From contig JADZCJ010000123.1 in NCBI GenBank assembly GCA_020851635.1, positions 1 through 58,099 of the forward strand: 58,099 bases of DNA, read 5' to 3'. Under the pieces are notes generated by a model that was not told the origin of the DNA, searched no databases, and saw only the letters and a program-made list of their open reading frames with translations. This document shows positions 1-58,099 of the stretch, in pieces. Source of the DNA: Anaerolineae bacterium. Lineage in GTDB: Bacteria > Chloroflexota > Anaerolineae > UBA4142 > SHND01. The position numbers were made by a program, and so were the translations under genes. Position 1 is the stretch's first letter, and each line of letters starts with the position of its first letter.

Positions 1-105
1 GACAAGCAAGACCCGGAAACGACGGCGAAACGACTTGCAAAGCGTATTGCAAAGCTGGGTTACCAAGTCACTCTACAACCTCAGTCCACTCCAATCCCCG
101 CATAG
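1..105 (+). CDS. C-terminal fragment of an unidentified protein (possibly a transposase tail)
   Basis: Frame 1 is open from the window edge to a TAG at 103-105 and gives 34 residues ending in LAKRIAKLGYQVTLQP plus a short Pro-rich tail. The start lies outside the window. The ending reminds me of C-termini of some insertion-sequence transposases, but that is recall from a very short stretch and cannot be confirmed. A weak GC hairpin with a T-rich 3' side overlaps the stop, so transcription of this gene probably ends before the next one. Confidence 0.35.
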   Translation, partial: DKQDPETTAKRLAKRIAKLGYQVTLQPQSTPIPA

Positions 106-118
106 CCGGGGTTATTTT
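96..118 (+). terminator. Weak hairpin terminator candidate
   Basis: CCCCG at 96-100 pairs with CGGGG at 107-111 around a 6-nt loop, followed by TTATTTT. The stem is only 5 bp. It overlaps the stop of the partial gene and precedes the neuB-like start at 130. Confidence 0.35.
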
Positions 119-129
119 CGAATCAGGTT

Positions 130-879
130 ATGGCAAATCACCCACAAACATTTGAAATCATTGCCGAACTCCACCCACAGCATGGTGGCGACAAGGGAAC
201 CTTGCGCGAAATGATACGGCAGGCAAAGATTAACGGCGCACATGTCGCAAAATTTCAGCTCTATGACGCGCCCACCCTCCTAGGATCGGATGCCTGGAGT
301 TATCTGCAATTAACGCAGGAGGATGTTGCCCAGATCAAACAATGGTGTGACGAAGACGACATCGAATTCATGGCGTCCGTATTTGACGCGACGCGCTTGA
401 ATTGGCTGGAAGAAATTGGCGTCCAGCGTCATAAAATCGCCAGCCGCACTGTCACAACCGATATACCCTTGTGTAAAGCAATCCTTGCCACTGGTAAAGA
501 GACCATCGTTTCGCTCGGCAGTTGGGCGCTCCCCGGCAAACCATTTGGCGACAGCGACCAACTCCAATATCTGTATTGCAAGTCCAGGTACCCCGCATTC
601 TTGTCTGACATGGGGGATTTGCCGTCCGATTTTCCCGGAGCCGGACTGGCTGGTTACAGCGACCACACCCTGGGAATTGATGTCTGCCTGCTTACACTTG
701 CGCGCGGGGCGCGCCTTGTTGAAAAACACTTTACACTTGACAAGACGCGAGGCAAGCCGACAGAAAAGGGCCATATCTGTAGTATGACGCCCGACGAATT
801 GCTGCAGCTTGCTCAAATCGGCGGAGCACTCTATCGCGCTCAACGCACCATTCGCGCCTTGCAGGGAGCACACGCATGA
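130..879 (+). CDS. NeuB/SpsE-family sialic-acid synthase homologue, short form without SAF domain
   Basis: The 249-residue product is a TIM-barrel NeuB-family protein. This family condenses phosphoenolpyruvate with an N-acylated hexosamine to make nonulosonic acids such as sialic, legionaminic or pseudaminic acid. Seen: IAELHPQHGGD at the N-terminus (family form IAEIGxNHxGD), AKFQ with the PEP-site lysine, HKIAS, GYSDHTLG with the conserved SDH, and VEKHFTLD near residues 200-207. The usual proteins are about 340-350 residues with a C-terminal SAF (antifreeze-like) domain. This one stops after the barrel, so substrate choice may differ. Its stop overlaps the next gene's ATG (ATGA), which implies translational coupling to the LarA-like gene. 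Family membership is well supported; the product sugar is not predictable. Confidence 0.8.
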   Translation: MANHPQTFEIIAELHPQHGGDKGTLREMIRQAKINGAHVAKFQLYDAPTLLGSDAWSYLQLTQEDVAQIKQWCDEDDIEFMASVFDATRLNWLEEIGVQRHKIASRTVTTDIPLCKAILATGKETIVSLGSWALPGKPFGDSDQLQYLYCKSRYPAFLSDMGDLPSDFPGAGLAGYSDHTLGIDVCLLTLARGARLVEKHFTLDKTRGKPTEKGHICSMTPDELLQLAQIGGALYRAQRTIRALQGAHA

Positions 880-2159
880 GTGGCGTCTTGCGTGGTTGGT
901 GGCGGTCATGGTATGACAAGGAACAGTTCGAGTTTCCGCTGCCTGATGACTGGGATTTGGTTGAGGCGCGCATGCAAGGCGGTCCAACCCTGACCGATGC
1001 AGAAATCGAAGAAAAGCTGGCACAGCCCATTTCGACTCGACAGATTTCCCATTTGGCAAGGGGGCGGCGGGACGCGGTCATTGCGATTGATGATCTCAAT
1101 CGCCCGACAGAGGCGTTTCGCATCCTCCCTTTCGTCCTCAAGGAACTAAATAAAGGCGGGATTCCTGACACGCAAATTCAGATTATCGTTTCGCTCGGCA
1201 CGCATCGGCCCCTGACACGCATTGATCTGGAGAAAAAGGTGGGGGTCGAGATCTTGCAGAGAGTGCGTGTCTATAATCACAACCCGTATCTAAACCTTGT
1301 GCATGTGGGCAATACAAGTTTCGGCACGCCTATACTCATTAACGGACAATTCGCCGCCGCCGATCTCAAACTGAGTTTAGGAATGCTTGCGCCACATTCT
1401 TATGCGGGCTTTAGCGGTGGCGGCAAAATAGTCTTGCCCGGTCTTGCCAGTTGGGAAACTGTCCTAACCAATCACAAACCTGCCAGCAAAGTACTCTCCG
1501 GGCAGGTCGGACAGGTCGCCGGCAACTTGCGCCGCGCAGAGATAGACGAAGCGGCAAAGCTCGCGGGACTCGAATTCAGTATCATCACCGTATCGAATCA
1601 AGCCGGGGAAACGGCGGGTATTTTTTGCGGTGACGTAAATGAGGCATTTCGCGTCGGCGCCGAGTTCGCCGCAAATATTTACGCGACGGACATTCCAACA
1701 GACGCCGATATCGGTATCTTTAATGCTTTTCCCAAGGATACGGAATTAATGCAGGCGCTGAACTCGCTCTCTGCATGGAATCCGGGCGCGGGCGCGCGAG
1801 ATGTCGTCCGCCCGGGTGGAACCATTGTGGTTATCACGTACGCGGCAGAAGGACACGGCTGGCTCGGGCTCATTAATCCCGGCGGACCGCTTCATCATCG
1901 CCGCGATAAAAACCCCGTCTATCAAAAGATGTTGGAAAATCGCGAATTACATTTCATGTCGCCTAATCTGACGCAAGTAATGCTGCAGGACCACTACCCG
2001 CCTCAAGTGCGTGTGTATCCCGATTGGACCGCAATGCGCGCCAAGTTGCAGGAGCGACACTTGGGTGGCACACGCGTTGCGTTTTTCCCTTGTGGCCCGC
2101 TTCAGATCGGTGTAAATGACCTGAAATTGGCAAGAACCGCAAGTTTGAGGCAGTCATGA
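876..2159 (+). CDS. LarA-like nickel-pincer nucleotide-dependent racemase/epimerase homologue
   Basis: The 427-residue protein matches the lactate racemase (LarA/DUF2088) fold. LarA enzymes racemise or epimerise 2-hydroxy acids with a nickel-pincer nucleotide covalently held by a lysine. Visible motifs: DDLNRPT (family DxxxRPT), GTHRP with His110, and PHSYAGFSGGGKIVLPG, in which His174 and Lys184 keep the 10-residue spacing of the catalytic His and cofactor Lys. All key residues seem present, so it may be an active enzyme; the substrate is unknown and need not be lactate. The cofactor genes larB, larC and larE are not in this window. ATGA overlaps join it to the neuB-like gene upstream and the capsule-type gene downstream, suggesting work on a hydroxy-acid or acidic-sugar intermediate. 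Confidence 0.75.
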   Translation: MSGVLRGWWRSWYDKEQFEFPLPDDWDLVEARMQGGPTLTDAEIEEKLAQPISTRQISHLARGRRDAVIAIDDLNRPTEAFRILPFVLKELNKGGIPDTQIQIIVSLGTHRPLTRIDLEKKVGVEILQRVRVYNHNPYLNLVHVGNTSFGTPILINGQFAAADLKLSLGMLAPHSYAGFSGGGKIVLPGLASWETVLTNHKPASKVLSGQVGQVAGNLRRAEIDEAAKLAGLEFSIITVSNQAGETAGIFCGDVNEAFRVGAEFAANIYATDIPTDADIGIFNAFPKDTELMQALNSLSAWNPGAGARDVVRPGGTIVVITYAAEGHGWLGLINPGGPLHHRRDKNPVYQKMLENRELHFMSPNLTQVMLQDHYPPQVRVYPDWTAMRAKLQERHLGGTRVAFFPCGPLQIGVNDLKLARTASLRQS

Positions 2160-3955
2160 CAGATGGAAATGGTAGGGGACACAAGCCAAAAGCCGGAATC
2201 AGACGGAACACGATTGGTCGTCTCTTTTCGCGCACAAAACGCGATTCGATCGCACCCCGAGCTCCGACATTACATCCCGAGTCTGAGCTCGCCACATTCA
2301 TTCGTCAAGACCCCGCGACCTGGGCACGGGCGCTTGAGGCGGCCAAGCAAGGACCGCGCGTCTTGATCCCGACGGCAATAGGCGGGCACCCTTCCACAAC
2401 CACTTTTGAGGCGCTCATCGCGGTGGCGTTGACTTTGCGAGGCGCAAATGTTGAGTTTCTTCTCTGCGACAAGAAACTGCCCGCCTGTTTAATGTGCAAT
2501 CATTCCGGATTTCACGATACTGCCGAGTTTGCGCTAAGCGGCCCCGGGCGAATCTGCAATTGGTGTTACCCTGCGGGAAGAGCAATGTACGAACCGCTCG
2601 GCTTGCCAATTCGGACTTTGGGCGAATACCTGACCGAGACAGATCGAGCTCAGGCATGCAAACTCGCGGCGCAGGTGCCGCTTGATAAAGTTCCGACTTG
2701 TTGCTTTGAGGGCTTGCAGCTGGGACAGCACGCGTTTGCGGGGGCAGTCCGTTTTTTCGTCAGGGGCGATTTGGCAGAGGAGCCGCTAGCAGAACCTGTG
2801 CTGCGGCGCTATCTTGAAGCCGCGTGGTTGTCAGCTTTCTCTCTGCGCGCATTGCTGGTCGAGTCTCCCTATCAGATTGCATTCTTTCATCACGGCATCT
2901 ATGTGCCACAGGGAATCTTTGGTGAAGTTTTTCGCCAATCCGATGTACGCGTGGTCAATTGGACGCCTGCGTATCGAAAGCACTGCTTTGTGTTCAGCCA
3001 CCATCGCTCACCGCACTTTACATTGCTGGACGAGCCGACAAAGCTTTGGGAGGAGTTGGAATTGACAGCAGAGATGGAAAATCAGTTGATGAGCTATCTC
3101 GGGTCAAGGTGGCAGGGGACTAATGACTGGAGTGGAATCTCGCCGTACCAACCCAATTCCAGTCACGAGACTGTGCCCGAAATCGAAATAGATTTTTCCA
3201 AACCTACGATTGGGTTGTTGACCAATGTACTCTGGGACGCGCAACTGTTCTATGAGGGCAACGCCTTTGCAACTATGCGCGATTGGGTGTTCGAGACTAT
3301 TGCGTATTTTGCGAGACGACCCGATTTACAGCTCCTGATTCGTGTGCATCCGGCTGAATTACGCGGCACCCTTGTCTCGCGCCAACCGATCATTTCCGAA
3401 ATCAAAAGACGTTTCCCACAACTGCCTGGAAATATTTTCATTATTCCGCCAGAAAGCAACCAGGACACCTACCGCGCAATGATTCATTGTGACTCGGTCA
3501 TTATTTTTGGGACAAAAACAGGAATGGAATTGGCAACGCTCGGGATCCCCATTATCGTCGCGGGCGAAGCGTGGGTGCGAGACAAAGGTATCACACTCGA
3601 CGCGCATTCCCGCGCCGAGTATTTGCAGCTGCTGGATCGTCTGCCATTGCGCGAAAAACTCGACCCAGCGACGATCATACGCGCCCGCAAATACGCGTAT
3701 CACTTTTTCTTTCGACGGATGATTCCAATAAATTTCGTGGATCAAGAACCCACCGGTTGGAAGCCATACAGGTTCGCGCTAGACCGGCTCAATGATTTGC
3801 AGAGCGGGCGCGACCCCGGCTTGGACCTTGTATGCGCCGGCATCCTCAACGGCACAGAATTTGTGTATCCGTCAGAATCATTTGCAACTGCTTCCACACC
3901 AAAAGGGATGCAGCTCCCGCCGATATATAATAACAAGGTCGGGAAGATTCTATGA
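2156..3955 (+). CDS. Capsule-synthesis-type glycosyltransferase/surface carbohydrate protein
   Basis: The 599-residue soluble protein resembles capsule polysaccharide synthesis transferases (KpsC/KpsS-like, Capsule_synth type) and CDP-glycerol-transferase-like GT-B folds. Seen: an N-terminal half with a Rossmann start (PRVLIPTAIGGHP), Cys-containing segments CLMCNHSG and CNWCYPAG that could bind metal, and a C-terminal GT-B half with TIGLLTNVLWDA, LLIRVHPAELRG and IIFGTKTGMELATLGIPIIV. The HP-E and G-(K)TG-ELA motifs are typical of the nucleotide-sugar half of these enzymes. The start at 2156 overlaps the larA-like stop as ATGA. Assignment to a precise family and donor sugar is uncertain. Confidence 0.6.
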   Translation: MTDGNGRGHKPKAGIRRNTIGRLFSRTKRDSIAPRAPTLHPESELATFIRQDPATWARALEAAKQGPRVLIPTAIGGHPSTTTFEALIAVALTLRGANVEFLLCDKKLPACLMCNHSGFHDTAEFALSGPGRICNWCYPAGRAMYEPLGLPIRTLGEYLTETDRAQACKLAAQVPLDKVPTCCFEGLQLGQHAFAGAVRFFVRGDLAEEPLAEPVLRRYLEAAWLSAFSLRALLVESPYQIAFFHHGIYVPQGIFGEVFRQSDVRVVNWTPAYRKHCFVFSHHRSPHFTLLDEPTKLWEELELTAEMENQLMSYLGSRWQGTNDWSGISPYQPNSSHETVPEIEIDFSKPTIGLLTNVLWDAQLFYEGNAFATMRDWVFETIAYFARRPDLQLLIRVHPAELRGTLVSRQPIISEIKRRFPQLPGNIFIIPPESNQDTYRAMIHCDSVIIFGTKTGMELATLGIPIIVAGEAWVRDKGITLDAHSRAEYLQLLDRLPLREKLDPATIIRARKYAYHFFFRRMIPINFVDQEPTGWKPYRFALDRLNDLQSGRDPGLDLVCAGILNGTEFVYPSESFATASTPKGMQLPPIYNNKVGKIL

Positions 3956-4992
3956 AGAACAGTAAAATCGCGCGCCTCTACCAAAAGGGCTCAACCGAAG
4001 GGGTGTCCGGAGCAGCCACAATGGTTGCGCGCTGGTTGTACTGGAACAGTGGGATTTATCGAACCAGATGGCACATGCGTCCCCCCCTGCGCGATCCCTT
4101 TTTCCTGGACCCATTGGAAACAACGCCGGAGGGCCGCCGTTACGCTCTACGGTTTCTCGATGAACAGCATGAGCGATTCAAGGTTATTCCGTCCGGCGCG
4201 CTGCGATTCAAAATAGACCTTGGCGACCCGGTCTTCGGACGCAACTTTTTCCATAATCGGATTTGGGAGGCCTTTGAGAGTGAACTCTTTTTCCGACTTT
4301 TAACTCCGGGAATGAGTGTATTGGATATTGGCGCTCACATCGGATATTATGCCTTACACTCGGCGCGCCGCGTCGGCACAAGAGGACATGTGTATGCGTT
4401 TGAACCTGCGCCATCCAATTTCGCGTTGCTGCGCGAAAACGTCCGGTTGAATCATTTACAATCCATCGTGACGGTTGAGAATTTGGCTGTTTCTGACCAA
4501 TCTCAGATGTTGACTCTTCAGCTCTCCGCCACAAATTCCGGTGATCATCGAATCTATGCCACTGAAGCAAGTGATGATTCAATGTTTAACCGAAATCAGT
4601 CGCGCGAGTCAATTCCTATCCGCGCGATTTCGATAGACGAGTATCTGCGAGAAAAAAATGCGCCGGCAATCGGCGCAGTCAAAATTGATGTTCAGGGTGC
4701 AGAAATGCAGGTCCTACAGGGCATGAAAAAAACTCTTTATGCGAACCCGAACATCTATCTGTTTTTCGAGTATTGGTATTTTGGCTTGACTGCGAACAAG
4801 ACCCCTGCTCGGGCGCCACTCGAGTTTTTGACCCAAGATCTGGGTTTGAGTTTGTTTTTTGTGGACACCGAGGCAAAATGTATTCGCGGCGTTGGCGTGG
4901 ATGAGCTTGTGGAGTGGGCGAGCAAACAAGACCCCCACCTGCAGGTGGACCTCGTCGCCGCACGCGCAGAACCCGCAAAAGGGTGGGCATGA
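3952..4992 (+). CDS. FkbM-family SAM-dependent methyltransferase
   Basis: The 346-residue protein carries the class I methyltransferase motif VLDIGAHIGYYALHSA from about residue 123, followed by VYAFEPAPSNFALLRENV, where the acidic Glu of motif II sits. IDVQGAEMQVLQGM is the FkbM-family signature IDVQGxE. FkbM proteins O-methylate sugars or polyketides; in this setting a sugar hydroxyl of the surface glycan is the likely target. The N-terminal 100 residues are an extension beyond the catalytic core. The gene is coupled by ATGA overlaps at both ends (3952 and 4989). Confidence 0.85.
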   Translation: MKNSKIARLYQKGSTEGVSGAATMVARWLYWNSGIYRTRWHMRPPLRDPFFLDPLETTPEGRRYALRFLDEQHERFKVIPSGALRFKIDLGDPVFGRNFFHNRIWEAFESELFFRLLTPGMSVLDIGAHIGYYALHSARRVGTRGHVYAFEPAPSNFALLRENVRLNHLQSIVTVENLAVSDQSQMLTLQLSATNSGDHRIYATEASDDSMFNRNQSRESIPIRAISIDEYLREKNAPAIGAVKIDVQGAEMQVLQGMKKTLYANPNIYLFFEYWYFGLTANKTPARAPLEFLTQDLGLSLFFVDTEAKCIRGVGVDELVEWASKQDPHLQVDLVAARAEPAKGWA

Positions 4993-5657
4993 GATTCATA
5001 TACCGGATTCGACGACGATTAGCGCGAATCTTAATGCCAGTTGACCTTGCTATCCCGCAGGCGCCATCCCAACGCCCACGATACCAGAGTCTCAGTCCGA
5101 ATATTTCTTTGGGGGAGCGTACTATTCTTTTGCCTTCTTGCTCGTATGAGGAATACCCGCAGCGGGGCGAGCGAGTCCGGGTCCAAATTGGAAGCGATTG
5201 CATGATTGGCAATCGCTTTGTTTTCGAGTCCATGCAAGGCGCCATTCGTGTGGGTGATCGAACCTATATCAGTCCAGGGACATCAATCGTGTCGCGCAGT
5301 CAGGTCATCATCGGAAGCGACGTGATGATTTCGTGGCAAGTCCAGATCATGGATCATGACGCGCATTCGCAGGACTGGCGAGACCGCCGGGCGGACGTGT
5401 TGCAGCAAAACGATGACTTTAGGGCGGGCAGGGACTTTCGAACCAATCACAAGTGGTCGAATGTGGAAGTCGCGCCCATTTGTATTCATGACAAGGTATG
5501 GATTGGGTTTGGCGCTGTAATTCTCAAAGGTGTAACCATTGGTGAAGGCGCCATCATCGGCGCGCATTCCGTCGTCACACGCGATATTGACCCGTGGACC
5601 GTGTGGGCTGGCAATCCGGCGCGACTGGTCAAAGGATTAGACAAACCCACAGACTGA
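4989..5657 (+). CDS. Left-handed beta-helix (hexapeptide) acyltransferase
   Basis: The 222-residue protein has hexapeptide repeats in two blocks (IGSDCMIGNRFVF, VGDRTYISPGTSIV, then IHDKVWIGFGAVILKGVTIG, GAIIGAHSVVTRDI) and ends in WAGNPARLVKGL, as in maltose/galactoside O-acetyltransferases. MDHDAHS supplies the usual catalytic histidine. It probably acetylates a sugar with acetyl-CoA. The open frame extends upstream to 4914, but the ATG at 4989 is chosen because it overlaps the fkbM stop as ATGA, like every junction upstream. It closes the coupled five-gene cassette; a 106-nt gap follows. Confidence 0.85.
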   Translation: MRFIYRIRRRLARILMPVDLAIPQAPSQRPRYQSLSPNISLGERTILLPSCSYEEYPQRGERVRVQIGSDCMIGNRFVFESMQGAIRVGDRTYISPGTSIVSRSQVIIGSDVMISWQVQIMDHDAHSQDWRDRRADVLQQNDDFRAGRDFRTNHKWSNVEVAPICIHDKVWIGFGAVILKGVTIGEGAIIGAHSVVTRDIDPWTVWAGNPARLVKGLDKPTD

Positions 5658-5763
5658 TCTATGTATCCGCCTGACGACTCCACCGGGCACCCTACTTTTC
5701 GTCCCGTCAAAAAGCATTTGACAGTGATACGAGCAACTCCTGTTCCTATCCAGCCAAGACACA

Positions 5764-6708
5764 ATGATTGAAATCGAATTTGTGCCTTCCGATGAGATTC
5801 AGCGCGTCGCCTTGGATTTGCCGGAAGGTGGCGGACGAATCGCGCTCCTCGCGGACATAACGCGCTTTAACACACTCGCAATGATTAGGCACGCGGGGCT
5901 GGAAAAAATGAGCCCTGACTTTGGTTTTTTCAACCTTCTTTCTTTCTTGTTCTATTCTGAAATGAATACTTTGTACGTTGGCATGAATAATCCCGAAAGT
6001 GATGTCTATTTGGCGTCAAAGGCGAGGCTAACTTCAAGCTATTACGCAATCTTGTATGGGCTAGGTGAGTTAACCGAAGAAAGATTTTTGAGCAAACTTG
6101 GCACTGGTGACACACCGGGAGTCAACTCTCGTGACGATTCCTTCCGAATTTCATGTACAAAGGCGTTCGAGATGGCGCTGACAAAACTTGAACAAAACCG
6201 CGCCGGGAGTGTTTTTTTCATGACTAGCGCCAGCGACTGGAAGGAAAATCAAAATGTCACGATGCTTGCAGCCGCGGTATTGCAAAAACTGTCAAACCTT
6301 ATACTCCTGTTGTGTCACGACTCGACTAAGGACGAGGACCGGGGGACAGATTCTGCGTCAATTGAGAAATTGAGCGAGAAATTTGGAGCTCTTGGGTGGT
6401 ACATGGCGCGTTGCGATGAACACGCTTATTCGGCGATGAGAAACGCATTCTTTGAATTCCGTGCCGTAGCGGATAGACCCAAGGTATTGTTTGTCAATGC
6501 GATTCAAGAGCATACCGCCGCGTCTCGTTATCCTTTAATGCTAGATGGCACAGCACAACGTCTTATTTCGCCGTATCAACCGGCACTCGACGACAATTCT
6601 AATCAGCAGTCGCACATGGATTTATTGGTTAGGATCCAAGCTCGCCTCGCCGACGACAGCGTCGAGCCGATTAGACTCAAACTCGCCCCACCCATCGAGG
6701 TCTCTTGA
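5764..6708 (+). CDS. Transketolase N-terminal-like protein with lost thiamine-diphosphate motifs
   Basis: The 314-residue product follows the layout of transketolase N-terminal subunits. The segment VYLASKARLTSSYYAILYGL (residues 81-100) aligns with the family's SKGHAAPALYAVL region. FFMTSASDWKENQNVTMLAA (151-170) sits where GDGELQEGQxWEA is expected. EKFGALGWYM (206-215) and ADRPKVLFVN (236-245) match the family's FGW and DRPTVIxAxT blocks. The SKGHA histidine and the GDG aspartate that binds the Mg-thiamine diphosphate are both replaced. The fold therefore looks kept while the cofactor site is gone, which suggests a binding or regulatory role. No partner C-terminal transketolase subunit is seen nearby. 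The relation is read by eye and is moderately sure. Confidence 0.55.
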   Translation: MIEIEFVPSDEIQRVALDLPEGGGRIALLADITRFNTLAMIRHAGLEKMSPDFGFFNLLSFLFYSEMNTLYVGMNNPESDVYLASKARLTSSYYAILYGLGELTEERFLSKLGTGDTPGVNSRDDSFRISCTKAFEMALTKLEQNRAGSVFFMTSASDWKENQNVTMLAAAVLQKLSNLILLLCHDSTKDEDRGTDSASIEKLSEKFGALGWYMARCDEHAYSAMRNAFFEFRAVADRPKVLFVNAIQEHTAASRYPLMLDGTAQRLISPYQPALDDNSNQQSHMDLLVRIQARLADDSVEPIRLKLAPPIEVS

Positions 6709-6778
6709 ATGCTCCCCACAGTGTCTGAAAGCGATTTAGGAAACAAGCCGTTATGGAGATTTTCGAGAAACCATACAC

Positions 6779-6811
6779 AACAACGCGTTGTTTCAGGCAA
6801 TTGTATGCCTG
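6779..6811. repeat. Two adjacent small palindromes in an intergenic gap
   Basis: AACAACGCGTTGTT (6779-6792) is a perfect 14-bp palindrome. CAGGCA (6794-6799) pairs with TGCCTG (6806-6811) over a 6-nt loop. They lie in the 155-nt gap between the transketolase-like gene and the first GT4 gene. No T-tract follows, so a terminator role is unproven; they could be an operator or an RNA structure. Confidence 0.4.
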
Positions 6812-6863
6812 CTGATGGCACCTCCGTCACACGGGCGGTTGCATGCATCGAGATGGTCTGTGA

Positions 6864-8126
6864 TTGAACGTCATGCGCCTCGCATTTGAACCCTTTTCCG
6901 GCTCCGCCTGGATGGCGGGTACTATAACAATTCGAGACCTACTGGCGGCATTGAATCAATTGGGGGACGAACGTCCCATTTTGGAATTGGTCGAATGGTG
7001 GGGTTCAGAAGCCGCGAGCTATGAGCCATACCGCCCCTTTGTGGATGGCTCACTGCGGCTTCTTTTTCCCAGACCGCCCCGCTCAAATCAGCCACAATCA
7101 CTCGCGACGCCCGCCATGCGGTTCGAGTCCTTGCCAGTCCGGGCACGTCGCTTGCTGACCTTTAGCCCGGTCCTCCCGCCTGTGCCGCCGCTCCCCAACC
7201 GACCGGATGAAATGATAAAGCGCTTGGGCGTGGATTGCGTGTTTTCGGTGCCCGTGGAGTATCGCTTCGATCGGTCCACCGCACTCCTCGTATGGATCTA
7301 TGACCTCCAGCACCATCATTTCCCCGAACTCCTGGATCGGAGCGAGCTCGGGCGTCGAAATAGGATCATCGAACTCGAGGCGGAACGCGCCACACTTTTG
7401 GTGGTCAAGTCGGAAAGCGTGCGTCAGGATTTGGCTACGTTTCTGCCGCAGCACAAGGACAAGATACGGGTGATGCGTTTTGTCTCGGACATACCGAACG
7501 ATGTATACGAGCCCGCGCCGGATGCCACGATCGCACATTACAACTTGCCCGCCAAGTTCATCTATCTGCCAAATCAATTTTGGCAGCACAAGAATCATTT
7601 ACGCGTGATCTATGCGTTAGAACGATTGCGCGAGGCGAGAGTGTTTCCCGTTGTCGTATGCACCGGTTCCACAGGGGACCACCGCAACCCCGATTATTTC
7701 GCTCAGGTCATGCACGAAATCGAGCGCGCTCAATTGCAGGAACAGTTTTTGATTTTAGGGTCCGTACCACGACGCGATGTATTTGCCCTGATGCGCCAAT
7801 CTGTTTGTGTGATGAATCCCTCGATCTTTGAAGGGTTTGGACTGAGCGCATCTGAGGCGACCTCCTTAGGCAAGCGGACACTGCTCGCCGATTTGCCCAG
7901 TCTGCGCGAACAAAATCCACCTGATGCGATTTTTTTTGACCCGAACAACACTGATGCACTTGCCGAGCGTATTCTCGAAATCTGGGCGACCGTCGAGCCA
8001 GGACCGGACCTGCCGCGCGAAGCGGCAGCCCGAGAGACCCTCGCCGGGAGACAGCGCGCATTTGCGCGCGAAATTGTAGAAATTGCCTCCGAAGCGGTCC
8101 GCGCCTTTCGAACACCCTCCTCATGA
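6864..8126 (+). CDS. GT4-family glycosyltransferase (array-flanking paralogue 1)
   Basis: The 420-residue GT-B protein has the C-terminal GT4 core: YLPNQFWQHKNH, VVVCTGSTGD, ILGSVPRRDVFALM, then NPSIFEGFGLSASEAT with the Glu-rich E-x7-E donor-site signature, and FFDPNNTDALAERI. It transfers a sugar from a nucleotide donor in the cytoplasm. The chosen start is TTG at 6864; an ATG three codons later (6873) is equally possible, and neither has a strong ribosome site. The closest relative in the window is the gene at 13834, with which it shares YLPNQFWQHKNH and GSVPR(R/E)DVFAL(M/I)RQ. The stop overlaps the next gene's ATG (ATGA). Confidence 0.85.
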   Translation: MNVMRLAFEPFSGSAWMAGTITIRDLLAALNQLGDERPILELVEWWGSEAASYEPYRPFVDGSLRLLFPRPPRSNQPQSLATPAMRFESLPVRARRLLTFSPVLPPVPPLPNRPDEMIKRLGVDCVFSVPVEYRFDRSTALLVWIYDLQHHHFPELLDRSELGRRNRIIELEAERATLLVVKSESVRQDLATFLPQHKDKIRVMRFVSDIPNDVYEPAPDATIAHYNLPAKFIYLPNQFWQHKNHLRVIYALERLREARVFPVVVCTGSTGDHRNPDYFAQVMHEIERAQLQEQFLILGSVPRRDVFALMRQSVCVMNPSIFEGFGLSASEATSLGKRTLLADLPSLREQNPPDAIFFDPNNTDALAERILEIWATVEPGPDLPREAAARETLAGRQRAFAREIVEIASEAVRAFRTPSS

Positions 8127-8983
8127 AATCCGAGTCGCAGATCAGTTTTATCGTAACCAGCACAAACAACCGCGAGACTCTCCGGGCAACGCTCGACTCG
8201 ATTTTGTCTCAGCAAGGCACGTTCGAGTGTTTTGTGGTAGATGCCGGTTCGACGGACGCCAGCTCCGATATCTTGCGTGAATACGCCGACCGACTGACCT
8301 ATTTTGAGATTGTCGGAGCAGAGGAGAGTGTTACGGCGGTCAATCGCGCGTTTGCGCGATCAAGCGGGGAATTGTTCTGGTGGTTGAGCGGAGGCGAAAA
8401 ATTATGCCCGTGGGCTGCTCGACTGGCAAGCTTTGTCTTTGACAAACTCGAACAGATACACTGGCTCACATCCGGCACGCCGGTCACATGGACACCAACG
8501 CAACTATGCGTTCCAACCGGTTTGGCGGACGGGTATGCCAAGATTCCCTTTTTTCAGGGGCGAAACCTAAAGACGAGTCCCTATTTTCGTCAACCAATTT
8601 GGCGCTCAGGGACAGTCTGGCGGCGCGGGCTTTGGCTTACGGCGGGGGGATATGTCGCCGATGCGCTCGAGCAAGCCGGCGACTTTGAATTGTGGATACG
8701 GTTTTGGCAGGCGCACGCGCTCCTGTATACGATGAACATTCCGCTCGCAGGCGTTCAAAGCGCTGCGCGCCCAATTGACGAGGACGTATACTGGCGCGCT
8801 GCGACAGCCCATTTGGAAGCAGTTGCCCGCTTGCCCGCGCCCACGCCTTGGCAGGTAAAATTAAGATCACAAATGATGCGCCGTTTTCCGAAAAAACTGC
8901 GCCCATACACGAGTATGGCGCATCACATTCGCATTGCGCCATCTACACTCGATTGCGCAACCATCACTCTGCCGCTTTTGTAG
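8123..8983 (+). CDS. GT2-like protein, first of five tandem paralogues, metal-binding motif missing
   Basis: The 286-residue protein has the GT-A fold of family GT2: ISFIVTSTNNRETLRATLDS, then FVVDAGSTDASSDIL in place of DGGSTDGS. Where its neighbours read LNSDD, which binds the metal and UDP, this protein has LSGGE, and the QQE before the acceptor site is also not kept. GDFELW is kept. It therefore looks like a decayed or repurposed glycosyltransferase. It shares WLTS, a FFQGRN-type motif and overall length with the four genes downstream. It starts in an ATGA overlap with the GT4 gene and ends before a 133-nt gap. Confidence 0.75.
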   Translation: MKSESQISFIVTSTNNRETLRATLDSILSQQGTFECFVVDAGSTDASSDILREYADRLTYFEIVGAEESVTAVNRAFARSSGELFWWLSGGEKLCPWAARLASFVFDKLEQIHWLTSGTPVTWTPTQLCVPTGLADGYAKIPFFQGRNLKTSPYFRQPIWRSGTVWRRGLWLTAGGYVADALEQAGDFELWIRFWQAHALLYTMNIPLAGVQSAARPIDEDVYWRAATAHLEAVARLPAPTPWQVKLRSQMMRRFPKKLRPYTSMAHHIRIAPSTLDCATITLPLL

Positions 8984-8997
8984 AATGCCAAATTGCA

Positions 8998-9026
8998 TTG
9001 ACAATTCAAGAATCAGATGAAAAGAT
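8998..9026 (+). promoter_or_regulatory. Possible promoter inside the GT2 array
   Basis: TTGACA at 8998-9003 is a perfect -35 hexamer. With a 17-nt spacer the -10 candidate is AAAGAT at 9021-9026, which matches TATAAT at only three positions. It sits in the only sizeable gap of the array, upstream of the GTG start at 9117. Confidence 0.35.
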
Positions 9027-9116
9027 CAGACAAATCAACGCGCGCTCGCGACACGTTGCCAACGGCATCCGGACGGGCAAGCATCAATTCATTCCCAGCC
9101 CCGAGAACAACAACCC

Positions 9117-9992
9117 GTGAATTCAACGCCCTTTCCCAAGATTTCGATTGTTACGCCTTCTTTTAATCAAGGCGCATTTTTGGAAGCGACGATTCGCTCC
9201 ATCCTCGACCAGTCCTACCCGAATCTCGAATACATCGTGATGGACGGCGGTTCGTCCGACAACAGCGTCGAGATCATAAAAAGATACGAGGACCGTATCA
9301 CGTTCTGGACAAGTCAAAAAGACAAAGGTCAATACAACGCGGTCAACAACGGGTTCAAACATGCCAGCGGCGACATTTTTGCCTATCTCAATTCAGACGA
9401 TTTGTACTGGCCCTGGACATTTCGCACGGTCGCCCACCTGTTTATGCTTTTTCCCCAAATTCAATGGCTGACCTCGCGCACCCTGATGATACTCGGTCCG
9501 ACAGGGCTTCCGGCGCAGGTCTTTCCCGCCGAATTTTATTCTCGCACGCGCTTTTACCGCGGCATGGATTCGGGCAAAAGAAAAGGCAGAACGCGTTGGA
9601 TTCAGCAAGAGGCAACCTTCTGGCGCTGTGAACTGTGGGAGCAAGCCGGTGCGCGGATGGATGAAACTATCCAGCTCGCCGGTGATTTCGAGCTGTGGGC
9701 TCGCTTTTTCCAGTACGCCAACCTCGTCACCACAGACATTCCACTCGCGGGCTATCGCTTTCATGGGGCGAACAAAGCACATGTCACACGTCAAGCATAC
9801 CTACAAGACTGTGATCAAGTCCTGAAAAGATACGCGCCGCAATCGCTCAAGACCGGATTCAAACGCGCGTTGACCGGACAGATTGTGCGCTGGACGGGAC
9901 GCGGCGCCCGTCTATGGGGCAGTACCGCCAATTGGGTCCGCTATGACCAGGCACAAGCCAAGTGGACGTATAATTCGTCTTATGTCATGTGA
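9117..9992 (+). CDS. GT2-family glycosyltransferase, second of five tandem paralogues
   Basis: This 291-residue GT2 enzyme keeps all the motifs: [51 protein letters not shown] with the metal-binding LNSDD, WIQQEATFWRCELWEQAGA, and GDFELWARF. It probably adds one sugar of the exopolysaccharide repeat or side chain, acting at the inner face of the membrane. The start is GTG at 9117 (MNSTPFPK), which places the first beta strand at the usual distance. The last 11 nt overlap the next paralogue. Confidence 0.9.
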   Translation: MNSTPFPKISIVTPSFNQGAFLEATIRSILDQSYPNLEYIVMDGGSSDNSVEIIKRYEDRITFWTSQKDKGQYNAVNNGFKHASGDIFAYLNSDDLYWPWTFRTVAHLFMLFPQIQWLTSRTLMILGPTGLPAQVFPAEFYSRTRFYRGMDSGKRKGRTRWIQQEATFWRCELWEQAGARMDETIQLAGDFELWARFFQYANLVTTDIPLAGYRFHGANKAHVTRQAYLQDCDQVLKRYAPQSLKTGFKRALTGQIVRWTGRGARLWGSTANWVRYDQAQAKWTYNSSYVM

Positions 9993-10860
9993 GCAAAATG
10001 CGCCCCGCATCTCGATTGTCACGCCCTCTTTTGGCCCGGATGCCTTGCTCGAAGCGACTGTGCGGTCCGTTCTCGATCAGAATTATCCCAATCTGGAATA
10101 TATCGTGATGCTTGGCGGTTCTACTGACGTTAGCGCAGAGATCATCAAAAAGTATCAAGACCGAATCACGTATCGGATCAGCCAACAAATTGGTGGTCAG
10201 AATCAAGCCATCACGGATGGATTCAAACACGCAACGGGAGAGATCTACGCGTATCTAACCCCGGGTGACATTTATTGGACCTGGTCGTTTCGCACGGTCG
10301 CCCGACTCTTTGCGCTTTTTCCTCAAATCCAATGGTTGACGTCACAGACCCTCATGGTCCTGAATGCACACGGCATTCCGGCAAACGCGATGCCCGCGGA
10401 GCAGTATGCGCGGACGCGTTTTTTTCGGGGAGTTGCTACTCCCCATGACGGCAACAGGTCGGGATTGATACAGCAAGCGGCAACATTTTGGCGGCGTGAT
10501 CTGTGGGACAAGACAGGTGGGCATCTGGACCCAACCACGCCGCTTGCGGCGGATTTGGATCTGTGGGCACGCTTTTTTCAACACGCGGACCTCGTCACGA
10601 CCGACATACCATTGGCAGGTTCTCACTATCGCAACAATCACCAGACGCAAAAGAGCCGGGAAAAGTATTTGGAGGATTGTCGTGCCATCCTGCGTCGTTA
10701 TCCCGACAAGCGTCTTGTCAACCCTCTCCGGCTGGGATTGGCACGACAGCTTTTCAAATGGACGGGACGCGGTGGACAGCGCTGGGGCAGCATGATTCAA
10801 TGGATCCGCTATAATCAGCATCAAAAAAGATGGGTTTTTCACTCTCGCTATGTCTTTTAA
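9982..10860 (+). CDS. GT2-like paralogue with every catalytic acidic motif altered
   Basis: The 292-residue protein is nearly the length of its upstream neighbour and aligns along the whole sequence, but the active-site positions differ. MDGGSSD becomes MLGGSTD, LNSDD becomes LTPGD, WIQQEATFW becomes LIQQAATFW, and GDFELW becomes ADLDLW. The frame is intact and the structural motifs ([25 protein letters not shown]) are kept. This points to a retained but non-catalytic pseudo-glycosyltransferase rather than recent decay. The open frame extends upstream; the ATG at 9982 is chosen because it gives the paralogue length and an 11-nt overlap, the same geometry as the next junction. Confidence 0.8.
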   Translation: MSCEQNAPRISIVTPSFGPDALLEATVRSVLDQNYPNLEYIVMLGGSTDVSAEIIKKYQDRITYRISQQIGGQNQAITDGFKHATGEIYAYLTPGDIYWTWSFRTVARLFALFPQIQWLTSQTLMVLNAHGIPANAMPAEQYARTRFFRGVATPHDGNRSGLIQQAATFWRRDLWDKTGGHLDPTTPLAADLDLWARFFQHADLVTTDIPLAGSHYRNNHQTQKSREKYLEDCRAILRRYPDKRLVNPLRLGLARQLFKWTGRGGQRWGSMIQWIRYNQHQKRWVFHSRYVF

Positions 10861-11722
10861 CTCTGCCCCCCCCCGCATCTCGATTGTCACACCCTCGTTC
10901 AATCAAGGCAAGTATCTCGAGGCCACGATCCGTTCCGTGCTAGAACAAAACTATCCGAATCTCGAATACATTATCATGGATGGCGGCTCGACCGATGAGA
11001 GTGTCGAGATCATCAAAAAATACGCCGACCGCCTGACATACTGGAAAAGCGCGCCGGATCGCGGACAGAATCATGCCATCACAGATGGCTTTAACCGCGC
11101 GACGGGCGAAATCATGGCATATCTCAACTCGGATGATGTGTATTTCCCCTGGACTTTGCGCGTGGTCGCCCAGATTTTCTCGCAGGTCCCTCAGGTGCGA
11201 TGGCTGACACCGCAAACAACCGTCACCATTGACGCAGAAGGCGACCCATTAACCGTCAACTATGCCATGCAGCAAACACGGCTGCGATTCTACAGCGGCA
11301 TGACCCTGGGCAATTTTTTCGGAGAGAGTGGATGGATTCAACAAGAGGGGACCTTCTGGCGGCGCGAACTGTGGGACAAGGCAGGCGGCTACATGGACGA
11401 GTCACTGCATCGCGTCGGCGATTTCGAGCTGTGGGCACGCATGTACCAGCATGGCGAGCTGACCACCACGCGCGTTCCCCTCGCCGCGTATCGCCAGCAC
11501 GGCGCCAACAAGACCGTTTTGGACGTGACCATCCGGGAGAGCAGGGAAATCCTGGCAACTTATCCCTCAGAGCGAAAATACACGCTCGATCAATTCAGAT
11601 TCTTGCGGTGGTTGAACAAACACACCGGACGCTTTAATGTCCGATACGGCTCACGCTTTGCGCGCGTTGATTATCAACTCGAAAACGACAAGTGGGTTTT
11701 GTCTACCAACCATATCTTTTGA
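10850..11722 (+). CDS. GT2-family glycosyltransferase, fourth tandem paralogue, with poly-C tract near start
   Basis: The 290-residue GT2 enzyme has intact motifs: [72 protein letters not shown] and GDFELWARM. It starts at 10850, 11 nt inside the preceding gene. A run of nine C residues (10866-10874) covers codons 6-9; a one-base slip there would frameshift almost the whole protein. The C-terminal TNHIF resembles the ends of the other paralogues (SSYVM, SRYVF). Confidence 0.9.
10866..10874. repeat. C9 homopolymer tract at the 5' end of a GT2 gene
   Basis: Nine consecutive C lie 17 nt into the coding sequence of the gene at 10850. In host-associated bacteria such tracts mediate slipped-strand phase variation of surface-glycan genes. 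Whether it varies here cannot be told from one sequence. Confidence 0.6.
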
Positions 11723-12594
11723 TGCGTACCGATCTTCCCCTCGTCAGTATTGTCACCCCTTCCTTTAATCAAGCCCCCTATCTGGAAGAGACGATCCGTT
11801 CTATCCTCGACCAGGATTATCCGAACATCGAGTACAGTGTAATTGATGGCGGTTCAACCGATGGCAGTGTCGAGATCATCAAAAAATATGCAGACCGCCT
11901 GTCTTTTTGGGTGAGCGAGCGCGACGGCGGACAATATGACGCGATCTACAAGGGGTTCGCTCGTTCGAGAGGCGAGATCATGGGCTGGCTCAATTCTGAC
12001 GACAAACTCTGTCCGTGGGCTGTCCGTACGATGGTCCGGGTCTTTCAGCAATGCCCCTCTGTAAACTGGGTCACGAGCGCAGAGCAAATCTTTTGGTCGC
12101 GCGAGGGATTTCCGGCGCACCTCTGGCGCATTGACGGATACGCCCGACGCGCTTTTTACCGCGGCAGAAACCTGGACCGCGACCACTATTTTCGATTCCA
12201 TACCATGCAAGAGGTGACATATTGGCGGCGCTCGCTGTGGGAACAGGCGGGCGGACGAATGGACACGGGTCTCAAGACGGCGGGCGATTTTGAATTGTGG
12301 GCGCGCTTTTGGGAACACGCCGAATTGGCGACGCTCGATGCGCTGGTGGGCGGCTATCGAATGCATGCCGAGACAAAAAGTTCCGCACAGTACGAGTCTT
12401 ACTTGAGCGAAGCGCGTGCCGTCCTGCAACGTTATGGAGAACCAATGCCCCCGCCGGCATCCGTTCTGCGTTGGCGGGAACGGATCCGAAACCGCTTTCC
12501 TGCGCTCGCCCCCCTCGTGGCAGAAAAATCACTTCATGTGAGTCTCGATGCCACGACCGAGACATGCCGGACATACTATACTTTTCTGGTCTAG
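11722..12594 (+). CDS. GT2-family glycosyltransferase, fifth tandem paralogue
   Basis: The 290-residue GT2 enzyme shows [72 protein letters not shown] and GDFELWARF. The start ATG at 11722 overlaps the upstream stop as TGATG; an in-frame ATG at 11692 would add ten residues inside the previous gene and is less likely. It shares LCPWA and the tail layout with the degenerate first member at 8123, so those two may be the closest pair of the array. A 3-nt gap leads to the next GT4 gene. Confidence 0.9.
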
Positions 12595-12597
12595 CCG

Positions 12598-13830
12598 ATG
12601 ACGCGCGCGCTCGTTTTCTTTCCGCACAATCTCTTTCCTCCTCGTACGGGAGCACATCAGCGGTGCCTGCAGATCATTCAAGGATTGCAGACATTGGGTG
12701 TCGAGACCATCCTTGCAAGTTCAACGCACACCTCCGATACGTCGTGGGATAATGTCCCTGAGACAGAATGGCGCCGCGCGGGCGTGACCCAGCTCGTGAT
12801 TCACCGCCCAAGCATCTGGGATGCGCGCGCCATCAAATACTCTGCCAAATTTTACGCCGCCATTCGCCGCTCCCCCCCCCTCGATTCATTCAACTATGCG
12901 CCGCCCGGGCTGATTTGCTGGTTTGGCAAACTCGCCGCCGACCGCAAGCCCGACGTGATCATCAATAACTATGCCTTTTGGGGACGGCTTGTCTCTCCCG
13001 CATTGCACCGCAACAGCATCACCGTCATGGATACACACGATCTCGTGTCCCTCTACCGAGAGCGCTTTATGTTGATGGAACGCTATCTCCCTGCCCCCCC
13101 CCTCTCGCCCGCCGTCGTCCATCCCGCGCTCGTGGAACAAGACTTTTTCGAAAAACACCCGTTCCATGTCAGCGTCGAGGAATACCGGATTCTCGACCGC
13201 TATAGCTATACGCTGGCAATTACGAGCATAGAGGCAGAACTGATCGCGCAGCACACCAACCATACGCGGGTGCTCACCCTGCCCATGACACAGCAGGTGT
13301 ACGCCCACGAGAACATGTATGACGGCGCAGCCCTCTTTACCGCCGGGCGCAATCCATTCAACGCCCAGGGGTATCTCTATTTTGTCGCGCGGGTCTTGCC
13401 GCTGGTCCTGGAACAGGAACCAACATTCTGTTTGCATATCACCGGCACATTGTGCCAAGATGTCCTGCCCACAGCGCGGGTCGAATTGCGCGGATTTGTT
13501 CAGGACTTGAACAACGAGTATGCTCATGCGCCGTTCTTGATTTGTCCGATTCTGGGCAAGACCGGACAGCAGGTCAAGATCGTCGAGGCAATGACGCACG
13601 GCGTTCCCGCAATTGCCACCCGCGTGGCGGCAGAGGGTTCGCCCATTCGAGATGGCATCAACGGTTTGATTGCGCGCGATGCCGCCGAATTTGCAGCGCA
13701 CACCATACGCCTTTGGCGCGACCGCGAAACGTGCCGCAAGTTGGGTGCCGCCGCGCGAGAAACCATTGCAAAAGAGTTTTCGCAGCAGCGAATGTTGGAC
13801 AACCTGAGTATAATTTTGGGACGGGCGTGA
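12598..13830 (+). CDS. GT4-family glycosyltransferase with two internal poly-C tracts
   Basis: The 410-residue GT-B protein begins with ALVFFPHNLFPPRTGAHQRC, an N-terminal acceptor-domain loop, and ends with the donor domain: LRGFVQDLNNEYAHAPFLIC, GKTGQQVKIVEAMTHGVPAIATRVAAEG and DGINGLIA. The E-x7-E motif is reduced to the KIVEAM-T-G-P-IAT form of this subfamily. It resembles the group that also includes the genes at 20356 and 28004. Two C9 runs fall in codons for Pro-Pro pairs (SPPL and APPL). It sits 3 nt after the GT2 array and 3 nt before the next GT4 gene, so it is part of the same transcript. Confidence 0.8.
   Translation: MTRALVFFPHNLFPPRTGAHQRCLQIIQGLQTLGVETILASSTHTSDTSWDNVPETEWRRAGVTQLVIHRPSIWDARAIKYSAKFYAAIRRSPPLDSFNYAPPGLICWFGKLAADRKPDVIINNYAFWGRLVSPALHRNSITVMDTHDLVSLYRERFMLMERYLPAPPLSPAVVHPALVEQDFFEKHPFHVSVEEYRILDRYSYTLAITSIEAELIAQHTNHTRVLTLPMTQQVYAHENMYDGAALFTAGRNPFNAQGYLYFVARVLPLVLEQEPTFCLHITGTLCQDVLPTARVELRGFVQDLNNEYAHAPFLICPILGKTGQQVKIVEAMTHGVPAIATRVAAEGSPIRDGINGLIARDAAEFAAHTIRLWRDRETCRKLGAAARETIAKEFSQQRMLDNLSIILGRA
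12872..12880. repeat. C9 homopolymer tract inside a GT4 gene
   Basis: Nine consecutive C encode the SPP of the SPPL segment in the gene at 12598. It is the second of three C9 runs within 2.3 kb. Confidence 0.6.
13094..13102. repeat. Second C9 homopolymer tract inside the same GT4 gene
   Basis: Nine consecutive C encode the APP of the APPL segment. Slippage here would frameshift the protein before its donor-binding domain. Confidence 0.6.
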
Positions 13831-13833
13831 TCA

Positions 13834-15012
13834 ATGACAATGGGCATCGGGTTCGAGACCTTGCGCGGGAGCGGCGCCCACTGGCGCGCGGGCGCGGTCT
13901 ATCACAGCGACCTTCTGCATGCGCTCCGGCTCGCCTACGGCGACCGTGTCCGATTGCTGCTCGTCGAGGCGCAACACGGCACGCCGATTCCCGATGAAGT
14001 AAAATCGCTCGGCGATGCGGTCATCTCCTATCCCACTTTGAAGCGTTTCAGCTCAACCTGGGCAATCAACCATGCGCGTCATCAGGCGCTGGGGCAAGAT
14101 TTATTGCCCGACCGTATACTCAAACAGCAAGGAGTGAATATACTGGTGTGCGGGGTGTTGGAACGTCATACCTCTTTGCCCGCACTGGCATACCTGGCAG
14201 ATTTTCAACACGTGTTTCTGCCCGAACTCTTTGAACCCAACGAGGTTGCATGGCGCAACGCGGCATACCACAAAACCGCAGAGCGCGCCACACGCATCCT
14301 TGTCACCGGCGAGGCGGTTGCAAGAGATTACCGTGCCTTTGCGCCAGAGTATGCGGACAAAGCGCGCGTCCTGCAACCCGTCAGCCATGTGCCGGAATCC
14401 ATCTATGCGCGCGACCCGCGCCAGGTCTTGGGCACTTATACCCTGCCGGACAAGTTTGTCTATCTGCCCAACCAATTTTGGCAGCACAAAAACCATGCTC
14501 TCGCTTTCGAGGCGCTCCGCGAGGTCAAAAAGGCGCACCGGGATGTGTTTCTTGTCTGCACGGGAAATCCCGGCGACTCTCGGAACGCGGGATATTTCTC
14601 CCAAATGCTGCAACTACTTTCAAAATGGGGCTTGCGCGATCATGTGGCGCTCTTGGGCAGTGTGCCGCGCGAGGATGTGTTTGCATTGATTCGACAAGCT
14701 GCCTTTGTCCTGAACCCGTCGCGTTTTGAGGGTTTCGGCTTGTCACTCGCAGAAGCGCGCGCGGTCGGTAAACGCGTGTTGGTGAGCGATTTGCCCGCGC
14801 ACCGCGAACAAGAGGTCCCCGGCGCAACATATTTCGACCCCAACAGAGCGTCACAACTCACCGAGGCGTTTAGCGCCCTCTGGGAAATCACCAAGCCGGG
14901 ACCCGATTACGCTCTCGAAACACAGGCGCGTCAGGCACAACCTCTGCGGCAGCGCGCCTATGGAGAAAAGATGATGCAGGTCATTCGCGAGGTCTATAAT
15001 CCCGATTTTTGA
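13834..15012 (+). CDS. GT4-family glycosyltransferase (array-flanking paralogue 2)
   Basis: The 392-residue GT-B enzyme begins GIGFETLRGSGAHWRAGA and carries FVYLPNQFWQHKNHALAFEA, VCTGNPGDSRNAGYF, LLGSVPREDVFALIRQ, and NPSRFEGFGLSLAEARAVGK with the E-x7-E donor signature. It is clearly paralogous to the gene at 6864. The two bracket the GT2 array and the GT4 gene at 12598. It starts 3 nt after the previous stop. Confidence 0.88.
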   Translation: MTMGIGFETLRGSGAHWRAGAVYHSDLLHALRLAYGDRVRLLLVEAQHGTPIPDEVKSLGDAVISYPTLKRFSSTWAINHARHQALGQDLLPDRILKQQGVNILVCGVLERHTSLPALAYLADFQHVFLPELFEPNEVAWRNAAYHKTAERATRILVTGEAVARDYRAFAPEYADKARVLQPVSHVPESIYARDPRQVLGTYTLPDKFVYLPNQFWQHKNHALAFEALREVKKAHRDVFLVCTGNPGDSRNAGYFSQMLQLLSKWGLRDHVALLGSVPREDVFALIRQAAFVLNPSRFEGFGLSLAEARAVGKRVLVSDLPAHREQEVPGATYFDPNRASQLTEAFSALWEITKPGPDYALETQARQAQPLRQRAYGEKMMQVIREVYNPDF

Positions 15013-15015
15013 GGA

Positions 15016-15912
15016 TTGCAGCGGTCGCGCCATGCCGGTGTGAACATACCCAAAATCACCATAGTCACCCCGTGCTACAACCATGCCGCATATCTGCGTG
15101 ATACGATCGAGTCCGTACAGGGTCAGAACTATCCCAACCTCGAATATATCGTGATGGACGGCGGCTCGAATGATGGCAGCGTTGACATCATCCAAGATTA
15201 CGCCAGGCATCTCGCCTTTTGGCAGAGTGAGCGAGACAACGGCATGTATTCTGCCATCAATCTGGGCATGGCACGCGCGAGCGGCGACATTTTAGCTTGG
15301 CTGAATGCGGACGATTACTATTTGCCCGGCGCGCTGCATTTTGCGGCAGCGAACTTGAATATTGAATCACCCGAGCTGGTCTTTGGCAACGTCTTTCACT
15401 TTGCGCAGGACAGCGCCGAAAATTGGGGCAGCGATGTCGAACGCGAGCACGCGCTCAAGGACCTGTTCAAGTATGATTACATCATTCAACCCGCCGCATT
15501 CTGGACGCGACGCGCATGGCAGCTGACAGGATCGCTTGACGAAACGTTCCAAATCGTCGCGGACTGGGAGTGGTTTGCGCGCGCAAAACTAAAGCGCATC
15601 GCGTTCAAACCGGTATCGCGATATCTCGCCGCGTACCGCATCGTGCGCAGTGGCAAGACTCAGCAAGGGGGAAAAAAGCGCAATCAAGAGCTGGCAAACA
15701 TTTTGCAAAGATATGCCGGCGTCGAGTATGCGCGGACCTTTGAGCGTGTGGTTCAAGCACGCGACCGTATCTTGCGCGTGCGCCGTCTGACCCGGCGTTG
15801 GCGCCTCGCGCGCACAGAGCGCATCGTTTTTCGCGCATTGTTTCCGCGGATCTTTTCGCAAGTCCGCAATGCAGATGTCTGGGATATGATCGAATTGATT
15901 GGGTACTCGTAA
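15016..15912 (+). CDS. GT2-family glycosyltransferase
   Basis: The 298-residue enzyme has ITIVTPCYNHAAYLRDTIES, YIVMDGGSNDGSVDIIQDYA, AWLNADDYYLPGAL (metal site LNADD) and IIQPAAFWTRRAWQLTGSLD with the acceptor-side Asp-Glu pair. Its C-terminal ~70 residues are Arg-rich and may bind the membrane surface. The start is TTG at 15016, preceded by GAGG, or GTG at 15040; I keep the longer form. The stop overlaps the next ATG as TAATG. Confidence 0.85.
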   Translation: MQRSRHAGVNIPKITIVTPCYNHAAYLRDTIESVQGQNYPNLEYIVMDGGSNDGSVDIIQDYARHLAFWQSERDNGMYSAINLGMARASGDILAWLNADDYYLPGALHFAAANLNIESPELVFGNVFHFAQDSAENWGSDVEREHALKDLFKYDYIIQPAAFWTRRAWQLTGSLDETFQIVADWEWFARAKLKRIAFKPVSRYLAAYRIVRSGKTQQGGKKRNQELANILQRYAGVEYARTFERVVQARDRILRVRRLTRRWRLARTERIVFRALFPRIFSQVRNADVWDMIELIGYS

Positions 15913-17069
15913 TGGATCAACTGCCCTTGGTTTCGATTGTCACGCCGTCATTCAACCAGGCGGCGTTCTTGCGCGCGACCATCGAATCGGTGTTGGGACA
16001 ATCCTATCCCCGCATCGAGTATCTTGTGATGGACGGCGGCTCGACCGACGGCAGCGTCGAGATCATCCGCGAGTATTCCGGTCGTCTGGCGTATTGGCAG
16101 AGCGCGCCTGATGAGGGACAGGCAACTGCCATCAATGCGGGCTGGCGGCGAGCCAACGGTGAGATTCTCGCGTATCTCAATTCCGATGATGTGCTGACCC
16201 CCGATGCCGTCCAATTGAGTGTGCAAGCGCTGCTGAATTGCCCCGAAGCAGGACTTTCATATGGGACATGTGTCTGGGTCAATGAGCAGGGGCGCGAGAT
16301 CGGACGCATCGAGGCAGCGCCCTTTACACTAAAGACGTTGGTCTTGCAAAATCGGCTCGCCCAGCCAAGCGTTTTTGTGCGGCGCGCCGCGCTCGACTGG
16401 GTGGGGCTGCTTGACCCCACAATGCATTTTTTGATGGACTATGACCTGTGGCTCAGAATTGCCATGCATTTTCCGGTCATTCGCATCCCACACATCCTTG
16501 CCCGGTTCCGCCTGCATGATGATAGCAAAACGGCACAGCAGTACCGCTTTTTCCTGGACGACAACCTGCGGCTGCTTGACAAGGCGTTCCGTGACCCCGC
16601 AATGCCTCGCGAACTTGTCGGGATGCGTCCCCGCGCCGAGAACTATGCATTTGTTCTCACCGGCTTGCACTGTTATAGTCTGGGGCGCGCCGACGATGGT
16701 CGCGAAATCTTTCGCCGTCTTTTCGAGCGCTGTCCTAATGCGTCAGAGTTTGCAGACGATATCGTCAGTTTGTTCGCCAATCATCTGGTCCATCTTGCGC
16801 CGCTCAAACAAGCCGCTTTTTCACCCGTTCAAAGCGAAGAATGGCTCGATGCGATTCTCAATGACCTGCCCGTCAACGCTCAAGAACTGACTCGCTTGCG
16901 GTCACAGGTCCTGGCGCAGGCACACGTGACATGGGGTTTTGCCGCGCATGCCGGGGGAGACAAACGGAAGGCGCGCCAATTCATGCTTCGGGCAGTCGAG
17001 TATCAGCCATCCCGCGCGCGCAATCGCGGTGTCCTATCCGTGCTCGTACAATCGTTCCGACCCGCATAA
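15912..17069 (+). CDS. GT2-family glycosyltransferase with helical C-terminal extension
   Basis: The 385-residue protein has a complete GT2 catalytic part in its first ~230 residues: [75 protein letters not shown] and DYDLWLRIA. About 150 further residues look helical (LYSLGRADDGREIFRRLF-type stretches ending in RKARQFMLRAVEYQPSRA), reminiscent of degenerate TPR-like helices. The open frame extends to 15798, but the ATG at 15912 overlaps the upstream stop and gives the normal GT2 N-terminus. Confidence 0.87.
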   Translation: MDQLPLVSIVTPSFNQAAFLRATIESVLGQSYPRIEYLVMDGGSTDGSVEIIREYSGRLAYWQSAPDEGQATAINAGWRRANGEILAYLNSDDVLTPDAVQLSVQALLNCPEAGLSYGTCVWVNEQGREIGRIEAAPFTLKTLVLQNRLAQPSVFVRRAALDWVGLLDPTMHFLMDYDLWLRIAMHFPVIRIPHILARFRLHDDSKTAQQYRFFLDDNLRLLDKAFRDPAMPRELVGMRPRAENYAFVLTGLHCYSLGRADDGREIFRRLFERCPNASEFADDIVSLFANHLVHLAPLKQAAFSPVQSEEWLDAILNDLPVNAQELTRLRSQVLAQAHVTWGFAAHAGGDKRKARQFMLRAVEYQPSRARNRGVLSVLVQSFRPA

Positions 17070-17094
17070 AAAGACCCGAACCGGAACCACCGTT

Positions 17095-18033
17095 ATGCCA
17101 GAGCTTAGTGTTATTATTCCCACATACAACCGCAGTGCAATGCTCCTCAAATGCCTCGATGCATTGCACGACCAGACCATCGCGCGCGCGCGCTACGAGA
17201 TTTTGGTGATTGATGACTGCTCACCGGATGATACGCCCCGACGGATGTCACAACGTCCCTCGGTCCGCTTTTTTCGCCAAGCCAGAAACGCGGGTCCTTC
17301 CGCCGCTCGAAATGTAGGAATTCGCGAGGCACAGGGCGACTGGCTCTTGTTCCTCGACGATGACATTCTCGTCGCGCCCAACACATTGGAACAGCATCTT
17401 GCGGCGCACGCAGAGCAACCGGGCGAAAATGTCGCTGTGCTCGGCGTCACGCGCGTTGCTCCGGGCACACCCGTCACGCCGTTGATGCACTATCTCCTCA
17501 CATCCGGAAAATCGCCGCTCATTGACAGCTCCGGGATTCCCGACCCCAATAATGTGCCGTTCGGCTATTTTCAGACCAATGCCTCAGTCGCGCGCACCTT
17601 TCTGCTCGAACACGGACTGTTTGACGAAGACCTTCGGTTTGCATATGGCGAGGACACTGAATTGGCATACCGCTTGCACCGGGTCGGAATGCGGATTGTT
17701 TTCCGCCCTGAAATCGTTGTTGACCATTATGGTATCCTCTCTTATCAATATGCCCGACGGCGCGCCCACACCGCCGGCAAGGTCGCCATTCTGACACATC
17801 GCAAACATCCCGAATGGCAGGATATCCGTTTCTTGCGCTATGGTCCAAAATCGCGCCTTGCCATCATGGGCAAACGCTTTTTGGCGGAACAAATCCTCGA
17901 CCCCCTCTTGCTCACCGCCGATGCGCGGCAATGGGACCATCCGGCGTTGGGACGCGCCTGCGGTTTTTGCCTTCAAGTGCATCAGTTGGGCGGCATGTTG
18001 GACACGGCACGCGCAGAGCGCATGATCACATAA
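17095..18033 (+). CDS. GT2-family glycosyltransferase
   Basis: The 312-residue protein shows LSVIIPTYNRSAMLLKCLDA, ILVIDDCSPDDTPRRM, WLLFLDDDILVAPNTL (DxD equivalent LDDDI) and FGYFQTNASVARTFLLEHGL followed by FAYGEDTELAYRL. It belongs to the broad chondroitin/rhamnan-type GT2 group. The open frame runs upstream to 16939, but the ATG at 17095 lies just before the first beta strand and 25 nt after the previous stop. Confidence 0.87.
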   Translation: MPELSVIIPTYNRSAMLLKCLDALHDQTIARARYEILVIDDCSPDDTPRRMSQRPSVRFFRQARNAGPSAARNVGIREAQGDWLLFLDDDILVAPNTLEQHLAAHAEQPGENVAVLGVTRVAPGTPVTPLMHYLLTSGKSPLIDSSGIPDPNNVPFGYFQTNASVARTFLLEHGLFDEDLRFAYGEDTELAYRLHRVGMRIVFRPEIVVDHYGILSYQYARRRAHTAGKVAILTHRKHPEWQDIRFLRYGPKSRLAIMGKRFLAEQILDPLLLTADARQWDHPALGRACGFCLQVHQLGGMLDTARAERMIT

Positions 18034-18045
18034 TAGGCGACTCGC

Positions 18046-19398
18046 ATGCCGCTGGACCGAATCCTGATCACCGTGCATCACTATCCCCCACGGCGCGTGG
18101 GCGGCGCAGAGCTCGTAGCGCGCCGTTTGGCGCAGTGGTTGGCAGGGCGTGGGGTGGAGGTCCGCGTCGTATGCATCGAGAATCTCGCGCGAGGACCGGT
18201 GACTCGACTGGAATACGTGGATGAGTTTGACCAAGCAGTCCGGGTGCGGCGAATTGATCTGACGATCGCCGAGAGCGCCGATTTAGCGTTATGGCATGAT
18301 TCGCCCATTTTGTGCGCTCACCTTGACGAACTGCTCACAGAATGGCGCCCCCGGATGGTTCATGCAATGAGCGGCTACCTGATGGGAACAGCGCCGCTCT
18401 ACGCAGCCAGAGCACATCTTCTTCCAACCGTCGTCACACTCCCCGATTTCTGGTTTCTCTGTCCTACAATTCAATTGCTGCGCGGCGATGGCTCGCTCTG
18501 CGGCGGTCCCAAGCCGATGGAATGTGCGCGGTGCTTGTATGATGAACGCCGTCTCTTTCGGACAGTGGACCAACGCGCGCCCGAGCTCATGCGCGCGTTT
18601 TGGCGCTTGGCAGCAAATCAATCATGGCTCGGCGCGCCTCTGGCTCTGTCCCAACGTCTTGACAATTTGAACGCGCGTGCCAAAACGCTTGTGCCGGCCC
18701 TCAATCTCTGCGACGCAATTGTCTCGCCCACCCGGTTTGTCGCCGACATTCACATTGCAAACGGAGTGAATCCGAACAAACTTGCCATCAAACCTCTGTG
18801 CCTCGATCTGGAAAATCTGTTGCCGGCGGGACCGCGCCAATCCGATGCAAAAACAGTTCGGTTTGGATATTTGGGACAAATCACTCCGGTCAAGGGTGTT
18901 CATCTTTTGCTGAGCGCCTTTCTGCATGCCGAGCGCGCAGCGAACCGACCGATCCATCTGGATATCTATGGCAAGGCGAACGCTGCGCCCTCATACATGA
19001 CGCGCCTGGAACAGCTGGCGTCGCAATCCGCGCATATCAAGTTTCACGGCGCGTATGATGCGAACCGCGCGCTGCAATTGCTCGACGATCTGGACGTGGT
19101 CATCGTCCCATCCCTTTGGTACGAGAATTCCCCGCTGGTTATTCTGGAAGCATTTGCAGCAAAACGTCCCGTGATTGGCACACGCGTGGGCGGCATCGCC
19201 GAAGTGGTCCGCGATGATGTGAACGGGTTATTGTTCGAGCGCGGGAATGTGGACGATTTGGCGCGCCTGCTTGTGCGCGTGACAAATGACCCCTTGTTAC
19301 TGCCGCGACTGGCGCAAAATATCCCCCCGCCGCGGACGATGGAGGAGGATATGCGCGACATGATGGCGATTTACGATCGGGTGCTGAACAAGACCTGA
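18046..19398 (+). CDS. GT4-family glycosyltransferase
   Basis: The 450-residue GT-B protein opens with ILITVHHYPPRRVGGAELVA, where the GGAE loop is the usual GT4 acceptor-side glycine motif. It continues with VRFGYLGQITPVKGVHLLLS, LDIYGKANAAP and VVIVPSLWYENSPLVILEAF, where the E-x7-E donor signature is YENSPLVILEAFAAK. A Cys-rich loop near residues 130-170 (FLCPT, GGPKPMECARCLYDE) is seen in some family members and may bind zinc. It ends in a TGATG overlap with the next GT2 gene. Confidence 0.9.
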   Translation: MPLDRILITVHHYPPRRVGGAELVARRLAQWLAGRGVEVRVVCIENLARGPVTRLEYVDEFDQAVRVRRIDLTIAESADLALWHDSPILCAHLDELLTEWRPRMVHAMSGYLMGTAPLYAARAHLLPTVVTLPDFWFLCPTIQLLRGDGSLCGGPKPMECARCLYDERRLFRTVDQRAPELMRAFWRLAANQSWLGAPLALSQRLDNLNARAKTLVPALNLCDAIVSPTRFVADIHIANGVNPNKLAIKPLCLDLENLLPAGPRQSDAKTVRFGYLGQITPVKGVHLLLSAFLHAERAANRPIHLDIYGKANAAPSYMTRLEQLASQSAHIKFHGAYDANRALQLLDDLDVVIVPSLWYENSPLVILEAFAAKRPVIGTRVGGIAEVVRDDVNGLLFERGNVDDLARLLVRVTNDPLLLPRLAQNIPPPRTMEEDMRDMMAIYDRVLNKT

Positions 19399-20309
19399 TG
19401 AACGCGCCGCCTGTCATACTCATCATCATTGTCACATATAATCGCTGGCTGGATACGCGCGATTGTCTTGTCTCGCTGTTTGCTGCCGACGGACCGGTTT
19501 GTCGCGTCATCGTCCTGGACAATGGCTCAACCGACGAAACCCTCGCGGCGCTGCCGCGCGAATTCCCTGATGTCGAATTGATTCGTAATCCATCCAATCT
19601 GGGCTATGCCGAAGGGAACAATGCGGGTCTGAGACTCGCGCTCGCGCAAGGCGCAGAATTTGTCGTCGTGCTCAACAATGATGTAATTGTCGCCCCGGAT
19701 TGGCTCGGCGAATTGACCGCCGCGGCGCGAGTGGATTCACAAGCTGCGCTCATCGGTCCCCTGGTGCTGCATGCCGACGCACCTGACGTCATCCAGTCCG
19801 CGGGTGGAATGCTCCCGCGCGACTGGCATGCCTTTCATCGCGGCGCGAACGAACCGGACACGCACCAATTCTCCAAAACCGAGCCTGTGGATTGGCTCAC
19901 GGGCTGCGCCGTGTTGGTGCGTTGTAACGCGCTTGAGCGGATCGGCTTGCTGGATTCGGGTTTTTTCATGTATGGCGAGGACGTGGATTGGGGCGTCCGC
20001 GCGCAGCGTGCAGGATATCACGTATTATTTACGCCAAAAGCGCGCGTTTGGCACAAGGGCGTTCGGAGCGATTATGCGCCCGCGCCCTATGTGACATACT
20101 ATACCGCGCGCAACGAACTGCAATTGATCCGCAAGCATCACGGCGGTGCCGTGCCCGTCATTCGCGCCTTTGCGCGAAATCTGCGCACACTGACGAGCTG
20201 GACCTTGCGCCCCAAATGGCAAGAACAGCGTGCCCACCGCAACGCCCTTGCCCGCGCGCTGCGCGATTTCTTGCGTGGCGCCTCCGGTCAGACGGCGGGA
20301 CCCGTCTGA
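19398..20309 (+). CDS. GT2-family glycosyltransferase, rhamnosyltransferase-like
   Basis: The 303-residue protein has VILIIIVTYNRWLDTRDCLV, VIVLDNGSTDETLAAL, LGYAEGNNAGL, FVVVLNNDVIVAPDWLGEL, WLTGCAVLVRCNALERIGLL and FFMYGEDVDWGVRAQRAGYH. This is the WcaA/rhamnosyltransferase-like GT2 subgroup. Its C-terminal end is basic with a Trp-rich stretch that may contact the membrane. It starts at an ATG overlapping the previous stop. A 46-nt spacer follows. Confidence 0.88.
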   Translation: MNAPPVILIIIVTYNRWLDTRDCLVSLFAADGPVCRVIVLDNGSTDETLAALPREFPDVELIRNPSNLGYAEGNNAGLRLALAQGAEFVVVLNNDVIVAPDWLGELTAAARVDSQAALIGPLVLHADAPDVIQSAGGMLPRDWHAFHRGANEPDTHQFSKTEPVDWLTGCAVLVRCNALERIGLLDSGFFMYGEDVDWGVRAQRAGYHVLFTPKARVWHKGVRSDYAPAPYVTYYTARNELQLIRKHHGGAVPVIRAFARNLRTLTSWTLRPKWQEQRAHRNALARALRDFLRGASGQTAGPV

Positions 20310-20355
20310 ACACGACAGCAGGCAGTGTCAGCACAAAGGAATCTTGTGTAACAAG

Positions 20356-21537
20356 ATGAATGTTTTATTTCTTGCCACGTGGTATCCCTATCCCCCGGAC
20401 AATGGCTCGCGCCTGCGCTCGTACTATTTGCTCCAGGGGCTGGCGCACAAACATCGGGTTACGCTGATTGCATTGTACGATGCCGACCAAACACCAGCGG
20501 ACTCGAGTCCGCTGCACGAATGGTGCCAACGCGTGATCGCCCTGCCCCGCCGCGCGTATGTGCCGAACCGTCTGCGCGCCCTCACCGCGTTCCTGTCGTC
20601 CCGCCCGCGCTATCTCGTAGACACCTTTGATCCTTCGGTGCAGGATACCATCACGCGCGAATGTGCCGGCGAACGCTTTGACGTGGTTATCGCAAATCAG
20701 TTGAGCATGGCTGCGTATGCTGCCGCGCTGCCGCCCCGCATCAGAATTTTTGACGAGGTCGAGGTCGGCATTTTTCAGGACGCTTTTTTGAACGCGCGCG
20801 GCTTGGCGCGCGGTCGCAATGCGCTGACGTGGCACAAATTTTCCCGTTACCTGAGACAACTTGCTGCCCAATTCATGGCGTTGACGGTTGTATCAGAACA
20901 AGAGCGGACACGCCTTGGAGAGGTCGGTGTGGACGGCGAACGCGTTCATGTCGTGCCCAACGGTGTAGATTGCGCGGCGGCACAATCGGACCCGCGTGAC
21001 CCCGAACCATTCACCTTGATCTATAATGGGGCAGTCACCTATCACGCAAATTTGGACGCCGTTCGTTTCATGGTGAACGATATTTTGCCTTTGGTGCGCG
21101 CGGTCGAACCGCGCGCACGGCTCAAGATCACCGGTCGCGCCGATCAAGTTGCTCAAAACGAGTTATCTAGAGATAATGTTGTTTTGTTCACAGGGTACGT
21201 GGATGATATTCGCGCTGTGGTCCGTTCCAGCGCAATTTGCGTCGTGCCTCTGCGCGTGGGCGGCGGCACTCGACTCAAGATTCTGGAAGCAATGTCCTTG
21301 GGCGTGCCTGTCGTGGCAACCCGCAAGGGTGCGGAAGGACTGGGGTTGACGGACAAGGTGCATTTGTTGCTGGCTGATACGCCACAAGAGTTTGCCACCG
21401 CCGTCCTTGCATTATTGCAAAATGCGGACCTGTGCGAGCGGCTCTCACACGCAGCGCGTGAGCGAGTATGCCAGGAATTTGATTGGCGCGAGATTCAGGG
21501 ACGCTTTGATCGAGTCCTGCAGAGCGTTAGCGCATAG
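20356..21537 (+). CDS. GT4-family glycosyltransferase
   Basis: The 393-residue protein begins MNVLFLATWYPYPPDNGSRL and includes VDGERVHVVPNGVDC, LIYNGAVTYHANLDAVRFMV, VVLFTGYVDDIRAVVRSSAI, CVVPLRVGGGTRLKILEAMS and VATRKGAEGL. These are the donor-domain blocks of the GT4 subgroup found in exosortase-associated and other EPS loci. The frame is open from 20230, but the ATG at 20356 is preceded by AAAGGA and fits homologues at 28004 and 29509. The stop overlaps the ribosome site of the next gene. Confidence 0.87.
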   Translation: MNVLFLATWYPYPPDNGSRLRSYYLLQGLAHKHRVTLIALYDADQTPADSSPLHEWCQRVIALPRRAYVPNRLRALTAFLSSRPRYLVDTFDPSVQDTITRECAGERFDVVIANQLSMAAYAAALPPRIRIFDEVEVGIFQDAFLNARGLARGRNALTWHKFSRYLRQLAAQFMALTVVSEQERTRLGEVGVDGERVHVVPNGVDCAAAQSDPRDPEPFTLIYNGAVTYHANLDAVRFMVNDILPLVRAVEPRARLKITGRADQVAQNELSRDNVVLFTGYVDDIRAVVRSSAICVVPLRVGGGTRLKILEAMSLGVPVVATRKGAEGLGLTDKVHLLLADTPQEFATAVLALLQNADLCERLSHAARERVCQEFDWREIQGRFDRVLQSVSA

Positions 21538-21546
21538 GAAATCATC

Positions 21547-23007
21547 ATGATAGACGACGGATTGCAGAGAATTGGCATTGATACGACCCCGCTCCATCGC
21601 GTCCGGTGGACAAAATGGATTTTGGCTCTCGCGGCGATCGGGCTAGCGGGATGGATGGGTTTGACTGCCCCCCGTCTCTATGTGATGGGCAGAACCGGCT
21701 TTGAATTCCTATTCATGATGATCCTATTGGTCATCGGAGCCGTGCTCATTTTCTATCGTCTCGAATTCGGCGTGCTCGCCATCGTCGCATCTTCATTCTT
21801 TATTCGGTTCACATTTTCCACCGGTTCGCAATCGGCCGTGCCAATCAGTCTCCTCGTTTCCGGCTTTGTCGTCGCAGTCTGGGTCCTCTCCATGCTGGCG
21901 CGCCGCAAGCTGCAGCTTGCGCCCGGCAAATACGTTGCTCCCACTTTATTGTTTATTCTGTTGTGCCTTCTTTCGGTCCCCTATAGCTGGCTCATGCTGC
22001 GTCCCGATCTATTCGGCAACGGAGGCACAGGGCGTTCGGGGATGAGCTTTACATTTGTGCAACTCGGCGGCTTGGCTCTGATGATTCTATTGCCCGCCGT
22101 CATGCTCATGACCGCCAACGTGCTCAAAAAAGAGGTCTGGTTCAAAATTCTTTTTTGGATTGTGGTCGCAGTCGCGATCCCCGAGCTGTTGTCACGATTG
22201 GGCATCCTCCGCTTGAGTTTTGCCGGGATCGCGCTAAACACCGGCGCCTCCTATGCGCTGTGGGTTGTCGCGTTTACGGTCGGACAGGCGCTCTTTAATA
22301 CCTCTTTTCCCAAGCCGCTCCGCGCGGCGCTTGTTGCCATTGCGACAATTTGGATCTATTACGGAGCAGAGATGGGCGCAACATGGTTTTCGGGTTGGAT
22401 GCCTGCCGCGATTGCCCTGATGTTTTTGGTTTTTATGCGCTCCCGCGCTCTGTTTTTTGTGCTGCTCATCCTCGGTCTGGCTGTCTTTTCCACTCGCATT
22501 GATCACTATGTCCAAAACATCTGGAACGATGCCGTTCACTATGACGCAAATAGATTCGAGATTTGGCAGATCATTATTTTCGATTTGACCCTGACCAAAA
22601 CGAATTTCCTCTTTGGCGCGGGTCCGGTCGGCTATCTGCCTTTTTATGAGACCTACTATCCGGGAAATGCCTGGGTCTCGCACAACAATTACGTTGACAT
22701 TTTCGCCGAAGTGGGGCTTGTGGGCTTTGCCATTTTTCTCTGGATGCAGTACGGAATCTTTCGCAGTGGCTGGGACCAACGCCGGGCAATGCCAACCCCT
22801 TTTTTGACCGCCTTTAACTATAGTGTTCTGGGAGGTTTTACCGGCACACTCTTTGCTATGGGGTTGGGGGACTGGCACATCCCGTTCGTATACAACATCG
22901 GCATCCCGGGATTTGATGTGGCTGTTTACGGCTGGCTCCTCCTTGGGGCGATGCTCGCGCTGCGCTCTTTCAGAACCAATACCGCGCCGACCGATGCTCA
23001 CGCCTGA
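21547..23007 (+). CDS. O-antigen ligase/polymerase-like polytopic membrane protein (Wzy_C type)
   Basis: The 486-residue protein has roughly twelve hydrophobic segments. Between the last segments lies a polar loop with FGAGPVGYLPFYETYYPG and VSHNNYVDIFAEVGLVGFAI. The SHNxYxDxxxExGxxG pattern is typical of Wzy/WaaL/O-antigen-ligase-like proteins, which polymerise or attach lipid-linked glycans on the outer face of the membrane. It is probably the polymerase of this locus. AGGAA at 21536-21540 is a good ribosome site, 6 nt before the ATG. The last 14 nt overlap the next gene. Confidence 0.8.
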   Translation: MIDDGLQRIGIDTTPLHRVRWTKWILALAAIGLAGWMGLTAPRLYVMGRTGFEFLFMMILLVIGAVLIFYRLEFGVLAIVASSFFIRFTFSTGSQSAVPISLLVSGFVVAVWVLSMLARRKLQLAPGKYVAPTLLFILLCLLSVPYSWLMLRPDLFGNGGTGRSGMSFTFVQLGGLALMILLPAVMLMTANVLKKEVWFKILFWIVVAVAIPELLSRLGILRLSFAGIALNTGASYALWVVAFTVGQALFNTSFPKPLRAALVAIATIWIYYGAEMGATWFSGWMPAAIALMFLVFMRSRALFFVLLILGLAVFSTRIDHYVQNIWNDAVHYDANRFEIWQIIIFDLTLTKTNFLFGAGPVGYLPFYETYYPGNAWVSHNNYVDIFAEVGLVGFAIFLWMQYGIFRSGWDQRRAMPTPFLTAFNYSVLGGFTGTLFAMGLGDWHIPFVYNIGIPGFDVAVYGWLLLGAMLALRSFRTNTAPTDAHA

Positions 23008-23932
23008 TTCGCCTCCCCGGGTCTCGATACTCATTGTCAGCTGGAACACGCGCGCCTTGTTGAGCGCGTGCATTGATTCCGTGCGCGCAACCCTGCCTGA
23101 CGGTTTCTATGAATTGGTGATTGTTGACAATGCATCGTCCGATGGTTCCGCCGCATGGGTGCGCGCAAACTTTCCCGATATCACTTTGCTCGCCAACGCG
23201 GAAAACGTGGGTTTTGCGCGCGCCAACAACAGGGGGTTGGAAACCTCTCGCGGCGAATTTGCATTGTTGCTCAACAGCGATGCCCAGTTGATGCCCGGCA
23301 CGGTGACGCGCCTGCTCGCGCGGTTGGAACAAAATCCCCGCGCCGCAGCGGCAGCTCCAATGCTCTTGAATGCCGATGGCTCTTTTCAGGCGGGTCCCAA
23401 TGATGATCTGTCGCTCGTGAACGAGACTCTGCTGGCGTTGGGGCTGGCGCGTTTCGCGCGGCACGGACACTATCCGGGTTATGACGCGGCGGCGCCGTTT
23501 GGCGAATATGCCTGGCTCGGCGGGACTTGTCTACTCATGCGCCGCGCGGCGTGGGAACAAATCGGGATGCTTGATCCCGATTATTTCATGTATACCGAAG
23601 AAGCGGATTGGTGTTGGCGCGCCCGCCAAGCCGGATGGGTCTTGCTTTACGAACCGCAGGCGCAAACGATCCACCTCGGCGGCGGGAGCAGTCGTCAATC
23701 TCTGGCGCAGATGCGCGCGGCGCTCTACAAGAGCAAAGTAATCTTTTTTCAAAAGCACCGCCCGCGTTGGCAGGCGTCCATCCTGCGCGCGGTCCTGTTG
23801 ACCAGCGCCCTTGCCAAGGCGGTCATGTACGACACGGCAGCGCAGCTCTATCGCGTGCATGCCCAAATTTGGCGCGAGCGCGCCGCCAGTTTTCGAATGG
23901 TTGTAGACGCATTACGAACGGTTGCGGCATGA
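22994..23932 (+). CDS. GT2-family glycosyltransferase, rhamnosyltransferase-like
   Basis: The 312-residue protein shows VSILIVSWNTRALLSACIDS, LVIVDNASSDGSAAWVRANF, ENVGFARANNRGLETSRGEF, LLLNSDAQLMPGTV, YAWLGGTCLLMRRAAWEQIG and DYFMYTEEADWCWRARQAGW. The combined VDNASSDGS and NVGFARANNxG motifs mark the rhamnosyltransferase-like GT2 subgroup. It is close to the gene at 23929. The start at 22994 lies inside the end of the ligase gene; the longer open frame from 22823 would overlap it by almost 200 nt and is rejected. It ends in an ATGA overlap. Confidence 0.88.
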   Translation: MLTPDSPPRVSILIVSWNTRALLSACIDSVRATLPDGFYELVIVDNASSDGSAAWVRANFPDITLLANAENVGFARANNRGLETSRGEFALLLNSDAQLMPGTVTRLLARLEQNPRAAAAAPMLLNADGSFQAGPNDDLSLVNETLLALGLARFARHGHYPGYDAAAPFGEYAWLGGTCLLMRRAAWEQIGMLDPDYFMYTEEADWCWRARQAGWVLLYEPQAQTIHLGGGSSRQSLAQMRAALYKSKVIFFQKHRPRWQASILRAVLLTSALAKAVMYDTAAQLYRVHAQIWRERAASFRMVVDALRTVAA

Positions 23933-24873
23933 ACGACGGAATTCAAGTCTCTGTCCTCATTGTGAATTGGAACGCCTGCCGACACCTCGCGCGGTGTTTG
24001 CAATCGCTCGCCGATCAGAAAATTGCCCATGAAGTCATTGTGCTGGACAATGCTTCAACCGATGACAGCGTCGCCATGATTCGGAGCAAGTTTCCCGGCG
24101 TGCAGCTTGTCGTCGGTGACAGGAATTTCGGATTTGCCGCGGGGAACAATCGCGCTGCCCGGCAAGCGCGCGGACGTTATTTGCTGCTCTTGAACCCCGA
24201 CACGCGCGTCCAGTCCGGCGCCATCCATGACCTGGTCTCATACGCCGACGCTCATCCTTCCATTGCCGCATTGGGACCCGAGCTCGTTAATCCCGATGGG
24301 TCACATCAGCGTTCGTGCTGGCGCGGCTTTCCGGGGCTGCGCATGGCATTCGCGGACGCGTTTTATTTGTGGAAAATCGGTTGGCTCCCGTTCGGCAACA
24401 GATCAGAATACAGCGTCGCTGAATTACGCGCACCTCGCGCCGTGGACCATTTGCTTGGCGCGTGCATGCTCATTCGGCGCGCCGCATGGGAGGTCGTCGG
24501 CGGTCTGGATGAAAACTATTTTTTGTTTCTGGAAGAAACCGACTGGTGCATGCGGGCACAGCACGCGGGATGGAAAATCGTTTATTATCCTCATGCGCGC
24601 GTAACCCATTTTGGTCAGGCAAGCATGCGGCAGGAACCGCATACAAGTATCCCCCAATTTTACAAGAGCTATCTGTATTTTTACCGGGCGCATCACGGCT
24701 CGAATTCGCCGGGCGCGCTCGCGCTCAAGGGCATCATCGCCGTCGCATGTATAATTCGTATCGGCATGTGGCGCGAACGCGCCGCGCGTGCGCGTGACGC
24801 CGCCAACCGTGAGATTGCGCGCGGGATGACAATCGGGTACCGGCAGACATTGAGCGAACTAGGAACGTACTAG
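23929..24873 (+). CDS. GT2-family glycosyltransferase, rhamnosyltransferase-like
   Basis: The 314-residue protein has VSVLIVNWNACRHLARCLQS, VIVLDNASTDDSVAMIRSKF, NFGFAAGNNRAARQARGRYL, LLLNPDTRVQSGAIHDLV, HLLGACMLIRRAAWEVVGGL and YFLFLEETDWCMRAQHAGW. It is the sister of the gene before it, with the same block order, and probably arose by duplication. The ATG at 23929 overlaps the previous stop (ATGA). Confidence 0.88.
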   Translation: MNDGIQVSVLIVNWNACRHLARCLQSLADQKIAHEVIVLDNASTDDSVAMIRSKFPGVQLVVGDRNFGFAAGNNRAARQARGRYLLLLNPDTRVQSGAIHDLVSYADAHPSIAALGPELVNPDGSHQRSCWRGFPGLRMAFADAFYLWKIGWLPFGNRSEYSVAELRAPRAVDHLLGACMLIRRAAWEVVGGLDENYFLFLEETDWCMRAQHAGWKIVYYPHARVTHFGQASMRQEPHTSIPQFYKSYLYFYRAHHGSNSPGALALKGIIAVACIIRIGMWRERAARARDAANREIARGMTIGYRQTLSELGTY

Positions 24874-24876
24874 AGC

Positions 24877-26394
24877 ATGACCAAGTCGAATGGGGGGATG
24901 GGCAGCAAGTCGGAACGGCGCGGCGCAAGTTGGTTCGTCTTTTTGGTCCTGTTGGTCTGCTATCTTTATTTTCTCCCGCGCTGGGCGGATTGGAATGTGA
25001 ATTCGCGCATGAACCTCGTTTTGGCAGTGGTTGACCAAAACACGCTGGCAATTGATTCGTATTATCATAACACCGGTGACTATGCGTTCTACAACGGTCA
25101 TTATTACAGTGACAAAGCGCCGGGCAGTGCGTTCGCAGCTATTCCCTTTTATCTTGTCTACAAACTATTTGGCGGACCCACGCTTGTCAATTTTGTGTCA
25201 GGATTCGTCAACAATGCGGCGTTTTTGCCAACGCAGAATGCGGCAGGGCGGGGCGTAATTGCCGAAAGCTTGAACTATTTTGTCGCGCTCACTTTTGTAA
25301 CTTTGTTCACCAGCGCGCTGCCCTCGGCTTTGCTGGGCGTCTTGGTCTATCGCATGGCGCACAAGTGGGCAACAAAACAGTGGTATGCGGTGGCAGTTGC
25401 TCTGGCGTTTGGCTTGGCAACACCTGCCTTTGCTTATGCCAACAATCTATACGGGCACCAATTGAGCGCGTTTCTTTTGTTTGGCGCGTTTTATCTGGTC
25501 TATATCTCGGCACAAGCCGACAGACGCCCTCTCTATGCCGCATTGGTCGGCTTGATGCTTGGCGGCGCTCTCATCACCGAATATCCGACCGCGTTGATTG
25601 TGGCTGGAATCGGTGTGTATGCCATCTTCAAGTGGCGCAAACTCGGATTGGTGTTGTTGGCGACGGCGACCGGGCTGCTGCCGCTGCTCTTGATGTTTGC
25701 ATACAACTATGCCATTTTTCAAACACCACTTCCGGTCGGATATCTCTATTCGCCGCTCTACAGCGACCTGCATCACACGGGTTTGATCAGTCTCACCTAT
25801 CCGAAACTGGATGTGTTGTTTCAATTGGGCTTTGGCGTTCAGCGGGGACTGTTTTTGCTCTCGCCCTATTTGCTTTTGGCGCTGCCCGGCTTGTATTGGT
25901 TTGCGCGCGAACGCGCTCTGCGACCCGAATTTCTGGTCACATTGTGGGCAGTTTCGAGTTTTTTGCTGTTTAACAGTTCGTCAGCCATGTGGCAGGGCGG
26001 ATTCGCCGTCGGACCGCGCTATTTGGTGCCCATGCTCCCGTTTCTTGCGCTGCCCGTTGTTTTTGTTTTCAATCACACGCGGGCGCGTTGGGCGCGCCTC
26101 GGGATCGCGGCATTAATGGCGGCTTCACTCTTGATGGTTTGGGTTGTATCAATCAGCGGACAACAATTTCCGCAATTCCAGCCGTTTCCGCTGGTCGAAT
26201 ACTCTCTGCCCGAACTGGTCAGGGGCCATGTGGCGCGCAATCTCGGGATGATGCTGAACCTCAAGAGTTTTCCAAGTCTTGTGCCGCTCCTGCTCGCATT
26301 GACCGGGCTGGTAGTTGTTTACATGTGGCGGACGCGACCTTCACAACCCTCGCGGCGCGCCTCAACGCACAACTCGCCGGCGGCGTTATCCTAA
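24877..26394 (+). CDS. Polytopic membrane protein, probable GT-C (GT39/ArnT-like) glycosyltransferase
   Basis: The 505-residue protein has about ten to twelve membrane helices. The first extracytoplasmic loop carries WNVNSRMNLVLAVVDQNTLA, then IDSYYHNTGDYAFYNGHYYS and DKAPGSAF. The SRL-LAxVxxxTLxIDxY...HYYSDKAPG pattern occurs in GT-C membrane proteins that use lipid-linked sugars. It could decorate the glycan or proteins outside the membrane. The exact family and the catalytic acid are not certain. It lies 3 nt after a GT2 gene and 34 nt before the secreted Asp-box protein. Confidence 0.6.
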   Translation: MTKSNGGMGSKSERRGASWFVFLVLLVCYLYFLPRWADWNVNSRMNLVLAVVDQNTLAIDSYYHNTGDYAFYNGHYYSDKAPGSAFAAIPFYLVYKLFGGPTLVNFVSGFVNNAAFLPTQNAAGRGVIAESLNYFVALTFVTLFTSALPSALLGVLVYRMAHKWATKQWYAVAVALAFGLATPAFAYANNLYGHQLSAFLLFGAFYLVYISAQADRRPLYAALVGLMLGGALITEYPTALIVAGIGVYAIFKWRKLGLVLLATATGLLPLLLMFAYNYAIFQTPLPVGYLYSPLYSDLHHTGLISLTYPKLDVLFQLGFGVQRGLFLLSPYLLLALPGLYWFARERALRPEFLVTLWAVSSFLLFNSSSAMWQGGFAVGPRYLVPMLPFLALPVVFVFNHTRARWARLGIAALMAASLLMVWVVSISGQQFPQFQPFPLVEYSLPELVRGHVARNLGMMLNLKSFPSLVPLLLALTGLVVVYMWRTRPSQPSRRASTHNSPAALS

Positions 26395-26428
26395 TTCCCG
26401 ATAACTTTTTCTCTCTGCAGGAGTTGGA

Positions 26429-27919
26429 ATGATCGCTCTCGTATTGCCCCCTCGAATCCGTGCGGGGTTTGTTATTTTGCTGTTTTTCATCGTTTCTTGG
26501 CTCATAGCACAGCCCTCTTTGAGTTTTGCCCAGGACCCAACGCTCGAATGGTCCAGACCGATTCCCCTTTCCGGCGCGCTCGGTGGTTCACGTTATCCTT
26601 CACTGGTCGCGGATGATCAAGGACAGCTCCTTTTGATCTGGACCGTGTCCGCCAAGGACGGCACGACGATTTTCGCAAGCCGTTTTGACGGGCAGGTGTG
26701 GCAGCGCCCGGTGGATGTCTTGCTGGGCAGCGCAAAAGCGGGCGCGCAGTTGGATGGTCGCGACCGCGTCCATCTGCTCTTGTCGCGCGGCGAGAATCAA
26801 ATCCTCACCGAGGCAGAGTTTGAAACAGCAGACACTGCGCGCGCCTGGACAAACGGCTTGCCGGTGAACTCGAACCCGGGCGCAACCGGGGCGGATTTCA
26901 TCTATGACACCAACGATGTGTTATATACGGTCTGGCTGCAGAAACTCGCCGCTTGCGACACCTGCTACAGTGTTGGGTTCAAAAAGCATGCCAAGGATAT
27001 GGCGCCGGAATTGACATATCGGGTGCTCGCAGATTCTGTCTCAAGTCCACAACAACGCACGCAGCTGCGGCGCGCCCCGGATGGGACGCTCTATGTGATG
27101 TGGGATGCTGCCGCCAAGGACGACTTGCGAGACGGTATCCAGCTATCACGCTCTGCAGATGATGGGGCAACATGGTCGCATCAAGTTGCCCATTTCGCAT
27201 CGTCCGACAGCGATCTGCGCCAACCTCTTTTGTTTATTGACAGCGCAAACAATCTGGTGCTGGTCTATAATTTTGGAGTCCGTGACGAGACTTACTATAG
27301 CATCTCGACAGATCGGGGCACGACTTGGAGCGAGCCGACTCCAATTCCGGGGCTTTATGCCAACAAACTTGCAGACGCTGATGACTATTTTGCTCATGTA
27401 ACAGACTCGGCAGGTATCACGCACCTGATTGCTTCGGGGCGTTCCTCACCTCGTCAACAAACATCGGGGCTGTATCATTTGACCTGGGATGGGAGTTCCT
27501 GGGGCAACTTTCAGGAATTGTACAACAAAGGTCCCGTGCCCGAGTTCCCCTTTGTCACGCTGGCGAACGGGAATCGCCTGCATGTTGTTTTTTCCACCCA
27601 CGATCCAAGTCCTGTGAGCGGGGATGTGCTCAACTCGCATCAGGTCTGGTACACCTCTTCGCTCACGGATGCGCCCGCCGCAACGCGTGTGCCGCTGCCC
27701 ACCTTTACCTTGACGCCGACAGCTACCGCTACGCCGGAGGCGACCGAAACTCCCGCTCCCAGTCCTACAGCGACAACCCCACCGACGGATCCGGTTCAAA
27801 CCAATCCGCCTGTGGAAAATGTCGTTTCTATTCCACCGATCCTGATCGTCATCGCGCCGGTCGCATTGATTCTCTTCGGCGTTATTGTGTGGGCGAGTGT
27901 GTTCCGCAAACGCTCATAA
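26429..27919 (+). CDS. Secreted, membrane-anchored Asp-box (sialidase-fold) protein
   Basis: The 496-residue protein has a signal peptide (FVILLFFIVSWLIAQPS followed by SFAQ), then a beta-propeller-like domain. Two Asp boxes of the S-x-D-x-G-x-T-W type are visible: SADDGATW at residues 242-249 and STDRGTTW at 293-300. A Thr/Pro-rich linker (TLTPTATATPEATETPAP) leads to a C-terminal helix (ILIVIAPVALILFGVIVWAS) and FRKRS. The protein is therefore probably surface-exposed and held by its C-terminus. Asp-box propellers bind or cleave glycans, but the sialidase Arg triad and Asp/Tyr/Glu were not identified, so an enzyme activity is not claimed. AGGAG at 26419-26423 is a good ribosome site. Confidence 0.7.
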   Translation: MIALVLPPRIRAGFVILLFFIVSWLIAQPSLSFAQDPTLEWSRPIPLSGALGGSRYPSLVADDQGQLLLIWTVSAKDGTTIFASRFDGQVWQRPVDVLLGSAKAGAQLDGRDRVHLLLSRGENQILTEAEFETADTARAWTNGLPVNSNPGATGADFIYDTNDVLYTVWLQKLAACDTCYSVGFKKHAKDMAPELTYRVLADSVSSPQQRTQLRRAPDGTLYVMWDAAAKDDLRDGIQLSRSADDGATWSHQVAHFASSDSDLRQPLLFIDSANNLVLVYNFGVRDETYYSISTDRGTTWSEPTPIPGLYANKLADADDYFAHVTDSAGITHLIASGRSSPRQQTSGLYHLTWDGSSWGNFQELYNKGPVPEFPFVTLANGNRLHVVFSTHDPSPVSGDVLNSHQVWYTSSLTDAPAATRVPLPTFTLTPTATATPEATETPAPSPTATTPPTDPVQTNPPVENVVSIPPILIVIAPVALILFGVIVWASVFRKRS

Positions 27920-27942
27920 TATCATCCGGCTATCCGTCACGT

Positions 27943-27990
27943 GTTGCCGCGTTGTCCGGTTTGACGGAATGGTCCGGACAACGCGGCAAC
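27943..27990. terminator. Perfect 17-bp inverted repeat after the Asp-box gene
   Basis: GTTGCCGCGTTGTCCGG (27943-27959) is the exact reverse complement of 27974-27990, with a 14-nt loop. There is no T-tract after the stem, so it may be a factor-dependent terminator, an mRNA-stabilising hairpin or a REP-like element. It fills the gap between the Asp-box gene and the GTG start at 28004. Confidence 0.6.
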
Positions 27991-28003
27991 CTGATTTCAT
28001 GAC

Positions 28004-29194
28004 GTGAATATTCTGTTCTTGTCACAGGTACTGCCCTATCCGCTGGACGCCGGACCCAAAGTCCGCAGTTATTATGTCCTGCGAGCGCTGGCAGCCAGAC
28101 ACCGGGTCACGCTCGTAACCTTTACCCGCGCCGCCGATCCACCCGACGCGTTCGCGCATCTCCGGTCATTTTGCCATGAGGTGCATCCGGTCAGTTTACA
28201 GCGCTCCCGTGTCCGCGAAGTCATTCATCTGGGTTCCAGTCTGGTCCGGAATCAGCCGTTCCTGATTGTGCGGGATGATCTGCCGCAAATGAACGCTGCC
28301 TTGCAGGAAATCGTACGCGCAAACTCTTTCGATGCCGTCCACGCCGATCAACTCTCGATGGCACATTACGCTCTCCGTCTTGAGGTTCCGCGGCGCGTTT
28401 TGGACCAACACAATGCCGTGTGGACAATCATGGAACGGCTCGCGCAAAATGAACCTTCCATGCTCAAGCGGCTCGTCATTGCCCGCGATGCTCGCCTGCT
28501 CATCCGTCACGAACAAGTCACCTGCGCCCGGTTTGACCAGGTTGTTACCGTGACTGCCGAGGACCGCGCGGCGCTCACATTTCCGGATTTTCCGCCCGCC
28601 GCGCCAGTCCGGGTCATACCAATCTGTATTGACCCGGCACAGGTCCCTCGGATCGCCTTTCAACCCGCAGCCCGGGACTTGATTTGTGTGGGGGGCATGT
28701 TCTATCCGCCGAATGTGGATGGCATGTTATGGTTTGCGCGCGAGGTCCTGCCTCGAGTGTGGCAGGAATCTCCAACCACTCGCTTTTTTATTGTCGGAGC
28801 GCGTCCCGACCCGCGCCTCGTGTCCCTTGCGCGTGCGGATGAGCGAATCGTTGTGACCGGATATGTGCCTGACACAACAGAATACCTCGAGCGCGCCGCC
28901 GCGTTTGTCGTCCCACTGCGCGCTGGTGGTGGGATGCGGGTGAAAATCCTCGACGCGTGGGGGTGGGGGCTGCCAATTGTCTCTACCACCGTGGGCGCAG
29001 AAGGCATTTCGCTCACCCCGGGCGAAAACATTCTGATCGCCGACACACCAGCAGCATTTGCCGGGGCATGCTTGCAGCTGATCCAAGACCGCGAGCTGGC
29101 AGAGCGCCTGGCGGACCACGGACGGCGTTGGGTCGAGATACAGTACGACTGGCGGTCTGTCTATCGCGCCTGGGACGAGATTTATCCGGACTAG
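28004..29194 (+). CDS. GT4-family glycosyltransferase
   Basis: The 396-residue protein opens with MNILFLSQVLPYPLDAGPKV and carries LICVGGMFYPPNVDGMLWFA, FFIVGARPDPRL, IVVTGYVPDTTEYLERAAAF, VVPLRAGGGMRVKILDAWGW and STTVGAEGI. It is closely related to the genes at 20356 and 29509. The start is GTG at 28004; no clear ribosome site is seen, and the strong hairpin ends 13 nt upstream. The TAG stop forms part of the next inverted repeat. Confidence 0.85.
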   Translation: MNILFLSQVLPYPLDAGPKVRSYYVLRALAARHRVTLVTFTRAADPPDAFAHLRSFCHEVHPVSLQRSRVREVIHLGSSLVRNQPFLIVRDDLPQMNAALQEIVRANSFDAVHADQLSMAHYALRLEVPRRVLDQHNAVWTIMERLAQNEPSMLKRLVIARDARLLIRHEQVTCARFDQVVTVTAEDRAALTFPDFPPAAPVRVIPICIDPAQVPRIAFQPAARDLICVGGMFYPPNVDGMLWFAREVLPRVWQESPTTRFFIVGARPDPRLVSLARADERIVVTGYVPDTTEYLERAAAFVVPLRAGGGMRVKILDAWGWGLPIVSTTVGAEGISLTPGENILIADTPAAFAGACLQLIQDRELAERLADHGRRWVEIQYDWRSVYRAWDEIYPD

Positions 29195-29288
29195 CAGATT
29201 GTCGGAGTGAAATCAAATTATAGTTATTTTTGAGATACTACGACGCGTGTTCATAGTTACGAATGAGGTCTCTCCGACAACCTGCTAG
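29191..29288. repeat. 98-bp element bounded by a near-perfect 17-bp inverted repeat
   Basis: CTAGCAGATTGTCGGAG (29191-29207) is complementary to CTCCGACAACCTGCTAG (29272-29288) with one mismatch, around a 64-nt AT-rich spacer. The left arm includes the stop codon of the GT4 gene. It could be a long structured 3' end or a small non-autonomous mobile element. The similarly placed element at 32.2 kb has different arm sequences but nearly the same spacing. Confidence 0.55.
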
Positions 29289-29508
29289 CGCATTCTTGAC
29301 CAAACAATTCGGGCTAGATTGCGCCGAAGGCGATACCATCCGGACGCCAACTTTTCACACCCGCGTTTGACGTACACTATCAACAGGATATACTCGACTT
29401 GCGCGCGTTCTGCGATCATTTTCGTAATGATCTTACCGGCTGCATGACACGCGGAATGTTCCTCGTGGTCTTTTCCCCCCAGTCATCTACGCGCCGGAGA
29501 GCAGCGTC
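29195..29508. other. 314-nt intergenic region: inverted repeat, then promoter
   Basis: This is the only stretch over 300 nt without a gene. It holds the right part of the inverted-repeat element (to 29288), about 75 nt in which I see nothing, a good sigma-70-type promoter (29367-29394) and a ~110-nt leader up to the TTG start at 29509. No convincing small ORF was found in it. Confidence 0.6.
29367..29394 (+). promoter_or_regulatory. Sigma-70-type promoter
   Basis: TTGACG (29367-29372) and TATACT (29389-29394) are separated by 16 nt. Each hexamer has five of six consensus bases. It would start a transcript near 29401 that runs through the GT4 gene at 29509 and the sugar-phosphate transferase at 30721. 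It is the best promoter I can see in the + strand glycan locus. Confidence 0.65.
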
Positions 29509-30714
29509 TTGCGTCTTTTATACATTGTTCCATACACGCCGACGCCGATACGTACCCGGCCGTATCATCTCATACGGCAACTTTCCCGCGACGGCATTGA
29601 AATCTCGCTTGCGACGTTAGCAAGCGATGACATGGAATTCGCCGCTCTGGAGCAATGGCGCGCCGGCGGTATCAATGTGATTGCTGAACCGCTCCCGCGT
29701 GTTCGGTCGGTCCGAAATGTGGCAAGCGCCCTGCTGAGTGCCGAGCCGATGCAAGCCGCCTATTGTTGGCAGCCATCGCTCGTGTCTCGGATCGCTAACG
29801 CGCTAGAGACAGCCGCATTCGACGTAATTCAAGTCGAACATTTACGCGGCGCCCGCTATGGGCTTGAGGCGCTCGAACGACTCAACGTGTTGCGCAAAAC
29901 AATCCCGGTATTCTGGGACAGCGTTGACTGCATTTCGCATCTCTTTGAGCAGACGCAGCTTTACAGCGTACAGCGCACCAGGCGATGGATCACGCGCATC
30001 GAACTGGAGCGCACCCGACGATTCGAGGCGCGGATGACTCGCAGTTTCGCGCAAACTTTTGTGGTCTCTGAACCCGAGCGCAGAGCATTCTGTGAACTGC
30101 CCGGCGCACAGTGCGAAGGCATCACCGTCTTGCCGAATGGGGTGGCGTTGGATTATTTTGCTCCTTCGGACATTCAGCGTGACGCAGCAACTGTTTTAAT
30201 GACGGGCAAGATGAGTTATCACGCTAACGTGACTGCAGCTCTTTATTTGTTGGATGAGATCATGCCGCGCGTCTGGCAAGCGCTTCCCGACGCGCGGGTT
30301 TGTATTGCCGGTCAAAACCCTCCGGCAGCGTTGACCGCACGCGCAAACGAACGCATCGAAATCACGGGCTATGTGGCTGACCTGCGCGCCTATCTCAATC
30401 GCGCGACCGTCGCATGTGCGCCGCTCCTGTATGGCGCGGGCACTCAAAACAAGGTGCTCGAAGCAATGGCGAGCGGGTTGGCGGTGGTTGCAACGCCGCA
30501 GGCGCTCGCCGCATTGGGCGCTGCGCCGGAACACGACCTGCTGGCAGGACAAGATGCGGAAGAAATCAGCGCCCAACTCGTCCGCGTGATTACGGACGAG
30601 ACACTGCGTCGGCGGCTCGAAATCAACGGACGCCGCTATGTTCAAGCGCATCACTCGTGGGCGGCGAGTGCAGAGCAGCTCATCCGGATTTATCGCCAAA
30701 ACATATCAGATTGA
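29509..30714 (+). CDS. GT4-family glycosyltransferase
   Basis: The 401-residue protein begins MRLLYIVPYTPTPIRTRPYH and has CEGITVLPNGVALDYF, VLMTGKMSYHANVTAALYLL, VCIAGQNPP, IEITGYVADLRAYLNRATVA and CAPLLYGAGTQNKVLEAMAS. It belongs to the same GT4 subgroup as the genes at 20356 and 28004. The start codon is TTG at 29509 with GGAGAG at 29495-29500 as ribosome site. It is 6 nt from the initiating sugar transferase gene, so the two are co-transcribed. Confidence 0.85.
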   Translation: MRLLYIVPYTPTPIRTRPYHLIRQLSRDGIEISLATLASDDMEFAALEQWRAGGINVIAEPLPRVRSVRNVASALLSAEPMQAAYCWQPSLVSRIANALETAAFDVIQVEHLRGARYGLEALERLNVLRKTIPVFWDSVDCISHLFEQTQLYSVQRTRRWITRIELERTRRFEARMTRSFAQTFVVSEPERRAFCELPGAQCEGITVLPNGVALDYFAPSDIQRDAATVLMTGKMSYHANVTAALYLLDEIMPRVWQALPDARVCIAGQNPPAALTARANERIEITGYVADLRAYLNRATVACAPLLYGAGTQNKVLEAMASGLAVVATPQALAALGAAPEHDLLAGQDAEEISAQLVRVITDETLRRRLEINGRRYVQAHHSWAASAEQLIRIYRQNISD

Positions 30715-30720
30715 TTTCTC

Positions 30721-32193
30721 ATGTCTACCCTCAACCTTGAACAGAGTATCGGGCATTCGGCAATCGTCGGACGCCGCGCCCAGCAGCGATGGTATATCGT
30801 CGGTTTGTTGATTGCCGATGCCCTCGTCTTGATTCTGGCTTTTGGGTTGGCGTACTCGACGCGCTTTGATTTTGGCATCGCGCTTTTTGAAGCCAGTGAT
30901 TTGCCACAGCGTCTTCCTGTGTATTGGATCTTTTTGCTGGTGCCCCCCTGTTTGCTCGCTCTTGCTCTGTTTCAACTCTACGATACCCAATACTTGCTGG
31001 GAGGCGTACAAGAATATGTGCGCGTCCTGAACGTCACTGCGATTTTGGTCACCGTCATCATTGTCGCGAGTTTCTTTTTTCCTTTTTTGCGCTTGTCGCG
31101 CGGTTTCATCGCGCTGAGTTGGATCCTGGTAACGACATTGCTTTTGATCGAACGGTTCGCCCTGCGGCATATCGTCTACCGCCTGAGACGGCGCGGCATT
31201 CTCACGCGACGAACGGTCATTGTCGGAGCGGGCGAGGATGCGCGACTCATTGCCGAACAACTGCTGGCAACGCCAACGGCGGGGACAGAGCTGCTCGGTT
31301 TTGTCACAAACAATCACCCCGTAGGTTCCGTCCTGTCGCATAATCTGCCCGTCGTCGGCTCGTTTGACCGGCTGCCCGCGCTGGTAAAGCAACTCGGGGT
31401 GGAAGAAATCGTAGTGTCTGCCGAGGGTCTTGACCGCACAGAGGTCATTCGCGTTTTTCAAAATTACGCGTATGACGAGGACGTGGATGTGCGGTTCCTG
31501 CCGGGGTTATTCGAAATTTTTGCCGCCGGCATGCGCATCAAGGAAATCGGTTCGGTGCCGCTTGTCAGCATGAACCGGGTGCGTTTGGGTTTGTGGGAGT
31601 CGGCTATCAAGAGCGCGCTGGATTATATCGGCGCAGTGATCGCGCTTTTGCTCAGCTCGCCCTTGCTGCTCGTCCTCGCCATTCTCATCAAGCGCGATTC
31701 ACCCGGTCCCATTTTTTATCGCCGCGGTGTCGTTGGGCGCGGAGGACAGCCGTTCGACGCATTCAAGTTCCGCACCATGCGCGTGGATGGAGATGCAATC
31801 CTCAACGGGTATCCCGCACTGCAAGCCGAACTCGCAGCCAGTCACAAACTGAAAAACGACCCGCGCGTAACGCGCGTGGGCGCCATGCTGCGCCGGACCT
31901 CTCTGGACGAACTGCCCCAGCTGCTTAACGTGCTGCTCGGGCAAATGAGTCTGGTGGGTCCGCGAATGATCACCCCGGAGGAAATGGACAAATACGGAAA
32001 ATGGCGTTGGAATTTGCTCACGGTCAAGCCCGGGATCACGGGGCTGTGGCAAATCAGCGGGCGCAGTGACGTGTCCTATGAAGATCGAGTGCGGCTCGAC
32101 ATGTACTATATTCGCAACTATACACTCTGGCTCGATCTCTTGATACTCTGGCGAACTCTGCCCGCTGTAGTCGGTCGTCGAGGCGCTTATTAG
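30721..32193 (+). CDS. Polyprenyl-phosphate hexose-1-phosphate transferase (EPS initiating enzyme)
   Basis: The 490-residue membrane protein has four N-terminal helices, a Rossmann-like CoA-binding-type domain ([20 protein letters not shown]), a fifth membrane segment and a catalytic domain of the WbaP/PssY/WcaJ family. Motifs: [55 protein letters not shown] and [15 protein letters not shown]. It transfers a sugar-1-phosphate from a UDP-sugar to undecaprenyl phosphate at the inner face of the membrane, the first step of the repeat unit. The length is normal for the two-domain family (460-500). Its TAG stop adjoins the inverted repeat at 32195. Confidence 0.93.
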
Positions 32194-32194
32194 C

Positions 32195-32280
32195 GCAACA
32201 ACATGATGAAATTGCCTAGTCATGCGATGACGCGCGAGTTATAAAACCGGATACTCCACTACGCAATCTCATGTTGTTGC
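32195..32280. repeat. 86-bp element bounded by a 12-bp inverted repeat
   Basis: GCAACAACATGA (32195-32206) is exactly complementary to TCATGTTGTTGC (32269-32280), spacer 62 nt; a further TTGC/GCAA pair extends the stem past a bulge. It directly follows the stop of the sugar transferase, as the 29191 element follows its gene. Confidence 0.5.
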
Positions 32281-32294
32281 ACTACTAGGTGCTT

Positions 32295-32322
32295 TTGCGC
32301 TGCACCAGTTTTGACGTATAAT
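32295..32322 (+). promoter_or_regulatory. Promoter of the Wzz/BY-kinase gene
   Basis: TATAAT at 32317-32322 is a perfect -10 box. The -35 candidate TTGCGC (32295-32300) lies 16 nt upstream and is weak. Transcription from about 32329 would leave a 50-nt leader before the ATG at 32379, which has AAGGAG at 32368-32373. Confidence 0.55.
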
Positions 32323-32378
32323 TTGGCGCGTTGTCCGCAAATCAAGATTTGTGGGCGCATTTCGAGCAAGGAGTTGGG

Positions 32379-33980
32379 ATGGAATTAAGACAGTATCTTG
32401 CCGTACTGCGTAAATGGTTGTGGCTCATTCTGCTTGTTGGAATTGTGGCAGGCGCTGCCAGTTACTATGCCACCAGCCAGCTGCCCAGGTTGTATCAAGC
32501 AACCGCCAAGGTAATGGTTGGAGAGAGCTATCAAAAGGTCAATCCAACTGCTGGTGACATTACAACCGGTTCTGTGCTTGCTGAAACGTATACCCAACTG
32601 GTCAAAACTACTGCCGTCTTGAGCGCCGTACGGCAAGAGCTGGGCACCAACTTGTCCGTTGGCGAGTTGCGCGGGCAGGTCAATGCCAACACCATTCAAC
32701 GCACACAATTCATCGAAGTTCGCGCCACCGATACTGACCCCCGCCGCGCGGCAGCCATCGCCAACGCCGTCGCCAATCAATTGACCCTGCTCGGGCCGTC
32801 CTCTTCCAACCCCGACCTCGCCAAACAGCGTGAATTTGTGCGCGGACAGATTGCGGAACTTGAAACCAAGATCAACACTTCCGAGGCAGAGATCGCCGAG
32901 CTCGAAGAATCAATCCAGGCGACCACCAGCGTCCGCGAAGCGACGGACAAGCGCGCCGACATTGACCGCTTGCGCAGCCAGATCGCGCAGTATCAGCAAA
33001 ACTACACCCAGTTTATAAATTTTCTCGTCCCATCATCACAAAACACCCTTTCCATTCTGGAACCCGCAGAGCCGCCCTCCGCGCCCTTTTCGCCAAACCT
33101 GGTCCTCAATGTTACCCTTGCCGTCGCGATTGGCATGCTTCTGGCAATCGCAGTGGTTTTTCTGATCGAATATCTCGATGATACGATCAAAAGCAAAGAG
33201 GATATTACACGGGTCCTGGGCGCTTCGACGCTCGGAGAAATCGGAGTGATGCGCGGCAGGAACGACCGGCTCATCACCGCCGCCGAACCGCGGTCGGCAA
33301 ACGCAGAAGCGTATCGCATACTTAGGAGCAATATTAGCTTTTCGTCGGTTGACAAGCCCATCGAGACAATTTTGGTTACCAGCGCCAGCCCCAGCGAGGG
33401 CAAAAGCATCACAGCGGCGAACCTGGCTGTCACCATGGCGCAAGCCGGTTACCGGACCGTGCTGCTGGACTGTGACCTGCGAAAACCGACACAGCACAAG
33501 ATCTTTAACCTTTCGAATGATGTTGGGCTGACCAATTCGTTGTTGGCTCATGCAAACCTGAACAGTTTCATACGACCCAGTCGTGTCGAGAACTTGCGAA
33601 TCCTGACTGCAGGTCCCTTGCCCCCAAATCCCGCAGAACTGCTTGGCTCGCGGAGCATGAGCAATGTGATTGGTTTGTTGCGCAACGAGGCAGACGTGAT
33701 CGTCATTGACAGTCCTCCTGTCCTTGCCGTCACCGACTCGGCAATTCTCTCGCGCATGGCAGATGGCGTCCTGTTGGTCGTTGACAGTGGCAAAACCAAA
33801 CGCGAGTCTGCCCAGCGCGCACAAGAAGCGCTGGACAAAGCCGGAGCGCGCTTGTTGGGAGTCGTAATCAACCGCATGCCAACCAAGGGCGGTTACTATG
33901 CTTACAACAGCAAGTATTACTCGACCGGCAGCGAACCGTCCGCGGGACGTTCGACGGCGACAAAGCCCAGTTCCAGTTAA
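32379..33980 (+). CDS. Wzz-BY-kinase fusion: chain-length determinant/tyrosine autokinase
   Basis: The 533-residue protein combines a Wzz-type chain-length domain with a bacterial tyrosine kinase, as in Wzc and Gram-positive CapAB fusions. Seen: a first membrane helix (residues ~13-33), an extracytoplasmic domain with a predicted coiled coil (~150-220), a second helix (~240-265), Walker A SASPSEGKSITAANLAV from residue 335, Walker A' VLLDCDLRKP, Walker B VIVIDSPP, and a C-terminal Tyr cluster (GGYYAYNSKYY) for autophosphorylation. It controls polymer length and export through phosphorylation cycles. An upstream TTG/GTG extension to 32331 is rejected in favour of the ATG with AAGGAG. A terminator hairpin follows. 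Confidence 0.92.
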   Translation: MELRQYLAVLRKWLWLILLVGIVAGAASYYATSQLPRLYQATAKVMVGESYQKVNPTAGDITTGSVLAETYTQLVKTTAVLSAVRQELGTNLSVGELRGQVNANTIQRTQFIEVRATDTDPRRAAAIANAVANQLTLLGPSSSNPDLAKQREFVRGQIAELETKINTSEAEIAELEESIQATTSVREATDKRADIDRLRSQIAQYQQNYTQFINFLVPSSQNTLSILEPAEPPSAPFSPNLVLNVTLAVAIGMLLAIAVVFLIEYLDDTIKSKEDITRVLGASTLGEIGVMRGRNDRLITAAEPRSANAEAYRILRSNISFSSVDKPIETILVTSASPSEGKSITAANLAVTMAQAGYRTVLLDCDLRKPTQHKIFNLSNDVGLTNSLLAHANLNSFIRPSRVENLRILTAGPLPPNPAELLGSRSMSNVIGLLRNEADVIVIDSPPVLAVTDSAILSRMADGVLLVVDSGKTKRESAQRAQEALDKAGARLLGVVINRMPTKGGYYAYNSKYYSTGSEPSAGRSTATKPSSS

Positions 33981-34019
33981 GCCAATAGACCACAGTGTTG
34001 TTACAGGATTGACTCGGCA

Positions 34020-34055
34020 GCCGATGCGGGACTAGATTCGCATCGGCAATCTTTT
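34020..34055 (+). terminator. Rho-independent terminator after the BY-kinase gene
   Basis: GCCGATGCG (34020-34028) pairs perfectly with CGCATCGGC (34039-34047) over a 10-nt loop, followed by AATCTTTT. It ends the kinase transcript before the next gene at 34113. Confidence 0.75.
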
Positions 34056-34112
34056 GTCTCACTCGCAGATTATAGCTTGGCGCTAACTCAAGATAAAGGA
34101 ATTTCAAACGGA

Positions 34113-36533
34113 ATGGATGAATCGAGTCCAATGACTGAACCCCGCCCCGAGCAATCAAGCAACGCTCCCGGACAGGCACACGACGCTGGCAATGGCGAAA
34201 CCCAGCCCACAGCGCCGCGCAATGTTGCCCGCACGATCACATCCAAACGCGTCGTAATTCCCGCAAGCGCAAAGCGTACTATCCAGACTCCTTCTCCCCC
34301 GGTTGCAGAACCCGTCACAGAAAAGTCGTCCGCGCCTGCCGAATCGCTCGCACCCGTCGAATCGCCTGCGCCCGCCGAATCGCCTGTTCCTGTATCCGGA
34401 ACCGGAACGCGAGCGCCTTTAACGCCACCTCCGCATGATACCGCGCCGGAGCTCCCCACCGAGCCGATAGTGTCCGGCACTCCGACAATTACATCATCCG
34501 CGGACTCGCCCATACCGCACGCTCCGGTCGCAGCAGATGGCGCAGCAAAAATCGAACCGGCTCCCATCGTCATCCCGCCACAATCGGCACAAGCCCAAGA
34601 CGCTTCCGCATCCAAACCCGCCCTCAAGACTCCCAAGACCGCCGTTGCGCCGCCGACGAGCAGCGGTGTCAAAGCGGGCGACATGCCTTACACTCCGTCG
34701 CCCTCCAACTTTACGCCGCTCCCGGTCGTCGAGACACCGCACAAACGCCGTTCCCTGGAATGGCTGCTGTGGGCGGGCGCGGCGCTCTTGCTGATCATTG
34801 CGGCGATTGTCATTGCGCCCTTGCTCTTTCCGGACCTGTTGCCCGGCGCTCTGCTGCCCGGTTCAGTGCCGACCCTGGCTGCCTCCACACCTACCGAAAT
34901 TGCCATCGTCCAACCCACCACCTCAACATTACCGCAACCCACCACGACCCAGCTGCCAACCGGCGCCGCGACGAATGCGCTTGTCATTCCCACCAACGCG
35001 CCCTTGATCATCCCAACTCCGCCGGAGAACGCTTCTCAGCTATCACTCTTGGCAGATGCAGCTTTGACCGGATGGTTTGCCCAGGATGAAGAAACGCCGC
35101 ACTATGGCGATGATAATTTACACGCCGGGACATTTCAAGGCAGAAATTTGTCGAGTGTCCTGCAGTTCAACTTGCGAAATCTGCCGCAGGACACCAAGAT
35201 ATTGTATGCTGCACTCGAACTGACGGGGCGCGATGCCAGTCGTCTGGGTGCAGACGGCGAATGGCAGATGGAATTGCTGGAGAACACGCTCGACACAGAT
35301 TGGTTTGCCTCGACTCCAAAAGACCTGGCGGCAGCCAAATCGCTTGGTAAAATCGGAGATTCTATCAACCCCACAGATGTTGCCGTCGGTCGCATCAACC
35401 ACTTTATTCTGAGCGAGAGCGAACGCCAAATGCTCGAGCAACAGTTCAAAAACGGCACTGCGGTTTTCCGCCTGCGTGGTCCAAGCGGCGGCGAGGACGA
35501 CCTGTTTACTTGGGAATCGGGAGCCAGCGGCTCGGCGTTGAGCGCCCCGACCCTGCATCTGGTCGTCGAGCCGGGCACCTATGTCATTGTCACCAATACG
35601 CCGGAACCCAAAAACGTTTTGACGGCGGCGGCATACGTCGTGCTCGGCACGGACCAGGCGAAACGGTTCGGCACCCCCACGCGGTTTCCCCCGGGCGTAG
35701 CTACCGCAACTCCGGGTGGCGAAGTCATTATTGTTCCCGCAGAGACCGCCATCGCGCAAAACCAAGAGACCGCAATTGCCCGCGCGCAATTGGCAACTGC
35801 GATTGCGCGCACAACCGGCACGTATACGCCGACCCAGCCCTTTGTCGTAATCTTTCCGACCAACACCCCCGTAGTCATCGCTCCGGAGCGGCTCGCAACC
35901 GCCACGCCCATCCCGCCTGACACTGATCTGTTGACGATTCCGATTGACTATGAACTCTGCAACTGTCAGGGACGCATTCTCGCGCTTTCAAACCGTTACG
36001 GTGGTGAAAAAGCGCCCGACATTATCATGCTCGAGCCGGACGGCGTCGCGCTCGGCAAACTCTCGGGAGACCTGTTCTATAAATTAGCGCTGGCTCGCGA
36101 ACAATATTCCCCTGACCGCAAGCGCCGGTTGATCTATCCGAAAGATTCGAATGGCGTTCAACAAATCGCTTTCGAAAACATCGAGACCGGCGAAATCGTG
36201 TATCTCACCAATTTCCCCAAAGGCATCCAGTATGATGCCGCGTGGTCTCCGGATGGTAATTATGTTGTCTATGTTTCAACCGAACGCGGCAACACCGACG
36301 AAATCTGGGTTTATGATTTTGGGACCGAGACCAGCGCCCGCATTACCGATTCCAGCGAGCTGGGCCAACCTTGGAACAAGCATCCAACGTGGTCGCCTGA
36401 CAGCCAGCAAATCGCTTTCTGGTCAAGCCGCTCGGGCACACGGCAAATCTGGGTCATGAATCGCGACGGCTCCAATCTGAGAAACATAAGCAACAATAAT
36501 TTTACTGAAGAGGGCCCGGTGTGGGTCAAGTAA
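34113..36533 (+). CDS. Membrane-anchored surface protein: Pro/Ala-rich tail, DNRLRE-like domain, TolB-type propeller repeats
   Basis: The 806-residue protein begins with about 205 Pro/Ala/Ser/Thr-rich residues that hold three 6-residue repeats (APAESx). One membrane helix follows (LLWAGAALLLIIAAIVIAPL), then a Thr-rich spacer. The domain at ~305-490 (LLADAALTGWF, YGDDNLHAGTFQGRNLSSVL, QFNLRNLPQDTKILYAALEL) looks like DNRLRE/CBM96-type surface domains. A second Thr/Pro linker precedes C-terminal propeller repeats DAAWSPDGNYVVYVSTERG and HPTWSPDSQQIAFWSSRSG of the TolB/PD40 type. The N-terminus is probably cytoplasmic and the rest outside. The start is the ATG at 34113 after AAAGGA; a TTG at 34077 is open but less likely. 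No enzyme function is apparent. Confidence 0.7.
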   Translation: MDESSPMTEPRPEQSSNAPGQAHDAGNGETQPTAPRNVARTITSKRVVIPASAKRTIQTPSPPVAEPVTEKSSAPAESLAPVESPAPAESPVPVSGTGTRAPLTPPPHDTAPELPTEPIVSGTPTITSSADSPIPHAPVAADGAAKIEPAPIVIPPQSAQAQDASASKPALKTPKTAVAPPTSSGVKAGDMPYTPSPSNFTPLPVVETPHKRRSLEWLLWAGAALLLIIAAIVIAPLLFPDLLPGALLPGSVPTLAASTPTEIAIVQPTTSTLPQPTTTQLPTGAATNALVIPTNAPLIIPTPPENASQLSLLADAALTGWFAQDEETPHYGDDNLHAGTFQGRNLSSVLQFNLRNLPQDTKILYAALELTGRDASRLGADGEWQMELLENTLDTDWFASTPKDLAAAKSLGKIGDSINPTDVAVGRINHFILSESERQMLEQQFKNGTAVFRLRGPSGGEDDLFTWESGASGSALSAPTLHLVVEPGTYVIVTNTPEPKNVLTAAAYVVLGTDQAKRFGTPTRFPPGVATATPGGEVIIVPAETAIAQNQETAIARAQLATAIARTTGTYTPTQPFVVIFPTNTPVVIAPERLATATPIPPDTDLLTIPIDYELCNCQGRILALSNRYGGEKAPDIIMLEPDGVALGKLSGDLFYKLALAREQYSPDRKRRLIYPKDSNGVQQIAFENIETGEIVYLTNFPKGIQYDAAWSPDGNYVVYVSTERGNTDEIWVYDFGTETSARITDSSELGQPWNKHPTWSPDSQQIAFWSSRSGTRQIWVMNRDGSNLRNISNNNFTEEGPVWVK
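34332..34385 (+). repeat. Three tandem 18-bp coding repeats
   Basis: Units 34332-34349, 34350-34367 and 34368-34385 encode APAESL, APVESP and APAESP in the N-terminal tail of the surface protein. The DNA units differ at only a few positions, so copy number could vary between strains. Confidence 0.6.
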
Positions 36534-36561
36534 CACCTCTGCAGACCGACAAACCAAACAC

Positions 36562-36598
36562 AACAGGCGAATGCGAATTGCATCTCGCCTGTTTTTCA
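36562..36598 (+). terminator. Rho-independent terminator after the surface-protein gene
   Basis: AACAGGCGA (36562-36570) pairs with TCGCCTGTT (36585-36593); an inner ATGC/GCAT pair extends the stem, and the stem runs straight into a T5 tract. It separates the glycan locus from the giant TPR gene. Confidence 0.85.
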
Positions 36599-36635
36599 TT
36601 TCGCAGGCGCGGCGCGCTCGCTTTGCCCAGGTCAT

Positions 36636-36664
36636 TTGGGTTTATCTTGGACTAATGGTAAGAT
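36636..36664 (+). promoter_or_regulatory. Possible promoter of the giant TPR gene
   Basis: TTGGGT (36636-36641) and TAAGAT (36659-36664) are spaced by 17 nt. Both are imperfect. They lie between the terminator and the ATG at 36778, where a promoter is expected. Confidence 0.35.
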
Positions 36665-36777
36665 TCGCGCTTGTCGGCATAGAACCGTCGAGTCATTGTT
36701 TTGCGCCGCCGCGACCTCCCTGTCCATACCGACCGGCTCTGTCCGATGCACATCAATTTTTCAAGGGGCATCCCACT

Positions 36778-39700
36778 ATGCCTACGTTGATTGACCTCCT
36801 CGATCAGTATCTCTTTTCGGATGCGCCGGGACTTGTTGCCAGAGCAGCGATCCAACGCGCATGGGAATACACGACAGCAAATACCTGGGACAAGCTCTAT
36901 CTCGCTTCTCTCGAGGATGCGCTCAGCGAGGAGCTGCCACATCTGTCCGCTTATTCGGGACCCAACACAAAACGTCCGTCGCGCACCGAATTGGCGCAGG
37001 TGCTTTCGGCAGAACTGGGCGAAGCCGGCGCCACTCTCGCAACCCTTGATCAAAGCAGTCGCGCTTTTTTGACCGAACTTGCGCGCGCCATGCAGAGCCG
37101 GCGGCTTGTCACGATCAACCACCACAACCTGTTCACAGACGAGTATCGTCAGATTCTTTTGAACTTGTTCGATCACGCGCATACTCGTTTCAAATCTGTG
37201 CTCACGCGCAGCGAACCTGCCTACAGCGCCGCGCTTGACACCGCGACAGAGCACGACCTGATTCTCCTCGCAAGTATTTCAAATTACCTGGAACGTCAGT
37301 TTGGCGTAAAACTCGCATCGCTTGGTCCGGGCATGCCGCACGCCGGACCGGTCAGTTCGACTGCATCGGCTGCGGACGCGGCAACTGACATGCTCGACAC
37401 CGCGACGGTTCTGCCGGAAACGCCGCTCACGTCTGAAACTCCTCAAGAGGATTCTACCCTGGAACCTTTAGCTGAAATCAACCCACAATCCGAGCCAACA
37501 GCAGTCAACCCGACTCCTCCCACCGGTCCTCCTTTGCAACCTGCGCCGGAACTGGCGACAAATGAACCTGTCGCGTCCGTTGAACCCCCGGCCCCACAAG
37601 CGGCGGGCGGACACGGAGAGCTCGACATCCCTGTTGTCTCGACGCCCCCAAGCTCGTTTGAACAACCCGCAGACGCCCCTGCTTCTGCTCCTGCCGACGG
37701 TTCACGCGAGATGCCGATTCGACTGCGGGTGCTTCTCGCCACACCCGCTGATGTTCAAACCGAGCGCCGCCTTCTCACCGAACTGATTCGCGAGCTCGAC
37801 ACGCGCGCGCGCGCCCGCTTTGGGCTTGAATTGACGCTTGTCTCTCCGACGGCGCAACAAGCGGCTGAGGGTCAATCGCTTGTTGAATTGGCAGACATCT
37901 TTGTCGGCGTAGTTTGGCTTCAATTCGGCGCGGAATCATTTGTCGGCGCGGACAATGGCGAGGGATACTTTGCCGGCACGCGCAGCGACTTTGCTCGCGC
38001 GCTCGAACAAGGCAGTGGACGGACAGAGGGCTGGCTCCGCACGGTCATTTACCGTTCCATTCGACCGCCGCTCGATCTCTTGCATATGGACGTTTCTGAA
38101 TACTCACGCGTCCAGCAATTCTTTGAACGCGCGGGCGCCTACGCGGGCGATGACCTGGTGCGCGTATATGTGGACTCGTCCGAATTGATCAATGACGCGC
38201 GGGCGCGCCTGGATGCGTGGATCTATAACTATGCGGGCGACCTCGCCTCGACCCTCAGCGATTACGGCAGCAACTCGGCTGCAAATGGGCAGATCGAGGA
38301 CGCGCTCGCCGATTACAAGCAGACGATCACGCTGTATCGCGAACTGGACCGCCCCGAACAGGAACTCGCGTTGTGGCTCCAGGTGGGCGCACTCCAGCAA
38401 AGCATCAACAGCGCGTCATCTGCCGAAGCATATGACACGGCTCTGCGACTCGCCCGGCGGATCGAAGATGATCCCGCAGCCGCGCGGGCGCTGCGCTCAC
38501 TGGGTGCGCTCGATGCGGCTCAAGGACAATGGCGCAGTGCGCTGGACAGATATCATCAAGCTCGCACATATCTACAGCCCGGAGATACAGAATACAGCGC
38601 GCTGCTTTTGGAGCAGATTGACGCCTACGACGCGTTTGGCGAATCTCTGCGGGCGCGCGGCGATTTTGACAGAGCCATTCCCGAATTCAAGAATGCGCTC
38701 GGTATCGCTCAAGAGCTCGGCGACACCGCAGCGCAAACCGTGCTCTGGTCCAAGCTGGGCGCGCTGGCGGCGGAACGCGGCGCGTGGAACGACTCGCTGA
38801 GCGCATACGACAATGCGCTTGCCCAAAGCCCGGACCAACGCTCCGATGCGCGTCTCGCAATTCTTGACGCACAAGCAAACGCACACACGCAGCTCGCTCA
38901 AAAAGCGCGTTCGTCCGGCGATTTGGCAGCCGCTGAGCAAGCATATCAATCAGCTCTGCGCGTCAACGCACAGGGTGCCGGAGACCGTCTGCAGCGCGTG
39001 GCGCTCTTTACCGCGCTCGGCACATTGGCAGCAGACCGCGCCGACTGGACGCGCAGCATTGACGCCAACGAACAAGCGCTCGCTCTTCTCGATTCTCCCG
39101 ACGACGTTGAAAATCGCCGCGCGCTCATGGCGAGCCAGGCGCTCGCCTATCAGGAACTTGGGGCAGAGCAAAGCGCCCGCGGCGATTTTGCGGCAGCGAG
39201 CAGCGCATATCGCGACGCCTTGTCCCTTTATCAAGAACTGGATCGCGCATCCGACCAGGGTGTCGTTTTGCATCATTTGGGCGAAATTGCGTTGCTCCAG
39301 GCTGAGCCCGCCGAAGCGAACGCCTATTTCCTCGAGGCGCTGCCGCGTCTCGAGGGTCTTGCCAACGCGCCGTTGCGCGCCAAATCGCTCCAGAGCCAGG
39401 CGGTGGCGCTGCAAAACATCGGCGACGAACAACGCGCGTCAGGCGAATGGGCACAGGCGGAGATTGCTTTTGTGCAGGCACGCGGCAATCTCGAACAACA
39501 GAACCGCGGCGGCGAGACAGGTCCCCTGCTCTATCGTCTGGGCGTCGTGACCGCAGCACAATCGCGCCTGCCTGAAGCGCTCGCCTATTTCCAGCAAGCG
39601 CGCACCCGGCTGACCGCGCAAGAAGACAATGAAACGCGGATTGAGTCCCTGCGCGCACAGAGTGATGCCTCAAGTCGCTTTGCCGAAATGTATCGCGGCT

Positions 39701-42700
39701 CCGGTGATTTCCAATCTGCTCGGGCGTATTACCGTCAACAATTGGAACTGGCAGAAGAGTTGCAAGATGAGACGCTGGAAGCGGACGCCTATGATTCGCT
39801 CGGGCTTGTCGCGGCGGACCAGGGTGAGTGGGACGATGCCGTTGATTTATACGACCGCGCGCTGGCGCGGCTGCAAGGACGCGACCAAGAAACCACACGC
39901 GCGTTTGCGCAGCGCCACCAGCTCACCGCTTTCGAGAAAATCGGCGAGCGCGAACGCGCCGCGCATAATCTCTCCCAGTCGGAGCTCGCGTATCGTTCAG
40001 CTCTGGCGCTGGCACAATCGCTCGGCGACAAAGAGCGCGAAGCAGACTTGTTATACACCCTCGGGCTTTTGGCAATCGAACACGAGAATTGGGACGAAGC
40101 GCTCGTCAATTTACGCCGCGCCCTGGGCATTTACAATCTGATGCCCGCCGCGCCCAACAAACCCAAAGTCATTTTCGGCATTGGGCGCGCCCAGCGCGGT
40201 CAAAAACAGGCACATTTGAAAGAAACCTTGCAGCAGGCGCAAGCCGGACGCAGCGCTGCGCTCTATTTGTCGGCAGCCGAGCTGGCGCGCGAATTGGGCG
40301 ATCAGCGGTCTGCCGCCGTCGCAGCCCGAGAACTGGGGTCCCTCGCGCTCGAACAGGGCGATTGGGACAAGGCGCTGGTCCACTTTGACGAGGCACTGAC
40401 GGGCTTGACTGCCCCGGAAGACCAGACGCAAAAACAACTTGTCAGGCGCGCCCAACTCCACGCTCGGCGCGAACGCAGTAATCGCGCCCTGCAAAACAGG
40501 CAGTGGGGCAGCGCGGACGCAGACTTGTTTGTTGCGCTCGACCTGGCGCGCGAGGTCCAGGATGCTGACGAACAGGGCGACCTTGTCTACCGTCGTGGGC
40601 TGGTGGCTGCGGGACAGAGACATTGGAATCAGGCGATTGACCTGTATTCAGAAGCGCTGAATCGTTTGCAAGAGAACAATCCCGAACGCGCAACAGTAGA
40701 ACGGGCGCAGGCGCAAGCTTACCAGTCGTTGGGCGACTCGGAACGCGACAGTCAGAACTGGGCGAGCGCAGAAGCCGCTTACTCGCAAGCTCTCGCGCTG
40801 CGTCGCACGCTGAATGACACCGAGCCGCAAACCGCATTGTGCGCGGCGCTTGGAGATGTGGCGATGCGGCAGGGTCGCTGGACCGATGCCATCGCGCAGC
40901 TTGGGGCAGCGCGCTCGTTGGCAGTCGAGCTGGCTGATACCGAACGCGCCGCCGCTCTGGACGCGGAAATTGAACTCGCATCCCGCGCGCTCAAACGACA
41001 AGAGCAGGAAACCATTGAACAGCGCGGAGACGCTTTCCGCGCATCGCACGCTTACGCTCTGGCGCAAACCGAATACGCTGGCGCGCTGGAACTCGCAGAG
41101 GAACTGGAGGAGCGCGCGGCACAAGCCGAACTCAACGCCAAGTTGGGTTTCATTGCGACCGAGACCGGCGCGTTGCGCCAGGCGCTCGCTCACTATCGCA
41201 TCGCGGCGGGCATGTACGATGCGCCGGAAAACGCAGCACAGCGCATTGCGCTTGTCGAATTACAGGCGCAGACCCTGCAAGAATTAGGCAACCAGGCGGG
41301 GACCGACGGCGCATGGCAGCAAGCATTCGAATTCTACTCGCAGGCGGTTGCTCTTTTGGATTTGCCCGCGCAAGCCGCACACCGCAACGAGATTGTCCGA
41401 CTCGAGGCAGTGACCTGTCAGAATCTTGCCGAGAAATTCCGCGACGAGCGCGCGCTGGACAAGGCGCTGGACCAATACCGACGCGCCCAGGGCTTGTATG
41501 CCCTCGTCGGGGCGGAAACCGATCGGCGTGCCGTTGTGGAACGCCAGGCGGAGGTCTTGACCGATCAAGCTCACACCGCGCATCAGACCAACGATTTTGC
41601 GACGGCGCAAATATTATACGGTCAAGCGATCGAGCGCTACAGCGAATTGCAGCAAAGCGACAAGCTGCGCCAGACGCGCGCGGAACAGCTTGTTTCATTC
41701 CAGTCTGCCGGCAGTCAGGCAGCCGATGCCCAAGATATTCCGGGTGCACGGCGGCATTATCGTCAAGCGTTGGGCATTGCCCAGGAGCTGGACGATCAGG
41801 CGACACAGGCAGTCTTGTATCACCGCCTCGGACAACTGGCAGCGCGCCAGTTTGACTGGGAGGCGGCTCTGCTCTCATATCAAGCCGCTCTCGAGCACGC
41901 AGCCAACCGCCCTGAAATTGAATCAGCCGTCCTCGCAGACCAACTCACCGCCTACCAGGAACAAGCCACCTCTCGACGAATTGACCGAGACCTAGAGGCA
42001 GCCGAGTCCGGATATGTCCGTGCATACACAAATGCACAGACTCTCAATGATGCCGCGCGAGCAGGCGAACTCGCATTCTTGCTTGGAACCCTCTCTGCCG
42101 ACCGCGACAATTTTGAAACCGCGCTCGGCTACTATGACCGGGCGCTTGAGCACCTCGCGCCGGGCAACCCACAGCGAAACGAAATCCAACCTTATCGCGC
42201 CTATACATATCAACAACTTGGTGACACTCTGCGCGCGGACGGACAATTCGCCGCAGCCGCTGACGCCTATGCGACTGCTCTTGACATTGCCGACGAATCG
42301 GGCGATGGAACACGCCAGGGACAGGTCTTGTATCGTTTGGGACTTTTGGAAGCAGCACAGGGACGATGGGAGCCCGCGCTCGACGCTTATGCGCGCGCAG
42401 AAACCAGAATTGACCCGGCTGACGCCGAAACCGCCGCCCTTGTCAATCGAGATACTGCCTTTGCCTCTCAGGCGCTCAAACGCGAGCGTCTCGCGGCACA
42501 ATTGGACCTTGCGAACAAGGGGCGCGCCGAGAGCTCGTGGGATGATGCAGCTGCAGCATATCGGAATGCCATGGCGTTCGCCATAGAGCTCGACGAGTCC
42601 GAGCTGCGCGACACGATCCGACGCGACCTCGTCGCGCTCTATGCTGAAAAGGCATTTGCGCTTGGGTCGGACGAACGGTGGGACGCCTCGCGCGATGCCT

Positions 42701-45700
42701 ATCTTGAAAGTTTGCAACTGGCGCAAGCGTTTGATTTTGCCGACGATGTCGCCCAAAGACAGGATGACCTCATGGCGCTCGCCCGCGCCAGCGCGCAAAA
42801 CGGAAACAACCTCTATGCTCAAGCCGAGTGGGATGCCGCCAACGATGCATACAACCGCACCCTGGAATACGCGCGGGAATTTGGCGACGTCAATACTCGG
42901 GCAGTCGCGCTCATGGGCTTGGGCAACATTGCCCAGACTCGCAAGCAGTGGACGACAAGCAAAGAGTATTACGAGCAGGCGCGCCCCCTCTTTGTCCAAG
43001 CAGAGAATACAACTGCCCTCGCCTCTCTGGATACCGGACTGGGCTATGTCAAGGACGTGCTGGCGCGACAGACGCAGATGGCTGACGCCGTCGTAAACGC
43101 CGAGCGCGCGTCACAAGAGGGCCGCTTTGATCAAGCGCAACTCGAGTACCGCACCGCTTTTGGTCTGGCGCGCGAGCTGGACGATTCTCCACAGGCAGCC
43201 CGGTTCGCTGCCGCGGTCGTCGGCGCTTCAGTCGCTCAGGCACACTCGTTCAGGGAACAGGAGGATTGGCTGCAAGCGGAGCGCGCGTCTCGCGAGGCGC
43301 TCGGTGTTGCGCGCGAATTTGACGACGCCGCAGCGGTTCAGGCGCGCCAGACCGACCTCGTGACTCTTGCCGCCGAGCGCGCCAAACAACTCGGAGCGAG
43401 CGATGACTGGAAGGCGAACGAGGCTCTTTATCGCGAGGCGCTGGCGGTGGCGCAGGAATTTGACGACGCACAAGCCATCCGAGCCCGTCACACCGAGTTG
43501 ATTGCGCTTGCCGCCGCGCTGACCGCAGCCCGGCGCAGCAATCAAGACCTGCACGGGGTCAAGCTTGCGGCACAACACCAACTTGATGTCGCGCAAGAGT
43601 TTGGCGACCTTGCCGCACAAGCAGATGCGCTATTCGCCCTGGGCGAGAATGCGCGCGACGCAAATGATCTCGCCACGGCACGCAATTATTTTTTGACGGC
43701 AGCGCAGACCTATGAGCAAGCCGAAGCGCCGCACGGGACCGCCGCGGCGCAGCACGCGCTGAACCAGGTGGAAACGGTCTTGCGGCATCAGGAGCAACTC
43801 GAAAATGCGCTCACAAATGCACAGACCGCACGCACAGCGGGTCGCTTTGATAACGCGGTGCAGGAATACCAAAATGCCCTGACCCAGGCCGATCCATTGC
43901 GCGATGTTCCTGTCCGCGCCGCCACTCTTGTCGCGCTCGCCGAGTTGGCGTTTGAACAGGAGCAATGGCAAAACTCGCTCGATCATTATGCCGCCGCGGG
44001 TTCGCTCTACGATGGACTGGAGCAATCCGGACGCGTCGCGGAATTGGCGCAAGAGCAGGCGCGCGTCACCCGTCGTCTGCGAATGTCACAACGCGACGAC
44101 GCCCGCATACGCGGCGATCAAGCAGTCCAAGAGGCAAATCTCGTCAAGGCGGGGGCAGCATACCGCAAAGGGCTTGAGCTGGCACAACTGCTTGATGACC
44201 CCGCCGGCAGCGGCGCGTTCGAAATATCGTTGGGTCAAATTGCCGCTACCGAGCACCGTCTGGCTGACGCCGCAGAGTGGTACACCGCCGCAGACGCGAG
44301 TTTCTCGCAAGCGCAGGATGAAACACTGCGCGCGACCGCGCGCACACACCTGCTCGCAACCTACACCGCCCTCGGCGATGATTATTCTCATCGGCAAGAT
44401 TGGGCGCTCGCGCACACCAACTATGACCGCGCCCTGCTGGCTGCGCCAGAGACTACCCCGGCGCCTCAAAAGGCGCATCTCTTGACCCGACTCGGCATTG
44501 TGGCAGCGCTTCAAAACGCGCATCACGACGCAGTCAGCTATTTTGACCGCGCCCTCGACACCCTCGATACAGACGACCTGACAAATCAACGCGGCTCCAT
44601 TCTGGAACAGCGGGCGCGCGTCTGGCAGGATTTGGGCGATTCGGAAATGGATTCCGGGAACATGCCCGCCGCCCAAGATGCGTATTCGCACGCGCTCGCG
44701 GATGCCCGGACACTGCGCCAGGATTCTCAAGTCGCCCAAGTCTTGCACAGTCTTGGGCTTGTCCGCGGCGCTCAAGATCAATGGCAAGACGCATTGCAAG
44801 CGCATCAGGAATCATACGACCTGATTCAAGATGCCGACCTTCCGGAAGCGAAATTGAGCATTCTTGTCTCGCTTGCCGAGAGCAAGGCGCGCGTCGGCAA
44901 GACAGACGCTGCCCGTCAGGATTATCAGACCGCTTTGGCAATCGCCAATAGTCTGTCCGATACATCTCAAATTGCCGATATCGAATTTGCGCTCGGAGAA
45001 ATCGCGGCAGACCAGGAACGTTGGCAAGAGGCATTGACTCATTACGAGACCGCTCGCGCGGGCTTTGCCGCGCCCGCGGGCGAGGCGCAGTTGCTCAAGC
45101 TCAACGCACAGCAAGCCACGGCATATGCGCGGCTCGGTGAAATTCAATATGGAGAAGGGCGCTGGTCCGAATCTCAAATCGCCTTTTCGCGCGCGCTCGA
45201 GCTCGACAGCGCGGCCGGACGCACCGACCGCGACGGCGTTCTGTATTATCGCCGGGGAAACGCGATGGCGGCGCAAGAGAAATTTGCCGAGGCGATCGCT
45301 GACTATGATCGCGCGAGCGTGGCGCTGGCGGACGACGATACGGCGCTCCGCGACCGCACCATCGCGCAGCTTGCGTTTGCCCTCCAGCAACAAGGCAAAC
45401 GCGCCTACGATGCCGGTGACCTGGATCACGCCGAAATGGCATTCACACGGGCGCGCAAGATGGCGGAAGCGTCCGACAATTTTGACCAGGTGGCTAATCT
45501 CTGGTTCCGACTCGGCACAACCTATCGCTCACAGGCGCGTCACGACGAGGCGCTTGCCGCATTCCGCCGCGCGTATGAATTTGACCGCATGGACGGCAGC
45601 GCGATCCAACAGACCGAGATCTCGGAAGCGCTCGCAGAACGACTGCTCCAGCGCGGCTTGAGCGCACTCGAGTCCGAAAACCAGGCACAGGCGGATAGCG

Positions 45701-48700
45701 AGCTCGTCGAGGCGCTCGATTATGCCAATCGAGCCAACAACCCGCAGCTCGTCGGCTCGACGCTCGAAGCGCTTGCCGGGTCCGCACAAGCGCAGGGAGC
45801 CCTTCCGGAAGCGATTGATTATTATGCCCGCGCGGGCAAAACCTTTGCGGTCATCGAGGACACGGACCGCTGGCGCATTGTTTCGCAGCAGCAAGCAGTT
45901 TTGCTCCGCCGATGGGCTGACCGGCAGTTCGAGGCGAACGAATTTGCGGATGCAGAGAATCTCTACCGCCGCTCGAACCTGCTTCAACAGGCCGCGGGTG
46001 ACGAATCGTCTCGCGGAGAAAACCATCTGGCTCTGGGGCGCGCGCTCCTGGCACAAGCCAGGTTCGAGGACGCGCTTGGCGAATTTGAGCAGGCGGACGC
46101 GGCATTTGACATCTCGGCGCCGGAACGTCCCGAGCTGTTGAATCTCTACGCCGACGCGCTCGAGGCACACGGCGCGCAGGCGCTTGGCATTGACGATCTG
46201 GAACGGGCACAGAGCGATTACACACGCGCCGCCGCATATCGTGACGAACTGGGTCAGCACACGCGCGCCGGTTTGGCTTGGCAGCAATTAGCAGACATTG
46301 CCGCGTCCAGGCACGAGCTGGCAAACGCGATACACGCAAATGAGCAGGCGTTGGCGCGACTCGATGCCCCCGAAACCGCCGAGATGCGCCGCCCGGTCCT
46401 CCGACAGCAGGTTCGCATCCGGGCTGAGGTTGGCGCGCAACAACAACGCGAGGGTGATTGGACAGGCGCGAACGAGACTTTACGTCGCGCGCTCGCTCTC
46501 AGCCAAGAACTGGGCGATCTCGAGGCCGTGGCGCATTTGTACCGAGCGCTCGGCTCACTTGCAGGCGCACAGGAACACTGGGATGAGGCGGCAGCAGAAT
46601 ATACGCACGCGCTCGATGTGTATGACGAGCTCAATCAACCCCAAGCCCAAGCCGCAACCTGGGCGCAGTTGGGTGACATGTATCGGCAAGCGACCCAATA
46701 TGATCAGGCAGCTGATGCGTTTGAGCAAGCGCGCGTCCTTTACAACCTGACCGGCAAACACCCGGAGGAAGGGGCAATGTGGCTGCGTCTCGGACATGTC
46801 GAGGGTGACCGCGCCGAGTGGGACAAGGCGCTCGACCAATATCAAAACGCGCTGCACTTGTTCAACAACGTCGGCGCGCGCAGCGCCAAGCCGGAGGTGT
46901 ATCGCGCCCTCGAACGCGCCGTGCGCAATGCCAAACTACAAGCGGCTGATCAAGCCGCCGCGCAGGGTGACTATGAACTCACCGAGAGTCGTTTCGCCGC
47001 CGCCGAACAAGCGTATCGCGATGCGCTCGCGCTGTATCAAGAAGCGGACGAACGGGTGCTGCAAGCGCAAATGCAGAACCAGATCGGCATAGCATTGGAA
47101 AAGCAGGCGCGCGATGATGACGCCCTGACCCATTTCCGCGCTGCGCTCAAGGGCTTTGAACAGATGGACATTCCCCAAGCCCAGGTCAGCGTCCTCGCCA
47201 ATATTGGCGCGGCACGGTGCGGCAATCAGGAATGGAACCAAGCCGAAGCATCATACCGCCAGGCGTTGGCAGTGAACGCGCCGCTCAACGATCCTGCGCG
47301 CACAGCCGAATTGTACAGTTCGCTGGGGATGGTGCGGGAAGCGCAGGGGGATTGGGAAAGCGCCTTTGACCATTATCGCCAAGCCGTTGCCATCTACCAG
47401 TCTCTCGAATTGAATGACGCGCGCGTACAGGCAGAACTCGACATGCTGCGAGCGCGGCGTGGCGCGCACGAACAAGCGGAGCAGGAACACCTGCGTCGCC
47501 TGGAGCAAGCGCGCACAACCGGCAGTCTGGCAGAAGCCGGCGAGATTCTCAACACTCTCGGGCTGCTTGCCGCCGAGGACGGACGCTGGTCGCACGCGCT
47601 CGAATATTACCGTGAGGCAGTTGCGAATTTCGAACATCTCGAAGCGGAAACAGAGGCAGACGAGGTGTGGCGCATTGCCAAGGGCACCGTCTTGAACAAC
47701 ATCGGCGACGCGTCACAACAGATTGGCGCGTGGAACGACGCCGACTCTGCCTATACCCGCGCGCTCGGACTTGCGCGCGAAATCGGTGACCGCGAAAGCG
47801 AAGCACTCTTGCTGTCGAATCTCGGCATCGCCGCTCAAGCGCAGCAACAGCTGCCCCGCGCGCTGGACCTGGATCTTCAGGCGCTCGAATCTTTCAACAA
47901 CCTGGGTGATGACACGCCCCGCGCCGACTTGTTGGAGCGGATCGGCGACTTGCATGCGCAGCTGGACCAGTCCGCGGCGGCAGAAGCTTCCTATGGGCAA
48001 GCGCTCGACTTGGCGCGACAGGCGAATGAGAGCGAGCGTATCAGCCGCCTCTTGAAACAAATGGGGATGCTTGCTCAAGCTCGCGGCGCGGACACAGAGG
48101 CGCTGGGCTATTATCAAGAGGCGTTGACCCGCTCGATCGAATTGGAACGCGACCACGAACAACAAGACCTCTTGATGCGGCAGGGAGCATTGTATTTAGC
48201 AAGCGGACAACTGGATGAGGCAGAGCGCGCACACCGAGCAGCATTGACCCTGGCGACCGCGCACGGTGACAATGCCGCGCAGGCGGCTCTCCACACACAG
48301 TTGGGTCAAGTCGCCATCGCCCAAAGCGACTGGCAGACGGCGATAGCTGAATTCCAGGCGGCGCTCGCGCTCGACGAGAAATTCGCTTCGCCGCTTGATC
48401 AGGTACGCGGGCTGGAGAAAATCGGACAGGCGCATGTCGAGTTGGGCGAATTTGGCCAGGCGGACGCGGCTTATTCGAGTGCGCTCGACCTTGCCGCACA
48501 GACCGACGCCGTCAAGCCTTACCCGCTCTGGCTCGCGCGCGCCGCCCTCGCGGAAAAACAAAATCGCTGGCAAGACGCCTTTGAATATCTTGGGAACGCG
48601 CTCAAACTTCCAAGTCCCGAAGCCAGCCCCGCGTCGCGGGTTGACCTGCTGTTCCGGCACGGGGAAGCGGCAATGCTTGCTCACAATTGGAGCGCGGCGG

Positions 48701-49689
48701 ATACCAGTTTCAATGACGCAATGGAGTTGGCAAATGCCTCGCATCTGCGCGTCATGTATGGTTGGGGCATGAATCGTCTCGGGCTGCTCTCTCAGGCACA
48801 GCGCAGCTGGGAAGATGCCCTCGAAAACTTTCAGGAAGCGATCGAGATTTTCCGGCTCAATCAACAGCCGCTTGCGGAAGCGCATGTCCTGAACAATATT
48901 GCGCGCTTGAAACTCGAAACCAACGATCCGAGCCAGGCGGACCTCTTTTCGCAGGCGGCGCTTTCGATTGCCCAGGCATTCGGGAGCAATACCGAGGCAT
49001 CACGCGGGCTATATACGCGCGGTTTGGCGGCAATAGAGACTCTGGAGTTTGACTCGGCGCGCCAGCTGTTGAATCAGGCAATCGCGACGGACCCGGGAAA
49101 TTGGGCGGCGCAGCTCCAGCTCGGAAACGCCCTGCTGGCTGCCGGCGCAGTTGCAGAAGCGACCCGGCAAGCCGAGACAGGGCTGGGACAATTCCCTGAT
49201 TGGGAACTGGGCGCACAGACACAGTTGACGATCGCAGCGCTGTATCAGGATGACACCCGCCCCTTCAAAACCAATCTCAAGCGCGCCCGGGCGCTGCTCC
49301 GCACAGCCACCGCGCGGCGGAACGTCTCTCAAGAGATGCTCGACGCCGTCGAGTCACTCTTGCGCGCGCTCGAAGGTCACGCCGAAACCGCCCTGAATGA
49401 ACTCACGGCAGAGAATAAACCCGTCCTGCCGATAACGTTTGAATCCCGGCGTTTTGTCAAGACCGCGCTCCTCGCGCTCTCTACCAGCCCGCGCCGTTTC
49501 AAAGACAAGCAATCGCTCGTCAACTATTTCTCGGTGCCGCCACAGGGTCCGCGCAAGGGTGGTCGCAAGCGCGGCAGCCACGCGCCCGACTCTTCCGCGT
49601 CGTCATCTTCCCGGCTTGATAATTCTGCGACAGACGACGAGCCGGGTCAGGCCGCAGACGCCTCTGACGACAGTCTATTCCAACAGTAA
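36778..49689 (+). CDS. Giant 4303-residue DUF4062-like/TPR protein
   Basis: Layout: residues ~1-185 form an unrecognised, largely helical domain (MPTLIDLLDQYLFSDAPG at the start). Residues ~186-311 are a Pro/Ala/Glu-rich linker. Residues ~312-470 look like a DUF4062-type domain (RLRVLLATPADVQTERRLLT, ADIFVGVVWLQFGAES, GTRSDFARALEQG, VQQFFERAG). From ~490 to ~4160 there are continuous TPRs, and a Ser/Arg-rich tail ends the protein. No signal peptide, membrane helix or NTPase motif was seen, so it is probably cytoplasmic. Related domain pairings occur in signalling and conflict proteins that use TPRs to bind partners. The frame is open from 36571, but that ATG lies in a terminator stem. The ATG at 36778 has AAGGGG at 36763-36768 and is chosen. 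The function is unknown. Confidence 0.8.
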   Translation: MPTLIDLLDQYLFSDAPGLVARAAIQRAWEYTTANTWDKLYLASLEDALSEELPHLSAYSGPNTKRPSRTELAQVLSAELGEAGATLATLDQSSRAFLTELARAMQSRRLVTINHHNLFTDEYRQILLNLFDHAHTRFKSVLTRSEPAYSAALDTATEHDLILLASISNYLERQFGVKLASLGPGMPHAGPVSSTASAADAATDMLDTATVLPETPLTSETPQEDSTLEPLAEINPQSEPTAVNPTPPTGPPLQPAPELATNEPVASVEPPAPQAAGGHGELDIPVVSTPPSSFEQPADAPASAPADGSREMPIRLRVLLATPADVQTERRLLTELIRELDTRARARFGLELTLVSPTAQQAAEGQSLVELADIFVGVVWLQFGAESFVGADNGEGYFAGTRSDFARALEQGSGRTEGWLRTVIYRSIRPPLDLLHMDVSEYSRVQQFFERAGAYAGDDLVRVYVDSSELINDARARLDAWIYNYAGDLASTLSDYGSNSAANGQIEDALADYKQTITLYRELDRPEQELALWLQVGALQQSINSASSAEAYDTALRLARRIEDDPAAARALRSLGALDAAQGQWRSALDRYHQARTYLQPGDTEYSALLLEQIDAYDAFGESLRARGDFDRAIPEFKNALGIAQELGDTAAQTVLWSKLGALAAERGAWNDSLSAYDNALAQSPDQRSDARLAILDAQANAHTQLAQKARSSGDLAAAEQAYQSALRVNAQGAGDRLQRVALFTALGTLAADRADWTRSIDANEQALALLDSPDDVENRRALMASQALAYQELGAEQSARGDFAAASSAYRDALSLYQELDRASDQGVVLHHLGEIALLQAEPAEANAYFLEALPRLEGLANAPLRAKSLQSQAVALQNIGDEQRASGEWAQAEIAFVQARGNLEQQNRGGETGPLLYRLGVVTAAQSRLPEALAYFQQARTRLTAQEDNETRIESLRAQSDASSRFAEMYRGSGDFQSARAYYRQQLELAEELQDETLEADAYDSLGLVAADQGEWDDAVDLYDRALARLQGRDQETTRAFAQRHQLTAFEKIGERERAAHNLSQSELAYRSALALAQSLGDKEREADLLYTLGLLAIEHENWDEALVNLRRALGIYNLMPAAPNKPKVIFGIGRAQRGQKQAHLKETLQQAQAGRSAALYLSAAELARELGDQRSAAVAARELGSLALEQGDWDKALVHFDEALTGLTAPEDQTQKQLVRRAQLHARRERSNRALQNRQWGSADADLFVALDLAREVQDADEQGDLVYRRGLVAAGQRHWNQAIDLYSEALNRLQENNPERATVERAQAQAYQSLGDSERDSQNWASAEAAYSQALALRRTLNDTEPQTALCAALGDVAMRQGRWTDAIAQLGAARSLAVELADTERAAALDAEIELASRALKRQEQETIEQRGDAFRASHAYALAQTEYAGALELAEELEERAAQAELNAKLGFIATETGALRQALAHYRIAAGMYDAPENAAQRIALVELQAQTLQELGNQAGTDGAWQQAFEFYSQAVALLDLPAQAAHRNEIVRLEAVTCQNLAEKFRDERALDKALDQYRRAQGLYALVGAETDRRAVVERQAEVLTDQAHTAHQTNDFATAQILYGQAIERYSELQQSDKLRQTRAEQLVSFQSAGSQAADAQDIPGARRHYRQALGIAQELDDQATQAVLYHRLGQLAARQFDWEAALLSYQAALEHAANRPEIESAVLADQLTAYQEQATSRRIDRDLEAAESGYVRAYTNAQTLNDAARAGELAFLLGTLSADRDNFETALGYYDRALEHLAPGNPQRNEIQPYRAYTYQQLGDTLRADGQFAAAADAYATALDIADESGDGTRQGQVLYRLGLLEAAQGRWEPALDAYARAETRIDPADAETAALVNRDTAFASQALKRERLAAQLDLANKGRAESSWDDAAAAYRNAMAFAIELDESELRDTIRRDLVALYAEKAFALGSDERWDASRDAYLESLQLAQAFDFADDVAQRQDDLMALARASAQNGNNLYAQAEWDAANDAYNRTLEYAREFGDVNTRAVALMGLGNIAQTRKQWTTSKEYYEQARPLFVQAENTTALASLDTGLGYVKDVLARQTQMADAVVNAERASQEGRFDQAQLEYRTAFGLARELDDSPQAARFAAAVVGASVAQAHSFREQEDWLQAERASREALGVAREFDDAAAVQARQTDLVTLAAERAKQLGASDDWKANEALYREALAVAQEFDDAQAIRARHTELIALAAALTAARRSNQDLHGVKLAAQHQLDVAQEFGDLAAQADALFALGENARDANDLATARNYFLTAAQTYEQAEAPHGTAAAQHALNQVETVLRHQEQLENALTNAQTARTAGRFDNAVQEYQNALTQADPLRDVPVRAATLVALAELAFEQEQWQNSLDHYAAAGSLYDGLEQSGRVAELAQEQARVTRRLRMSQRDDARIRGDQAVQEANLVKAGAAYRKGLELAQLLDDPAGSGAFEISLGQIAATEHRLADAAEWYTAADASFSQAQDETLRATARTHLLATYTALGDDYSHRQDWALAHTNYDRALLAAPETTPAPQKAHLLTRLGIVAALQNAHHDAVSYFDRALDTLDTDDLTNQRGSILEQRARVWQDLGDSEMDSGNMPAAQDAYSHALADARTLRQDSQVAQVLHSLGLVRGAQDQWQDALQAHQESYDLIQDADLPEAKLSILVSLAESKARVGKTDAARQDYQTALAIANSLSDTSQIADIEFALGEIAADQERWQEALTHYETARAGFAAPAGEAQLLKLNAQQATAYARLGEIQYGEGRWSESQIAFSRALELDSAAGRTDRDGVLYYRRGNAMAAQEKFAEAIADYDRASVALADDDTALRDRTIAQLAFALQQQGKRAYDAGDLDHAEMAFTRARKMAEASDNFDQVANLWFRLGTTYRSQARHDEALAAFRRAYEFDRMDGSAIQQTEISEALAERLLQRGLSALESENQAQADSELVEALDYANRANNPQLVGSTLEALAGSAQAQGALPEAIDYYARAGKTFAVIEDTDRWRIVSQQQAVLLRRWADRQFEANEFADAENLYRRSNLLQQAAGDESSRGENHLALGRALLAQARFEDALGEFEQADAAFDISAPERPELLNLYADALEAHGAQALGIDDLERAQSDYTRAAAYRDELGQHTRAGLAWQQLADIAASRHELANAIHANEQALARLDAPETAEMRRPVLRQQVRIRAEVGAQQQREGDWTGANETLRRALALSQELGDLEAVAHLYRALGSLAGAQEHWDEAAAEYTHALDVYDELNQPQAQAATWAQLGDMYRQATQYDQAADAFEQARVLYNLTGKHPEEGAMWLRLGHVEGDRAEWDKALDQYQNALHLFNNVGARSAKPEVYRALERAVRNAKLQAADQAAAQGDYELTESRFAAAEQAYRDALALYQEADERVLQAQMQNQIGIALEKQARDDDALTHFRAALKGFEQMDIPQAQVSVLANIGAARCGNQEWNQAEASYRQALAVNAPLNDPARTAELYSSLGMVREAQGDWESAFDHYRQAVAIYQSLELNDARVQAELDMLRARRGAHEQAEQEHLRRLEQARTTGSLAEAGEILNTLGLLAAEDGRWSHALEYYREAVANFEHLEAETEADEVWRIAKGTVLNNIGDASQQIGAWNDADSAYTRALGLAREIGDRESEALLLSNLGIAAQAQQQLPRALDLDLQALESFNNLGDDTPRADLLERIGDLHAQLDQSAAAEASYGQALDLARQANESERISRLLKQMGMLAQARGADTEALGYYQEALTRSIELERDHEQQDLLMRQGALYLASGQLDEAERAHRAALTLATAHGDNAAQAALHTQLGQVAIAQSDWQTAIAEFQAALALDEKFASPLDQVRGLEKIGQAHVELGEFGQADAAYSSALDLAAQTDAVKPYPLWLARAALAEKQNRWQDAFEYLGNALKLPSPEASPASRVDLLFRHGEAAMLAHNWSAADTSFNDAMELANASHLRVMYGWGMNRLGLLSQAQRSWEDALENFQEAIEIFRLNQQPLAEAHVLNNIARLKLETNDPSQADLFSQAALSIAQAFGSNTEASRGLYTRGLAAIETLEFDSARQLLNQAIATDPGNWAAQLQLGNALLAAGAVAEATRQAETGLGQFPDWELGAQTQLTIAALYQDDTRPFKTNLKRARALLRTATARRNVSQEMLDAVESLLRALEGHAETALNELTAENKPVLPITFESRRFVKTALLALSTSPRRFKDKQSLVNYFSVPPQGPRKGGRKRGSHAPDSSASSSSRLDNSATDDEPGQAADASDDSLFQQ
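38250..49260 (+). repeat. TPR-coding array with ~85-residue double-repeat period
   Basis: Successive units alternate a TPR of the form LGxxAxxxGxWxxAxxxYxxAL with one of the form LGExxRAxGDFxxAxxxYxxAL. Counting from FGESLRARGD to TQLAQKARSSGD gives about 84 residues, and the next unit is about 88. That predicts about forty double units, or eighty-plus TPRs; the figure is an estimate. At the DNA level the units are clearly diverged, so this is an old expansion, not a recent slippage array. Confidence 0.75.
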
Positions 49690-49704
49690 GCCCGGTTACG
49701 CTCG

Positions 49705-49749
49705 CGCGAATCTTTGCGGACCAGAGTCGCCTTCAAAGATTCGCGTTTT
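49705..49749 (+). terminator. Rho-independent terminator after the giant gene
   Basis: CGCGAATCTTTG (49705-49716) is a perfect 12-bp match to CAAAGATTCGCG (49734-49745), followed by TTTT. It ends 7 nt before the gmhB-like ATG, so that gene may depend on read-through or on a promoter inside the giant gene. Confidence 0.8.
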
Positions 49750-49756
49750 CATTTCA

Positions 49757-50356
49757 ATGACAACGGTAAAGGAACGCGCGCTCTTTCTGGATCGTGATGG
49801 CGTGATCAATGTGAACCTGCCCGATCACGTTCGGTCTTGGGAACAGTTCGAGTTTGAGCGCGGCTCGCTCGACGCCTTGGCGCGCGTCGGCGCAACCGAC
49901 TATCGCGTGATCGTGATCACCAACCAATCCGGTATCGGACGGGGACTGATGAGCCACGAAACGGTCAATGAAATTCACACGCGCATGACCGCAGAAATCC
50001 GACACGTCGGCGGGCGCGTGGATGAGGTCTACTATTGCCCGCATTCGAGTCAGGACAACTGCACCTGCCGCAAACCGGCGCCCGAAATGCTTTTGCGCGG
50101 ACGCGACCGCTATCAACTCGATGTCGGCGCAAGCTATCTTGTTGGTGATTGGGTGGATGATGTGCTGGCAGCGCGGGCGGCCGGGGTCAAACCTCTGCTT
50201 GTCCGCACAGGCAGGGGCGACCGCGCGATTGCCGAGATGCTGACGCGCGAGATTCCGGCGCCCGAGATTTTCGAGAATCTCGCCGCAGCAGTCGAGTGGA
50301 TTCTAGCGCACGAACGGGCGCCACAGGGCACGAGGAGAGAGGCACAAGAAACGTGA
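49757..50356 (+). CDS. gmhB: HAD-family heptose-bisphosphate phosphatase-like protein (GmhB type)
   Basis: The 199-residue protein has the HAD motif FLDRDGVINV with nucleophile Asp12 and Asp14, IVITNQSGIGRG (motif II), the zinc-binding CPHSSQDNCTCRKP and YLVGDWVDDVLAARAAG (motif IV). GmhB removes the 7-phosphate (or 1,7-bisphosphate variant) in ADP- or GDP-heptose precursor synthesis, so it may supply heptose for the glycan; related HAD phosphatases act on histidinol or other phosphates. The frame is open from 49439 inside the giant gene, but the ATG at 49757 gives the family start. Its last codons (QET, stop) lie in the palindrome at 50345-50378. Confidence 0.8.
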   Translation: MTTVKERALFLDRDGVINVNLPDHVRSWEQFEFERGSLDALARVGATDYRVIVITNQSGIGRGLMSHETVNEIHTRMTAEIRHVGGRVDEVYYCPHSSQDNCTCRKPAPEMLLRGRDRYQLDVGASYLVGDWVDDVLAARAAGVKPLLVRTGRGDRAIAEMLTREIPAPEIFENLAAAVEWILAHERAPQGTRREAQET

Positions 50357-50378
50357 CACTTGCGTGTCACGTTTCTTG
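50345..50378. terminator. Bidirectional terminator palindrome shared by two convergent genes
   Basis: The 15-nt arms CAAGAAACGTGACAC (50345-50359) and 50364-50378 are perfect reverse complements around a TTGC loop. Read on either strand, the arm encodes Q-E-T-stop, so both the gmhB-like gene and the response regulator gene end in it. Confidence 0.8.
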
Positions 50379-50735
50379 TTCGATCACTCGGGCAACCAGC
50401 TCACGAAGCGTTTTGACGTTAAAGGGCTTGGACAGATGCGCCGCAGCGCCCAACTCCCGTACAGTCTTTTTGAGTTGGTCTTCGCCCCTGGCGGACACAA
50501 TAATGACCGGGATCTTTGCCAGCGCGCGGTCACGCTGAAGTCGTTTGAAAAAATTCGGACCACTCAACCCCGGCAGAACCCAATCCAACAAGATCAAATC
50601 AGGATGTTCGTGGTCGAGAAGCGCATACGCGTTCTCGGCATCTGCCGCCTCCAGACAAACATACTGCTCGGCAAGCGCCATGCGCGTCAGTTGGCGCACC
50701 ATGGGGTCGTCGTCAACAATCAGGACTTTTTTCAT
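50367..50735 (-). CDS. Single-domain response regulator (CheY-like receiver)
   Basis: The 122-residue protein is a bare receiver domain: VLIVDDDP with acidic pocket residues 8-10, LILLDWVLPG with phosphoacceptor Asp51, IIVSARG with Ser81, and HLSKPFN with Lys103. It has no output domain, so it must act through protein contacts or phosphotransfer. No histidine kinase is present in the window. It is the last gene of the minus-strand block, 32 nt after the pseudouridine synthase gene. Confidence 0.92.
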   Translation of the reverse strand: MKKVLIVDDDPMVRQLTRMALAEQYVCLEAADAENAYALLDHEHPDLILLDWVLPGLSGPNFFKRLQRDRALAKIPVIIVSARGEDQLKKTVRELGAAAHLSKPFNVKTLRELVARVIEQET

Positions 50736-50767
50736 AACGAGTCACTGCGGCACATCACCGGCCAAAT

Positions 50768-51715
50768 TCAGACTGACCGGGATACGTCTCGACGCTCGAA
50801 CGCATCCGGCGAAATTTGTGCGCGTTCCAATGCCTCTATCAAGTCAGGGGCAAGGGGCGCGGTACACGTCATGGGTTCACCCGTAATCGGATGGCGAAAG
50901 GTGATTCGCCATGCATGCAGGAATTGACGCCCGATTCCAAGATCGTCCTTTTTCCTATTGTACAGCTCGTCGCCGACGACCGGGTGCTTGAGAAACGCCA
51001 GATGCACCCGAATCTGGTGCGTCCGCCCGGTCTCGGGTTCCACTTGTACAAGAGTGTATCTGTCGGAATGAGCAAGGACGCTAAAGATAGTGACCGCCTC
51101 ACGGGCGTTTGGACCGCTGACGATTGCCATCTTCTTGCGGTCATGCGGATCGCGTCCGAGCGGGGCATCAATTTTCCCCTGGGGCGTCTTGACAATGCCG
51201 GTCACCAGCGCCAAATACGTTTTGTGTATCTCGCGTGCGGCGAATTGCCTCTGTAATTCACGCATGGCAAGGTCCGTCTTGGCAACCAGGATGACCCCAC
51301 TGGTATCACGATCGAGGCGGTGAACGATGCCTGCGCGCTCTTGGTTGCTTGTGACAATGTTGGGGTCATGCCCCAGGACGGCATTGACCAGCGTACCGGT
51401 CGGGTGCCCCACCGCGGGATGGACCACCATGTCCGCCGGTTTGTTGAGCGCCAGGAGCGCGTCGTCCTCATACAAGATATCGAGGGGAATCTCTTGAATC
51501 TGAATCGCGCTCGGCGCGGGTGCGGGAATTTCGAGCGTGATCGTATCGCCCGGTTTGACCGCATAATTCGCTTTGCGCGCGGCACGATTGACCTTGATAC
51601 TGCCCTCCACGATCAAACTCTGCACAAAAGCGCGCGACAGGTCCGGGCGTTGGGCGATCATAAATTTGTCGAGCCGTTCGCCCTGTCGGTCCGGCGTGAC
51701 GACAAACGTTTCCAT
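50768..51715 (-). CDS. rluD: RluA/RluD-family 23S rRNA pseudouridine synthase
   Basis: The 315-residue protein has an N-terminal S4 RNA-binding domain (GERLDKFMIAQRPDLSRAFV, EGSIKVNRAARKANY) and the RluA catalytic domain with LYEDDALLALNKPADMVVHP, IVHRLDRDTSGVILVAKT carrying the catalytic Asp in HRLD, and TGRTHQIRVHLAFL. RluD modifies helix 69 of 23S rRNA; related paralogues use other sites, so the exact target is inferred. The ATG at 51715 overlaps the lspA stop as TAATG; a longer frame to 51748 is rejected. The lspA-rluD order is common in bacteria. Confidence 0.92.
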   Translation of the reverse strand: METFVVTPDRQGERLDKFMIAQRPDLSRAFVQSLIVEGSIKVNRAARKANYAVKPGDTITLEIPAPAPSAIQIQEIPLDILYEDDALLALNKPADMVVHPAVGHPTGTLVNAVLGHDPNIVTSNQERAGIVHRLDRDTSGVILVAKTDLAMRELQRQFAAREIHKTYLALVTGIVKTPQGKIDAPLGRDPHDRKKMAIVSGPNAREAVTIFSVLAHSDRYTLVQVEPETGRTHQIRVHLAFLKHPVVGDELYNRKKDDLGIGRQFLHAWRITFRHPITGEPMTCTAPLAPDLIEALERAQISPDAFERRDVSRSV

Positions 51716-52365
51716 TATGGCAGCAAATTCGCCGGAACAATTACGCACACAAAATAGCCCGCGATAGCCACGAGACCGAGAATCCCAACAAAGACAAGCC
51801 CGAGTTTGAGCGACGAGTCGCCCTTGCCGGGCGCGCCGGCGCTTGTGCTCTCTCCGCCCGCCGCGGGTTGCTCTGTTTTCACAGAATCTTCGCGCAGCGA
51901 CCAGAGGAGCATGATGATGACGGCAGTTGTCACGGCAAGGTCTGCAATGTTAAAGACCGGCAGATGGAATATCGAAATAAAATCCACCACATAGCCCAGC
52001 CGCAGACGATCGACGAGATTGCCAAACGCGCCGCCAATGATCAAGCCGACCCCAATGCTCAACAGCCAGCTGGGCGTCTTTTGTGACCGATAAAACCAGA
52101 TCACGACGGCGAGAATGAAAAAAGGCGCAAGCGTAAAGACAAAACCGAGCTGTGGCAAATAGCCGCACGCGGTGCCTGTATTGTAAATCCCGGCAAAGCG
52201 AAACCAATCCAGGGCGGGGATCGGCTTCAAGACATTTCCCATCCCGATTTGCTGGACAAACAGATACTTGGTCAGCTGGTCGAGCGCAAACACGGTGAGC
52301 GCGACGCCGCCTACAATCAGTGCGCCCGGCTTGAAAAGAGGTTTCGAGACAAGTTGAGTTTCCAT
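51715..52365 (-). CDS. lspA: Signal peptidase II (prolipoprotein signal peptidase) with extra C-terminal membrane segment
   Basis: The 216-residue aspartyl protease cleaves lipoprotein signal peptides after lipid modification. Seen: a first membrane helix ending DQLTKYLFVQQ, GIYNTGTACG in the place of NTGAAFG, and the two catalytic aspartates in GNLVDRLRLGYVVDF and FNIADLAV. Family members are usually ~160-170 residues; here a Ser/Gly/Pro linker and an added hydrophobic segment (LGLVFVGILGLVAIAGYFVC) follow. The start at 52365 (METQLVSKP) is chosen over the open extension to 52512, although it has no clear ribosome site. It implies lipoprotein processing. Confidence 0.9.
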   Translation of the reverse strand: METQLVSKPLFKPGALIVGGVALTVFALDQLTKYLFVQQIGMGNVLKPIPALDWFRFAGIYNTGTACGYLPQLGFVFTLAPFFILAVVIWFYRSQKTPSWLLSIGVGLIIGGAFGNLVDRLRLGYVVDFISIFHLPVFNIADLAVTTAVIIMLLWSLREDSVKTEQPAAGGESTSAGAPGKGDSSLKLGLVFVGILGLVAIAGYFVCVIVPANLLP

Positions 52366-52419
52366 AGAGGTTCGAGCGTTCCTTGTTCCTCCAATATATC
52401 GGTTTGCGGCGCAAACGCA

Positions 52420-52447
52420 AAAACGGGCGACCTGTGTCGCCCGTTTT
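52420..52447. terminator. Bidirectional-type terminator between traR-like gene and lspA
   Basis: AAAACGGGCGAC and GTCGCCCGTTTT form a 12-bp stem with a CTGT loop. On the minus strand it follows the TraR/DksA-like gene and is followed by further T residues. It is a good terminator or attenuator before lspA. Confidence 0.7.
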
Positions 52448-52596
52448 ATTTTTCGATTTTTGGCGCCTGGTTCAGGCGGTTGATTCAAATCAACGGGAGC
52501 GGCTGGCATCATGGACAGCCATCACGGGACTATTCGGTTTGAGGTGATCCCCAGGTTGTCGCATTGACCCGGTGCGGGTCTGTGGCAACCGTTTGC

Positions 52597-53088
52597 TCAC
52601 GCGGCGATTCTGGCGCAGTTCATGCAAGTAGTGGCGTACGGCAGCACTTCAAGCCGCTCGGGGAGTATCGCGTTCCCGCAGCGCTCACACAAGCCGTAGA
52701 CGCCTTGTTCGATGCGACGCACGGCCGCCTCGATTTGGGCGAGGACTCTTTCGAGGTGTTTTTTTAACGCAAGGTTCTTGCTGACTTGTTCGATTTCCAT
52801 TCCGTCGTCACCGACATCATTACCGGCGCTCTCGCGCTGCTGCGCCAACTCGGCATGCATCGCGATTTCACGCTTGAGACGCTGAATTTCGGCGAGTAAC
52901 GTCTGGAGCACTTGTTGGAGGTTTTCAGCCATCGCCGTTGCGGTAGCTTGGACCTGGTCGAACTTGGGCGCGGCTTGTGTTACCTGGCTGATTGTGGCTT
53001 TGGTCTTGCGCGACACAGCCCGCACCTTTTTGCGCACGCCTAGCCGGGAATCAATCCGGCGCGGCCGCGCATCCTTTGTACTGCTCAT
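52597..53088 (-). CDS. TraR/DksA-family C4 zinc-finger protein
   Basis: The 163-residue protein has a Lys/Arg-rich N-terminus, a long predicted coiled coil (LQQVLQTLLAEIQRLKREIA, then HLERVLAQIEAAVRRIEQ) and a C-terminal C4 zinc finger (YGLCERCGNAILPERLEVLP, then TTCMNC). DksA/TraR proteins bind the RNA polymerase secondary channel and tune promoters during stress. The ATG at 53088 is chosen because AAGGAGGT lies directly upstream on the minus strand. The open frame to 53190 is not needed. A promoter with a palindromic operator-like site lies at 53236-53277. Confidence 0.85.
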   Translation of the reverse strand: MSSTKDARPRRIDSRLGVRKKVRAVSRKTKATISQVTQAAPKFDQVQATATAMAENLQQVLQTLLAEIQRLKREIAMHAELAQQRESAGNDVGDDGMEIEQVSKNLALKKHLERVLAQIEAAVRRIEQGVYGLCERCGNAILPERLEVLPYATTCMNCARIAA

Positions 53089-53235
53089 CGTACCTCCTTC
53101 AATCATACTCTCCATTGCGAACGAAGGTTTCACCCGGTACCGCGGTGTTGCTGCGCTGCTAGATTCGTTCGAATGAATCGCTGATTGCAAGACGATGGAC
53201 TGCCCGGGACGGTTCCTCGTCCCTGCATATACGAT

Positions 53236-53277
53236 ATTTTACACGAAAACAAATGTTCTAGCAAGCGGAACATTTGT
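53236..53277 (-). promoter_or_regulatory. Promoter with overlapping palindrome (LexA-box-like) upstream of the TraR/DksA gene
   Basis: On the minus strand TTGCTA (53264-53259) and TAAAAT (53241-53236) are separated by exactly 17 nt. ACAAATGTTC (53249-53258) and GAACATTTGT (53268-53277) are perfect inverted arms flanking the -35. Each arm resembles the GAACN4GTTC SOS box with one or two mismatches. On the + strand the same hairpin could also act as a structure after the aminopeptidase gene. Confidence 0.5.
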
Positions 53278-53307
53278 CTTTTGTGTCATCTTTCACGAAC
53301 AAAGGTA

Positions 53308-54558
53308 CTATTGCTCGACGACCCGGAATGCCCACTCTCCGTCGCGCATCACCGCCTCGCGCTCGCCGTCGGCGCGGATGCCGTCAATCTGAATCTCTGC
53401 CGAGCCGATCATAAAATCCAGGTGTGTGACCGAGTCGTTTATGCCGTGCGCGATCAATTCATCCGCGTTCATGTCGCCGCCGCCCGCAATACTGGCTGGG
53501 TATGCCCTGCCCAACGCAAGATGACTTGCGCTGTTCTCGTCAAATAGCGTATTGTAAAACGTAATGCCCAACTGCGAGATTGGGTTGCTGTTGGGCACGA
53601 GCGCCACTTCACCAAGTCGCGCCGATCCCTCGTCAGTAGCAGCCAGTCTTTCCAATACATCCTGCCCGTTGCTCGCCTCGATGCGCGTAACCCTGCCCTC
53701 CTCAAAGGCAAGTGTAACCCGGTCTATTACCACGCCGCGCACGACAAGCGGTTTGGTCGTTGTGACGACACCCTGTGTGCGGTTCCGGTCAGGCGCGGTG
53801 AATATCTCTTCGGTCGGGACGTTGGGAACAAAAAAGATACCCCTTGTGCTGGTCTCGCCCGCGCCGATCCATTGATGCCCGCGCGGGAGATACACCGTCA
53901 AATCCGTCCCCGGACCCGTATAATGCAGCGCCTCATAACCTCGTTCGTTCATATAGCCACAGCGAACTTTCAGGTCTGCAATGTGAGCTTGCCAGGCAGC
54001 CACCGGGTCGGGCTTGAACATCCGGCAGACCCGAAAAATCGCTTCCCACAATTTATCCGTTTGTTCGCCGGGGGCAGCTTGGGGAAAAACACGCGCGGCC
54101 CACTTGGGACTCGGCATTCCCAATGCGAGCCACGTGATTTCGTTGCGCTGAATCCGCGCATTGAGGTCGTTGAACCGTGTCGCCGTGCGCTTGGCAGTTT
54201 CCGCAATAAAATCCTCATCCAGTCCCTTGAGCAAATCCGGGTCCTCTGCCGAAATTGACAAGAGCGCGTCCCCACGGTCCAGCGCAACGCGCAGCCCTCC
54301 CAGAAAAGCCGCCGAATACTCGTCATACGAGGTGCGCGGCGCATACTGGTAGCGCATACGAGTAGTCTCACCGTCAGTCCAAAAGACTTCGACAAACGGC
54401 GAGCCGCTCTGGTAGGCACATTTGGCGGCGAGACGGGCGAGCGGCGCGGTCTCGATGGGAGCATGGAGCAACAGTCGCTGACCCGTCTGGACATTCAGCC
54501 AGACCTTGACCGCGAGCTCGGCATACTTTTCCAGCAAGTGGTGAAAATCGTTGGACAT
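53308..54558 (-). CDS. M29-family metallo-aminopeptidase (AmpS/thermophilic aminopeptidase type)
   Basis: The 416-residue protein matches the M29 family of dimeric zinc/cobalt aminopeptidases. Metal and catalytic blocks: PNVPTEEIFTAPDR with the first Glu, DEGSARLGEVALVP with the second Glu, TFYNTLFDENSASHLALGRA with Tyr and His, and VTHLDFMIG with the His-x-Asp pair. The length is normal (~410). It releases N-terminal amino acids in the cytoplasm. It is 48 nt downstream of ileS and probably shares its transcript. Confidence 0.92.
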   Translation of the reverse strand: MSNDFHHLLEKYAELAVKVWLNVQTGQRLLLHAPIETAPLARLAAKCAYQSGSPFVEVFWTDGETTRMRYQYAPRTSYDEYSAAFLGGLRVALDRGDALLSISAEDPDLLKGLDEDFIAETAKRTATRFNDLNARIQRNEITWLALGMPSPKWAARVFPQAAPGEQTDKLWEAIFRVCRMFKPDPVAAWQAHIADLKVRCGYMNERGYEALHYTGPGTDLTVYLPRGHQWIGAGETSTRGIFFVPNVPTEEIFTAPDRNRTQGVVTTTKPLVVRGVVIDRVTLAFEEGRVTRIEASNGQDVLERLAATDEGSARLGEVALVPNSNPISQLGITFYNTLFDENSASHLALGRAYPASIAGGGDMNADELIAHGINDSVTHLDFMIGSAEIQIDGIRADGEREAVMRDGEWAFRVVEQ

Positions 54559-54606
54559 TGATCAAAAATGTGCGTGACGGGTTTGCTCATGCTCCGCCGC
54601 GTTTCC

Positions 54607-57600
54607 TCATACTCGCTTTATCGAGATTTTGACGTTTTCGCCCTCGACCCGAGTTTCATCAGCAAATCCACCCGCGAGCTCACCCTCGCCCAATTCGTTT
54701 GTTAACGTTTCACGTTTGATATAATCGGCGAACGCGCCGAGCATGTCGCGCACAATCCTGCTTGTCGTCTCGTATCGTATGACGATGCGGTCTTGGATGT
54801 TGAAGCCCGCGTCCTTGCGCATAGTTTGAACGGCGCGCACAAACTCGCGCGCCAGTCCCTCTTGCGCCAGCTCGGGCGTCAATGTCGTGTCAATCGCGAC
54901 CGAAATACCTTCGCCCGTCGCCACCGCCAACCCCTCTGCCGCTGTCGTTTGAACCAGCACCTCGCCCGGGGCGAGCTCTGCTGTTTCGCCCTCGACCTCG
55001 ATCCTCACCGTTTCGCCGGCGCCGACCAGTCGCGCGATTTCGGACGCATTTCGGGCGCCGAGCGCCGCGCGCAAAGCGGGAAATTTCTTGCCAAAACGCG
55101 GTCCGAGCAGTTTGTTGTCGGGTAGAATTCTATACTTGACAATACTGCCCTCCTCTTGCGTCAAGACCAGTTCCTTGACATTGAGCTCGTCTTTGACGAT
55201 TTCCGCGAGTTCCTCACCCAACGAGGTCTGATTTAGCCCGACAAACGCCAACGCCCGCGCCAGCGGCTGCCGCACCTTTTGATTCGCATTGCCGCGCGCC
55301 GATAGCCCCAGCGAGGCGATATTGCGCGCCAGTCTCATTTCCCGCAACAACAATTCGTTCACCGCGTTCGAGTCTGTCACGGGGTAATACGTCATGTGGA
55401 CCGACTCGAACGCCTGCGGCTGTGTGCCGCGCACCAGATTCTGATGCATCACCTCTGTCACAAACGGAGTGATGGGCGCGATCAACCTGCCCAATTTCAC
55501 CAGCACATGATAGAGTGTTGCATACGCCGCGTCCTTGTCCGCATCCAGCTGCCCGCGCCAAAAGCGCCGTCGCGAACGCCGCACATACCAGTTCGAGAGA
55601 TCGTCCAGAAATGCCTCGACCGCATCGGTTGCCCTCAGCGAATCCGTCTCTTGGAGCGCATCTGTAACCTCCGCCACGATCTGGTTCAGGCGCGCCAGAA
55701 TCCACTGGTCCAGCACGTTCAAGGATTGTGGCGTGCTGCCTTCGGGATATTTTGGGTCGAACCCTTCCTGCGAGGGTTCCCATTTATCGAGCAGTGCATA
55801 GCTCACAAAAAAGTTGTAAACATTCCAGAGTGGAATCAAAAAGCGCCGCCGCACTTCGTCTGCGCGCCCATAACCAAACAACAGGTTAGCTTCGGGGCGA
55901 TGATTGGCATACAGCCAGCGCATCACATCCACGCCCATCTGGTCAGCCGCTTCGTTAAATTCGATCATGTTGCCCGAACTCTTGTGCATCGGCGTCCCGT
56001 CTTCGGCATACAGTGTGGCATAGCCAAAGTTTTGCAGGAATGGTGGTGAATTATCAATCACGGTCGCCATCGCGAGCAGCGAATAGAACCAGTTGCGGAA
56101 CTGTCCGGGGAACGATTCGCTGATCCAGTCGGCGGGATACCATTTCCGCCAGTATTCGCGGTTTGTGCGATACTGCAGAGTGCTAAAGGACACGATCCCC
56201 GCATCGAGCCATGGGTTGCCCACCTCGTCCACTCGCGTCATGCGCCCGCCGCACGAATCGCATTTCAACTTGACCGCATCAATATAGGGGCGGTGTGGCG
56301 TGTGTCCTTGAAAAGTTTCCCACCCCTCGACGGCTAGTTCCTTGAGCTCTTGCTCGTCACCCACCACCTTGAACGCGTGACAGTCGTCGCACATCCAGAT
56401 CGGCAGCGCCAGACCGTAATAGCGCTTTTTGGAAATCATCCAGTCGTGCATGTTCTTGAGCCAGTCCAGCTCGCGGTCGAGACCAAACGCGGGTATCCAC
56501 TTGATTTGCTCGGTCACTTCCATCATCTTGCCGCGCAGCTCCTCCATGCTGATGAACCATTCGTCCACCAGGCGAAAGACGAGCGGTGTTTTGCACCGCC
56601 AGCAGATGGGATAGCGGTGCTTGTATGGCTCGACACGGTAAAGCAGGTGTTTTTTGTCGAGGTTATCGAGAATGGGATCGGTCACATCGGTCACGCTCAT
56701 TCCCGAAAGCCAATCAAACCCGCCAATAAAGACACCCTCGTCATTTAGCGGTGCGACCAGCGGCAACCCCAGCTCGCGTCCCAATTTATAGTCCTCAGCG
56801 CCGCAGCCCGGCGCAATATGCACAATGCCCGTGCCCTCGGCTTCGCCCACCTGGTCCCACAAAATGACCCGGTGCGCGTCTCGAGCGGACAAGGTCACGT
56901 CCTTGACGAGCTCGCGCAGGTCGGTGTTGCCGCCTATCTGATTTTCCGCGGGCAGCTCATCAAACGCTCCGTCATACGTCCACCCCTCCATCTCGCGACC
57001 CCGAAGCTCGCGCAGCACCTCGTACTTGCCCTGGAGGATATGCGTCGTCCCCTTGGACAAATAGTACGTTTCTTCGCCCTGCTTGACCTGAACATACGTC
57101 AAGTCCGGTCCAACCGCTGCAGCCACATTACTGGTCAACGTCCACGGAGTCGTCGTCCATGCAAGCAGATATTCTTTTTGACGTCCGCGCAGCGAAAATT
57201 TTACCGTGAGACCGGGATGCGTGAGCTCGGCATAACCATCTGTGACGATCTCGTGCTGACTGATGGCGGTCGCACAGCGCGGGCACCAGGGCATCACATC
57301 CGCGCCGCGATACAGCCAATTGTTTTGCCAGCACTTTTTGAGAAACGTCCAGATCATGTAATTGTTCTCGTTCGAGAACGTGAAATAGCTCCCGCCAAGC
57401 TCGGGCATCCCCAGACGACCCACAATTTGCTCCGCCGTGTCGGTGACAGGTCCGTTCGGACCCTCGACCGTGATCACCTGTTGCGGGTTAGAGACCAATT
57501 TGTCGGCAAGGGCGTTTAGCTCTTGCGAGTCGTTCCAGTCCATCCAATAACCCAGCCGTTTGGATTGGTCGGTCTGGACGCCGGCATAGCGCAGCACGCG

Positions 57601-57969
57601 CTCTTTGCACTTGAGCACAAACTGCGCCAGCCCGTATGTTTCAATATCTCTCTTTGACTTGAAACCGAGAGCTTTTTCGACCTCGACTTCGACCCAAAGT
57701 CCCTGGCAGTCAAACCCCTGCTGGTAACGCAATTCACGCCCGCGCATCGTCCAGTAACGGTTATACAAATCCTTGTACGAGCGTCCCCAGCCGTGATGCA
57801 CGCCCATCGGGTTGTTGGCGGTGATAGGTCCGTCAATAAACGACCATTTCTCCTCGCCCTTGTGGAGCGCGCGCATCTTTTCGAACGCCCGAGACTCGCG
57901 CCAAAATTCAATGATCTGGCGTTCCTGATCGGCGAAATCAATTAGAGTTTTTACTTCTTGAAAAGACAT
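54607..57969 (-). CDS. ileS: Isoleucyl-tRNA synthetase with variant signature motifs
   Basis: The 1120-residue protein charges tRNA-Ile. Order: Rossmann start with IDGPITANNPMGVHHGWGRS, where HHGWG stands for HIGH; zinc-type MPWCPRCATAIS; CP1 editing domain with TTTPWTLTSN and GTGIVHIAPGCGAEDYKLG; WFISMEEL; PGQFRNWFYS; GTPMHKSSGNMIEF, where MHKSS stands for KMSKS; then the anticodon-binding helices (DDLSNWYVRRSRRRFW) and a C-terminal domain typical of the long IleRS type. Three further Cys pairs (ICWRCK, WMCDDC, KCDSC) may bind zinc. The start at 57969 has AGAGGT a few bases upstream. Confidence 0.95.
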   Translation of the reverse strand: MSFQEVKTLIDFADQERQIIEFWRESRAFEKMRALHKGEEKWSFIDGPITANNPMGVHHGWGRSYKDLYNRYWTMRGRELRYQQGFDCQGLWVEVEVEKALGFKSKRDIETYGLAQFVLKCKERVLRYAGVQTDQSKRLGYWMDWNDSQELNALADKLVSNPQQVITVEGPNGPVTDTAEQIVGRLGMPELGGSYFTFSNENNYMIWTFLKKCWQNNWLYRGADVMPWCPRCATAISQHEIVTDGYAELTHPGLTVKFSLRGRQKEYLLAWTTTPWTLTSNVAAAVGPDLTYVQVKQGEETYYLSKGTTHILQGKYEVLRELRGREMEGWTYDGAFDELPAENQIGGNTDLRELVKDVTLSARDAHRVILWDQVGEAEGTGIVHIAPGCGAEDYKLGRELGLPLVAPLNDEGVFIGGFDWLSGMSVTDVTDPILDNLDKKHLLYRVEPYKHRYPICWRCKTPLVFRLVDEWFISMEELRGKMMEVTEQIKWIPAFGLDRELDWLKNMHDWMISKKRYYGLALPIWMCDDCHAFKVVGDEQELKELAVEGWETFQGHTPHRPYIDAVKLKCDSCGGRMTRVDEVGNPWLDAGIVSFSTLQYRTNREYWRKWYPADWISESFPGQFRNWFYSLLAMATVIDNSPPFLQNFGYATLYAEDGTPMHKSSGNMIEFNEAADQMGVDVMRWLYANHRPEANLLFGYGRADEVRRRFLIPLWNVYNFFVSYALLDKWEPSQEGFDPKYPEGSTPQSLNVLDQWILARLNQIVAEVTDALQETDSLRATDAVEAFLDDLSNWYVRRSRRRFWRGQLDADKDAAYATLYHVLVKLGRLIAPITPFVTEVMHQNLVRGTQPQAFESVHMTYYPVTDSNAVNELLLREMRLARNIASLGLSARGNANQKVRQPLARALAFVGLNQTSLGEELAEIVKDELNVKELVLTQEEGSIVKYRILPDNKLLGPRFGKKFPALRAALGARNASEIARLVGAGETVRIEVEGETAELAPGEVLVQTTAAEGLAVATGEGISVAIDTTLTPELAQEGLAREFVRAVQTMRKDAGFNIQDRIVIRYETTSRIVRDMLGAFADYIKRETLTNELGEGELAGGFADETRVEGENVKISIKRV

Positions 57970-57986
57970 CGCTTACCTCTCAATAA

Positions 57987-58050
57987 TCACGACATCGTGC
58001 AGTGGTTTTTGTCTGTTTTCTAGCCGGGCAAGTACTCACGACATCGTGCA
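57987..58050. repeat. Two 15-bp direct repeats, each palindromic, upstream of ileS
   Basis: TCACGACATCGTGCA occurs at 57987-58001 and 58036-58050, 49 bp apart. Each copy contains CACGA-CA-TCGTG, a 12-bp imperfect palindrome. ATTTCGACGAAAT at 58053-58065 is another palindrome. They look like regulator-binding sites in the ileS 5' region, but could be remnants of a mobile element at the window edge. Confidence 0.5.
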
Positions 58051-58099
58051 GGATTTCGACGAAATGCAGGTAAAAGCGATGCCACTGGTTCTTTGATCC

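What the first reader, a model, noticed from the sequence alone, without database searches (positions are those of the whole stretch)
36778..49689. 4303-residue TPR mega-protein with no NTPase, signal peptide or membrane anchor
A single 12.9-kb frame encodes what I estimate as eighty-plus TPRs behind a DUF4062-like domain. Giant TPR scaffolds of this size are rare. The protein sits alone between two strong terminators, so it is an independent unit and not part of the glycan locus. It could be a scaffold, a surveillance protein or a very large peptide-binding solenoid.
Basis: partly seen in the sequence, partly recalled or inferred. Interest (0 to 1): 0.7.

Follow-up and report, generated by a model that had tools for sequence, protein, structure and literature searches.

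The report
Giant TPR scaffold, degenerate TIR-like head
One genus of uncultured Chloroflexota bacteria carries, at one fixed place in the chromosome, a giant protein that is mostly about eighty repeats of a protein-docking motif behind a head related to immune NAD-destroying enzymes whose active site has been lost, so it is probably a very large cytoplasmic scaffold rather than an enzyme or defence weapon.

Summary
One open frame, 36778-49689, encodes 4303 aa (472 kDa) with about 80 TPR units (residues ~497-4140) and no P-loop or membrane segment. It sits between two terminator-like hairpins.

All six sequenced species of the genus (Anaerolineae, Chloroflexota) carry the gene at the same locus. 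It lies between a polysaccharide operon and a HAD phosphatase-RluD-LspA block. About 390 other genomes of the class lack its head domain. Repeats match in register between species, except for a variable middle (~2090-2560). Codon-position divergence shows purifying selection. The length is not fixed: one species ends near residue 2100.

The DUF4062-like domain belongs to a family reported in a 2026 preprint to be TIR-like NADases. In 6/6 giants the catalytic Glu is Asp, an active-site Arg is Gln/His, and the BB-loop segment is shortened. In other Chloroflexota copies Glu is kept in 20/20 alignable and Arg in 19/21. The first 182 residues are an orphan domain.

Best explanation: a cytoplasmic TPR docking rod with a catalytically dead TIR-like head (confidence 0.55). 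Rivals: a polysaccharide-linked scaffold, or a retired immune sensor. Partners and function are untested.

The parts
36778..49689 (+). giant TPR gene, 4303 aa
   Evidence: orthologues in 6/6 genomes of the genus
36778..37323 (+). head domain 1, residues 1-182: orphan, mostly helical, well conserved in the genus
   Evidence: no Pfam or PDB family; absent from 390 other genomes of the class
37324..37713 (+). Pro/Glu/Ala-rich linker, length varies between species
   Evidence: alignment A1
37717..38235 (+). DUF4062/TIR-like domain, residues 314-486, degenerate active site
37921..37923 (+). Gln382, at the position of active-site Arg976 of TEP1
   Evidence: Q or H in 6/6 giants, R in 19/21 other copies
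37987..37989 (+). Asp404, at the position of the catalytic Glu (TEP1 E1008)
   Evidence: D in 6/6 giants, E in 20/20 alignable other copies
38266..49197 (+). solenoid of about 80 TPR units, residues 497-4140
43045..44457 (+). variable middle of the solenoid, residues ~2090-2560, local repeat duplication and loss
49198..49686 (+). C-terminal helices, then a low-confidence, probably disordered tail (last ~50 residues)
36562..36593 (+). terminator-like hairpin before the gene; a hairpin is at this position in five species
49705..49745 (+). terminator-like hairpin after the gene; a hairpin is at this position in five species
28004..36533 (+). upstream neighbours: two glycosyltransferases, polyprenyl glycosylphosphotransferase, Wzc-like tyrosine autokinase, PD40/TolB-like propeller protein
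49760..50356 (+). downstream neighbour: HAD phosphatase, GmhB-like

Best explanation
It is a cytoplasmic docking rod. About eighty TPRs form one continuous superhelix whose concave groove binds several partner proteins or long extended segments, in the way that LGN/Pins binds Inscuteable and NuMA. The head (orphan domain plus a TIR-like domain that lost its NADase active site) is used for self-association or for anchoring to a partner, not for catalysis. Shown: the domain order, the continuous TPR fold in the modelled part, the in-register conservation, the lost active-site residues, single-copy vertical inheritance in the genus, and flanking hairpins. Inferred: groove binding, the oligomerising role of the head, and the scaffold function.
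For: TPR profile matches along the whole solenoid. AlphaFold2 model of residues 3251-4303: an uninterrupted series of helix pairs, pLDDT mostly about 90. Its best compact structural matches are LGN/Pins TPR domains (TM-score about 0.7-0.8 over about 350 residues). 120-residue windows of two full-length orthologues map to the same place in this protein far better than to other repeats, except in the variable middle. Third codon positions diverge about twice as much as first and second. Positions expected to line the TPR groove are more conserved than other exposed positions against G002 (39% vs 27.5%, p = 7e-4; polar residues only, p = 6e-4); against G003 the excess is weak (p = 0.02) and vanishes for polar residues. 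Catalytic Glu, active-site Arg and BB-loop segment altered in 6/6 giants. Single copy at one locus in 6/6 species.
Against: No partner is known. No phenotype or expression data exist; all genomes are uncultured MAGs. The groove-conservation signal is modest and not uniform. One species has only about the first half, and another lacks about 490 residues, so the full length is not indispensable. The head was modelled with low confidence (mean pLDDT 54).
Confidence: 0.55

Rival explanations
1. Scaffold tied to the neighbouring polysaccharide machinery: the solenoid, especially its C-terminal half, docks the Wzc-like kinase, the priming transferase or glycosyltransferases.
For: The gene follows the same polysaccharide operon in five species. 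The one species without the operon's GT2, priming transferase, Wzc and PD40 genes at this place, and without a close Wzc orthologue elsewhere, has a giant that ends near residue 2100 and no C-terminal half anywhere.
Against: Hairpins separate the two units in all five species. In the exceptional species the head and first half are kept and conserved at 49-55%. It is a single case, and a regional deletion would give the same picture.
Confidence: 0.2
2. Immune sensor: a DUF4062 antiphage protein in which the solenoid senses a phage product.
For: The ordinary DUF4062 proteins of the same order carry NACHT or NB-ARC NTPases and match defence candidate PDC-S60. A preprint shows that a bacterial DUF4062 protein is an antiphage NADase (PMC13174449).
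Against: The catalytic Glu and an active-site Arg are lost in 6/6 giants, and no NTPase follows. The gene is fixed at one locus in every species; the preprint describes DUF4062 genes as patchy and horizontally spread. The head was not found in the plasmid, phage or viral collections.
Confidence: 0.1
3. A retired immune receptor or drifting repeat protein with little present function, kept by chance in a young genus.
For: The length varies from about 1.5-2.1 thousand residues to about 4.4 thousand, the middle is variable, and one species lost the C-terminal half.
Against: Purifying selection along both halves, no internal stops in six genomes, and a strongly conserved head.
Confidence: 0.1

Closest known systems
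DUF4062 TIR-like NADases (bacterial Swarozyc, human TEP1; preprint PMC13174449)
   Same: The TIR-like domain is homologous: a profile made with this protein finds the TEP1 structure 11gz (E 0.003), and the beta-alpha order of the model agrees.
   Different: Catalytic Glu replaced by Asp, the TEP1 Arg976 position replaced by Gln or His, and the BB-loop segment shortened in all six giants; no auxiliary sensor or NTPase as in the family's defence proteins.
DUF4062-STAND proteins of the same order (NACHT or NB-ARC; PADLOC PDC-S60)
   Same: Homologous N-terminal domain.
   Different: They are about 650-1150 aa with an NTPase. The giant has no NTPase, an extra orphan domain in front, and about 80 TPRs behind.
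Human NPHP3 (DUF4062, NTPase, TPR)
   Same: A DUF4062-like domain followed by TPRs (architecture from general knowledge); the preprint found no NADase activity for NPHP3.
   Different: NPHP3 has an NTPase and far fewer TPRs; no relationship beyond the shared domains was tested.
LGN/Pins TPR scaffold
   Same: The best compact structural matches to the modelled solenoid; 40-residue TPRs of the same type.
   Different: LGN has about 8 TPRs and GoLoco motifs; a structural analogy, not a family relationship.
Bacterial giant proteins (survey PMC11573180)
   Same: A very large single-gene product.
   Different: The survey's main bacterial groups are NRPS/PKS and surface proteins, and it cites giant genes as strain-specific; this one looks cytoplasmic and non-enzymatic, and is a core gene of its genus.

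Membership tests
TPR proteins | helix-turn-helix repeats with the TPR signature (L7, G8, A20, Y/F24, A27) | tested here: met
   Pfam TPR_12 1e-141; signature positions G8, A20 and A27 kept at 88-94% identity between species; helix pairs in the model
DUF4062/TIR-like domain family | sequence homology to DUF4062 | tested here: met
   Below the Pfam cut-off alone, but matches to bona fide DUF4062 proteins down to about 1e-14 and a profile match to the TEP1 TIR-like structure
DUF4062 TIR-like NADases | catalytic Glu (TEP1 E1008, KpSwz E97) | tested here: not met
   Asp in 6/6 giants, Glu in 20/20 alignable other Chloroflexota copies
DUF4062 TIR-like NADases | NAD+ hydrolysis | not testable with these tools
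   needs an enzyme assay
STAND immune receptors | P-loop NTPase between effector and repeats | tested here: not met
   no Walker A motif in any giant, no NTPase family
antiphage defence genes | patchy, mobile distribution or defence-island context | tested here: not met
   6/6 species at one syntenic housekeeping/glycan locus; no match in phages or plasmids
surface or secreted giant proteins | signal peptide or membrane anchor | tested here: not met
   no hydrophobic segment above 1.52 on the Kyte-Doolittle 19-residue scale; no dedicated signal-peptide predictor was available

The most novel reading that the evidence does not exclude
A genus-specific class of giant bacterial scaffold, in which an immune-type TIR-like head was stripped of its enzyme activity and joined to a TPR rod of about 80 units with position-specific repeats, organising a cytoplasmic assembly, possibly polysaccharide synthesis at the membrane.
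Probability: 0.3. Interest if true: 0.75.

Novelty: new variant of a known kind. Interest (0 to 1): 0.52.

Why it matters
If it is a scaffold, it is among the longest TPR rods described (to my knowledge; no systematic survey was run), with dozens of potential docking sites kept in register over a genus. It would also be a natural case of an immune TIR-like enzyme domain turned into a structural part, which can be tested directly with the purified head.

Tried and rejected
Artefact or fused genes: rejected by full-length orthologues without stops. Non-TPR repeats: rejected. Recent DNA-level amplification of the whole array: no tandem DNA repeats; only the middle shows recent duplication, in G005. 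Active NADase: disfavoured by the residues. The N-terminal structure model was too poor to use, and its Foldseek matches only reflect the TPRs. No homologue of domain 1 in Pfam, PDB, plasmids, phages or viral contigs. A TPR_12 survey of 199 genomes of the class listed open frames of at most 1529 aa among its best matches, but that ranking favours strong single repeats and misses divergent giants, including this one, so it does not measure how rare giants are. Literature searches for giant TPR proteins found nothing specific.

Full report
Observation. The frame 36778-49689 (+) is open and encodes 4303 residues, 472 kDa, pI 4.7, 19% Ala, 3 Cys. A longer frame from 36571 exists, but the N-terminus MPTLIDLLDQY is conserved in all orthologues, so 36778 is the likely start.

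Repeats. Apart from weak matches to the TPR-like SNAP and RPN7 families, Pfam finds TPR families only (TPR_12 1e-141). An HMM trained on the protein and its relatives gives 85 hits in this protein, 80 above 3 bits, between residues ~497 and ~4140, with spacing mostly near 40 or 46. The DNA holds no tandem repeats, so the array is old. An AlphaFold2 model of residues 3251-4303 shows helix pair after helix pair with pLDDT mostly near 90, and a disordered tail of about 50 residues. The global matches by Foldseek are long TPR scaffolds (Ctr9, SKI3, IFT-A); the compact ones are LGN/Pins.

Relatives. All six genomes of the genus have the gene; the head domain is missing from about 390 other genomes of the class and from viral contigs, plasmids and phages. 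Two orthologues are complete (4200 and 3950 aa). Three are split by contig ends inside the gene. G005 has fragments of 2218 and 2272 aa; G004 has fragments of 1680 and 1964 aa.

In-register conservation. 120-residue windows from the two complete orthologues align best to the matching place here, with scores well above the next best repeat, except around residues 2090-2560. Overall identity is 54% and 45%. Third codon positions differ at 0.59-0.66 and first/second positions at 0.25-0.42 in the two solenoid halves; the middle is relaxed (0.47-0.53 against 0.69-0.72). Local 47- and 146-residue duplications sit in the middle. G004 lacks about 490 residues, matching 1160-1650 here. In G001 the frame ends at a TGA near residue 2100, 80 nt before the HAD gene, and no C-terminal part was found in that genome, which is 93% complete. 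The repeat number is therefore not strictly fixed.

Head. Residues 1-182 form an orphan domain, 53-73% identical to this protein across the genus. A linker of variable length follows. Residues 314-486 are DUF4062-like. A 2026 preprint (PMC13174449) reports that DUF4062 is a TIR-like NADase with catalytic Glu E97 in KpSwz and E1008 in TEP1, and TEP1 arginines 908, 954 and 976 at the active site. A profile of giant and ordinary copies finds the TEP1 structure 11gz as its best PDB match (E 0.003). Taking the first chain residue as 894 puts Arg at 908, 954 and 976 and Glu at 1008, which checks the numbering; this numbering is my inference from the printed alignment. Aligned with it, the giants have Asp at the Glu position in 6/6 and Gln or His at the Arg976 position in 6/6, and the segment between strand B and helix B (BB loop) is shortened. 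Other Chloroflexota copies keep Glu in 20/20 alignable cases and Arg in 19/21. The ordinary copies examined carry NACHT or NB-ARC NTPases. The giant has no P-loop. The head was modelled poorly (mean pLDDT 54), though the secondary-structure order fits a five-stranded TIR-like fold.

Groove. Helix-A positions expected to face the groove (2, 5, 9, 12, 13; general TPR knowledge) are more conserved than other exposed positions against G002 (39% vs 27.5%, p = 7e-4) and less clearly against G003 (51% vs 43%, p = 0.02; not significant for polar residues). This is modest support for partner binding.

Locus. In five species the order is glycosyltransferase, glycosyltransferase, priming transferase, Wzc-like kinase, PD40 protein, giant, HAD phosphatase, then RluD and LspA (the contigs of G004 and G005 break inside the giant, and each half carries its side of the order). 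Terminator-like hairpins lie at both ends of the giant in all five, mostly with different sequences; three species share the upstream hairpin ATACAGAGCTGC...GCAGCTCTGTAT, found once per genome. In G005 only about 35 nt separate that hairpin from the start codon, so a promoter may overlap it or read-through may occur. G001 lacks four of the operon's genes at this place and has no close Wzc orthologue elsewhere, and its giant is cut to about half. That single coincidence keeps a functional link with the polysaccharide genes open.

Interpretation. A cytoplasmic TPR docking rod with a catalytically dead TIR-like head explains the architecture, the constraint and the fixed locus best. Enzyme, surface protein and antiphage weapon are each contradicted by tested features. 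The partners, and thus the cellular role, remain unknown.

Noticed in passing
L101:15743-16957 (G001 contig C204, minus strand): The giant ends at the position matching residue ~2100 here, directly before the HAD gene; the same genome lacks the polysaccharide priming and Wzc genes next to it.
   Followed up: partly
L010:8167-8196, L012:5167-5197, L013:7897-7925: A perfect hairpin ATACAGAGCTGC/GCAGCTCTGTAT occurs once per genome in three species, between the PD40 gene and the giant; in G003 it is interrupted by another hairpin (L008:7740-7830).
   Followed up: partly
window 34077-36533: Pro-rich membrane protein with a C-terminal PD40/TolB-like propeller at the end of the polysaccharide operon; the full-length form was seen only in this genus, shorter paralogues elsewhere.
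   Followed up: partly
L099:10700-11205 (G005 contig C180): Within the variable middle, a 146-residue unit is repeated with 45 of 60 identical residues, a recent duplication; the assembly breaks there.
   Followed up: partly
window 50364-50927: Frame of 187 aa after the HAD gene without a Pfam match; a related frame follows the HAD gene in G002 and G003. It overlaps the RluD-like gene on the other strand, so it may not be a gene.
   Followed up: no
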